Source: Spirochaetales bacterium Spiro_02
Lineage (GTDB): Bacteria; Spirochaetota; Spirochaetia; Sphaerochaetales; Sphaerochaetaceae
Assembly: GCA_001604275.1 (NCBI GenBank)
Contig: LVBD01000031.1
Span: 5,228 to 46,142 of the forward strand
Reading direction: 5' to 3'
DNA length: 40,915 bases
Positions 1 to 40,915 of the stretch are shown piece after piece. Every line of letters begins with the position of its first letter. Position 1 is the stretch's first letter. Under the pieces are notes generated by a model, which searched no databases, was not told where the DNA came from, and saw nothing but the letters and a program-made list of their open reading frames with translations. The position numbers and the translations under genes were made by a program.

Positions 1-61
1 CATCGTTCGAGCGAAAACCTTCGGGTATCGTCCCTACGCGGGTGAAGCCGATCGACTCATA
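1..61. repeat. Exact 61-bp copy of part of the GNAT gene (other copy 181-241)
   Basis: Bases 1-61 are identical to 181-241, which encode the YESIGF...EGFRSNDG part of the GNAT protein read on the minus strand. Identity stops at base 62 versus 242. The left limit is unknown because the window starts there. On the minus strand the copy stays in the same reading frame, and that frame is open back to the stop codon of the GNAT gene at 113-115. It could therefore be the tail of a truncated tandem duplicate. It could equally be an assembly artefact at a contig end, since 61 bp is a k-mer-like length. Confidence 0.9.
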
Positions 62-112
62 GTGCAACCGACCGATGGTCAAGAGAAAAGGAGGGGGCCT
101 ACGCGCTTCGTC

Positions 113-625
113 CTATGAAGGTCGGCGTTTCTGCCCCGTCTTCAGCGGTATGTAGAACACGATGATGTCCTCGTAGGCGCCATCGTTCGAGCGAAAACCT
201 TCGGGTATCGTCCCTACGCGGGTGAAGCCGATCGACTCATACAGGGCGATCGCCGCGGTATTGGTGGTCACCACCGCATTGAACTGCAGGATCCGAAATC
301 CTGCCTTGGCCGCCTGTTCCATACTGTCCAGGACCAGGCTCCGTCCGATTCCGAGCCCTCGCAGCTGCGGCGATACGGCGTACGATGCGTTTGCGATGTG
401 GCCGCACCGGCCGATGTTGTTCGGATGGAGGATGTACAATCCTGCGACAGTTCCGTCCGCTTCTGCTACCCCGACATAAGTCTGGTCTGCGAAGAACCGG
501 GAGGCTTCCCGTTCCGCCATCGGTTCGGATTGCGGGAAGGCGTCGCCGCTTTCAACGATCCTGTTCCACAGCGTCGTCATGACGGGCAGATCCCGCTCCT
601 GGTACTGACGGATGATGATGTCCAC
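113..625 (-). CDS. GNAT-family N-acetyltransferase
   Basis: A 170-residue single-domain GNAT protein that should move an acetyl group from acetyl-CoA to an amine; the substrate cannot be told. The acetyl-CoA loop is QLRGLGIGRSLV, matching the R/Q-x-x-G-x-G/A signature, followed by the usual helix and the C-terminal NTAAIALYESIGFTRVG motif. I place the start at the GTG at 625, giving a protein beginning MDIIIRQYQ. An AGGAGG sits 7 bases upstream, and residues before this point in the longer frame do not look like protein. An ATG at 646 is the alternative. Sixty-one bases of the coding region recur at the window edge. The family is sure; the physiological role is unknown. Confidence 0.88.
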   Translation of the reverse strand: MDIIIRQYQERDLPVMTTLWNRIVESGDAFPQSEPMAEREASRFFADQTYVGVAEADGTVAGLYILHPNNIGRCGHIANASYAVSPQLRGLGIGRSLVLDSMEQAAKAGFRILQFNAVVTTNTAAIALYESIGFTRVGTIPEGFRSNDGAYEDIIVFYIPLKTGQKRRPS

Positions 626-677
626 TTCCGGTCCTCCTTCTTGCATGAGGTGAGCGCATCGACCTAGCTTCGTATCT

Positions 678-706
678 GTTCTAGCTCCTTCGTGGGCAAA
701 AGGCAA
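678..706 (-). promoter_or_regulatory. Candidate sigma70 promoter for the GNAT gene
   Basis: Read on the minus strand: TTGCCT (701-706), 17-bp spacer, TAGAAC (678-683). It lies about 50 bases upstream of the chosen GTG start. The -35 and -10 are both imperfect. Confidence 0.35.
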
Positions 707-789
707 TACCAGGGATCGTGCTTCGCCCAAGGGGGGGGCATCGCATCCGGAGGATGCCTGCCGGCATGGATCCGGTCGATCCATCCTCG

Positions 790-818
790 TTGCGTTCCGG
801 TTCATTTTGGGGTAATCT
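790..818 (+). promoter_or_regulatory. Candidate sigma70 promoter for deoC
   Basis: TTGCGT (790-795), 17-bp spacer, TAATCT (813-818), about 80 bases upstream of the deoC start. The spacing is ideal and the hexamers are moderate matches. Confidence 0.45.
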
Positions 819-898
819 GAAGTGGCGCGGCATGACCGCGGTACGCAAGGTCCCCGCATCATCCTGACATCGGACGGAGACCTTGAAGGGAGAGAATC

Positions 899-1564
899 AT
901 GAATGACATCGCGAAGTATATCGACCATACCCTTTTGGCCGCCAATGCGACGGAAGAGAAAATCAACAAGCTGTGCGACGAAGCCGCCTCATGGCATTTC
1001 GCCTCGGTATGCGTCAACAGCTGCCGGGTGTCCATGTGCGCCCGGCGTCTGAAAGGAACCGGTGTGAACGTCTGCACGGTAGTGGGGTTCCCCCTCGGGG
1101 CGATGTCCACCCCCGCCAAGGCGTTCGAGGCCAGTCAGGCGGTGCAGGACGGAGCCGATGAGATCGATATGGTGATCAACGTCGGATGGTTGAAGGATGG
1201 GCGCGATGACCTGGTCGAGGCCGACATCCGCGCGGTCAAGGAAACCTGCGGAGGCAAGTTGCTCAAAGTGATCATCGAAACGTGTCTCCTGACGGATGAT
1301 GAAAAGGTCCGCGCCTGCAAACTCTCCGTCGCCGGCGGTGCGGATTTCGTCAAGACCTCCACAGGGTTCTCCACCGGCGGGGCTACCGTCGAGGACGTGG
1401 CGTTGATGCGCAAGACCGTCGGTCCCAAGATCGGCGTCAAGGCTTCCGGCGGGGTGCGTTCCTATGAAGCCGCCGTCGCCATGATCGAGGCCGGAGCCAC
1501 CCGTCTGGGGACGAGCAGCGGCATCGCCATCGTCCAGGGAGCTTCGTCGGATGCCGCGTATTGA
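899..1564 (+). CDS. deoC: Deoxyribose-phosphate aldolase
   Basis: This class I aldolase cleaves 2-deoxyribose 5-phosphate to acetaldehyde and glyceraldehyde 3-phosphate, the last step of deoxynucleoside breakdown in the cytoplasm. At 221 residues it has the usual length of the bacterial family. The Schiff-base lysine is K152 in [10 protein letters not shown], and the second conserved lysine is K181 in [21 protein letters not shown] is also typical. AGGGAGAG precedes the ATG. The last 14 bases overlap the start of the next gene, so the two are almost certainly co-transcribed and translationally coupled. With the nucleoside importer and phosphorylase farther along, it fits a nucleoside-salvage theme. 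Confidence 0.97.
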
Positions 1565-2693
1565 ACAGAAGACAATAGCCGAAGATTTCCTCAAGAGCCT
1601 CGGGTTTCCTACGATCGATGTCCACGAGACCTTTTCCCATTTCGACTTTACGTCCCCCGGGCGTCGGGTCCTGCTGATCGGTCCGATGGGTTCGGGCAAG
1701 ACAGAGTTCTCGGCGAGGGTCTGGAGGGATGCCGCGGTCGCCCAGCGCAAGAGCGACAAAGTACGTGAGATGACCAGTACCGGGATCGTCGATCGGCGCA
1801 AGGTGTTCTTCGTCCGGTCGGAAATCGACGGGGCGCGCTTCTCCGACTATCCCGACGACGCTCTGTGCTACCGCGGCGGCTACATCCGCTGCGGCGAGAA
1901 TATCGCCCGCATCCGCGACTCGTTCGGGCTCGAACGGGTTCTGGCCGACAACCCGACGGTAGGTACGTTCATCATCGACGAGGCCTCGTTCTTCGACGAA
2001 CGCCTTGCCTATGTGGTTCGCAATCATAGCCTAGAACGCGGTGTCATGTTCATTTTTCCGACGTTGATCCTCAATTTCAGGCGTGATATCTTTAATTCGA
2101 CTGCCCGCCTGATGCTGGACATCGCCACGGACGTCATCCCTCTGACGGCCTATTGCGAGCACCCAGACTGCATGAACAACGCTTTCTATACGTATCGCTA
2201 TTATCAGGTCGACGGCAAGGAATGCCCCGCTTTGTACTTCGATCCGTTGATCATCGTCGGCGGCGATACCCACAAGGACGATGCGCTGGCGCCGAACTAT
2301 GCGTCGCGGTGCGACCAGCATCATTATTTACCTGGAAAGGAATATACGTTCTTCCATCTGAAGCCACTTGGAGAGCAAGCCGCCCGGGGCGATGAAAAGC
2401 CGTTGCGTTCCGAGCTTGACGCCCTCAAGCACCATATGAGCGATTCGATGCTCTACCGAAACATCCGCGATCGGTACGGCAATCTCGCCGATGAGGAAAT
2501 ATACTTCAATTCCTTATTGCCGGCGAACATCGCCGAGAAAGCGCTGATCTTCCTGTTCGCCGAGCAGAATCTCGTGCCCGAGGAGGTCCTCATTCGCTTG
2601 GTGGACGATCTCAGCCTTGATCGAGAATACATGTCCAAGGTCCTGGCGGACAACCGACGTCCCGTCTCGCTTGAACAGCCCCTTCTCTTCTGA
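1551..2693 (+). CDS. Divergent thymidine kinase-like protein with C-terminal extension
   Basis: A 380-residue protein that resembles the TK1 family of thymidine kinases but is about twice their usual length. A P-loop GPMGSGKT lies at residues 44-51 (TK1 has GPMFSGKT) and a Walker B-like IIDEASFF at 141-148 (TK1: DEAQF). A zinc-site pattern (C202, C207, C254, H257) encloses IIVGGD, as in the TK1 lasso and zinc region. Residues from about 270 on have no match I recognise. The gene starts inside deoC (14-bp overlap), and both products would act on deoxynucleosides, which supports a kinase role. Because the insertions and the extra domain are large, activity on thymidine is inferred; another P-loop function is possible. 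Confidence 0.65.
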
Positions 2694-2712
2694 ATCTGCG
2701 AGGTCGGATATC

Positions 2713-2739
2713 TGCAGGGTTGCCGACCGCAACCCTGCA
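2713..2739 (+). terminator. Hairpin after the deoC / kinase-like operon
   Basis: A perfect 11-bp stem (TGCAGGGTTGC with GCAACCCTGCA) around a 5-base loop, 20 bases after the stop codon. No T-run follows, so it may be a transcript-end or stability hairpin and not a classic intrinsic terminator. Confidence 0.5.
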
Positions 2740-2758
2740 ATCACCCTACCATGACCCT
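2738..2758 (+). repeat. Member of dispersed 11-bp repeat family
   Basis: Two back-to-back 11-mers, CAATCACCCTA and CCATGACCCT. They resemble units near 24489-24550 (reverse strand), 24696-24714 and 36454-36475, all outside genes. Confidence 0.5.
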
Positions 2759-2822
2759 TCCTGAGAGCTGGAAAGTACAAAAACAGAGCGATAACGGACA
2801 TTGCGCCTGTCTGAAACAGGGT

Positions 2823-3704
2823 TCAGAATTGACGAAGATAATCCAGAGTCTGCGTCAAGGTCGCGGGATTGAGGTTTTCCAACAAGACAGGGACATCGAT
2901 GAGTCTTTCCTGGAGCTCTTGCGCCAAGCATTTCCAGTCCATCGTTCCCGTTCCTAGCGGAATGTCCCCGATTTTCCGACCTGCCTCGTCCAGGACATAG
3001 TCCTTGGCATGGATCGCCACGATCTTGTCTCCGAATGCGTCGAGCGCCTGTCGGAAGAAAGACCGCTGCGCTTCCTGCGAAGGGTGCCGGCGGACCGAAC
3101 CGTCCAGTTCAGGAATCCCTGTCCATGGCGTGAGGTTCACCGGGTCATAGATGACACGCAGATGCGGGGTGTCGAACTTCTCCAGCAACCGGACCATCCG
3201 AGCGATGGAGCAGATGGTATGGCTGCGGGACACTGCTTCGACCGCGACGATACCGTCGTATTTCACCGCTGCTTCGAGCAACCGTCCGATCGATCGGCAC
3301 AGCCTGTCGAAGACGGCCGGTTCGGACGTATCGGGATGATAGGAACAATCCGGGTTCAACGAACCGGTTTCGGTGCCGACTATGCGGCATCCGAACTCCC
3401 TGTTGAACTTCAGGTGCGTTTCAAACCGCTTCAGATGCGCCTCAAGCTGCTCTGGATCGGGGTGGACAGGATTGATATAGCATCCGATGACGGCGACATG
3501 TACACCGTGTGCGGCGAGAGCCTGCCGGATTCCGTCTATGTATCGCGGCGTATAGTCGGATGCGTCGAGTGCTGTGGGGATGACTTTCTTCAATGCGAGC
3601 TGGATGCTCGACGGCGTTTGGAAAGTCTCGATGACGGTGGCCAGTTCATCAGCCGTGGCGAACTTGCCGAAATCGTGTGCGCGGAAGCCTAATTGCATAT
3701 TCAT
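2823..3704 (-). CDS. TIM-barrel sugar phosphate isomerase/epimerase-type protein
   Basis: A 293-residue protein of the xylose-isomerase-like TIM-barrel superfamily (AP_endonuc_2 fold). Family hallmarks visible are GCRIVGTETGSL, a VAVEAVSRSHT strand with the metal-ligand Glu, VIYDPVNLTP and IVAIHAKDYV with the later His/Asp ligands, and VPVLLEN near the end. The exact substrate cannot be read. Divergent transcription from the GH28 gene suggests a pectin-derived sugar or uronate. The ATG at 3704 is only 6 bases from a near-consensus -10 box and has no Shine-Dalgarno sequence, so the message may be leaderless; an ATG two codons later is the alternative. Confidence 0.8.
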   Translation of the reverse strand: MNMQLGFRAHDFGKFATADELATVIETFQTPSSIQLALKKVIPTALDASDYTPRYIDGIRQALAAHGVHVAVIGCYINPVHPDPEQLEAHLKRFETHLKFNREFGCRIVGTETGSLNPDCSYHPDTSEPAVFDRLCRSIGRLLEAAVKYDGIVAVEAVSRSHTICSIARMVRLLEKFDTPHLRVIYDPVNLTPWTGIPELDGSVRRHPSQEAQRSFFRQALDAFGDKIVAIHAKDYVLDEAGRKIGDIPLGTGTMDWKCLAQELQERLIDVPVLLENLNPATLTQTLDYLRQF

Positions 3705-3710
3705 GGCTTG

Positions 3711-3739
3711 ATTGTAGCGAGTAGGAATCCGTTTGTAAA
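3711..3739 (-). promoter_or_regulatory. Near-consensus promoter of the TIM-barrel gene (leaderless geometry)
   Basis: On the minus strand: TTTACA (3734-3739), 17-bp spacer, TACAAT (3711-3716). The predicted transcription start falls at or within a base or two of the ATG at 3704. Confidence 0.7.
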
Positions 3740-3747
3740 GAAACGGA
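3730..3747. promoter_or_regulatory. Inverted repeat, possible operator between divergent genes
   Basis: CCGTTT, 6-base spacer, AAACGG. It covers the -35 box of the minus-strand promoter and lies about 20 bases upstream of the GH28 start, so a bound protein could control both genes. It does not match the KdgR-like boxes. Confidence 0.35.
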
Positions 3748-3768
3748 ATGGGACAAGGATAGATACAT

Positions 3769-5127
3769 ATGTTTTCTGTGAAAGAATACGGCGCGGTAGG
3801 TGATGGCGTCCATGATGATTCCGATGCGTTCGCACGCGCGTTGCAAGCTGCCGGTCGGATCGGCGGCAAGGTGATGGTTCCTGAAGGAACGTGGTCCTGC
3901 GGGCCGATCGAAATCGGATCCGGCGTCGAATTGCATCTTGAGCGGGGCGCCAGGGTGAAGTTCATTCCCGACTTTTCTCTCTATGGGCCTGTCCGTTCCC
4001 GATGGGAAGGTGTTGACTGCTGGTGCATGCATCCATGCATCCATGTCCACGATGCCAACGACGTGCGCATTACCGGCGAGGGGACGATCGACGGCAGCGG
4101 CGAGCTCTGGTGGCAGGCTTCCCGCTTCAAGCGCGAGACGCAGAAAGGCCCTGAAACGGCGCTTGAGAAACGCTTTGCCGCGCTGAACGTCGGCTTCGAA
4201 TCGCAACCGGGCGGCGGCGGAGGCCGACAGTGCCAGTTCCTGCGGCCTCCTTTGCTGCAGTTTCAGAATTGCAGGAACGTGATTCTGTCCGGCGTCACGC
4301 TCATCGACAGTCCGTTCTGGACGGTGCATCCGCTCTATTGCGATGGAATCTTCATCGATGGAGTAACGATCAAGAACCCCTCGGACGCTCCGAATACCGA
4401 CGGCATCGACGTCGATTCCTGCCGAAACGTCCGTATTACCGATTGTACCGTCGATGTAGGCGACGACGGAATCGCGCTGAAAAGCGGAAGCGGTCCCGAC
4501 GGAATCGCCGCCGGACGTCCTACCTGTTCGGTATTCGTAGGGCGCTGTACGGTCCGGAACGCACACGGCGGCATCGTGATCGGAAGCGAGACCGCCGCCG
4601 GGATATGGGATGTCGAAGCCACCGACTGCCTGTTCGACGGCACCGATCGCGGAATCAGGATCAAGACCCGTCGTGGCAGGGGCGGACACATCCATGACTT
4701 GAAGTTCAACCGTCTGACGATGCGGGACAATCTGTGTCCGTTCACCGTGAACATGTACTATCGTTGCGGCGGTTTCGAAGACCGGTTCTTTTCGCTCGAA
4801 CCGCAGCCGATCGAAGACGATACCCCGGCGATCGAGCGGATCCGCGTCGATGCGTGCCATGCGCAGGGAAGTCGTTCTTCCGCCGGATTCATCGTCGGAT
4901 TGCCGGAACGGCATATCAAGGATCTGGTCGTCACCGACTGCTCGTTCGATGTCGCTCCTGATGCCAGCGGCGCAATCGACGAATCGGAGATGTACAACGG
5001 ACTGCCGCCCGTCGCCGACCGTGGGATCCGGTGCCGGAACGTCGAAGCGACATTCAACGGCGTGACCGTAGGAGGCACCGACCGGCCGTTCATCCTTGAA
5101 GAAGGGTGTGCGGTCCAAATCGGATGA
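3769..5127 (+). CDS. Glycoside hydrolase family 28 (polygalacturonase-type)
   Basis: A 452-residue right-handed beta-helix enzyme that hydrolyses alpha-1,4-galacturonosyl or related rhamnogalacturonan bonds. The N-terminal VKEYGAVGDGVHDDSDAF is the standard opening of the fold. The GH28 catalytic set is present: NTDG at 209-212, DD at 232-233, H266 in AHGG (usually GHG; the first Gly is Ala here) and RIK at 297-299. No signal peptide is visible, so it probably acts in the cytoplasm on imported oligomers, an exo-type role. An AAGGA lies about 10 bases before the ATG. Its neighbours (galacturonate catabolism, GH105, CE12) fit. The exact bond cleaved is not determinable from sequence. Confidence 0.93.
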   Translation: MFSVKEYGAVGDGVHDDSDAFARALQAAGRIGGKVMVPEGTWSCGPIEIGSGVELHLERGARVKFIPDFSLYGPVRSRWEGVDCWCMHPCIHVHDANDVRITGEGTIDGSGELWWQASRFKRETQKGPETALEKRFAALNVGFESQPGGGGGRQCQFLRPPLLQFQNCRNVILSGVTLIDSPFWTVHPLYCDGIFIDGVTIKNPSDAPNTDGIDVDSCRNVRITDCTVDVGDDGIALKSGSGPDGIAAGRPTCSVFVGRCTVRNAHGGIVIGSETAAGIWDVEATDCLFDGTDRGIRIKTRRGRGGHIHDLKFNRLTMRDNLCPFTVNMYYRCGGFEDRFFSLEPQPIEDDTPAIERIRVDACHAQGSRSSAGFIVGLPERHIKDLVVTDCSFDVAPDASGAIDESEMYNGLPPVADRGIRCRNVEATFNGVTVGGTDRPFILEEGCAVQIG

Positions 5128-5155
5128 CGGGCGTCAGGCCGGGACGGTTCTGGCG

Positions 5156-6037
5156 CTAGCGTAGCGTCAGCGCATAGTAGTCGGTCCGGAACTCGATGGC
5201 GAAGCCGCCATGCAGGTAGAGGTTCAGCGCCGACGGATTCGCCGTATCCACTTCCAGCGTCACTTTCGTTCGTTCATCGAGCATCTGCCGAACCATGGTC
5301 GACAGCATCCTCTTTCCGTATCCCCGGTGCTGCGCTGACGGCTTGATTCCGAGACCGAAAAGATTCGCACTGTCCTCTGTCAGAGTCCGATTGCAGATTC
5401 CGATCGCTTCGTCCCCATCGTAGGCGATGAACGCGTCGTCGACGCCGGAGTCAATAACTGCTTCTAGATGGGAACGCTCGGCATCGCAGTCCGAACGGAA
5501 CGTCTGTACGGCGATGTCGACGGCTAGGTCGATGATGTCCCTGTCCACCCGCACCATCCGTAGCGGCTGCATGCCGTCGCTTGGACGGGAGGTGCAGGAC
5601 AGCAGGTATTCGCTGTGGCTGAACGTGGCGGCGGGGAAGGCGGCGCGGAGCGTGGCCATGCCGCTCGAGCTGTTTGATTCGATCTGGAAGAGCAGCGTAC
5701 TGACATCGAGCATGCGAACCTGTCGCATCGCCGCTTGGAACAACTCGGTGAAATATCCGTTCCTTCTCGATCCGGGGGAGGTGAACGCAGTGATCTCCAT
5801 GACCTGCGGTTCCATATGAAACAAGGAGAGGAACGCTGCAAGGGCGCCCGGCGCCCGGGAACGTTCGCTGTCCTCAGAATATCCGAGGAAAAAGCACGGC
5901 ATCGCTCTATCGAGGTTGAACTTGTTCGTCAGCAACGTGTCGTTGTGCAGGTCTTCGATCCTGTTGCATGCGTCCTGTAGCGAGATGAGCTTTCGCCGTT
6001 GATGTTCCGTGAGCATGTTCGTTTCAATGATAGTCAT
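5156..6037 (-). CDS. Tandem-GNAT acetyltransferase
   Basis: A 293-residue protein built from two GNAT-like halves. The first (about 1-150) carries GSRRNGYFTELFQAA at the acetyl-CoA loop position. The second (about 155-293) has QHRGYGKRMLSTMV followed by TANPSALNLYLHGGF, the full signature. The second half looks catalytically intact; the first may be structural. The substrate is unknown. The gene lies convergent to GH28 and downstream of eda with a terminator between, so it is probably transcribed alone. No clear Shine-Dalgarno precedes the ATG at 6037; an in-frame ATG seven codons later is possible. Confidence 0.82.
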   Translation of the reverse strand: MTIIETNMLTEHQRRKLISLQDACNRIEDLHNDTLLTNKFNLDRAMPCFFLGYSEDSERSRAPGALAAFLSLFHMEPQVMEITAFTSPGSRRNGYFTELFQAAMRQVRMLDVSTLLFQIESNSSSGMATLRAAFPAATFSHSEYLLSCTSRPSDGMQPLRMVRVDRDIIDLAVDIAVQTFRSDCDAERSHLEAVIDSGVDDAFIAYDGDEAIGICNRTLTEDSANLFGLGIKPSAQHRGYGKRMLSTMVRQMLDERTKVTLEVDTANPSALNLYLHGGFAIEFRTDYYALTLR

Positions 6038-6114
6038 GATGGTTCGATAGTATCACATGGCTTGGCATGAAGATAGGTGTGTCCATTTGCACAACCCTCA
6101 CGGTGGAACATATG

Positions 6115-6160
6115 AAAAGGGACCGCCCCTTCGTCGCGAACGACGCATGAAGCAGTCCCC
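6115..6160 (-). terminator. Rho-independent terminator downstream of eda
   Basis: Read on the minus strand, GGGGAC pairs with GTCCC, an internal CGTCG-TTCG-CGACG hairpin sits in the middle, and TTTT follows. It lies 34 bases after the eda stop codon. Confidence 0.65.
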
Positions 6161-6193
6161 ATCGAGATGTGTGGAATTCGGATTCCGTCAGGT

Positions 6194-7156
6194 TCAGGCT
6201 TTGATCAGATGGACTGCAAAGCCTCCGATTTCTTCCTTGAAATAGACGACCTTGATCTTGCCCTTCGCATCGCGGGCGATGGACGATTCGTCGGCATGGA
6301 ATCCATACTGCTCCAGATAGGCGAGGGTGCGTTCGCAATCGAAGCATTTGAACGCGATGTGGCCCCGCTTGCCCCGGAATATCTTGGGCATGACTTCGAA
6401 TTCCGTGCCCATGAAGACCGACGAATTGCCCCGTTTGGTGGCCAGACCGAATGCGGAAAGCGCGGTGATGACTTTCTCCGCATCGTCGGGGTTCTCATTG
6501 TCGATGCTCATGTGGGCGAAGCTCAGGCCCTGGAGCGTGACGACGGCCTTGTGGCAGATGTCGGCTATCTCGTCCCACTGCTCGGCCTCGATCAGATCAG
6601 CCTTGACCATCCATGAGCCGCCTACCGCAAGGACGTTGGAAGTCTTCGCGTAGTCGGCGAGGTTGTCGAGATTGATGCCGCCGGTGGGCATGAACTTGAG
6701 CTGGGGGAAGGGACCGGCGAAATTCTTCAGCATGTTGATGCCTCCGGACGCTTCCGCAGGAAAGAACTTGAGGACGGAAAGATTGCGGGCCAGCCCCTGT
6801 TCGATGTCGGACGGAGTGCATACGCCGGGCACGACAGGGACATTGTTCGCGACGCACCAATCGACCACCGACGGGTTGAAGCCCGGGGATACGATGTAGG
6901 TCGCGCCGGCGGCGACCGCTTTCTTGGCCAGATCGAGGCTGGTGACCGTACCCGCTCCGAGCAGCATCTGCGGGAACTTCGCGGCGATCCGCTTGATCGC
7001 TTCCTCCGCCGCGTCGGTTCTGAACGTGACCTCGGCGCAGGGCAGCCCCCCCTTGATCAAGGCTCCGGCCAAGCCTTCGGCCTTGCTTGCATCGTCGATC
7101 TTCACTACGGGAACCAGACCGATCTTGTGGACTTTTTCAAAAAATTCTTCGTACAT
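6194..7156 (-). CDS. eda: KDPG/KHG aldolase fused to a VOC-like domain
   Basis: A 320-residue two-part protein. Residues 1-210 are a complete 2-keto-3-deoxy-6-phosphogluconate aldolase: E42 and R46 in AEVTFRT, GAGTV at 67-71, Schiff-base K130 in LKFFPAE and PTGGI at 157-161. This splits KDPG into pyruvate and glyceraldehyde 3-phosphate. Residues 212-320 form a glyoxalase/VOC-like domain with candidate metal ligands H215, E252 or E254, H266 and H316. Stand-alone Eda is about 210 residues, so the extra domain is a real fusion. AAGGAGAG precedes the ATG by 6 bases. The gene is divergent from kdgK, with a KdgR-like box between them. The role of the VOC part is unknown. Confidence 0.93.
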   Translation of the reverse strand: MYEEFFEKVHKIGLVPVVKIDDASKAEGLAGALIKGGLPCAEVTFRTDAAEEAIKRIAAKFPQMLLGAGTVTSLDLAKKAVAAGATYIVSPGFNPSVVDWCVANNVPVVPGVCTPSDIEQGLARNLSVLKFFPAEASGGINMLKNFAGPFPQLKFMPTGGINLDNLADYAKTSNVLAVGGSWMVKADLIEAEQWDEIADICHKAVVTLQGLSFAHMSIDNENPDDAEKVITALSAFGLATKRGNSSVFMGTEFEVMPKIFRGKRGHIAFKCFDCERTLAYLEQYGFHADESSIARDAKGKIKVVYFKEEIGGFAVHLIKA

Positions 7157-7298
7157 GGAACACTCTCCTTTTCCTAGGCGTTGCAGGGATGCGGCAAAAG
7201 TCGTTCTTCCGGTCGTCCCAGTACAAGCCGATAGCAAATGATAGTTCATGATATCGTTCGATCATGGAACGGGACGCATGCCCACGTTCTCGATGATG

Positions 7299-7327
7299 AG
7301 TATAGCACGATGTCGCTGAAAATGGAA
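7299..7327 (-). promoter_or_regulatory. Weak candidate promoter for eda
   Basis: Minus strand: TATACT at 7299-7304 is a good -10. The -35 at 17 bp (7322-7327) reads TTCCAT, which is poor and overlaps the KdgR-like box. Confidence 0.3.
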
Positions 7328-7337
7328 CATTGTTTCA
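7323..7337. promoter_or_regulatory. KdgR-like operator
   Basis: TGGAACATTGTTTCA, a near-perfect palindrome that fits TGRAACATYGTTYCA together with the copy at 15829-15843. From memory it matches the core GAAACATTGTTTC of enterobacterial KdgR sites, and an IclR-family regulator is encoded at 9416-10213. It sits just upstream of the kdgK -35 and over the putative eda -35. Confidence 0.75.
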
Positions 7338-7345
7338 AAAAAATG

Positions 7346-7374
7346 TTGACAGATCGACACCTTGCCAATATCAT
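7346..7374 (+). promoter_or_regulatory. kdgK promoter
   Basis: TTGACA (7346-7351), 17-bp spacer, TATCAT (7369-7374); predicted start near 7381, giving a leader of about 75 bases. Confidence 0.7.
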
Positions 7375-7456
7375 TGATGCCGGAAGCAGGGGGAAGGTCC
7401 GCTGTTTTCCTTGGAAATGCAAATAGGAATAGTACATATGGAAGGAGGATATCCTC

Positions 7457-8494
7457 ATGGGTAAGAAATTTGTCTCGTTCGGTGAAATCATGCTCCGTCT
7501 CAGGTCCCCTGAACATGAGCGGTTGTTCCAGTCTCCGGTCCTGGAGGCTACGTTCGGCGGAGGGGAGGCCAATGTCGCCGTCTCTCTGGCGATTTTCGGC
7601 GAGCACGCCCAGTTCGTTACGGCGCTTCCGGAGAACGCTGTCGGAGAAGCTGCGGTCCGCGAGCTGCGCAAATACGGGGTGGACGTTTCGGCGATCAACC
7701 GGACCAAGGGCGGCCGTGTCGGCATCTACTTCCTTGAGACCGGTGCGAACCAGCGGGCGAGCAACGTCGTGTACGACCGCGCGGGCAGTTCCATCGCCAC
7801 CGCCAAGCCGGAGGATTTCGACTGGAAGGCGATCATGGCGGATGCCGGATGGTTCCATGTGACCGGCATCACTCCGGCCCTCAGCCAGAGCGCCGCCGAC
7901 TGCGCGCTTGTCGCCATGCAGGCCGCCAAAGCCGCCGGCGCCACCGTCTCGATCGACCTGAACTATCGCAAGAAGCTGTGGAACTATGGCAAGAAGGCTC
8001 CCGAAGTGATGCGCGTTCTGGCCAAGTACGCCGATGTGATCATCGCAAACGAGGAGGATATCCAGAAATGCCTGGGCATCGAGGCGAACAGCGACGTCAC
8101 GTCCGGAAAGCTTGATACCAAGGTCTACGAGGATCTCGCTTCGGAAGTGAAGAAGCAGTTCCCCAATGTTTCCGTCGTCGCGGTCACATTGCGCGAGAGC
8201 CACAGCGCCGACCACAACGGCTGGTCCGCGGCGCTTTCGGGCAGGACAGGGTTCTATCTTTCCAGGCGCTACGACATTACCGATATCGTCGACAGGGTCG
8301 GCGGCGGCGATTCCTTCGCGGCCGGCATCATCTACGGCCTGAGCAACTATGCCGACGACGAGCAGTACGCGATCGACTTCGCGGTCGCCGCCTCCTGTCT
8401 GAAGCATTCGATCAACGGCGATTTCAACCTTGCCCGCAAGAGCGAGGTCGAGGCTCTGTGCAAGGGCGACGGGAGTGGCCGGGTCCAGCGCTAG
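7457..8494 (+). CDS. kdgK: 2-keto-3-deoxygluconate kinase (PfkB family)
   Basis: A 345-residue ribokinase-fold sugar kinase that phosphorylates KDG to KDPG, feeding Eda. The N-terminal [11 protein letters not shown] and [13 protein letters not shown] are the first PfkB signature region. [17 protein letters not shown] is the second, with D285 as the catalytic base. GGAAGGAGG is well placed before the ATG. Specificity for KDG is inferred from the context: eda diverges from the same control region and the uxa genes are nearby. It has about 35 more residues than E. coli KdgK. A strong terminator follows. Confidence 0.93.
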
Positions 8495-8517
8495 ATTGTT
8501 CCGACCTGCATGTAGAT

Positions 8518-8564
8518 ACCGGATTTCATGGGACTGGAGTCGTTCCTGTGGAATCCGGTTTTTT
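8518..8564 (+). terminator. Rho-independent terminator of kdgK
   Basis: ACCGGATT pairs with AATCCGGT (8552-8559) across a long loop, followed by TTTTT, 24 bases after the stop codon. Confidence 0.85.
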
Positions 8565-8648
8565 ATCGTTGCGTGACGATTGCTATCATGGGGACTTTTC
8601 CATAGGATATGAGAGAAACCATCACCTGGATCAGGAGAGAAAGCGGCC

Positions 8649-9362
8649 ATGCCCACACTGTATTTGCTAGGAGATTCCACCTGTGCCCCGAAGAGCGACG
8701 ATGTCCGTCCCGAGACGGGATGGGGGGAAAGATTTTCCCAATACCTTGCCCCGGGGTGGCGTCTGGAGAACCGTGCGGTCAACGGCCGAAGCACCCGGCA
8801 GTTTCTGCTGGAGGGGGATTTCGACCGCGTGGAGCGGGCTCTTCAGAGGTCGGACGCCGTGCTGATCCAGTTCGGGCACAACGAACCCAAGCCGGAACCG
8901 TGGCGGCGCACCGAACCATGGACTACGTTCCAGGACAATCTGCGGCGCATGATCGATGCGGTCCGAACGAAAGGCGCCCTGCCGTATCTTGCGACTCCTA
9001 TCGCTCGTCGCAGATTTGCATGCATCGATGGTGTTTCCGTGCCGCAGGATACCCATGGCGAGTATCCGAAGGTGATGCTGACGCTTGCCCGGGAACTCGA
9101 TGTTCCCTGCGCAGATATCACTGGTACGACGATGCGCTGGCTTGCTTCCGTAGGTGACGAGGAGTCGAAACGGTTTTTCATGAATTTTCCGGCAGGGATG
9201 TATCCGAAATATCCCGAGGGACGGTCGGACGATACCCATCTGAGCGCAGAAGGCGCCGAAGCCGTCGCCCGTCTGGTCGATGAGACGTTCGGCGATATGG
9301 ACCCGATTCCCCCGTTCCTCTACTGCAGCCGTTGTAGCGCCATCCGTGGCGGTCGGTTCTGA
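8649..9362 (+). CDS. SGNH-hydrolase esterase, rhamnogalacturonan acetylesterase-like (CE12)
   Basis: A 237-residue esterase that should remove acetyl groups from galacturonic-acid residues of pectin or rhamnogalacturonan fragments. All four SGNH blocks are present: block I GDSTC with the nucleophile Ser at residue 9, block II with Gly in NGRSTRQF, block III GHNEPKP, and block V DDTHLSAEGA with the catalytic Asp and His. GDST plus DTHLS is typical of CE12. No signal peptide is visible, so it is probably cytoplasmic. AGGAGAG lies 9 bases before the ATG. It lies convergent with the IclR gene. Confidence 0.9.
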   Translation: MPTLYLLGDSTCAPKSDDVRPETGWGERFSQYLAPGWRLENRAVNGRSTRQFLLEGDFDRVERALQRSDAVLIQFGHNEPKPEPWRRTEPWTTFQDNLRRMIDAVRTKGALPYLATPIARRRFACIDGVSVPQDTHGEYPKVMLTLARELDVPCADITGTTMRWLASVGDEESKRFFMNFPAGMYPKYPEGRSDDTHLSAEGAEAVARLVDETFGDMDPIPPFLYCSRCSAIRGGRF

Positions 9363-9415
9363 TAGCTCGTCCTTGGAAAGCGGAATAACGGAGCCTGCCC
9401 GAGTTCCATTCCCGA

Positions 9416-10213
9416 TTATCGGACGTCGTACCCCAGGAGCTCCGAGAGGCGCCGGCATGCTTGCTTGATCATCTCCACCGTCAGGTCGAATCCGTTGTGT
9501 TCGAACCGGAAGATCGGCCATGAGACGCTCATGGCGGCGATGACCTTGCCCGTGTAGTCCCGGACCGGAGCTCCGATGCAGACGATCCCCGGCTCGTGTT
9601 CCTCGTTGTCCATCGCCCAGCCACGTTCCTTGATCGTCGCCAGTTCGGAACGCAGTTCCTGTGCGGTACGGATCGTATTCGGCGTGAACGGCTTGAGCTG
9701 ACGTCCCGCGAGATATTCGTCAACAGCCTTGTCCGGCATGTCGGACAGGAGGATCTTGCCGATCGCCGTACAGTACAGCGGAATCATCTTGCCCACGCGC
9801 GAATACATCCGCAGGGTATAGGAGGACTCCTTCTTCAGCACATATACGGCGTGGTCGTCCTCCAATATCCCCATGTGGACCGTTTCGCCGAGGTTCTCGC
9901 ACAGCAGTTCGGCCAGCGGTTGCGCGAGGTTGATCAGGTCAAGATGCTCCAGCCCGTGCGAACCGATGGAGAACATCTTCAACGTCAGCGAATACCGGTC
10001 TCCCGGGTCGCGATAGACGTAGCCGAGATTCACAAGCGTAGAAAGAAACCGAAGAAGCGTGGCCTTCGGCAGTTCCGTTTCCTTCGCCAATTGCTCGAGA
10101 TTGATGCTCGAATGACGAGCCAGTCTCTCCAGGATGGTGATCGTGCGCACTACCGAGCTGATCTGCTTGTCGGAACCGAACTGTTCCAGTTCTTCGGTCT
10201 CTTTCCTGTTCAC
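9416..10213 (-). CDS. kdgR: IclR-family regulator, probable KdgR
   Basis: A 265-residue IclR-type regulator. The N-terminal winged helix-turn-helix covers about residues 18-80 (LEQLAKETELPKATLLRFL is the recognition region). A C-terminal effector domain follows, with YCTAIGKILLSDM and GIVCIGAPVRDYTGKVIAA. The start is a GTG at 10213 with GGAG 8 bases upstream. It is the last gene of the transporter-uxaB-uxaA-uxaC run, the usual place for a local regulator. Two palindromes resembling KdgR boxes lie at the promoters of that run and of kdgK/eda. The name is inferred from this context; the ligand is probably KDG or KDPG. Confidence 0.82.
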   Translation of the reverse strand: MNRKETEELEQFGSDKQISSVVRTITILERLARHSSINLEQLAKETELPKATLLRFLSTLVNLGYVYRDPGDRYSLTLKMFSIGSHGLEHLDLINLAQPLAELLCENLGETVHMGILEDDHAVYVLKKESSYTLRMYSRVGKMIPLYCTAIGKILLSDMPDKAVDEYLAGRQLKPFTPNTIRTAQELRSELATIKERGWAMDNEEHEPGIVCIGAPVRDYTGKVIAAMSVSWPIFRFEHNGFDLTVEMIKQACRRLSELLGYDVR

Positions 10214-10231
10214 TTGCGACGCTCCGTGTAT

Positions 10232-10255
10232 CGGGTCGATCCGCGGATCGACCCG
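10232..10255. repeat. Perfect 24-bp palindrome between uxaC and kdgR
   Basis: Two 12-base arms beginning CGGGTCGATCCG and ending in its exact reverse complement, with no unpaired centre. It lies in the 47-bp gap between uxaC and kdgR. There is no T-run, so it is more likely an mRNA-processing or stability hairpin, or a protein-binding site, than a terminator. Confidence 0.85.
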
Positions 10256-10260
10256 GTCGC

Positions 10261-11664
10261 CTATCCTTCGAAATACGCCTTGGCGTTTCCGAACGAAATA
10301 TTCTGTACCATCTCACCCAGCATGTCAATGTCGTTCGGGACTTCTCCGTCCTCGACCCACGTGCCGAGAATGTTGCACAGGATCCTGCGGAAGTATTCAT
10401 GACGAGGATAGGAGAGGAACGACCTGCTGTCGGTCAGCATGCCGACGAATCGGCCCAGCAGCCCGACGTTCGCCAGGATCTTCATCTGATCCTCCATGCC
10501 GTCCCTGTGATCGCAGAACCACCATGCCGAGCCGAGCTGCATCTTGCCCGGAATCCCGTCCTGATAGCAGCCCATCAGCGTCGCCAGCGGATAGTAGTCC
10601 TTCGGATTGAGCGTATAGAGGATCGTCTTGGGAAGCGCATTGTCCATCGACATCGTATTGAGCAGCGCGCTGAGGTTCTGCGACATCGGCAGATCGTGGG
10701 ATGCGTCGTAGCCGGTGTCGGGGCCGAGCAGCTTGAACATCCGCGAGTTGTTGTCGCGGATCGAGGCGAAGTGCAGCTGCATCGCGATATCTCGCTTTGC
10801 GTACGCCTTTGCCAGCGCGACCAGGACATGGGTCCTGTAGGCGTCGATTTCTTCAGCGGTCAGCGAAGCGCCGTCCATCTTCTTTGCGAAGATCGCTTCC
10901 GTCTCGGCCTCGCTCTTACTGACGAACGGAGCGTAGGCAAGGGCATGGTCGCTCGCCTTGCAACCGAGCGAGACAAAGAAGTCGAGACGCTGTTCCAGCG
11001 CGGCGATCACGTCGGCTACCGATTTGATCCGGATGCCGGCGGCCTTGCCGAGCTTGGCGATGTAGTCGGCGAAATCGACCTTGTCGATGTTCAGCGCCTT
11101 GTCCGGCCGGAAGGAGGGAATGACCTTCGCCGGACATTTGCCTTCCGAAGCGATCACCTGGTGGTAGTGCAGGTCGTCGGCCGGATCATCGGTCGTCCCC
11201 ACCGCATAGACGTTGAACTTCTTCATGATGCCGAATACGGAAAGTTCGGGGTCGCTGGCGAACTTTTCGTTGGCGATCCGGTAGATTTCCGGCGCGTTCT
11301 TGCGGTTGAGCACCAGATCGATGCCGAAGTACCGCTGCAACTCCAGATGGGTCCAGTGGAACAGCGGGTTGCCGACCAGTTGCTCCATTGTGCCGGCCCA
11401 GGCGTAGAACTTCTCGTACGGATCGGCATCCTTTCCGGTGACCAGCTGTTCCGGAACCCCGTTGGCGCGCATCATCCTCCACTTGTAGTGGTCTCCGCCC
11501 AGCCATGCGTCGGTGATCGTCGTAAAGCGCTTGTCCGTGGCGATCTCCTGGGGAATCAAGTGGCAATGGTAGTCGAAGATCGGCTGCGAAGCCGCATAAT
11601 CGTGATACAGTGTCTGGGCGGTCTTGTTGCCCAGCATGAAATGTTCATCCATAAACTTCTTCAT
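10261..11664 (-). CDS. uxaC: Uronate (glucuronate/galacturonate) isomerase
   Basis: A 467-residue amidohydrolase-fold isomerase converting galacturonate to tagaturonate and glucuronate to fructuronate. The N-terminal FDYHCHLIPQEI carries the metal-ligand pair H33 and H35; ITDAWLGGDHYKWRMMRANG is a strong family signature, as is GRFVGMLTDSRSFLSYPRHEYFRRI near the end when read in parts. Full length. The ATG overlaps the uxaA stop codon in an ATGA arrangement, so translation of the two is coupled. It is the entry step of the galacturonate pathway in this operon. Confidence 0.97.
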   Translation of the reverse strand: MKKFMDEHFMLGNKTAQTLYHDYAASQPIFDYHCHLIPQEIATDKRFTTITDAWLGGDHYKWRMMRANGVPEQLVTGKDADPYEKFYAWAGTMEQLVGNPLFHWTHLELQRYFGIDLVLNRKNAPEIYRIANEKFASDPELSVFGIMKKFNVYAVGTTDDPADDLHYHQVIASEGKCPAKVIPSFRPDKALNIDKVDFADYIAKLGKAAGIRIKSVADVIAALEQRLDFFVSLGCKASDHALAYAPFVSKSEAETEAIFAKKMDGASLTAEEIDAYRTHVLVALAKAYAKRDIAMQLHFASIRDNNSRMFKLLGPDTGYDASHDLPMSQNLSALLNTMSMDNALPKTILYTLNPKDYYPLATLMGCYQDGIPGKMQLGSAWWFCDHRDGMEDQMKILANVGLLGRFVGMLTDSRSFLSYPRHEYFRRILCNILGTWVEDGEVPNDIDMLGEMVQNISFGNAKAYFEG

Positions 11665-13184
11665 AGTATTACTCCATCCTTGAATAGCGAGATTTCGGCA
11701 TATCCGTTCTGCTCGTTCTTCGTTCGATAGACTCCCGAAGCGGTATCGGCAATCAATTTGATGAAATCAGCCGTCACAAGGGCATCATCCTCATGCAGCA
11801 GCCTTCCTGCGTTGAAATCGATCCAGCTGGGTTTCTTTTCCGCCAGCATGGTGTTGCTCGCCACCTTCACCGTCGGCACCGGAGCGCCGAGGGGGGTGCC
11901 CCGTCCGGTGGTAAAGAGGATCACGTGAGCTCCTGCTGCGGTCAGCGCCGTGGTGGATACGATGTCGTTGCCCGGTCCGCTGAGCAGGTTGAGACCCGTA
12001 TGGGCTACCTGCTCCCCGTAACCGAGGATCGCCTCCACGGGGGCGTGGCCCCCTTTCTGAACGCAGCCGAGGCTCTTGTCCTCCAGCGTGCTGATACCGC
12101 CGGCCTTGTTGCCCGGCGATGGGTTTTCATAGACGACCTGCTCGTGCTTGACGAAGTACTGCTTGAAGTCGTTGATCAGCTTGACCGTCTGTTCATAGGT
12201 CCGCCTGTCGACGCAACGGTTCATCAGCATCTGTTCCGCCCCGAACATTTCTGGAACTTCGGTAAGGATTCCCGTTCCGCCCATAGCGGTCAGGGCGTCG
12301 CAGAACCGTCCGACGAGAGCGTTCGCGGTAATGCCGCTGAACCCGTCCGAACCGCCGCACTTGAACCCGACGACCAGGCGGCTCATCGGCACCGGGGTGC
12401 GCACGTCTTTCGCGGCGGTATGCGCCAGTTCGGTCAACATCCGCTTGGCGGCCTCGACCTCATCCTCCACTTCCTGGGCGACGAGGAACTTGACCCTGTC
12501 CGGATCGACTGGGCCGACCAGTTCCTTGAACGACGGCATGGTGTTGTTCTCGCAGCCGAGGCCGAACACCAGCACGCCGCCCGCATTGGGGTGGTGCACC
12601 AAGTCGGCGAGGATCGTACGAGTCGCTTCGTGGTCCTCTCCCATCTGGGAGCACCCGTACGGATGTGCCCAGACATGGATTCCGTCGATCGGCAGATCGG
12701 AGAATTCCTGTTTTGCCCAGCTGACCAGATGTTCGGAAATCTGATTGACGCAGCCGACAGTCGGAACGATCCATAGCTCGTTGCGCACTCCGATCCGGCC
12801 GTCGGGCCGCTCGTACGCCATGATGGTCGGGACTTTGCCCTCCCATTCCTTGCGCCGCTTCTCAGCTTCGGCCAGGCAGGCTTTCGCCGCCGCCTCGTCG
12901 TAGTGGTATTCGGCGCTTTCCGACAGCAATGTCCTGATGTTGTGGGCATGGACATGGCTGCCGGCGGGGATATCTTCCTTTGCCGCACCGATCGGATATC
13001 CGTACTTGATCACCGGATCGCCTTTCTTCAGGTCCACGAGGGAGATCTTGTGCCCCGCGGGGATGTCCGTGACGACAGTCAGCTTCTGCCCTGCGACTTC
13101 GACCACTTCTCCCTTTGAAAGGGGTTCGATCGCCACGGCCACCGAATCGTTCGGATGTATCTTCAGCACTTTGTTCGCTTGCAT
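11661..13184 (-). CDS. uxaA: Altronate dehydratase
   Basis: A 507-residue UxaA/GarD-family dehydratase that removes water from altronate to give 2-keto-3-deoxygluconate. An N-terminal SAF-like domain (about 1-100, with HVHAHNIRTLLSE) is joined to the catalytic part, seen in GRIGVRNELWIVPTVGCVN, HPYGCSQMGEDHE and VGFKCGGSDGFSGITANALVG. Conserved Cys residues probably hold the metal or cluster. Length matches the fused, single-chain form of the family. AAGGAGAG lies before the ATG. It overlaps uxaC by 4 bases and follows uxaB after a 78-bp gap that contains short repeats. Confidence 0.97.
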   Translation of the reverse strand: MQANKVLKIHPNDSVAVAIEPLSKGEVVEVAGQKLTVVTDIPAGHKISLVDLKKGDPVIKYGYPIGAAKEDIPAGSHVHAHNIRTLLSESAEYHYDEAAAKACLAEAEKRRKEWEGKVPTIMAYERPDGRIGVRNELWIVPTVGCVNQISEHLVSWAKQEFSDLPIDGIHVWAHPYGCSQMGEDHEATRTILADLVHHPNAGGVLVFGLGCENNTMPSFKELVGPVDPDRVKFLVAQEVEDEVEAAKRMLTELAHTAAKDVRTPVPMSRLVVGFKCGGSDGFSGITANALVGRFCDALTAMGGTGILTEVPEMFGAEQMLMNRCVDRRTYEQTVKLINDFKQYFVKHEQVVYENPSPGNKAGGISTLEDKSLGCVQKGGHAPVEAILGYGEQVAHTGLNLLSGPGNDIVSTTALTAAGAHVILFTTGRGTPLGAPVPTVKVASNTMLAEKKPSWIDFNAGRLLHEDDALVTADFIKLIADTASGVYRTKNEQNGYAEISLFKDGVIL

Positions 13185-13262
13185 GGTCTCTCCTTGAGGC
13201 CGTTTCCAGCCGTTTCTTTGCTGTTTTTCGGCCGTTTCAGGCCATCTTCTGGCCAGATCCTT
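13185..13262. repeat. Short repeats in the uxaB-uxaA gap
   Basis: The 78-bp gap holds three copies of a GCCGTTTC element (GGCCGTTTCCAG, AGCCGTTTCTTT, GGCCGTTTCAGG). It is followed by GGCCATCTTCTGGCC, which can form a small hairpin. No promoter is evident. Confidence 0.5.
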
Positions 13263-14741
13263 TTACAGGACGCTTTGCATCGTCGCCTGTATGCCGTCGG
13301 TCCAGATGCGGGCGAGGTAGTCGGCGACCATCGCTTCAAGCCCCGGAACCTTGGTCAGATCCTGACCCCACCATGAGCTTTCCGACAGAATGCCCTTCGC
13401 CAGCCGAGCCGCTTTGGCGGAAGCATCGCCCCCTTCGCCGTACAGTTGTGCGAACCGGGCGAGGACCTCCGGGCTGTCCTGGATCAGATAGGTCTGTCCG
13501 TTGCGATCGCCTTTCAGCGCCGCGCCATCCTTCTCCGTGCCCTGGTAGAACGAGATCAGTGCCGCCAGAGAGAAGACCAGACGCTTGGGCAACGTGCCTT
13601 TCTTGTCCAGATAGCCGAGCAGGGAAGGCAGATCCCGGGTCTTGAACTTGCTGGTGGAGTTGAGGGAGATCGACATCAGCAGATGGCGGATATACGGATT
13701 GGCGAACCGCTCCAGCACATCCTCCGCATATTTTTCCAGCTCGGCCTTGTCGCCGTCCATCGACGGAATGATCTCTTCGAAGATTCCCTTGCGCATGAAC
13801 GAGTAGACCATCTGATCCTTGATGCATTCCTCGACGGTATCCAGGCCCGCCTGATGCGCGGCGAGCACCGTCATGGTGTGGGCTCCGTTGAGGATCCTCA
13901 CCTTACGGGTGCGGTAGAAGCTCATGTCGTCGGTCCATACGACGTTCAGTCCAGCCTTGTCGAACGGCAGTTCGTCGCCATGGAAGTTCTTGTGGCATTC
14001 GATCACCCACAGGTGGAAGATCTCGGCCGCGTCGAGCAGGTTGTCCTTGTAGCCGAGCTTCTGGCACAACGCATCGGCCTCTTCTCGCGGATATCCCGGC
14101 ACGATCCGGTCGACCAGACTGTTGCAGAAGTCGCACGCCTGTTCGACCCATGTCGTGAACGCTTCCTCCAGCTTCCATTCCTTTGCGTACTGCAGGACGA
14201 TCCGCTTGAGCGTATCGCCGTTCTTGTCGATCAGTTCGCACGGGATGACGATCAGTCCCGCCCGCTGTGCGCCTGCGAAATGCTGCCAGCGGTGATGGAG
14301 GAATGCGCAGACCTTGCCGGGGTACGAGGTCTGTGGCTTGTCGTCAAGCTTGTCCCCCTCGTGGTAGGCGATCCCAGCTTCGGTGGTGTTGGAGACGATG
14401 AACCGCAGATCCGGATTCTCGGCTACGGCCATGTAGGTTTCGTAGTCGCGATATGGGTTGATGCACCGGCTGACGCTGTTGAGGCATCTGTATTCTTCCA
14501 CGGTCTTGCTGTTCTGCACTCCTCTGAGGACCGTCGTATACAGCCCTTTTTGCTCGTTGATCATATCGGCCATGCCGCGATCCAGCGGCTGTACCTGCAC
14601 GACGTTGCCGTTGAAGTCCGTCTTTTCATTGAGCAGGTCGATCATCCAGTCGACGAATGCGCGGAGGAAGTTCCCTTCCCCGTACTGGAGGATCCGCTCC
14701 GGTCTGGCGGCCGTTTTCTTTACTTCCACGATGGATTTCAT
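13263..14741 (-). CDS. uxaB: Tagaturonate reductase (altronate oxidoreductase)
   Basis: A 492-residue member of the long-chain mannitol dehydrogenase family that reduces tagaturonate to altronate with NADH. The N-terminal ILQYGEGNFLRAFVDWMID is the nucleotide-binding start of UxaB proteins. FIVSNTTEAGIAY and the catalytic-region motif VRILNGAHTMTVLAA, with conserved Asn and His after an upstream Lys, are also present. AAAGGAG precedes the ATG by 7 bases. It lies second in the operon after the transporter, followed by uxaA and uxaC. Fructuronate reductase (uxuB) is a related alternative, but linkage to uxaA and uxaC favours tagaturonate. Confidence 0.95.
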   Translation of the reverse strand: MKSIVEVKKTAARPERILQYGEGNFLRAFVDWMIDLLNEKTDFNGNVVQVQPLDRGMADMINEQKGLYTTVLRGVQNSKTVEEYRCLNSVSRCINPYRDYETYMAVAENPDLRFIVSNTTEAGIAYHEGDKLDDKPQTSYPGKVCAFLHHRWQHFAGAQRAGLIVIPCELIDKNGDTLKRIVLQYAKEWKLEEAFTTWVEQACDFCNSLVDRIVPGYPREEADALCQKLGYKDNLLDAAEIFHLWVIECHKNFHGDELPFDKAGLNVVWTDDMSFYRTRKVRILNGAHTMTVLAAHQAGLDTVEECIKDQMVYSFMRKGIFEEIIPSMDGDKAELEKYAEDVLERFANPYIRHLLMSISLNSTSKFKTRDLPSLLGYLDKKGTLPKRLVFSLAALISFYQGTEKDGAALKGDRNGQTYLIQDSPEVLARFAQLYGEGGDASAKAARLAKGILSESSWWGQDLTKVPGLEAMVADYLARIWTDGIQATMQSVL

Positions 14742-14810
14742 TCGTATCTCCTTTGATTCCCGGATATGCGGGACTCTCTATCATATTTCGATCCCGGATG
14801 GAACCGGGCG

Positions 14811-15815
14811 TCATCCATTTGCACTCTTTCGCGGTTCTTCCGTGTTCCGTCCGCTTTCGCTATTGGTTGCTGTCCGGTGCTTCCCCCCGAACAGTTTCTG
14901 TCCGGTCATTGCGCAGACCGTCTGCTGGAACACGATTCCGAATATGACGGGAATCGCCGCCTTCGGAGGAAAGAACGAGATGGCGAGCACGAGCGCGGCG
15001 CTGATGTTCCGCAATCCGGTGGCGAATGTCACGCTGACCGTCCTCGGTCCTTCGATGGAGAACAGCTTCGCCCCGAGCTTGCCGAGCAGGAATCCTCCTA
15101 CCGCCAGCAGTAGCCCGACGAGCATGATCGGCACATAGGATGGATCGAAGTCGAGGATGTCCTGGGCTATCCGCGATACGTTGATCGCGACGACGAACAG
15201 CAGCGCGATCTTCGCGAACGGCTTGAGAGCCGGTCCGATATGTTCGTTCACCCGTCCTTTCGTCAGATAGTTCACCATGCTGCCGACGATCGACGGAACC
15301 ACCACCATCCATATCAGCGAGAGCATCATGCCCGTGGTGTCGATCTGGACCGTCGTCCTGGTAAGGATCCGTACCGTCATCGGCGTGACCAGCGGAGCGA
15401 GGATCGTATCAAGCAGGATCATCGACAGCGAAAGTGCCCCGTCCCCCTTGTAGATGGAACTCCAGATGTATCCGACGACCGCCGTGGGGATGGAGAACAG
15501 CAGTACGAAGCCCGTGACCACCGCGCTGTCCCCGGGAAAGAAGACCGAAGCAACGGCCCAGGCTGTCAGGGGCATCCCGACATGGGAGCCGAGAAAGAAT
15601 ACGATCAGCGGTTTCGGTTTGCTGACCACTCGGAAGAACTCCCGAGGATTGATGCCGAATGCTCCACTCATGGTAATGAAAGCGAACAGCCAGGTAATGG
15701 CGCCCGCCATCCAGCTGATCCGTTGCCCGAGCACGAGGCCGGCGACGACTCCCGTCGGTGTCAGTATCGGCATGCCGCGCTCAAGCACTGTGTTGGCGCG
15801 TCGTAGGAATGTCAC
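14811..15815 (-). CDS. BASS-family (bile acid:Na+ symporter-like) transporter
   Basis: An integral membrane protein of about 334 residues with eight to ten hydrophobic segments. It has features of the BASS superfamily, such as LFSIPTAVVGYIW mid-protein and VTFATGLRNISAALVLA near the C-terminus. It is first in the run with uxaB, uxaA, uxaC and kdgR, and its promoter carries a KdgR-like box. Uptake of galacturonate, KDG or a related acid is therefore the natural inference; the sequence itself does not show the substrate. The start is uncertain: GTG at 15815 (weak AGAGAG upstream) or ATG at 15836, which lies inside the operator and would make the message leaderless. Confidence 0.8.
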   Translation of the reverse strand: MTFLRRANTVLERGMPILTPTGVVAGLVLGQRISWMAGAITWLFAFITMSGAFGINPREFFRVVSKPKPLIVFFLGSHVGMPLTAWAVASVFFPGDSAVVTGFVLLFSIPTAVVGYIWSSIYKGDGALSLSMILLDTILAPLVTPMTVRILTRTTVQIDTTGMMLSLIWMVVVPSIVGSMVNYLTKGRVNEHIGPALKPFAKIALLFVVAINVSRIAQDILDFDPSYVPIMLVGLLLAVGGFLLGKLGAKLFSIEGPRTVSVTFATGLRNISAALVLAISFFPPKAAIPVIFGIVFQQTVCAMTGQKLFGGKHRTATNSESGRNTEEPRKSANG

Positions 15816-15828
15816 GGCTCTCTGAAAA

Positions 15829-15843
15829 TGAAACATCGTTCCA
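15829..15843. promoter_or_regulatory. KdgR-like operator at the transporter-uxa operon
   Basis: TGAAACATCGTTCCA, matching the site at 7323-7337 in 13 of 15 positions and sharing its symmetry. It directly abuts the -10 box, so it covers the transcription start: the geometry of a repressor site. Confidence 0.78.
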
Positions 15844-15872
15844 ATTCTAAACCTCGGGTACTGGGCTGTCAA
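15844..15872 (-). promoter_or_regulatory. Strong promoter of the transporter-uxaBAC-kdgR run
   Basis: On the minus strand: TTGACA (15867-15872), 17-bp spacer, TAGAAT (15844-15849). Predicted start near 15837. Confidence 0.85.
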
Positions 15873-16068
15873 GGTAAATTGCCCGTGTTTTGTTTTCATA
15901 ATCCAGTCCCGGAGCTTCTTTTTCAGGGGGATATGCCGTGCTTGACCTGGATACGGGAAGGTGACCGGCTTTACTTCCGGCAGACGTGCTTCCCGCACCC
16001 TAGGCGGTAATGCCCCCGGAAAAGGGAAAATATGCGCCTATGTCGCATATGCTATCAACAATGGCCCG

Positions 16069-16102
16069 TGACTGTGGTAGTATACAATGACTGTGGTAGT
16101 AT
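16069..16102 (+). repeat. 15-bp direct repeat upstream of the AraC-type gene
   Basis: TGACTGTGGTAGTAT occurs at 16069-16083 and again at 16088-16102, 19 bp apart, about 50 bases before the start codon. It could be a tandem regulator site or a duplicated promoter element. Confidence 0.75.
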
Positions 16103-16151
16103 GGAAGCATACGGAAGCCATTGCGGGCTATGGCGAAAGGAGAAGCGACGG

Positions 16152-19100
16152 ATGCCGACGAAGGAACGTCCCAGGAAAATCGGATTCATGCTGGCCTCGA
16201 TCCACACAGGTTCCTCGAACAACCTGTGGGCGGTCCTTGCCAACATGGCGGCCCGCTCCGGCGATGCTCTGTACGTATTTCCCGGAGGAAGGCTCGACTG
16301 CCGCGAAGATTTCGAGTACCTCCGATCCAGCGTCTATTCACTTGCCAATGCCGAGAACCTCGACGGATTGATCAGCTGGAGCTCCAGCCTTGGCGGCTTC
16401 GTGTCGGTCGACGACGTGCTGCGGTTCCATGAACAGTTCGAAGAACTGCCGTATGTGACGATAGGATTGAAGAAGGAAGGGCACCCTGACATCAGTTTCG
16501 ATGCCTATGCCGGGATGAAATCCGAAATATTGCACTGCATATCCGTACACGGGGCGCGGAGGATCGCGTTCCTCAGAGCGCCGGAAAGCCACCTCTCCGC
16601 TGAGGATCGTTACCATGCATACCTCGACACGCTGAACGAATGCGGTATTCCGATCGACGGGCGGCTCATCTCGGACCCCATGCCATGGTCTTCCGGCGGC
16701 CAAGCCCTCGACCAACTCGTCATCGACCGGAAGCTGGTTCCGGGCAAGGACTTCGATACCCTGATCTGCGCCAGCGACCTCATGATGTTCCGTGCAGGCA
16801 GGAGACTGGAGGAGCTGGATGTCACGATCCCCGACGACGTCCGCATCGCGGGCTTCAACGACAGTCACGAAAGCCAGCTGCTCAGGGTGCCGTGCACTAC
16901 CGTCAGCATGCCATTTTCGCAAATGGGGGTCATGGCCTGGGACTCGTTGATGCAGCTGCTCTCTTCGGACAGGATGCGGCAAGGAAGCCCCGACGTCCTC
17001 CTTCCCGCCGAACTGATCGTCCGCCGCTCCTGCGGATGCGAGGACTCCCTCGGAGGACCGTCTCAAGCCGCCTCGATCATCACCGACAGAGATTCGTTCC
17101 TCCGATGGGTCCAGAAGGCGTTCCATCTTTCGGAATCCGAGATGTTCCGTCGCGTCGTCCCGTTGGTGGATGATGCGCTCGGAGCATGCCATGGAACCGA
17201 TGAGCGGAGGTTCCTGTCGCTGGAACAGGAATTATCATCGCTTCTTTTGGAATATTTCAGCAAGAACGGGGACATCAACCTGCTGTATGAGGCCTTGTTG
17301 TGGTTCCGTCTGTTCGCTCCGGCCGGCGACGCCTTCAGGCGGTTCCTTTCCGATCGCTTGCAACCGATGATCGGCAGGACCCAGAACCGGATGTTCAACC
17401 TCGAGATGTTCGAGGCCGGGCGCCGGGCGAGAAAACTTAATTCCCTCAAGTGCGATTTGCTGAGTCTCCGTTCCCTCGCCAGCCTTCCGCAAATTCTCCA
17501 TGCGCACCTTCCTGGGCTGGGAATCGACGCCGCTTTCCTCGTGCTGAACGGCGACGAGGACTTCTCGCAGTTCGTCGGAGGCTTCGTCGACGAGTATGTG
17601 ACCTCCGACCGGCGGGAGTTCCCCCATCGGGAGCTGCTGCCGCCGGACATCGGCGAACGGATGCGGGAAGGCGTCTATATCGTCGAGCCGTTGTTCATGG
17701 AGAACCAACCGCTGGGGTATCTCGTGCTCAGGACCACCGGCAGGGACGGCGGGATGTTCGAGGAACTCAGGTCGTCGCTGAGCAGCGCCATCAAGGGGAT
17801 GTTCCTGTTGGAGGTCGCCAACCAGGCAAGGGAGCAGGCGGAGCGGGCGGAGCGATCCAGAACCGAGTTCTTCGCAAACGTCAGCGACGGACTGCGTGAT
17901 CCGTTGCATGCAATCTTGAAACTGGTCGATGCCCTGAAATCGGATGACTCCGATGTTTCTTCGCGACTTGCCATGTCTCAGGCTATCGAAAAGGAGCTAT
18001 CCAAGGCGAACCACTTGATCGATCTGACCCTATCCCGAACCGGTGAACTCGAACTCGAGCCCCGGTTGCGCGATGCCGGAAGGCTGTTGGATCGGCTGTG
18101 TGAAGTCCTGGGCGCCGAGAGCGGCGATGGCGGTGCGCTGCCTGCGGTTCTTGTCGACGAGACTCGCATCGTCCAGGTCGTGGACATCGTCGGACGGTCG
18201 GTCGCGAGGAACGGCGGACGGGTGCTCTGCTCCGCGCAGGCGGTTTCGGACGGACTGGAGATCATCGTTTCTTCTTCCCAGGAGGGATGGGATCCCCGCA
18301 TGACGCTGCAGGAACCGGGCTTCCTCCTCGCCGAACGGATCATGATGATGCATGACGGGCGGTTCTCTGTAGATCCGCATGCCGTTCGCTGTCTTCTGCC
18401 TTGGCCCACGCTGTCGGGAGAGCGGCTGAAAACCTTGCCGGACGACCAAGGCGCAATCTCCGTATGGGCGGTATCCGCCGGCTCCGACGCTTCGGCGAAG
18501 ATTCCGGATCGATGGTGCGGTCTTTCAGTCCGCGTGCTGTCCGGACATGGCGGAATACCGGTGGAGACGCCGTCGCTACTGATGTGGGATGCGCATGACG
18601 CTTGTTTCGAGACGCTGTCCATGCTACGCATGTTCCGCAAGGATCCTATGAAGAACCGGATTCCGTTCTTGTGCTTCAATGTGCCGGAAGGGTTCTCCAC
18701 GCTGGGCGATGCCGTGGAATCGATCGGCCAGTCGTTCGGCGGAGGGGCTGTGTTCCTGTTCGGGGAACTTCCTCCGGCAATGGAATGGCTGGTTCCGGCA
18801 GGAGAGATCGTTTCCTTGGATTCCCTCGACGAATATCCGTCGAGGTGCGGGGATAATCCCGCAGGTCTGCTGGTCGTCTCGAAGGAGGTCCCCGTCGATG
18901 CGGTGGAGGCGATCCGGCGGTCGCGAAACGGCGGTTCCATTCCGATCCTGCTGATGTATGATACCTTCGATCCCTCCGATGTCGAACGGCTCTGCCTGCT
19001 TCCCCGGGTGCTGATCTGCCACGCCTGCATGGCGGAAAGCGATGGCGTTATCGCGCGCATCAGGGGATTGCTCGCAGGAGACGATATCCTTCCGCCGTTG

Positions 19101-19415
19101 ACCGGCGCTCTGGTCAAGCGCGCGGTCATGTTTCTGTGCCGGCATGCTACGACGCAGATTTCACGCTGGCAGCTCGCCGATGCGGTCAATGTCAGCGAGG
19201 ACTACTTGACGAGAATATTCCGCAAGGAGTTGGGAATTTCTCCGTGGGACTATCTGAACCGCTATCGTATCCATCTCGCATCCCAGCTGCTCCGCCGGAC
19301 GGCGATGACGATCAACGAGGTCGCCTCCCGTACCGGGTTCCAGGATCAGGCATATTTCTGCAGAGTGTTCAAGAAGGTGAGGGGATGTCCACCGGGAAAG
19401 GTCCGTGGGCGCTAG
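16152..19415 (+). CDS. Large AraC-family regulator with LacI-like sensor and degenerate histidine-kinase core
   Basis: A 1087-residue cytoplasmic regulator. Residues about 8-300 form a LacI/periplasmic-binding-type sensor without its own DNA-binding head, ending in LIVRRSCGC, typical of such sensors. A helical and GAF-like stretch follows. Around 560-600 there is a histidine-kinase dimerisation motif, FFANVSDGLRDPLHAI, in which the phospho-acceptor His is Asp (D579). The ATPase-like part after it lacks visible N and G boxes, and two receiver-like segments follow. The last 95 residues are an AraC double helix-turn-helix. AAAGGAG precedes the ATG. It sits just upstream of the oligosaccharide importer, which it probably controls. 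Phosphorelay activity seems lost; sugar binding is the likely signal. Confidence 0.85.
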   Translation: MPTKERPRKIGFMLASIHTGSSNNLWAVLANMAARSGDALYVFPGGRLDCREDFEYLRSSVYSLANAENLDGLISWSSSLGGFVSVDDVLRFHEQFEELPYVTIGLKKEGHPDISFDAYAGMKSEILHCISVHGARRIAFLRAPESHLSAEDRYHAYLDTLNECGIPIDGRLISDPMPWSSGGQALDQLVIDRKLVPGKDFDTLICASDLMMFRAGRRLEELDVTIPDDVRIAGFNDSHESQLLRVPCTTVSMPFSQMGVMAWDSLMQLLSSDRMRQGSPDVLLPAELIVRRSCGCEDSLGGPSQAASIITDRDSFLRWVQKAFHLSESEMFRRVVPLVDDALGACHGTDERRFLSLEQELSSLLLEYFSKNGDINLLYEALLWFRLFAPAGDAFRRFLSDRLQPMIGRTQNRMFNLEMFEAGRRARKLNSLKCDLLSLRSLASLPQILHAHLPGLGIDAAFLVLNGDEDFSQFVGGFVDEYVTSDRREFPHRELLPPDIGERMREGVYIVEPLFMENQPLGYLVLRTTGRDGGMFEELRSSLSSAIKGMFLLEVANQAREQAERAERSRTEFFANVSDGLRDPLHAILKLVDALKSDDSDVSSRLAMSQAIEKELSKANHLIDLTLSRTGELELEPRLRDAGRLLDRLCEVLGAESGDGGALPAVLVDETRIVQVVDIVGRSVARNGGRVLCSAQAVSDGLEIIVSSSQEGWDPRMTLQEPGFLLAERIMMMHDGRFSVDPHAVRCLLPWPTLSGERLKTLPDDQGAISVWAVSAGSDASAKIPDRWCGLSVRVLSGHGGIPVETPSLLMWDAHDACFETLSMLRMFRKDPMKNRIPFLCFNVPEGFSTLGDAVESIGQSFGGGAVFLFGELPPAMEWLVPAGEIVSLDSLDEYPSRCGDNPAGLLVVSKEVPVDAVEAIRRSRNGGSIPILLMYDTFDPSDVERLCLLPRVLICHACMAESDGVIARIRGLLAGDDILPPLTGALVKRAVMFLCRHATTQISRWQLADAVNVSEDYLTRIFRKELGISPWDYLNRYRIHLASQLLRRTAMTINEVASRTGFQDQAYFCRVFKKVRGCPPGKVRGR

Positions 19416-19420
19416 CGGAA

Positions 19421-19450
19421 CAAACGCTCCCCATATGGGCGTTCTTGTAT
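19421..19450 (+). terminator. Probable terminator of the AraC-type gene
   Basis: AACGCTCCC and GGGCGTT form a stem around CATAT shortly after the stop codon, followed by CTTGT. The T-run is poor. Confidence 0.45.
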
Positions 19451-19500
19451 GCCGCCGAAAACGATAAAAAAGTATCAACAACTCATCAAATTTTTTATTT

Positions 19501-19521
19501 ACAATGAATTGATTGCTCATT
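19501..19521. promoter_or_regulatory. Inverted repeat upstream of the oligosaccharide importer
   Basis: CAATGA, 9-base spacer, TCATTG, about 100 bases upstream of the first permease gene in an AT-rich patch. It is a candidate site for the adjacent AraC-type regulator. Confidence 0.3.
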
Positions 19522-19623
19522 GCATACGAATTGCCGGTTATCTGAAAGTCGGAAAAGTACAATTTGCTCTCTGCATTTTCTGTGAATCCCGGTGTATGGT
19601 ACATGTATCGAGGTAGGAGAAAT

Positions 19624-20556
19624 ATGGCAAAAAGCAAGGAGCTCAACAACAGGAGCCCTCTGGTGAGGGATATCGTGCGCCATCGGGCTGTATACGCGCT
19701 GCTGGCGATTCCGCTTGCGTACTACATCATCTTCAAATATGTGCCGATCTGGAACGGACAGATCGCGTTCCGGGACTATATGGCCCTCGACGGGGTGCTG
19801 GGCAGCCGGTGGATCGGGCTGGAGAATTTCAGGACGTTCTTCCATTCCTTCTATTTCTGGGAGCTGCTGCGCAATACGCTGATGTACAGTTTCGGAAAGA
19901 TCGTGTTCAGCCTGCCGCTGGCGATATTGCTGTCCATCACGATCTACGAGTGTCGCAGGACGAGGCTTCGCAAGGTGGTACAGACGCTGACGTACCTGCC
20001 GCACTTCCTGTCGTGGGTCATCATGTACGGGATCCTGCTAGTGCTGCTGGCCCCCGGAGACGGCATCGTCAACGATATCGTCAAGGCGGTCGGAGGACAG
20101 CCGGTGGACTTCCTGACCAATACCAAGGCGTTTCCGTGGATCGTGATCCTCTCCGACGCATGGAAGGAGATGGGGTGGAGTGCGATCATCTTCATCGCGG
20201 CGTTGATGGGCATCGATATGTCGCTGTTCGAGGCGGCGATGGTGGAGGGAGCCAACGCATGGCAGCGGGTGAGGTACATCACGCTGCCGTCGATCGCGCC
20301 GGTGATCGTGACGGTGCTGTTGCTGCGCATCGGGACGATTCTGGATGCGGGGTTCAATCAGCTGTTCATGCTCTATTCGCCGGCTGTCTACAGCGTGGGC
20401 GACATCATCGACACGTGGGTGTATCGCCAGGGGTTGCTGGAGTTCCAGTTCGGGCTGGCCACTGCGGTAGGTCTGTTCAAGGGGCTGATCGGCATGCTGC
20501 TGATCTTCCTGTCCAACAGACTGACGAGGAAGATCTCCGGATCTTCGTTGTTCTAG
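19624..20556 (+). CDS. CUT1-type sugar ABC transporter permease (LplB/YteP-like)
   Basis: A 310-residue inner-membrane permease with about six transmembrane helices. The EAA loop that contacts the ATPase reads EAAMVEGANAWQRVRYITLP, with the conserved Gly. FKYVPIWNGQIAFRDY near the N-terminus is typical of the LplB/YteP branch that takes up complex oligosaccharides, including rhamnogalacturonan fragments. TAGGAG lies 5 bases before the ATG. Ten bases separate it from the second permease. No ATPase gene is in the cluster, so a shared ATPase encoded elsewhere (MsmX-like) is inferred. Confidence 0.93.
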   Translation: MAKSKELNNRSPLVRDIVRHRAVYALLAIPLAYYIIFKYVPIWNGQIAFRDYMALDGVLGSRWIGLENFRTFFHSFYFWELLRNTLMYSFGKIVFSLPLAILLSITIYECRRTRLRKVVQTLTYLPHFLSWVIMYGILLVLLAPGDGIVNDIVKAVGGQPVDFLTNTKAFPWIVILSDAWKEMGWSAIIFIAALMGIDMSLFEAAMVEGANAWQRVRYITLPSIAPVIVTVLLLRIGTILDAGFNQLFMLYSPAVYSVGDIIDTWVYRQGLLEFQFGLATAVGLFKGLIGMLLIFLSNRLTRKISGSSLF

Positions 20557-20566
20557 GGGGAGCGAG

Positions 20567-21475
20567 ATGGCCAAGAAACAACATGTAATCAAGGGGACGG
20601 CGGTGCGCCTGACAGGCGCAGACCGGTCGTTCTATCTGCTGGTGGACATCTTTCTGTGGGTGATGCTGTTCATCATCGCGATTCCGATGTGGAGCACCAT
20701 CACGCTGTCGTTCCGTCCGAACGATTTCATCGGGACCAACATCGAGGGGATGTTCCTGATGCCGTGGAACTGGTCTACGGCGGCGTACAAGGCGTTGCTG
20801 GGCAACAACGGGTTCATCATGGCGTTCGCCAACAGCCTGAAGATTCTGGTGATGGGCGTGACATGCTCGTTGCTGCTGACGATCCCGTTGGCATACGTAC
20901 TGTCGGTGCAGACGCTGCCGGGGCGCAAATGGCTGAACATCCTGGTCATTGTGCCGTATATCTTCAACGTGGGGATGATTCCTTCGTACCTGCTGGTGAC
21001 GAATCTGGGACTGATCGACAAGCTGGTTGCGGTATTCCTGCCGGGAGCGGTCAGTACGTACAACTGTATCATCATGCGCTCGTTCTTCGAGGGGATTCCC
21101 GGGGAGCTGAAGGAGTCGGCGCGCATCGACGGGTGCACGGAGATCGGCGTTCTGGTGCGGATCGTGTTGCCGCTGTCCAAGGCGATCATCCTGACGGTGG
21201 GGCTGTTCTACGGGGTGTCGTTCTGGAACGACTTCTTCCATGCGATGCTGTACCTGAACCGTAACGAGCTGCAGCCGCTGCCGATCCTGCTGCGCAACAT
21301 CCTGATGGCGTCGGGGATGAACGAATACGTGGAGGTCAATGCGTTCGGAGAGGCTCCGATCGCGGCGATCAAGGCGGCTTCGGTGTTCATGAGCGCCATT
21401 CCGATGATTCTGGCCTATCCGTTCATCCAGAAGTACTTCACCAAGGGGACGCTGCTGGGGAGCGTGAAGGGCTAA
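20567..21475 (+). CDS. CUT1-type sugar ABC transporter permease (LplC/YtcP-like)
   Basis: A 302-residue inner-membrane permease with six predicted helices, the partner of the preceding gene. The EAA-type loop is ESARIDGCTEIGVLVRIVLP. The C-terminal YPFIQKYFTKGTLLGSVKG is the standard ending of YtcP/LplC proteins. GGGGAG precedes the ATG. The substrate is inferred from the neighbours: GH105 just downstream, and GH28 and CE12 upstream point to pectic or rhamnogalacturonan oligosaccharides. Confidence 0.94.
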   Translation: MAKKQHVIKGTAVRLTGADRSFYLLVDIFLWVMLFIIAIPMWSTITLSFRPNDFIGTNIEGMFLMPWNWSTAAYKALLGNNGFIMAFANSLKILVMGVTCSLLLTIPLAYVLSVQTLPGRKWLNILVIVPYIFNVGMIPSYLLVTNLGLIDKLVAVFLPGAVSTYNCIIMRSFFEGIPGELKESARIDGCTEIGVLVRIVLPLSKAIILTVGLFYGVSFWNDFFHAMLYLNRNELQPLPILLRNILMASGMNEYVEVNAFGEAPIAAIKAASVFMSAIPMILAYPFIQKYFTKGTLLGSVKG

Positions 21476-21576
21476 GGAAGGTTCCATCTCTCCGTGCGGA
21501 AAGCGCGGGGGTACGCCGGATGGCCTGTGCGTCCGGCCATAGCGAACGAATGGTATCCAAGTAAGGAGGAATAACC

Positions 21577-23154
21577 ATGAAGAAACATCTGTTGACTATC
21601 GTCGCGATCATCGCGTTGCTTGCGATCGTCGCGCTGCCGGTATTCGCCCAGGGCGCTACCGAGGCTTCCGCTTCGAGCGCCAGTTCGAAACCGGTGACTA
21701 TCGATCTGTGGTACGGCGCCGCTATCACCGAGGCCGGACCTCCCCCGGCCGACTGGGTCGGCTACCAGATCATCAAGGACAAGCTGAACATCGACCTCAA
21801 GTTGACGGCTCTTCCGTCCAATGAAAGCGACCAGGACGTCAAGATCCAGGCCGCCGGCGCCGCCAACAACCTGCCCGACCTGTTCATGGTCCGCCGCGAC
21901 GCATGGAAGCGCCTGGTGCAGCAGGGGCTGGTCGCCTCCGTCGACGATCTGTATGCGGAGATGCCCACCCGCACCGCCGTGCAGTACGATGCCGACAGCA
22001 TCGCGTTCACCACGATCAACGGCAAGTCCTATGGGCTCGCTTCTCCCGGCTCGATCATCAAGAACGAAGGGTTGCTGATCCGCAAGGACTGGCTGGACAA
22101 GCTTGGCCTGCAGGTTCCCACCACCACCGACGAGCTGTTCGAGGTCATGAAGGCGTTCACCTTCAACGATCCTGACGGCAACGGCAAGAACGATACCTAT
22201 GGATTCGGTGCGTTCATCGAACTGAACAACTATGAAGAGGGGCTCGGCCGTCGCTTCCAGCCTATCTACGGCGCGTTCGGCGTGGAAGGGACCTGGGATC
22301 TGAACGCCGCCACCGCCGGTCTGAACGTCCGCAAGCCCGAGATGTACGACGCGATGGTCTACATCAAGCAGATGCAGGACGCCGGCGTGATCGATCCGAA
22401 CTGGATGGCGTACAAGAAGGATGACTTCCGCGCCGCATGGAAGCAGGGCAAGTTCGGCATCATGCGCGAGCAGAACGCCGCCTATGCCGCTACTGCCAAC
22501 TATGCTCCGTTCGACAAGAACTTCCCTGACGGCGAGTGGATCGTCATCGATCCTCCAAAGGGTCCGACCGGAAAGTCCTCCGTCGGTCCGTACACCGTCA
22601 ACTACCGCATCTACGCTGTTTCCGCCAAGGCTGCGAAGGAAGGCAAGGCCGATGCGATCGCCCGTCTGCTCGAATGGATGTCCTCCGACGAGGGCTACTA
22701 CCTGCTCGGCTGGGGCGTCGAGGGCGTGAACTATGTGAAGGATGAGAACGGGATCCCGACCGACAAGGGTCTGGCTCTGGGCTTCTCCACGCCGAACGGA
22801 CAGACTGTCACCCAGTTGCGGAACATGGTGTTCTACAATAGCGACGTCGAGCTGTACGCCCGCTATCCGAAGTACGTGACGGCGGTTTCCGGCAAGACGA
22901 TGAGCGCTTTGGACGTTCTGCGCGACATGCAGAGCCGCAAGTGGACTCCGTCGATCGGATGCGACACGCTGCCCGCCCCGAACGCCGACGTCAAGCGTTT
23001 CTACGAACAGGGCGTGCTTGAGTTCCTTACCGGCAAGCGCCAGCTGACCAAGGACAACTGGACCAAGTGGGTGGCCGAGTTCGACAAGATCGGCGGCAAG
23101 GCTTGGGAAGATGCCGGCATCGCCTATGCGAAGGAAGCCGGGTTGCTCAAGTAG
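21577..23154 (+). CDS. Extracellular solute-binding protein of the oligosaccharide importer
   Basis: A 525-residue family 1 (LplA/YtcQ-like) solute-binding protein. The signal peptide is MKKHLLTIVAIIALLAIVAL followed by PVFAQGA, with likely cleavage after FA. There is no lipobox Cys, so it would be periplasmic and not a lipoprotein. The mature part has the long form of the LplA group, with DGNGKNDTYGFGAF (a calcium-loop-like segment common in this group). GTAAGGAGG precedes the ATG. A strong hairpin terminator follows. It probably delivers pectic or rhamnogalacturonan oligomers to the two permeases upstream. Confidence 0.92.
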   Translation: MKKHLLTIVAIIALLAIVALPVFAQGATEASASSASSKPVTIDLWYGAAITEAGPPPADWVGYQIIKDKLNIDLKLTALPSNESDQDVKIQAAGAANNLPDLFMVRRDAWKRLVQQGLVASVDDLYAEMPTRTAVQYDADSIAFTTINGKSYGLASPGSIIKNEGLLIRKDWLDKLGLQVPTTTDELFEVMKAFTFNDPDGNGKNDTYGFGAFIELNNYEEGLGRRFQPIYGAFGVEGTWDLNAATAGLNVRKPEMYDAMVYIKQMQDAGVIDPNWMAYKKDDFRAAWKQGKFGIMREQNAAYAATANYAPFDKNFPDGEWIVIDPPKGPTGKSSVGPYTVNYRIYAVSAKAAKEGKADAIARLLEWMSSDEGYYLLGWGVEGVNYVKDENGIPTDKGLALGFSTPNGQTVTQLRNMVFYNSDVELYARYPKYVTAVSGKTMSALDVLRDMQSRKWTPSIGCDTLPAPNADVKRFYEQGVLEFLTGKRQLTKDNWTKWVAEFDKIGGKAWEDAGIAYAKEAGLLK

Positions 23155-23222
23155 GGAGACACCGTAGCGTTCCGCGGGGTTCGCTAGGCTCCTCGGTCCG
23201 CTTGTCGACCGTTTTTGGTACG

Positions 23223-23255
23223 GCCGCTCGCTAGTCGGGCGGCTGTTTTGCTTTT
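23223..23255 (+). terminator. Rho-independent terminator after the solute-binding protein gene
   Basis: GCCGCTCG pairs with CGGGCGGC around CTAGT (8-bp stem including one G-T pair), then TGTTTTGCTTTT. Confidence 0.85.
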
Positions 23256-23285
23256 CGACTATCAATTATTACAGGGATGTGCTCC

Positions 23286-24389
23286 ATGCGATTCGATACT
23301 TCACGAACACTTTCCCGGCGGATGGCGGATTCTGTCGTCGGCCGATATCGTCCTGGGATGATGAAATGGCATTATGAGCATGGCTTGGTCATCATGGCGG
23401 CCATGCGGGTGGGCGAGATTTCCGGCGACGGCTCGTACTATGACTGGGCGTATGCGATGTACGATCCGCTGATCGCTTCCGACGGGGCTATCGCCACCTA
23501 CCGGAAAGGTGAGTTCAATCTGGATCAGATCAATGCGGGGCGGAATCTGTTCACGTTCCATTCTCGCTCGGGCGAGCGGCGGTTCAAGCTGGCCGCCGAC
23601 CGGCTGAAGGAGCAATTGCGGAATCAGCCTCGTACGCTTGCCGGTCCGTACTGGCACAAGGAGATCTATCCGTGGCAGGTATGGCTCGATGGTCTGTACA
23701 TGCAGGGGCCGTTCAATGTCCAGTACAGCGCCACGTTCGGTGATGATGGTGCGTTCGATGATGTCTGCAGGCAGCTGGTCGTCACGTATGAGAAGCTGCT
23801 CGATCCGAAGACCGGCTTGCTCTATCATGCCTGGGACGAGTCGCGTGGGCAGCGCTGGTCGGACATCGAGACCGGCTGCTCTCCTCATTTCTGGGGGCGT
23901 TCGATCGGATGGTACTGTATGGCGATCATCGATGTGCTCGACTTCCTTCCTTCGGGCCACAAGATGATTCCTCAGTTGCACGACATTCTTCGTCGGCTTC
24001 TGGCTTCGGTGCTGAAATTCCAGGATCGAAGCGGGATGTGGTGGCAGGTCGTCGACGAGGCCGGCCGAGAAGGGAACTATCTTGAGACGTCGGCGACATC
24101 GATGTTCTGCTATAGTCTGTTCCGAGGCGTCCGCGAGGGGATTCTCAAGGATTCTCGGGAATGCGTCGAAGCGGCGCGGCGCGGCATGGAGGGAATCCGT
24201 GCCAAGTATGTGCGGGAGGATGCTTCGGGCGAGTTGCATCTTGGCGGGATCTGTTCGGTCGCCGGGCTCGGCGGCAATCCGTATCGCGATGGTTCGTTCC
24301 GCTACTATGTCCAGGAACCTGTCGTCGAGGACGACTTCAAGGGAGTCGGTCCGTTTATTCTGGCCTGCATCGAGGAGGAACGGCGTTAG
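23286..24389 (+). CDS. GH105 unsaturated rhamnogalacturonyl hydrolase (YteR/YesR-like)
   Basis: A 367-residue (alpha/alpha)6-barrel enzyme that removes the unsaturated galacturonyl residue left at oligomer ends by pectate or rhamnogalacturonan lyases, by hydration of its double bond. The key motif is WQVWLDGLYMQGPF with the general acid Asp at about residue 135. KWHYEHGLVIMA, HAWDESRGQRWSD and HFWGRSIGWYCMAIIDVL are also family features. I chose the ATG at 23286 because AGGG lies 9 bases upstream; an ATG at 23277 directly abuts that AGGG. No signal peptide, so cytoplasmic. Its presence implies that lyases act upstream, but none is encoded in this window. Confidence 0.93.
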   Translation: MRFDTSRTLSRRMADSVVGRYRPGMMKWHYEHGLVIMAAMRVGEISGDGSYYDWAYAMYDPLIASDGAIATYRKGEFNLDQINAGRNLFTFHSRSGERRFKLAADRLKEQLRNQPRTLAGPYWHKEIYPWQVWLDGLYMQGPFNVQYSATFGDDGAFDDVCRQLVVTYEKLLDPKTGLLYHAWDESRGQRWSDIETGCSPHFWGRSIGWYCMAIIDVLDFLPSGHKMIPQLHDILRRLLASVLKFQDRSGMWWQVVDEAGREGNYLETSATSMFCYSLFRGVREGILKDSRECVEAARRGMEGIRAKYVREDASGELHLGGICSVAGLGGNPYRDGSFRYYVQEPVVEDDFKGVGPFILACIEEERR

Positions 24390-24438
24390 TCGTTTCCGCA
24401 GCGGCGGTTCTTCCGTCTTCCTCGTATTCTACCTCGAT

Positions 24439-24483
24439 GTCCGCATTGCGGACGCATAGGCCCTGTCTCCTCAGGGCCTATGC
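24439..24483 (+). terminator. Two adjacent hairpins downstream of GH105
   Basis: GTCCGC-ATT-GCGGAC (24439-24453) is followed by a perfect 12-bp stem (24454-24465 with 24472-24483, loop TCTCCT). There is no T-run. They probably end or protect the GH105 transcript. Confidence 0.6.
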
Positions 24484-24488
24484 ACTAT

Positions 24489-24550
24489 TAGGGTGGTGGT
24501 AGGGTGATTGTAGGGTGATTGTGGGAGTGAGTGTGGGAGTGAGTGTGGGG
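24489..24550 (+). repeat. G-rich tandem repeat with six GGG tracts
   Basis: About five to six units of 10-12 bp (TAGGGTGATTG, then TGGGAGTGAGTG). GGG runs spaced 7-9 bases apart could form a G-quadruplex. The reverse complement of TAGGGTGATTG is CAATCACCCTA, the same 11-mer as at 2738-2748. Confidence 0.75.
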
Positions 24551-24573
24551 GCTTCCCTTTGCCATCGCCCATG

Positions 24574-24675
24574 CCATCCCGTCGCCCATGCCATCCCGTC
24601 ACCCGTGCCATCCCGTCACCCGTGCCATCCCATCACCCGTGCCATCCCATCACCCGTGCCATCCCATCACCGGTA
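24574..24675 (+). repeat. 17-bp tandem repeat, six copies
   Basis: Units of CCATCCCGTCACCCGTG with G/A and C/T variants (24574, 24591, 24608, 24625, 24642, 24659), preceded by a partial unit CCATCGCCCATG. It is a minisatellite that probably varies in copy number between strains. Confidence 0.95.
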
Positions 24676-24695
24676 TTGCTTACCTTGTCGCCTTA

Positions 24696-24714
24696 CAATG
24701 ACCCTGGAATGACC
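24696..24714 (+). repeat. Member of dispersed 11-bp repeat family
   Basis: CAATGACCCTG followed by GAATGACC. The first 11-mer recurs exactly at 36454-36464. Confidence 0.55.
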
Positions 24715-24722
24715 GTTATTGT

Positions 24723-24751
24723 TTGACATCCCATAGGTTGGTCGATAGAAT
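24723..24751 (+). promoter_or_regulatory. Promoter of the nucleoside-importer operon
   Basis: TTGACA (24723-24728), 17-bp spacer, TAGAAT (24746-24751); predicted start near 24758, 29 bases before the ATG. Confidence 0.88.
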
Positions 24752-24786
24752 GAAAGTACAAATTCACTCTGAACAGGAGAGGACAC

Positions 24787-25869
24787 ATGAAGAAGTTGAT
24801 TGTTGCGCTTTGTGTATTGCTGCTGATCGGTTCGTTCGCATTTGCCCAGGGGGCGGGCGAGACGACCAAGGCGAAGGCTCTCAGGGTCGGCATGGTGACC
24901 GATGCTGGGACCATCGACGACAAATCCTTCAACCAGGGGACATGGGAAGGCATCAAACGCGCCGGAGCGGAATTCGGTCTCGATGTCAAATACCTCAAGC
25001 CCGCTGGAACGACGGAAGCCGACTACCTCAAGGAAATGGGCAACCTCTATGACGCCGGGTACAAATTCATCGTCTGCCCCGGCTACAAGTTCGAGACCGC
25101 CGTCTACGAAGCCCAGGACAAGTGGCCCGACGCCAAGTTCGTCATCCTCGATGGCGAACCCCACACTGCGGACTACGCCACCTATCGGATCGAAAAGAAC
25201 GTCGTGGCCCTCTACTGGGCGGAGCAGGAATCAGGCTTCCTCGCCGGAGTCGCCGCTTCGCTGCAGATGAAGGAAGCCGAATTTGGTTTCGTCGGCGGCA
25301 TGGAGATCCCCGCTGTCCAGAAGTTCAACTGGGGCTGGCAGCAGGGCATCAAGTACGCCAATGAAAACTACGGCACCAAGATCGTCCTCAAGCAGGAGAA
25401 CGACCTGTACCAGGGTTCGTTCGACAACGTCGCCGCAGGACAGCAGCTCGCCGCTTCCATGTATGACAAGGGCGTCAAAGTCATCTTCGCCGCCGCAGGT
25501 GGCGTTGGAGTGGGCGTCATTAACGAAGCGAAGAGCAGAGCTTCCGCAGGACAGGACGTGTGGGTCGTCGGCGTCGATGTCGACCAGTATGCCGAAGGGC
25601 TGCTGCCCAGCGGCAAGTCGATCATCCTGACCTCCGCCATGAAGTATCTGGACCGTGCTTCCTACGACATGATCATCGACGAGATGAACGGCACCTTCCC
25701 CGGCGGACAGATCCTTCGTCTGAATGCCACCAACAACGGCATCGGCATTCCGGTGGACAACCCGAACCTTTCCGCCGACGTGCAGGCCGAAGTAGCCAAG
25801 ATCTACGAGAAGATCAAGAGCGGCGAAATCAAGGTCGCCGACACGCAGATCGCCGGTCTCTACAAGTAA
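24787..25869 (+). CDS. BMP-family nucleoside-binding protein (PnrA/TmpC-like)
   Basis: A 360-residue periplasmic binding protein of the basic-membrane-protein family, whose spirochaete member TmpC/PnrA binds purine nucleosides. The signal peptide runs to about FAFAQGA; no lipobox Cys is seen, unlike lipoprotein relatives. GMVTDAGTIDDKSFNQGTW is the hallmark N-terminal motif, and FVGGMEIPAVQKFNWGWQQG and VIFAAAGGVGVGVINEAK are further family blocks. AGGAGAGG lies 4 bases before the ATG. The ATPase and two permeases of the importer follow, separated by a hairpin that may reduce read-through. Purine nucleoside phosphorylase nearby supports the nucleoside role. Confidence 0.93.
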   Translation: MKKLIVALCVLLLIGSFAFAQGAGETTKAKALRVGMVTDAGTIDDKSFNQGTWEGIKRAGAEFGLDVKYLKPAGTTEADYLKEMGNLYDAGYKFIVCPGYKFETAVYEAQDKWPDAKFVILDGEPHTADYATYRIEKNVVALYWAEQESGFLAGVAASLQMKEAEFGFVGGMEIPAVQKFNWGWQQGIKYANENYGTKIVLKQENDLYQGSFDNVAAGQQLAASMYDKGVKVIFAAAGGVGVGVINEAKSRASAGQDVWVVGVDVDQYAEGLLPSGKSIILTSAMKYLDRASYDMIIDEMNGTFPGGQILRLNATNNGIGIPVDNPNLSADVQAEVAKIYEKIKSGEIKVADTQIAGLYK

Positions 25870-25892
25870 TCACACCGTTCGTTCATACCCAT

Positions 25893-25921
25893 GCAAGGGC
25901 CGCCTCACGGGCGGCCCTTGT
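25893..25921 (+). terminator. GC-rich hairpin between binding-protein and ATPase genes
   Basis: CAAGGGCCGCC pairs with GGCGGCCCTTG around a short TCACG loop, then TGGGATTTT. It probably acts as a partial terminator or stabiliser that keeps the binding protein in excess. Confidence 0.7.
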
Positions 25922-26040
25922 GGGATTTTCGGGGTCGCGTGGCCGGCTCCTCTCCAAGATCCGGCGGATCGCCGTCGATCGAAAGGGGGCCATCATCGTC
26001 GCACGGAGCTTCCGTGCCCTCAAAGGGAGTCTATTCGCCA

Positions 26041-27561
26041 ATGAGTCACGTCATAGAAATGTTGCATATTCGCAAGGAGTTTCCGGGAATCGTCGCCAAC
26101 GATGACATTTCGCTTCAGGTTGAGCAGGGGGAGATCCATGCGATACTCGGGGAGAACGGAGCCGGAAAATCGACCTTGATGAGCATTCTCTTCGGTCTGT
26201 ATCATGCGGACGAGGGAATCATCAAGGTCAAGGGGAAGGAAGTGAAGATTTCCTCTCCCAACGACGCCACCGAGCTTGGCATCGGCATGGTGCACCAGCA
26301 TTTCCAGCTGGTCCATAATTTCACTGTCACCGAAAACATCATTCTCGGAAAGGAGGGGGGCTTCTTCCTCGACCGACGCAATGCGTCGAAGAAGATCAAG
26401 GCGCTGTCGGAGAAGTACGGCCTGAGCATCGACCCGGACATGGTCATCGAGGATATTTCGGTGGGGATGCAGCAGCGGGTGGAGATTCTCAAGATGCTGT
26501 ATCGCGATGCCGACATCCTGATCTTCGACGAACCGACGGCCGTGCTGACGCCCCAGGAAATCGACGAATTGATGCAGATCATGCGCAATCTTGTCGCCGA
26601 AGGCAAGTCGATCATCCTGATTACCCATAAGCTCGATGAAATCAAGGCGGTCGCCGACCGATGCACCATCATCCGACGAGGCAAGATGATCGGCGTAGTC
26701 GATGTGGCTACGACCAGCCAGGCCCAGATGGCGGCGATGATGGTCGGCCGACCGGTCTCCTTCAAGGTGGAGAAGAAGACCGCTCAGCCGGGGCGGGTCA
26801 TCCTCGATGTCCACCATCTGAACGTCATGAACTCCAAGAAGGTCCTCGGTGTCAAGGACTTCTCGCTTACTGTCCGTGCCGGAGAAATCGTCGGAATCGC
26901 CGGAGTGGACGGCAACGGACAGAGCGAGCTGGTCGAGGCGATCACCGGGCTGCGTCCGATAGAGTCGGGCGCCGTTAGCGTCGCGGGGACCGATGTCACC
27001 CATGCGTCGATCAGAGCCCGAAACGAAGCGGGGATCGGACATATTCCGGAGGACCGGCAGAAACGTGGTCTGGTTCTCAACGAGACCGTCGCCGCCAACA
27101 TGGTGATCAAGGACTACTACCACGCTCCGTTCTCCAGGCACGGTCTGCTGAAGGAAGATGTCATAGAAACGTATGCCAAGGATGTCGTCAAGCAGTTCGA
27201 CGTACGGAGCGGCGAGGGAATCTTCTCTCTGGCAGGCAAACTGTCCGGCGGTAACCAGCAGAAGGCGATCGTCGGACGAGAGATGGTGGCCGACCCGCAG
27301 CTGCTGATCGCCGTCCAGCCTACCCGAGGGCTCGACGTAGGGGCGATCGAATATATCCACAAGCAGCTGGTGCTGCATCGTGACAAGGGGCATGCAGTGC
27401 TTCTCGTTTCGTTCGAACTGGATGAGATCTTCAACCTTTCCGACAGGATCGCGGTCATGAACAACGGCGAGTTGGTCGATGTCGTGAAGACCTCCGAGAC
27501 CGATGAGCATGAGGTCGGATTGCTGATGGCGGGCGTCAAAGGCAAGGAAGGTGCGAAATGA
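26041..27561 (+). CDS. Nucleoside ABC transporter ATP-binding protein (NupO-like)
   Basis: A 506-residue protein with two ABC ATPase domains, as in the sugar/nucleoside CUT2-type group. Domain 1 has Walker A GENGAGKST, the Q-loop region GMVHQHFQL, signature ISVGMQQRVEILK and Walker B ILIFDEPTAVL. Domain 2 has a degenerate Walker A (GVDGNGQSE) and signature LSGGNQQKAIVGRE with LLIAVQPTRGLD, the usual pattern of one less active site. AAAGGGAG lies 11 bases before the ATG. Its stop overlaps the next start by 4 bases. Confidence 0.95.
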   Translation: MSHVIEMLHIRKEFPGIVANDDISLQVEQGEIHAILGENGAGKSTLMSILFGLYHADEGIIKVKGKEVKISSPNDATELGIGMVHQHFQLVHNFTVTENIILGKEGGFFLDRRNASKKIKALSEKYGLSIDPDMVIEDISVGMQQRVEILKMLYRDADILIFDEPTAVLTPQEIDELMQIMRNLVAEGKSIILITHKLDEIKAVADRCTIIRRGKMIGVVDVATTSQAQMAAMMVGRPVSFKVEKKTAQPGRVILDVHHLNVMNSKKVLGVKDFSLTVRAGEIVGIAGVDGNGQSELVEAITGLRPIESGAVSVAGTDVTHASIRARNEAGIGHIPEDRQKRGLVLNETVAANMVIKDYYHAPFSRHGLLKEDVIETYAKDVVKQFDVRSGEGIFSLAGKLSGGNQQKAIVGREMVADPQLLIAVQPTRGLDVGAIEYIHKQLVLHRDKGHAVLLVSFELDEIFNLSDRIAVMNNGELVDVVKTSETDEHEVGLLMAGVKGKEGAK

Positions 27562-28796
27562 GTAAGAAACCGAAACAGAAGAAAGAGTTCAAAAGCAACG
27601 ATTTCCTGATCGCGCTTTCCGCGGTGGTTCTTGGCTTGATCGCCGGCGCCGTGCTGATGGCGGCGATCGGTAGCAATCCGTTCGAGGGGTTCCTCTACCT
27701 GTTCCGCGGCGGACTGATGAACATCGAGCGCATCGGCAATACGCTGGCTACCGCCACGACGTTGATGCTTGTGGGGCTGTCCGTGGCGTTCGCATTCAAG
27801 ACGGGGCTGTTCAACATCGGAGCGTCGGGGCAGATGCTGGTCGGAGGGCTGTGTGCGACGCTGGTCGCCCACCATGTGTTTCTTCCCCGCCCGCTGTACT
27901 TGGTGGTGCTGATCCTGTCCGCGCTGCTGGGGGGAGCGTTGTGGGGCGTGATTCCCGGATTCCTCAAGGCGAAGTTCAATGTGCACGAGGTGGTGGCGAC
28001 GATCATGATGAACTGGATCGCCTACTGGTCGGTCTACTATTTCGTGCCGGCGTATCTGAAGGGGCCGTCGCTGGAGACCGAGTCGGCTTCGATCGCGGTG
28101 ACGCAGTCGCTACGTACCGAATGGCTGACCAAGATGTTCCATGGGTCGTACGTGAATCTCGGTATCTTCGTGGCGATCGTGGCGGTGATCATTGTCAAAT
28201 TCATCCTGGATAAGACGACGCTCGGCTTCGAGCTGAAGGCGGTTGGCTCCAATCGGTTCTGCGCCGAGTATGCAGGGATCAAGGTCAATCGCAATGTCGT
28301 CGTCTCGATGATGATCGCCGGCGGGCTGGCCGGGTTGGCCGGGCTGACGTTCTACACCGGCTATGCGCGCAATATGCAGATCGGCGTGATGCCGAGCCAG
28401 GGTTTCGATGGAATCGCCGTGGCGTTGCTGGGGGCGAGCAATCCGGTGGGGGTGCTGTTCTCGTCGCTGTTTTTCGGTATGCTGCAGTCGGGCAAGGGGT
28501 TCATGAACGCCATGACGAGTGTTCCTCCTGAGATCGCCGATACGATCATCGCCACGATCATCTACTTCACCGCGACCAGCGTGCTGTTCAAGAAGTTCTG
28601 GGACGGCGTAGCTCGGAAAATGACGATTCGTAGGGAAAAGGAAGTGGCCGCCCAGGAGGCGCAGGATGCCAAGGATGCGCAGACGGTTGCGGGGCGATTG
28701 GCAGAACCCTCGTCCGGTCCTGATGTGAGTTTGCATCCGTCCAGGGAATCTATCGGTCCGGTTAGCGGCGGAACCGACGGCAAGGAGGTGAAATAA
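27558..28796 (+). CDS. Nucleoside ABC transporter permease (NupP-like)
   Basis: A 412-residue membrane permease of the BPD_transp_2 family, with about eight to ten helices up to residue 350. Typical blocks are LAFKTGLFNIGA-like AFKTGLFNIGASGQMLVGG, HEVVATIMMNWIAYW and GYARNMQIGVMPSQGFDGIAVALLGASNP when read in parts. An unusual C-terminal tail of about 60 residues is hydrophilic and rich in Ala, Gln and Asp (KEVAAQEAQDAKDAQ). It overlaps the ATPase gene by 4 bases (ATGA) and ends 1 base before the next permease. Confidence 0.93.
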   Translation: MSKKPKQKKEFKSNDFLIALSAVVLGLIAGAVLMAAIGSNPFEGFLYLFRGGLMNIERIGNTLATATTLMLVGLSVAFAFKTGLFNIGASGQMLVGGLCATLVAHHVFLPRPLYLVVLILSALLGGALWGVIPGFLKAKFNVHEVVATIMMNWIAYWSVYYFVPAYLKGPSLETESASIAVTQSLRTEWLTKMFHGSYVNLGIFVAIVAVIIVKFILDKTTLGFELKAVGSNRFCAEYAGIKVNRNVVVSMMIAGGLAGLAGLTFYTGYARNMQIGVMPSQGFDGIAVALLGASNPVGVLFSSLFFGMLQSGKGFMNAMTSVPPEIADTIIATIIYFTATSVLFKKFWDGVARKMTIRREKEVAAQEAQDAKDAQTVAGRLAEPSSGPDVSLHPSRESIGPVSGGTDGKEVK

Positions 28797-28797
28797 T

Positions 28798-29730
28798 ATG
28801 TGGCATATCATCACCATGGTCTTTCCATACGCCATCGCATATACCATCCCCATGCTGGTCACCGCGTTGGGTGGCTTGTATTCGGAACGTAGCGGCGTAA
28901 CGAATCTTGGGCTGGAAGGTCTGATGCTCGTCGGATATTTTGCCAGCGCCATCACGATCAAGTTTACCGAAAGCGTTTCGTATGCCGCGGCGTTACCGCT
29001 GGGATTGCTTGCGGCTGTCATTGCCGGGGCTCTCTTTTCGTTGCTCCATGCGTTCGCCTCGATCAACTTGAAGGCCGATCAGGTCATCAGCGGTACGGCG
29101 ATCAACATGCTGGCCAGCGCGCTTACCGTCTATCTGGCCCGTACGATCGCCGGAAGCGGCAACGTTCGGATCATGATGGGCATCGTCCGCAAGAACATTC
29201 CGGTGTTGTCCAAGATTCCTGTGCTCGGGCCGTTGTTCTTTTCGCAAAGCTACTGGAGCACCTGGGTCTGTCTGTTGATTTGGGCGCTGTCGTGGATTCT
29301 GTTGTACAAGACTTCGTTCGGTCTGCGCCTGCGGGCGTGCGGCGAGCATCCGTCGGCGGTGGCGTCGGCGGGCATCAGCGTCCATGCCATGCGGTATTTC
29401 GGCGTAATCATGAGCGGCGCCCTGGCCGGTCTTGGCGGCGGTGTGATACTGATCACCTATTCGGGCGAGTTCAATGGTAGTGTGGCGGGACTTGGGTTCC
29501 TGTCCATCGCGGCGTTGATCTTCGGTCAATGGAAGCCGCTGGGGATTCTTGGTGCGACGTTCTTCTTCGGTATCGCTACGACGATAGCCAACGTTTCGCA
29601 GGTCATTCCACAGCTGGGGGTCGTTCCGCCGGTGCTTTTCAAGGTCTTTCCCTATGTGGTCACCTTGCTGGCGCTGGTGGCGTTCTCCAAGAAGTCGGCG
29701 GCTCCGAAAGCTTCGGGAGAACCGTTCTGA
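28798..29730 (+). CDS. Nucleoside ABC transporter permease (NupQ-like)
   Basis: A 310-residue BPD_transp_2 permease and the second membrane subunit of the importer. The N-terminal GGLYSERSGVTNLGLEGLML is a strong hallmark, with DQVISGTAINMLASALTVYL and LRACGEHPSAVASAGI in the middle. About eight hydrophobic segments. AAGGAGG precedes the ATG inside the end of the previous gene. A terminator follows 38 bases after the stop. Confidence 0.94.
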   Translation: MWHIITMVFPYAIAYTIPMLVTALGGLYSERSGVTNLGLEGLMLVGYFASAITIKFTESVSYAAALPLGLLAAVIAGALFSLLHAFASINLKADQVISGTAINMLASALTVYLARTIAGSGNVRIMMGIVRKNIPVLSKIPVLGPLFFSQSYWSTWVCLLIWALSWILLYKTSFGLRLRACGEHPSAVASAGISVHAMRYFGVIMSGALAGLGGGVILITYSGEFNGSVAGLGFLSIAALIFGQWKPLGILGATFFFGIATTIANVSQVIPQLGVVPPVLFKVFPYVVTLLALVAFSKKSAAPKASGEPF

Positions 29731-29768
29731 TCAGTGCTTTTGTGATTCTTGTTATTGTTTGGGTTTTT

Positions 29769-29805
29769 CTGACCGGTCGGCTGTGTTCGGCTGGTCAGTT
29801 TTTTT
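29769..29805 (+). terminator. Rho-independent terminator of the nucleoside-importer operon
   Basis: CTGACCGGTCG pairs with CGGCTGGTCAG (11 bp with two G-T pairs), loop GCTGTGTT, then seven Ts. Confidence 0.88.
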
Positions 29806-29849
29806 CGGCTCAGTGCAATTTATGAAGCCGGGAGCGGAAGCTATATGTA

Positions 29850-29999
29850 GGTGCCCCCGTGAGGAGGGGGAGCAGGTTCCAACCGTGGAATATGCCAAGA
29901 TCGACGGCAGGGGTGCCCCCCGTGAGGGGGGGCAGGATCTTTCATACTTCAACACCTCCTTCGCCTTGCAGGGGTGCCCCCCGTGAGGGGGGGGGCAGG
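29850..29999. CRISPR. CRISPR-like cluster: three hairpin repeats with 33-34 bp spacers
   Basis: Repeats lie at 29850-29876, 29910-29936 and 29971-29999. Copies 2 and 3 share GGGGTGCCCCCCGTGAGGGG and differ only by two extra Gs; copy 1 is degenerate. Each can fold as TGCCCCCC-GTGA-GGGGGGGCA. The two intervening sequences are unrelated and measure 33 and 34 bp, so the period of about 61-63 bp equals that of type I-E arrays. No cas gene is in the window and three repeats is minimal, so an intergenic hairpin repeat family is an equal alternative. Confidence 0.4.
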
Positions 30000-30183
30000 A
30001 AGCTATGCTGATAGGTGCCTTGTCAAACAAGGGTCTCCGTTTGTGCGGGCTTCCTTCTGGATGAGTGCGTATCGGATTTGCCGCCATGTGTACCCAAGAG
30101 GAAGTACCGCTGAGGAATGCATGTTCCTTTTTCTCCTAGTCTGGAGTTTGGAATACAGGACAAATCAAAAAAAGGATTACCAT

Positions 30184-30262
30184 ATGGCAATGTCCGGCAA
30201 TGTCCGAGCCTGCATGCGACAATGTCCGGCAATGTCCGGCAAGGACTGGGCATGTAGGTAGC
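30184..30262 (+). repeat. CAATGTCCGG-type short repeats
   Basis: Four copies of a 10-11 bp unit (GGCAATGTCCG, GGCAATGTCCG, GACAATGTCCG, GGCAATGTCCG), in two pairs separated by a GCATGC-containing segment. Related units occur at 30413-30490. Confidence 0.75.
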
Positions 30263-30264
30263 AA

Positions 30265-30352
30265 TGAGCTGCTATAAAGGGTGGAAAACCTCCGGGGAGG
30301 GCTTCATCTAGCAGGAAAACCTCCTGATTGTTGGACTGAGCCTTTTTTCTAT
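30265..30352 (+). ncRNA. Possible small structured RNA ending in an intrinsic terminator
   Basis: GGAAAACCTCC occurs twice. CTCC-GG-GGAG and CAGGA-AAACC-TCCTG can form hairpins, and GGCT pairs with AGCC directly before TTTTTT. There is no match to an RNA family I know, and no clear promoter. Confidence 0.25.
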
Positions 30353-30412
30353 TTGCCTGGAGGCCGCAATATTTTGACAGAATAGCTTGTCTGTATAAGT
30401 ATATAGCAATCA

Positions 30413-30490
30413 CCGAGCATGCATGTAGCAATGTCCGAGCAATCACCGAGCATGCATGCAGCAATGGCAAAGCAATGGCAAAGCAATAAA
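30413..30490 (+). repeat. GCAATG/GCATGCATG short repeats
   Basis: GAGCATGCATGTAGCAATG and GAGCATGCATGCAGCAATG lie about 37 bp apart, followed by two copies of GCAATGGCAAA. This resembles the units at 30184-30262. Confidence 0.7.
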
Positions 30491-30580
30491 TTGGTTGGAA
30501 GCGCATATAATTATATATTGTATAAATAATTATTAATCATTGTCAGGCAAAAAAGGAGGGGAGGGTTTTGGTCGGACCAT

Positions 30581-30609
30581 TTGTCTCTTATGTAAATTTG
30601 CGCTATGAT
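30581..30609 (+). promoter_or_regulatory. Candidate promoter of the small membrane-protein gene
   Basis: TTGTCT (30581-30586), 17-bp spacer, TATGAT (30604-30609). The start codon is only 11 bases after the -10, so the leader would be about 5 bases. Confidence 0.45.
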
Positions 30610-30620
30610 CGAATCCTCCC

Positions 30621-31013
30621 ATGAAAACTTCGATCCAGCGCTTTCTCATCGTGTTCGTTCTGATCCTCGCATTGATATCCCTCGGACTGGGGATATTTCT
30701 GTTTGTGACACGCTCGCGCGGCGCTGCGGAGTTGTCGTTGATCGAAGGGCCGCTGGACATGGTGGATCTGATCGAAGGCGACTACGCCGTGCCGGAGAAG
30801 CTGTCCGTGTTCACCCCGCCGGAGGATGCGGAGGATGAATCGGAGCCTGGGACCTTGATCTCCGACGGAGATTTCTCAGCAGGAATCCTGACCGACGGAC
30901 GGACGGGTGTGGGGATGGACATCGGCGACGACCTTGACTGGGATGTCTCCTTTACCGCGAACCCATGGGGCGACGAATATGGGTTCACCACGCAGTGGAC
31001 CATACATTTGTGA
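30621..31013 (+). CDS. Small single-pass membrane protein of unknown function
   Basis: A 130-residue protein I do not recognise. Residues 8-30 form one hydrophobic helix after a short basic N-terminus (KTSIQR), then the stop-transfer TRSR, so it should be anchored in the inner membrane with an outer-facing or cleaved C-terminal part. The rest is strongly acidic (PPEDAEDESEPG, MDIGDDLDWD) and ends in a beta-rich stretch. Codon use matches the neighbours, which supports a real gene. No Shine-Dalgarno is present; the promoter lies almost at the ATG. It stands alone between the repeat region and the phosphorylase gene. Confidence 0.6.
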   Translation: MKTSIQRFLIVFVLILALISLGLGIFLFVTRSRGAAELSLIEGPLDMVDLIEGDYAVPEKLSVFTPPEDAEDESEPGTLISDGDFSAGILTDGRTGVGMDIGDDLDWDVSFTANPWGDEYGFTTQWTIHL

Positions 31014-31122
31014 CTTTCCCTTTCACTGAAAAACGGCTACACTTTGGGCATCCCGGTCTATGACGGTTCGTCGGTCGCCGGCGTTTCGATGCGATCGGGC
31101 ATGGATTACCGGAGGAACACAT

Positions 31123-31956
31123 ATGGAAGATCTTATGAAGAAGTTGCAGGAAGCGGCCGTATTCATCAAGGCCCGGACGGGCAAGGCTCCGACGGAGATC
31201 GCTCTTGTGCTCGGCAGCGGCCTGGGGGGACTGGTCGACGAACTGTCGGATACGATCGCCATCCCGTACAAGGATATTCCGCATTTCCCCGTCTCCACCG
31301 TTCCCGGTCACGCCGGACGTCTGGTCGTCGGGATGCTGGAGGGACGGCGCATACTGTGCATGCAGGGGCGTTTCCACTATTACGAAGGGTATTCCATGGA
31401 CAAGGTGGTCTTCCCCATCCAGGTAATGCGCATGCTCGACATCAGGAATCTGCTGCTGACCAACGCCGCGGGCTGTGTGAACGAGAACTGGAAGCCCGGA
31501 GACCTGATGGTGATCAAGGACCATATCAAGCTGATCGCCGACAATCCGCTGCGCGGACCGAACAGTTCCGATCTGGGGCAGCGGTTCTTCGACATGTCCA
31601 AGGCCTACGATCCTGCGTTGCGAGCCATGGCGATTCAGTGCGGCAAGGACCTGGGCCTCGACGTGAAGGAAGGCGTATACCAGCTGTTCACCGGGCCGTC
31701 GTTCGAGACTCCGGCCGAAGTGAGATTCGCCCGGATGTGCGGAGCCGACGCTGTGGGCATGTCCACCGTACCAGAGACGATCGCCGCCAACCATTGCGGG
31801 ATCAAGGTGCTGGGGATCAGCTGTCTGACCAACATGGCCGCCGGCATCCTCGACCAGCCGCTGAACCATGAAGAAGTGCTTGAGACCGGGCAGCGTGTGA
31901 AGGAATCGTTCACCGCGCTGGTCAAGAGCGTCGTCAGTAACTGGCCGCTGTCCTGA
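31123..31956 (+). CDS. punA: Purine nucleoside phosphorylase (trimeric type)
   Basis: A 277-residue phosphorylase that cleaves purine (deoxy)ribonucleosides with phosphate to the base and (deoxy)ribose 1-phosphate. It carries the trimeric PNP signature: VLGSGLGGL with the phosphate-binding Ser, GHAGRLVVG, QGRFHYYEGY with the His, GPSFETPAEVR with the purine-site Glu, and AVGMSTVPETIAANHCGIK with the conserved Asn downstream in the C-terminal part. GGAGG lies 7 bases before the ATG at 31123. The nucleoside importer is just upstream and deoC elsewhere in the window, so this is the first intracellular salvage step. Confidence 0.95.
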   Translation: MEDLMKKLQEAAVFIKARTGKAPTEIALVLGSGLGGLVDELSDTIAIPYKDIPHFPVSTVPGHAGRLVVGMLEGRRILCMQGRFHYYEGYSMDKVVFPIQVMRMLDIRNLLLTNAAGCVNENWKPGDLMVIKDHIKLIADNPLRGPNSSDLGQRFFDMSKAYDPALRAMAIQCGKDLGLDVKEGVYQLFTGPSFETPAEVRFARMCGADAVGMSTVPETIAANHCGIKVLGISCLTNMAAGILDQPLNHEEVLETGQRVKESFTALVKSVVSNWPLS

Positions 31957-31961
31957 TAGCG

Positions 31962-31991
31962 GTCCTTGCCGGCATTTCCGGTAGCAGGGAC
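31962..31991 (+). other. Hairpin between phosphorylase and cupin genes
   Basis: GTCCTTGCCGG can pair with CCGGTAGCAGGGAC with one bulge. No T-run, so an mRNA-processing or weak termination role is possible. Confidence 0.4.
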
Positions 31992-32025
31992 GGCCGCCGA
32001 TCGATCCTATGGGAAGGGAGGATGC

Positions 32026-32556
32026 ATGAAACGACTGACTGCGAAAGAAGTGATCGAACTGCTCGATCTGGAGCCGTTGGAAGGCGAGGGAGGGTTCTTC
32101 AGATTCCTCCACGCCTGTACGGATGAGCGTGGAACGTCTCGCGCCGGGACGATCTGGTATCTGGTGACCGAGGATAGCTATTCTTCGCTTCACTGGTTGC
32201 CGACCGACGAAATATGGTACCACTGCCTGGGCGATCCGCTGGATCAGCTGTTGCTCTCCCCGGATGGAACGTTCCAGCGCCGGCGCATCGGAACGGATCT
32301 GGCTGCGAAGCAACTGCCGGTGTCGGTGGTTCCCGGTCGATGGTGGCAGGGAACCAAGCTGGCCGCGGCCGGTGGGTACGACGGTCCGGATGACGGAGAT
32401 GAGGCGGACCGGGCGTGTGCGGAGAACCGGCGTTTCGGCTACGCCCTGTGCTGCACCATGATGAGTCCTCCGTACGATGCCGCTACATATCGGCAGGGGA
32501 CGATCGATCTGCTGGTCCAGTATCCCGGATGTCCGGCGATCAAGGACTTTCTCTGA
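32026..32556 (+). CDS. Cupin-fold protein, DUF985 (Cupin_5) family
   Basis: A 176-residue single-domain cupin. The family pattern is clear: EGGFFRFLHACTD, GTIWYLVTEDSYSSLHWLPTDEIWYHCLGDPL, VPGRWWQGTKLA and YALCCTMMSPPYD when read in parts. The role of the family is not established; a small-molecule isomerase or sugar-epimerase-like activity has been suggested by fold only. AGGGAGG lies close before the ATG. It lies 70 bases after the phosphorylase gene and 20 bases before the SDR gene, so one operon is likely. Confidence 0.85.
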   Translation: MKRLTAKEVIELLDLEPLEGEGGFFRFLHACTDERGTSRAGTIWYLVTEDSYSSLHWLPTDEIWYHCLGDPLDQLLLSPDGTFQRRRIGTDLAAKQLPVSVVPGRWWQGTKLAAAGGYDGPDDGDEADRACAENRRFGYALCCTMMSPPYDAATYRQGTIDLLVQYPGCPAIKDFL

Positions 32557-32575
32557 CGGAAAGCGAGGAGATGCC

Positions 32576-33325
32576 ATGGATAGTGCGTTGCAAGGAAAGG
32601 TAGTGCTGGTCTCGGGCGGCTCCAGCAATCTTGGCTCGGCGATCTGCCGGGCGTTCAGCGCCGAAGGGGCGGTCGTGGTCTGTACATGGGCTTCCCAAGG
32701 CGGAAGGCTCCGGGCGGAAGCTCTGGCCCGGGAGCTGCCTTCCTGCAGAAGCCAGGCCATGGATGTGCGCAGCGAGGATTCTGTATCCGGGGCGCTGGAC
32801 GAGATAGCCCGCACCGAGGGGCGGTTGGACGTGCTGGTCAACAACAGCGGAGTTTTCACCGTCTCGCCGCAGGAGGAGCTGACCGAGGAGGATTGGGACA
32901 AGGTCTTCGACACGAACATCAAGGGGCTATGGCGCGTCTGCCGCCGCGCGCTGCCGTCGCTTAGGGCTTCCGCTCCGAGCGCCATCGTCAATATCGCAAG
33001 CATCAATGCGTTCCATCCCGGATTCGGCGGAACTGCCCACTACGACGCCTCCAAGGGTGCTGTGGTCACGTACACCAAGGCGCTTGCCGAGGAGGTCGGC
33101 GGGGACGGCGTGCGGGTCAATGCTGTCGCTCCCGGGTTGCTCGACGCCCCGTACCTCCGGACGCCGGGCAATGAGCTTGGCGCCAAGTATCGTGCACGGG
33201 CGGTGCTGGGCAGGCTGGTTGACCCTTCCGAAGTCGCTTCCGTGGCGGTGTTTCTCGCCGGAGCCCGATCGAGCGGGATCGTCGGCCAGACGATTACGGT
33301 TGATTGCGGCTATCTCTTGCGGTAA
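32576..33325 (+). CDS. Short-chain dehydrogenase/reductase
   Basis: A 249-residue classical SDR that uses NAD(P)H. The cofactor loop is SGGSSNLGSAI (TGxxxGxG-type, slightly altered), followed by NNSGVF, the catalytic Ser region IASINAF and YDASK with the Tyr and Lys. VNAVAPGLLDAPYL and GIVGQTITVDCGYLL are standard C-terminal blocks. The substrate cannot be read; FabG-like or sugar/uronate dehydrogenases are possible. GAGGAG lies before the ATG. It is sandwiched between a cupin and a phosphoesterase gene in the same direction. Confidence 0.92.
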   Translation: MDSALQGKVVLVSGGSSNLGSAICRAFSAEGAVVVCTWASQGGRLRAEALARELPSCRSQAMDVRSEDSVSGALDEIARTEGRLDVLVNNSGVFTVSPQEELTEEDWDKVFDTNIKGLWRVCRRALPSLRASAPSAIVNIASINAFHPGFGGTAHYDASKGAVVTYTKALAEEVGGDGVRVNAVAPGLLDAPYLRTPGNELGAKYRARAVLGRLVDPSEVASVAVFLAGARSSGIVGQTITVDCGYLLR

Positions 33326-33337
33326 GCTGGTGCGGTG

Positions 33338-34045
33338 ATGAAGATCCTCTGCATATCCGATACGACCGATCCTCTGGTATATTCTCCGAATATCGCCGAA
33401 CGATATGCGGATGTCGACTGCGTCATTTCGGCGGGCGATCTGCCGCTGAAGTACTACGAGTATATCCTTTCGTCGTTGAACAAGCCGCTGTACTTCGTGT
33501 TCGGCAACCATAACCTGGAGCACCAGCACATGTTCGTCTCAGGCAACCCGTACTACGGGACGGTCAGCACGTCGTACAAGGAAATGGCCATGGCTTCGTC
33601 GCTGCCGCCGTTCGGCGGGGACTATATCGACGGCAAGGTCGTGTACAGCCGGAAGAACAACCTGCTGATCGCAGGCCTGGGCGGTTCGATCCGGTACAAC
33701 GCAGGGGGAAACCAGTTCACCGACCGGGAGATGATGCTACGCATCCTGCGAATGGCCCCGCGCCTGATCTGGAACCGGATCCGGCACGGCCGCTACCTCG
33801 ATATTCTCGTCACCCACGCTCCGCCGCTGGGGATCAACGACGATGTGGATCCCTGCCATACCGGCTTCAAGGCTTTCCTGTGGTTCATGGACTGGTTCAA
33901 GCCCAGATATCTGCTGCACGGCCATGTCCACATGATCGATCTGAACGCCCCGCGTGAGATCCCGTATCGTAGCACGAAGGTGATCAATATCTACCAGAAC
34001 TACATCCTTGAGGATGATGAATTAGGAAAATCACATGAGAGATGA
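33338..34045 (+). CDS. Calcineurin-like metallophosphoesterase
   Basis: A 235-residue phosphoesterase with the metal-binding motifs in order: ISDTTDPL (D8; the usual DxH reads DTT, so the His is missing), GDLPLKYYEY, FGNHNLEHQ, ILVTHAPPLG and LHGHVHMID. The altered first motif is notable, although nearby residues may stand in. The substrate is unknown. The ATG at 33338 follows a GTG at 33335 that could also be used; no clear ribosome site is seen. It overlaps the next gene by 11 bases, so the two are coupled. Confidence 0.88.
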   Translation: MKILCISDTTDPLVYSPNIAERYADVDCVISAGDLPLKYYEYILSSLNKPLYFVFGNHNLEHQHMFVSGNPYYGTVSTSYKEMAMASSLPPFGGDYIDGKVVYSRKNNLLIAGLGGSIRYNAGGNQFTDREMMLRILRMAPRLIWNRIRHGRYLDILVTHAPPLGINDDVDPCHTGFKAFLWFMDWFKPRYLLHGHVHMIDLNAPREIPYRSTKVINIYQNYILEDDELGKSHER

Positions 34046-34946
34046 ACTTTCGTACCAGTCCAGCGAAGACTTTACCAAAGCCCGTGCCAGAGGCCGGATG
34101 CAGTCGCTACTCTCTACGTTGCAATGGAAGAATTCCGATCTCCTTTCGTTCTACGAGGTGACGGCGTTGCTCAAGCCCCGGCACGAGACGTACCTGGGCA
34201 TGAAAACGATCCCCATCGACAAGATCATCGGTTCGGAGGGGAGGTACCATGACTTCACGTTGGCGTTCTATCCGAAGAAGGAACTGCTGCGGACCCGGTG
34301 GGAGAGCGTGGATCGGGCACATCACCAGTATGTCAATCTGCCGCCGATCAGCGTCTACAAGCTGGGCGATTGGTATTTCGTCCGCGACGGGAACCATCGG
34401 GTGTCGGTGGCCAAGACCCAGGGGGTGGCGTACATCGACGCCGAGGTGGTAGAGCTGGATTCGGAGATCCCGATCGAGCCGGGCATGACGATGCGCCAGC
34501 TGCGCAAGCGTGTGGTGGCGTACGAACGGGAACGGTTCATCGAGCAGTATCATCCGGAGACGTATCTGGACATGGATCAGATCGAGTTCTCGTCGCCCGG
34601 CATGTATCCTGAGATGGTCAACCACATCCTCGTCCACAAGTACTACATCAACCAGGACAAGGAAGAAGAGATTTCGTTCGAGGATGCGGCCAAGTCGTGG
34701 TTCGACAACGTCTACATGCCGATCGTCCGGGAGATCCGCCACGAGCGGTTGCTCTCGTCGTTCCCCGGGCATACGGAGGGCGACCTGTACATGTGGGTGG
34801 TCCGCCATTGGGACAATCTGAAGAATTCGACCGGGAGCCAGGACATTTCGATCCGCAAGGCGGCTTCCGACTACAAGCGGCGGTTCGGCAAGGGTGCGGT
34901 CCAGCGGTGGGTCGAGCGGGTGAAGAACGTCTTTTCGAAGGAATGA
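34035..34946 (+). CDS. ParB/Srx-fold-like protein
   Basis: A 303-residue protein with a ParB-N-like core: IPIDKIIGSEGRYHDF, then YVNLPPISVYKLGDWYFV and RDGNHRVSVAKTQG (D118, N120, H121, R122), the motif shared by ParB and sulfiredoxin folds. No helix-turn-helix typical of plasmid ParB is seen. The C-terminal 150 residues are helical and charged, with no match I recognise. It overlaps the phosphoesterase gene by 11 bases, implying a shared function, perhaps nucleotide or phosphate handling. It is not near an origin and no parA is present, so chromosome partition is unlikely. Confidence 0.7.
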   Translation: MRDELSYQSSEDFTKARARGRMQSLLSTLQWKNSDLLSFYEVTALLKPRHETYLGMKTIPIDKIIGSEGRYHDFTLAFYPKKELLRTRWESVDRAHHQYVNLPPISVYKLGDWYFVRDGNHRVSVAKTQGVAYIDAEVVELDSEIPIEPGMTMRQLRKRVVAYERERFIEQYHPETYLDMDQIEFSSPGMYPEMVNHILVHKYYINQDKEEEISFEDAAKSWFDNVYMPIVREIRHERLLSSFPGHTEGDLYMWVVRHWDNLKNSTGSQDISIRKAASDYKRRFGKGAVQRWVERVKNVFSKE

Positions 34947-34973
34947 TGGCTGTCGGTGGGCAAGAAGAACCGG

Positions 34974-36182
34974 TCAAATCCAGCCGATCGGAATGATGTT
35001 CACGTCTCTGTTCATGGGGATGAACTTGTCGCTGAGGCAGAGGATCGCTCCGGAGCCACGGACGTTCGCCTCGATGAGTGAGAAGTTCACCGCCATTGAA
35101 GAGGTCGGAGAGCCTGTCTGTTTGATTTCGACGGGATATGCTTTCCCGTTTTCTTCAATGATCAAATCGATTTCTTTCTGAGAGGTGTCCCGATAGAAAG
35201 AGAGGTTTGCCCGTTTGCCGTTGTGCCAGTAGCTTTTCAGGATTTCCGATACTGCGTACGTCTCTAATAATGCTCCGCTCATGGGGCCTTCCATTGCCAT
35301 TTTCCCGCTGGTGATGCCGCACAAGTACGAACATAATCCTGTGTCGAGGAAGTACAGCTTCGGAGATTTCGTCATCCGCTTGACGAAGTTTCGGGGGAAA
35401 TAGGGATGGAGAAGAAAGATATTGCCCGATGTCTGGAGGACGGATACCCATGCTTTTGCGGTGTTGACGGCGATTCCTGCATCACGCGCGATATCTGAAT
35501 AGTTGAGGATCTGGCTTGTCCTGCCGGCGAGTATTTTCAAGAAACGGATGAATGCGGTTTCGTTCGTGATGTTGATGATCTCCCGTACATCCCGTTCCAG
35601 ATAGGTCCGAAGATAGGAGCTGTAGAAGAGGTCCCATGGAGTATCCTCGTCAAAGAGTTTGGGGAACGAGCCTTTGACCAGCATCTCGAATGTGTCATAG
35701 GAGGAATGGACGGTACGTCCTTGTGGGGTCTGCGCTACGGAGTCCGGACGGAACGGTGTTCGCCAAGGATCCCCTGTTTTCTCCGCTTGCGAGAAGCCTT
35801 GAAGGTCCAGGATAGCCACCCTCCCCGCCAAACTTTCCGATACATGCTGCATCAGATGGAATTGTTGGGATCCTGTCAGCCAGAACAATCCGCGCTCTTC
35901 ACTTTTGTCAACGATGCGTTTGATGGCTCGGAATAGTTCAGGCGCTCGTTGTACTTCATCGATAAGGATCGGTGGGGGGTATGTCTGGAAAAATAGTTCA
36001 GGATCGGCTTGCGCTAGAGCGTTCGCCTCGATGTCGTCGAGCGAGACATAGGTCCTCCCCGAATCCTTGAGATGCATGAACAGTGTCGTTTTCCCCACTT
36101 GTCGTGGTCCGGTCAGGAGAATGACCTTGAACGCCTTCGTGGCGGTTTCGATTGTCTTTGCCAGTGTCCGTTGATAAAACAT
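34974..36182 (-). CDS. AAA ATPase with DUF4143 domain
   Basis: A 402-residue ATPase of the AAA_14/DUF4143 type. Walker A is LTGPRQVGKTTL, Walker B-like PPILIDEVQRAPELF and sensor FWLTGSQQFHLM. The C-terminal DUF4143 part contains SYLRTYLERDVREI, a winged-helix-like segment DIARDAGIAVNTAKAW, LYFLDTGLCSYLCG and a restriction-fold-like end, FYRDTSQKEIDLIIEENGK. Such genes are often patchy and accessory; the function is not known. GAGGG precedes the ATG at 36182. A cluster of TTGCAA repeats lies upstream. It lies convergent with the ParB-like gene, 27 bp apart. Confidence 0.93.
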   Translation of the reverse strand: MFYQRTLAKTIETATKAFKVILLTGPRQVGKTTLFMHLKDSGRTYVSLDDIEANALAQADPELFFQTYPPPILIDEVQRAPELFRAIKRIVDKSEERGLFWLTGSQQFHLMQHVSESLAGRVAILDLQGFSQAEKTGDPWRTPFRPDSVAQTPQGRTVHSSYDTFEMLVKGSFPKLFDEDTPWDLFYSSYLRTYLERDVREIINITNETAFIRFLKILAGRTSQILNYSDIARDAGIAVNTAKAWVSVLQTSGNIFLLHPYFPRNFVKRMTKSPKLYFLDTGLCSYLCGITSGKMAMEGPMSGALLETYAVSEILKSYWHNGKRANLSFYRDTSQKEIDLIIEENGKAYPVEIKQTGSPTSSMAVNFSLIEANVRGSGAILCLSDKFIPMNRDVNIIPIGWI

Positions 36183-36206
36183 CGGTATCCCTCGATTCCT
36201 GACAAT

Positions 36207-36235
36207 AGGATACGGGTAAATCTGAGAAAAGTAAA
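36207..36235 (-). promoter_or_regulatory. Candidate promoter of the DUF4143 ATPase gene
   Basis: Minus strand: TTTACT (36230-36235), 17-bp spacer, TATCCT (36207-36212), 25 bases upstream of the ATG. Confidence 0.55.
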
Positions 36236-36246
36236 TGTGAGAAAAT

Positions 36247-36296
36247 GAAAATTTGCAATGTGATTGCAAATTTCATGCAATGACGTTGCAAATTTT
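36247..36296. promoter_or_regulatory. TTGCAA palindrome cluster, probable operator
   Basis: AAATTTGCAAT (36249-36259) pairs exactly with ATTGCAAATTT (36263-36273). TTGCAAATTT recurs at 36286-36295, 22 bp (two helical turns) from the first copy. It lies 12-60 bp upstream of the ATPase -35 box. Confidence 0.6.
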
Positions 36297-36386
36297 ACCG
36301 CACACCCCCACCGACCCTGCCGAAGGCCCGCATGCCGACACTCGCGGAGCAAGCCCCCTCGTCAGCGCACCTATCCGCCGTCCCCC

Positions 36387-36430
36387 GCAATACCCCTGCA
36401 ATACCCCTGCAATACCCCTGCAATACCCCT
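36387..36430. repeat. 11-bp tandem repeat, four copies
   Basis: GCAATACCCCT repeated exactly four times (36387, 36398, 36409, 36420), then GGAATGACC and, at 36454-36475, CAATGACCCTG and CCATGACCCTC. These belong to the dispersed 11-bp family. Confidence 0.95.
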
Positions 36431-36473
36431 GGAATGACCGCACAACGACAGCGCAATGACCCTGCCATGACCC

Positions 36474-37064
36474 TCATTCTTGCATGTAGGAAGCGAGGAT
36501 GTCGGCGTATGCCTCCATGGCATCCCCAAGTTGCTGGGAAGGCCGGATCATGTTCTCCTTGCCCGCCAGATGGACCAGACCGGCCACCGGCTGGTTGCAG
36601 TTGGGCATCTCCACATGCACACCGAACGGAATGTGGAGCATCCCCATGTTCTGGGCCCAGTAGAGCAGCGAATCGAGAGCGTGCGAGCCTTCGCACATTG
36701 AGTGGGTGCAGCTGGTGAAACATCCGAAGAACCGCGATTCCAGGCTCCGGTCCTCCGACAGATCGAAGGTCGAATCGAGGAACGCCTTCATTTCCGCCGT
36801 CATGTTGCCGAAGCGGGTAGGACAGCCGAGAATGACCATATCGCTTTTCTTGAGGGTGGAGATGGTCGCCTCGGGGAGGGCCAGGATATCCTCGTAGTAG
36901 TCGTTGGTCGTCTCCAGCTTGTTCGCCCAGATGTGCAGGTCGTTGTCCTCCACCCGGTACAGCCGTGCGTCGACGTTCCGGTTGCGAAGCTGTTCCTGCA
37001 TGTACGATCCCATCAGAAATGAGTTCCCGTTGACACTGTGGATGATGATAGAACACCGTTTCAT
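36474..37064 (-). CDS. Flavodoxin-like FMN-dependent protein (WrbA/FMN-reductase fold)
   Basis: A 196-residue flavodoxin-fold protein. The FMN-phosphate region reads IIIHSVNGNSFLMG, and the central GCPTRFGNMTAEMKAFLDST is the strongest family mark, typical of WrbA-type and NADPH-dependent FMN reductases. FGCFTSCTHS has two Cys that could be redox-active. Function is probably quinone or flavin reduction; the true substrate is unknown. GCGAGGAC lies before the ATG. A small hairpin CCTCG-TTTTCT-CGAGG (37081-37096) lies in the leader. Confidence 0.88.
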   Translation of the reverse strand: MKRCSIIIHSVNGNSFLMGSYMQEQLRNRNVDARLYRVEDNDLHIWANKLETTNDYYEDILALPEATISTLKKSDMVILGCPTRFGNMTAEMKAFLDSTFDLSEDRSLESRFFGCFTSCTHSMCEGSHALDSLLYWAQNMGMLHIPFGVHVEMPNCNQPVAGLVHLAGKENMIRPSQQLGDAMEAYADILASYMQE

Positions 37065-37150
37065 GATTGTCCTCGCTTCTCCTCGTTTTCTCGAGGGGTG
37101 TATTGACTATACTATACTACGGAACGGGCGCATCGTGTATCGCAATGTTG

Positions 37151-37930
37151 TCAGCACCAGGCGGTGTACAGTCCTTCGCGTCGGTCGAGGAAGACTTTTG
37201 TGCCGTAGACGTCGGACAGCAGATCCTCGTTCAATATCGTTTCTTTTGGGCCGTCGGCGACGATTTTGCCGGCTTTCATGACGATGATCCTGTCGATGCC
37301 GGGGATGATCTCGGACAGTTCATGGGTGACGAGGATGATGGTCTTTCCCGCCTTGTCCAGGCCGTCGAGGGTCTGTCGGTATTGGCGACGGGCGGGGAAG
37401 TCGAGGTTCGAGACGGCTTCGTCGAGGAGCATGACGGTGGGGTCGTGGACGCAGGCGCGGGCAAGCAGCACTCTCCGGGCTTCTCCGGAGGAGAGGCGGT
37501 TCATCGGTTTGTCCTTCAGGCGCCATACGTCCATGTCCTTGAGGGACTGTTCGGCTTTCTGCCATTGCGTTTGGGTCACCTGGTGGTGGAAGTCCAGGCC
37601 GATGGAGCTGAAGAAGCCCGATACGGCGATCTCCTTGGCCGGGTAGGTGCTGTTGCACAGGTACTGGAGCGACAACGAGACGATACCCATCCGTTTGCGT
37701 AGTTCCATGACTTGCCAGTGGTCCCGTCCGAAGAGCTTTCGGCTGTAATCTGGTTTCCACAGTGGATGGATTTCTTCGGAGATGACTTGCACGAGGGTGC
37801 TTTTGCCGGCTCCGTTGGGGCCGATGATCGCCACGTGGGTTCCTGCTTCTATGGTAAGCGATACGTCGTCGAGTATGTCTGTTCCGTTCCTGCGGACGGT
37901 GGCGTGCTTGATTGCTACGATGGGTTCCAT
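37151..37930 (-). CDS. Stand-alone ABC ATPase (ModF/YlmA-like)
   Basis: A 259-residue ABC ATP-binding protein: Walker A GPNGAGKST, Q-loop region GIVSLSLQYLCN, signature LSSGEARRVLLARA, Walker B VMLLDEAVSNLD and switch VTHELSEI. The long insert after Walker A (EEIHPLWKPDYSRKLFG) resembles the ModF/YlmA group once linked to molybdate or unassigned transport. No permease or binding-protein gene is adjacent, so its partner is elsewhere or it is not a transporter. AGAGG lies 8 bases before the ATG at 37930. Confidence 0.9.
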   Translation of the reverse strand: MEPIVAIKHATVRRNGTDILDDVSLTIEAGTHVAIIGPNGAGKSTLVQVISEEIHPLWKPDYSRKLFGRDHWQVMELRKRMGIVSLSLQYLCNSTYPAKEIAVSGFFSSIGLDFHHQVTQTQWQKAEQSLKDMDVWRLKDKPMNRLSSGEARRVLLARACVHDPTVMLLDEAVSNLDFPARRQYRQTLDGLDKAGKTIILVTHELSEIIPGIDRIIVMKAGKIVADGPKETILNEDLLSDVYGTKVFLDRREGLYTAWC

Positions 37931-38191
37931 GTTCTTTGCCTCTGTTTTGCAGGGAGTATAGCATGGGTGGCAGGGTTCCGACACTAGCGGCGGAGATGTT
38001 TTTCGCATTCATATGTCACGAGTATGGATGTTGTGAGAAGGATCAATCTATGCGTAGGTACGTTATATCTCGGCCGATGGCAAATGCACCGAACATGATT
38101 TTCTGGATTAATATTAGGATATGTCTGAAGTTAATTTTCTATTATATATGAAGATAATGTATATCTTCAAATATAATGAACAAAAACCACA

Positions 38192-38210
38192 AATACTTGT
38201 CCCAAGTATT
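38192..38210. promoter_or_regulatory. Inverted repeat over the -35 of the first secreted-protein gene
   Basis: AATACTTG, 3-base loop TCC, CAAGTATT: a perfect 8-bp palindrome whose right arm ends in the first two bases of the -35 box. It is a candidate repressor site. Confidence 0.6.
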
Positions 38211-38237
38211 GACATAAGTCTGGTTTGTTAGTATTGT
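38209..38237 (+). promoter_or_regulatory. Promoter of the first secreted-protein gene
   Basis: TTGACA (38209-38214), 17-bp spacer, TATTGT (38232-38237). TTGACATAAGTCT is shared exactly with the promoter at 39232. Confidence 0.7.
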
Positions 38238-38323
38238 ATGGATGTGCTCAGGGAAAGGGCGCTGAATGAAACGAAAACTTGCACGGAAGTAATTCTGAAA
38301 AAGTGAGTGATGGAGCAGAGAAA

Positions 38324-38932
38324 ATGAAGAAGGTTCTTGCGATTCTGTTGGTTCTGATAGTTGCGATGACTGGTGTGATGGCGGCGGAAGTGAATCTTAG
38401 GTCTTCAGTTGCAAAGGTGTCATATTTTGGTGTTTCTTCCGCTTCTCAATTGTCAGGTGTTAAAGCTTATATAGATAGCGGAGCAACGACAGGTGGTTAT
38501 GCAGGGAGTGGAAATCCATGGGGCAGTAAGGTGATTCTTAATCGTGCATTTGATTCTGAAAAGACTGTTTATTTTGGTTATCTTACGAATGATACTTATT
38601 CTTCTTCTTCGGCTCCAGAAGTAAAGGTCTTGGCTGATCCTTTTCTTTTAGACAGTGTAAGTGAGAATTGGTCTTCGGAACAGCAAGTTGGATATAAGGT
38701 TACTGTTGATGTTCTTGGTGACGGTGCTTCTGCTACGTCCCAATCGGTGTCGTCTGGTGCGTCGCAAGTTTCTATAGTTTTGCCTGGCAGTTTTTCTAAG
38801 TTTGGTGTTAACGACACGGGCTTAAGAGCAAATGAGGCTGTTCTCACTTTTACTGCTGATTCTGCTGATGTAAGAAAGGCTGAAGCCGGTAATTATACAG
38901 CTATAATCACCTTTTCCGTTACCAGTTTGTAA
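38324..38932 (+). CDS. Secreted beta-rich protein of unknown function
   Basis: A 202-residue exported protein. The signal peptide (residues 1-20) is MKKVLAILLVLIVAMTGVMA, cleaved before EVNLRSS. The mature part is rich in Ser, Thr, Val and Gly, with no Cys and an alternating beta pattern, ending EAGNYTAIITFSVTSL. This type of ending (G-x-Y-x-x-x-V/I-T) is common in pilin-like and surface beta-sandwich proteins, but I cannot assign a family. GGAG lies 9 bases before the ATG. Codon use and base composition are clearly more AT-rich than in the rest of the window, which suggests transfer or relaxed selection. Similar in plan to the gene at 39310. Confidence 0.75.
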   Translation: MKKVLAILLVLIVAMTGVMAAEVNLRSSVAKVSYFGVSSASQLSGVKAYIDSGATTGGYAGSGNPWGSKVILNRAFDSEKTVYFGYLTNDTYSSSSAPEVKVLADPFLLDSVSENWSSEQQVGYKVTVDVLGDGASATSQSVSSGASQVSIVLPGSFSKFGVNDTGLRANEAVLTFTADSADVRKAEAGNYTAIITFSVTSL

Positions 38933-38960
38933 GTCTGTAATATCTGTGATAGGAACATAC

Positions 38961-38984
38961 GCCGCCCTTCCGAGGGCGGTTTGT
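38961..38984 (+). terminator. Terminator of the first secreted-protein gene
   Basis: CCGCCCT-TCCG-AGGGCGG followed by TTTGTT. An outer CATAC/GTATG pairing may extend the stem. Confidence 0.75.
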
Positions 38985-39231
38985 TGTATGTCGGGCGGGC
39001 GATCCATCTTGGTCGATATGTCTCCCTCCGGTTTGTCGCCGAAGCAGTGTCATACGTTTCTGCCTCGTGTTGGTGATTATTCCATACTCTGAGAGTGTGT
39101 TTTGTGCTTTTCAGTAAGTACATGATTGAAGTGACATAAGTATTATTTATTATAATTGTATATAATACAATATATTATAGCATGAAAATGCTTAAATAAT
39201 AATGATAGATGATAAATAATTTTCATTTCTA

Positions 39232-39261
39232 TTGACATAAGTCTCTATTGTTCAGTATATT
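39232..39261 (+). promoter_or_regulatory. Promoter of the second secreted-protein gene
   Basis: TTGACA (39232-39237), 18-bp spacer, TATATT (39256-39261). It shares TTGACATAAGTCT with the promoter at 38209; outside this block the two regions differ. Confidence 0.65.
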
Positions 39262-39309
39262 GGAAGTGGGTTCGATGAAACCCTGTACGATGATTCGAGG
39301 TTGCGGACA

Positions 39310-39843
39310 GTGAAAAAGATGAGAACGATATCCATACTACTAGCTTTGACAGTGTTTCTTGTCCCGCTTTGCGCAGACAGCAGTTCCGCAACTTTGAATC
39401 TCGCTACATCGGTCACGGGAAATACGAAAGTCGCCGTCATTGCCAGTAGTTCGATCCCTGACGCTTTTCCGTCCGACACCGACATCATCGGCGACACGCC
39501 CCAGACGGTATCTCCGACGCTCTCCTCCTTCGCGTTCGTCATCGAAACGAACCAGAGCGTCACCGATGTCACGATCCAGGCGAACCCTCTGGTCATGGAC
39601 GGGAAGTTCATCGTCTATCAAGTGGCCGCGGGAGGTCAGGTTTCCAAGGCGACCTCTGCAAGCGGTACTGCGATTCCGTTGCTTTCCGACTCGTCCAGCT
39701 CCGGAGGCAGACGCATCTTCGGCGCCGTCTTCTCCGTCCAGGCCGTCGATCTGTCCTATCGGGACGATCCCGTGTTCGGCTACAACGTCGCTCCCGCAGG
39801 GACATACGCGGGAAGCGTGACGATCTCCTACACCGCCAGCTGA
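39310..39843 (+). CDS. Secreted beta-rich protein of unknown function, paired with 38324-38932
   Basis: A 177-residue exported protein starting at GTG 39310, with GAGG 9 bases upstream; TTG at 39301 has no spacing for a ribosome site and an ATG at 39319 is possible. The signal peptide is basic (KKMR) then ISILLALTVFLVPLCADS. The mature part is beta-rich, full of Ser, Thr and Val, and ends APAGTYAGSVTISYTAS, like the ending of the preceding gene. Unlike that gene, its base composition is GC-rich like the window average, although its flanks are AT-rich. Probably a surface or periplasmic structural protein; no family assigned. Confidence 0.72.
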   Translation: MKKMRTISILLALTVFLVPLCADSSSATLNLATSVTGNTKVAVIASSSIPDAFPSDTDIIGDTPQTVSPTLSSFAFVIETNQSVTDVTIQANPLVMDGKFIVYQVAAGGQVSKATSASGTAIPLLSDSSSSGGRRIFGAVFSVQAVDLSYRDDPVFGYNVAPAGTYAGSVTISYTAS

Positions 39844-40070
39844 TCGGTCCTATGCAAGCCGCTTGCCGCAGATCGTGTCGCAATATTTATGTCATATCTG
39901 CAAAAAAATTGCCGATAGAAGATACTTATGACATCGTAAAATGAATTAGAACATTTTATATTGCTTAATTTTATAAATTGATATAATATGACAGATGTTG
40001 ATAGACGTGAATGCTTATGACATGTATTTCTATCTACAGAAACACGATATGTGCGAATCGGAGGGTATCC
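39844..40070. promoter_or_regulatory. AT-rich control region of the GntR gene with ATGWCAT motifs
   Basis: Three sites resemble the promoter motif of the secreted-protein genes: TTATGTCATA at 39888-39897, CTTATGACAT at 39925-39934 and CTTATGACAT at 40014-40023. All fit ATGWCAT with a flanking TAAG (or CTTA). They are plausible autoregulatory sites of the GntR protein. Confidence 0.4.
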
Positions 40071-40826
40071 ATGGTTGTGCAACCACTCATTTCGGAGACG
40101 AAGTCTTCCCGCATCGCGGCGAAACTTGAAGAAATGATTCTCAACAACCAGCTGCAAGCCGGCGATTTCCTCCCTTCCCAGCAGGCGCTGGCCAAGGAGT
40201 TCGGAGCCAGTTCCCGCTCCGTTCGGGAGGCGTTCAAGAACCTCGAGGCGAAAGGGCTCGTGAGGATCCATCAGGGACGGCGGGCCGAAGTCAAGGCCAA
40301 TAACCTCGACCAGTTCATGGAGTCCCTTTCGACGACGATCATCAGAAGCCAGACCAGCAGCCGCAAGCTCATGCTCGATCTGCTGCAGGTTCGCATCTCG
40401 GTCGCCACCGCGGCCGCCAGGGAGTTCTCGAGGAACCCCGACCGGGACGACATCGTCCGGAACCTTCGCGCCTGCTGCTGCCGCATGGACGACATGCTGC
40501 CGGGCATATATCGCAAGGATCCGAAAGCCCTGTCGCAGTTCCATGACAGCGACAGCGAATTCCAGAGCATCCTGGTTCGCTCCAACGGGAACATGATCCT
40601 CGATGCGATCTATGACAATCTCGCTCCGCTGCTTGCGGAGAACATCAAGCTGATGAAATTCTCCTATGCCGAAATGGAGAAGCTCACGAAGGACTACACG
40701 TATCTGTGCGATGCGTTGCAGAACGGGCAGACGGATCTCGCCGTGGCCCTGATGCTCGTGGCCATGACCGCCTTGAAGGCGAAGATCAAGGCGACGTTCC
40801 CCGACGAGGCTGTCGTATCCGCCTGA
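40071..40826 (+). CDS. GntR-family (FadR-type) transcriptional regulator
   Basis: A 251-residue regulator. The winged helix-turn-helix spans about residues 8-75: SRIAAKLEEMILNNQLQAGD, LPSQQALAKEFGASSRSVREA and LEAKGLVRIHQGR. The all-helical C-terminal domain is of FCD type, where a metal and an organic acid usually bind; the expected ligand residues (D/H around VRISVATAAAREF and SQFHDSDSEF) are only partly clear. GGAGGG lies 5 bases before the ATG. It is adjacent to the secreted-protein pair and shares TGWCATAAG-like motifs with their promoters, so it is a candidate regulator of them. Confidence 0.9.
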   Translation: MVVQPLISETKSSRIAAKLEEMILNNQLQAGDFLPSQQALAKEFGASSRSVREAFKNLEAKGLVRIHQGRRAEVKANNLDQFMESLSTTIIRSQTSSRKLMLDLLQVRISVATAAAREFSRNPDRDDIVRNLRACCCRMDDMLPGIYRKDPKALSQFHDSDSEFQSILVRSNGNMILDAIYDNLAPLLAENIKLMKFSYAEMEKLTKDYTYLCDALQNGQTDLAVALMLVAMTALKAKIKATFPDEAVVSA

Positions 40827-40855
40827 TTTCTCATGCGTGAGACGTTATACATGTG

Positions 40856-40892
40856 GGACTGTCGCAAAATAGAAATGCGGCAGTCTCTTTTT
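40856..40892 (+). terminator. Rho-independent terminator of the GntR gene
   Basis: GGACTGTCGCA pairs with TGCGGCAGTCT (one G-T pair) around AAATAGAAA, then CTTTTT, 30 bases after the stop codon. Confidence 0.88.
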
Positions 40893-40915
40893 GTCGACAC
40901 ACAATAGAAAAAAGC

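Follow-up and report, generated by a model that had tools for sequence, protein, structure and literature searches.

Probable conversion of a hybrid two-component regulator into a phosphorylation-independent regulator of pectin-oligomer uptake in spirochaetes

The large regulator encoded at positions 16152-19415 (+ strand) of the window, i.e., the whole stretch of 40,915 nucleotides from Spirochaetales bacterium Spiro_02 that was analysed, is quite likely a former hybrid two-component regulator, now converted into a one-component regulator (probably an activator) of pectin-oligomer uptake that acts independently of phosphorylation. The chemistry of the phosphorelay has been lost, yet the pectin-uptake genes and the predicted binding site are those found with the intact relatives, so that the protein probably operates by a change of shape alone. 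Its descent would lead from a hybrid two-component regulator, composed of a LacI-type sensor, a histidine kinase, receivers and an AraC output, to a cytoplasmic one-component transcription factor.

Domain organization and loss of the phosphorelay residues

The open reading frame reads through and codes for a polypeptide of 1087 amino acids. An alternative in-frame ATG occurs at 16032, 40 codons 5' of the start at 16152, and the similarity within the family begins at about residues 5-9 of the shorter form. The genome from which the window originates (2.6 Mb) holds a single full-length copy of the regulator, and a paralog expansion was rejected for this reason. More than 100 relatives were found, the named ones belonging to Sphaerochaeta, Treponema and other Spirochaetota, with matches in 107 of the 139 genomes searched in a survey of one family including the source genome. 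A plasmid search yielded no record covering 80% of the query.

The polypeptide begins with a LacI-type sugar-binding domain (aa 7-296, 16170-17039, + strand as for all the following segments), ending with RRSCGC and recognized by Pfam as Peripla_BP_3 over residues 133-294 (E 1e-20), a match recovered in 40/40 members scanned. The sugar-binding core of the LacI family is thus present from residue 7 onwards, and no match to the N-terminal LacI HTH occurs in the window protein. A linker found poorly conserved in the comparison by region (aa 297-430, 17040-17441) separates the sensor from an alpha/beta module (aa 431-552, 17442-17807) delineated by AlphaFold secondary structure only, whose designation as GAF-like comes from the model alone since the module has no Pfam match. 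A long signalling helix and a DHp hairpin follow (aa 553-632, 17808-18047), supported by AlphaFold/Foldseek and by a HisKA match (residues 570-625, E 1.4e-4) lying under the gathering score. The pseudo-ATPase (CA) segment (aa 633-755, 18048-18416) was delimited by its modelled fold and by alignment with the two intact relatives described below, and precedes a first receiver-like segment (approximately aa 769-860, 18456-18731), placed by the model and by alignment, and a second pseudo-receiver (approximately aa 863-980, 18738-19091). At the C-terminal end, the AraC-type DNA-binding domain (aa 1008-1086, 19173-19409) is intact and forms the most conserved region of the protein; it contains the two HTH motifs of AraC/XylS regulators (HTH_18, E 6e-24) and was detected in 40/40 members scanned. 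These Pfam matches at both ends bear out the first-pass annotation, which had regarded the LacI-type sensor and the AraC domain as intact, and together with the modelled folds between them they give the order sensor, kinase, receiver and AraC in a single chain that characterizes HTCS proteins. Neither HATPase_c nor Response_reg was matched by Pfam in the window protein.

At residue 579, encoded by the codon 17886-17888, Asp occupies the position of the phospho-acceptor His in the HisKA motif, FFANVSDGLRDPL, a replacement proposed from the sequence in the first-pass annotation and confirmed by the alignments. In a first set of 82 relatives His never occurred in this column (E62 D12 S2 A2 Q2 G1 K1), and in 138 aligned relatives it was absent from 136 (E67 S27 D14 N14 A4 Q4 G2 T2 H2 K1, one row not listed). 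The loss of His is thus fixed across the clade, even though the residue itself varies, being mainly acidic on the Sphaerochaetaceae side and Ser or Asn in much of the Treponema side. The His-bearing pair (L156 and L161, from Treponema-labelled assemblies) lacks the ATPase motifs and is placed among relatives with Asn at the acceptor position. With respect to the 0.9% of HisKA domains devoid of His in a survey (722 of 76,471; PMC12632262), a loss in 136/138 relatives is far from the background and beyond chance. A phospho-mimic role of the acidic residues found at this position is only a guess.

The same applies to the other phosphorelay residues, although the alignment is less secure in the CA and receiver columns than in the DHp columns. 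Aligned to an intact relative, the CA segment of the window protein lacks the N-box Asn, the G1 Asp, the F box and the G2 box, and the ATP-lid segment is deleted; these elements are likewise missing from the members compared with the intact relatives. The acidic pair, the phospho-Asp and the Lys are all absent from the second receiver. HATPase_c and Response_reg were found in 0/40 of the members scanned, even at E 0.1, and the ATPase motifs and receivers, which had been described as eroded and degenerate from the letters alone, are so across the members scanned. The window protein therefore retains none of the acceptor His, ATP boxes and receiver acidic pair, Asp and Lys expected of an HTCS and, with a kinase fold in the model but its motifs absent, is a predicted pseudo-histidine kinase. 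Continued phosphorylation of the protein by a separate kinase, with acidic residues around position 579 or of the receivers as acceptors, is highly improbable: an acidic residue occurs at the His position in 81/138 relatives, and an Asp at the aligned receiver column in 22/138, where the alignment is unsure, but no acceptor residue is common to the members, Ser or Asn replaces the His in a large part of the Treponema side, and the acidic pair and Lys of the receiver are missing.

Intact, intermediate and reduced relatives

A search of the phylum retrieved two full-length proteins, L247 (genome G394) and L248 (G380), from one genus of another family of the same class. Both possess the sensor and the output of the window protein and display SHELRTPL at the acceptor position, and they retain the His, the ATPase boxes and the receiver Asp, with Pfam matches (E values for L247 and L248, respectively) to HisKA (4e-11/3e-12), HATPase_c (1e-29/2e-26) and Response_reg (7e-11/5e-12). 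Through these proteins, which are encoded in a similar locus, the regulator shares common descent with an intact HTCS. Since no further intact full-length member was found, with the cut-offs used, in 23 genomes of their family and 395 genomes of the class, the intact state is documented by two related sequences from one genus.

Trees were built from the sensor and the GAF-like region, with LacI-sensor kinases and further proteins bearing LacI sensors as the outgroup. In two trees, L247 and L248 together with L251 form the sister group of all pseudokinase members (support 98/91 and 100/97). The main pseudokinase group received a support of 98/94 in the first tree and of 84/81 once L278 was added. 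The latter protein has an intermediate character, with a Glu at the His position and a retained HATPase_c match (E 3e-9), which suggests that the acceptor His was lost before the ATPase became eroded. In L251, most of the DHp/CA is gone while the sensor and output are kept; its locus contains none of the neighbours found in the window and no match to the operator discussed below. Provided that the ancestor was intact, the loss in L251 would count as a separate event.

His-bearing relatives had been anticipated in the first-pass annotation as a possible sign of an isolated mutation. Such relatives do exist, as L247 and L248, but they belong to the sister clade, keep the whole phosphorelay and have a similar neighbourhood, as predicted by an evolution from a phosphorelay. 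A stepwise conversion of one orthologous regulator, from phosphorelay hybrid kinase to allosteric one-component activator, has in our opinion about an even chance of being correct: the His would have disappeared ahead of the erosion of the ATPase, in an ancestor common to most members and a second time in the line of L251. The main clade would have retained sensor, output, target operon and operator, with the dead block taking on the part of a mechanical link.

Various other proteins of spirochaetes contain sensors of this type. The LacI-sensor histidine kinases L254, L277, L098 and L257, which served as an outgroup of the tree, have a homologous sensor and middle region associated with HisKA or HisKA_3 and HATPase_c, but differ from the regulator by the lack of a receiver or AraC output in their matches. 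Cytoplasmic LacI-type sensors predicted to be linked to apparently intact histidine kinases, devoid of a receiver or DNA-binding domain, occur in L098 (3734-6244), L099 (3325-5724), L254 and L277. In L255 (2217-4718), the LacI-type sensor of the regulator is combined with PAS and with a DNA-binding domain of the LuxR type (GerE) in one protein, and three consecutive large LacI-sensor proteins are encoded in L253 (4155-15155, genome G474), the scanned one having PAS, GGDEF and EAL. A paralog of 765 aa (L100, 3813-6107) consists of a LacI-type sensor and AraC with no kinase match, and lies on a long branch. In L249 (4957-8703, genome G285), a LacI-type sensor of the termite-Treponema type is joined to another kind of kinase that appears to be active. 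The protein matches two receivers and, weakly, Hpt; it gave no match to HTH, and its locus lacks the shared neighbours. It was rejected as an intact member nested among Treponema on account of its different kinase core, missing HTH match and foreign neighbours, and was left out of the second tree; a re-fusion after loss is a possible origin.

Probable target genes and candidate operator

The genes adjoining the regulator point to the use of pectin. Downstream, on the + strand, are an ABC sugar transporter permease (19624-20556), probably the first target gene, and a second ABC permease (20567-21475), each detected in 103 of 142 loci, a solute-binding protein (SBP_bac_8, 21577-23154, 101/142) and an unsaturated-uronide hydrolase of the GH88/GH105 type (Glyco_hydro_88, E 1e-91, 23277-24389, 78/142). 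Upstream and divergent (10261-14741, - strand) are genes identified by Pfam as uxaC (66/142), altronate dehydratase (66/142) and a tagaturonate-reductase type (74/142). All these counts are rough, because a number of loci are situated at the ends of contigs and certain genomes are represented twice. A polygalacturonase-type glycosidase (GH28; Glyco_hydro_28, E 5e-36) occurs further out, at 3769-5127 (+ strand). The substrate of the locus is likely a pectin oligomer, and the genes next to the intact L247 and L248 likewise encode these permeases, the binding protein and the hydrolase. Farther downstream in the window (24787-29730), a BMP-type binding protein, an ATPase and two permeases resemble a putative B6- or nucleoside-type family of ABC importers.

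A candidate operator of 33 bp, AGTCGGAAAAGTACAATTTGCTCTCTGCATTTT, is located at 19547-19579 (+ strand), between the regulator and the first permease. Its core, CGG[AT]4GTNC, was found on the coding strand of 36 of the 73 non-redundant regulator-permease intergenic regions and on the reverse strand of none, as compared to a mean of 0.24 and a maximum of 3 regions in shuffled controls, a figure which overstates independence because the sequences are related. About half of the intergenic regions have no strict match to the motif. Conservation continues beyond this core into another block, TGSATWWT, so that the whole site measures 33 bp. A matrix derived from 16 sites, nearly all from Sphaerochaetaceae, was scanned over whole loci of 6-15 kb; its top match in the entire locus fell on the regulator stop or immediately past it in eight loci (L120, L136, L178, L245, L258, L259, L261 and L262) and also in those of the intact L247 and L248; nothing convincing emerged from the scan of L126, L142 and L252, among others. 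Two candidate copies occur in the single locus L246, before the hydrolase gene (8375) and before a relocated permease operon (11173).

The source genome contains a single exact occurrence of the pattern, at 19548-19562, and one-mismatch hits number 2, versus 4 for a reversed control pattern; these figures suggest that the regulator acts locally, on one main target. From the position and conservation of the putative site, we infer that the regulator binds at 19547-19579. The binding site had been sought earlier in the inverted repeat at 19501-19521, a proposal that did not hold: the repeat is not conserved, being absent from the intergenic regions of all other orthologs, and is one of 21 repeats of this form (6-bp arms, 9-bp spacer) in the window. 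The 19547-19579 site thus appears as a better candidate. A sigma-70 scan of 19380-19660 found no promoter, and the -10-like peaks located about 24, 35 or 45 nt past the CGG are weak and confounded with the motif.

Proposed signalling through a dead kinase scaffold

According to the proposed mechanism, a pectin-derived sugar imported by the adjoining transporter would bind the LacI-type domain, and the resulting conformational change would be transmitted by the GAF-like module and the signalling helix to the dead but folded DHp/CA/receiver block. This block would free or re-orient the AraC domain, which would in turn bind the 33-bp site at 19547-19579 and turn on the operon coding for the two permeases, the binding protein and the glycosidase. 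The ligand, activation rather than repression and the path of the signal through the scaffold are what we infer from the data presented here.

The fold of the block was predicted with confidence. An AlphaFold model of aa 425-985, built with 80 relatives, reached a mean pLDDT of 90.7, with confidently predicted DHp, CA and receiver folds. VIA-align rows span DHp and CA with Z values of about 13-16 (about 15 for the CA domain). When the receiver segment was modelled alone, its latter half matched response regulators with Z values of 11-12, and the best Foldseek match was PleD, a protein with tandem receivers; the first receiver is less certain than the second because the fold rows mostly covered the second. 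The median dN/dS, calculated from those pairs of closely related sequences that could be used, at most 22, amounts to 0.067 for the LacI domain, 0.097 for DHp, 0.135 for CA, 0.147 for REC1, 0.123 for REC2 and 0.025 for the HTH, so that the dead domains are constrained, less so than the sensor and the output. An isolated mutation or a pseudogene was rejected on the grounds of this constraint and of the clade-wide loss of His. The earlier suggestion of a phosphorelay evolved into a one-component regulator is supported likewise by the clade-wide loss, the intact relatives of the sister clade, the retained folds and the purifying selection.

The CA and receiver segments are nevertheless the most variable folded parts in the comparison by region, and some of them may therefore be spacer. 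More generally, the kinase/receiver block could be a leftover spacer and dimerisation platform, the dimerisation of the sensor positioning the AraC domains directly with no signal passing through the dead domains. This explanation is in keeping with that variability, with L251, which kept sensor and HTH with most of the DHp/CA missing, and with the 765-aa LacI-AraC paralog devoid of a kinase match, but it is unlikely in view of folds kept with high model confidence, of a dN/dS of 0.10-0.15 throughout the dead domains and of Asp669 of the CA segment, invariant in 39 diverse members.

The best Foldseek match of the 425-985 model is DivL of Caulobacter (4q20, E 7e-11), a pseudo-histidine kinase that senses a phosphorylated response regulator and whose kinase activity is dispensable (PMC4211667). 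As in DivL, the dead domains could serve as a second input, either as a ligand-binding pseudo-ATPase or pseudo-receiver, pseudo-receivers being able to bind ligands (PMC12632262), or as a surface on which a response regulator or a separate kinase docks. Such a role is distinctly improbable, since no conserved gene for a partner kinase or response regulator was seen in the neighbourhoods of the 142 loci, where the only other conserved regulator is of the IclR type (50/142 loci). Passage of the signal by shape change through the scaffold is preferred here.

With respect to known systems, DivL resembles the present family in the replacement of the acceptor His throughout its orthologs and in its conserved DHp/CA fold, but it keeps the N, G1, F and G2 boxes and has no described DNA-binding domain (PMC4211667). 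The HTCS of Bacteroides similarly combine sensor, HisKA, HATPase, receiver and AraC in one polypeptide beside polysaccharide-use genes (PMC11253607), but are described as membrane sensors, whereas the sensor of the window regulator is a cytoplasmic LacI-type domain. One of them, BT4236, has Gln848 at the His position and a phosphorylation-independent mechanism has been suggested for it (PMC11253607); the window regulator has in comparison lost the kinase, the ATP site and the receivers, as a fixed trait of a clade of orthologs. ChiS from Vibrio cholerae is also a hybrid sensor kinase which itself binds DNA and controls a polysaccharide-use programme (PMC8092284), but it is membrane-bound and uses a DNA-binding domain other than AraC.

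Single cases of HTCS or kinases without His are thus already known, as exemplified by BT4236 and DivL, and it is the clade-wide orthologous conversion series that appears to be new. A literature search covering few subscription journals, and hence weak evidence of novelty, returned no description of the regulator family, nor of an orthologous clade with intact, intermediate and dead forms in which the intact and dead ones share locus and candidate operator.

Phosphate-free signalling through a kinase scaffold is hard to test by isolated mutants, and the switching of pseudo-receivers has been described as unsolved (PMC12632262). In this regulator, intact, half-lost and fully dead versions occur in nature, the intact and dead ones with a common operon and predicted operator, and this natural series therefore makes the question of signalling through the scaffold testable by direct comparison and domain exchange.
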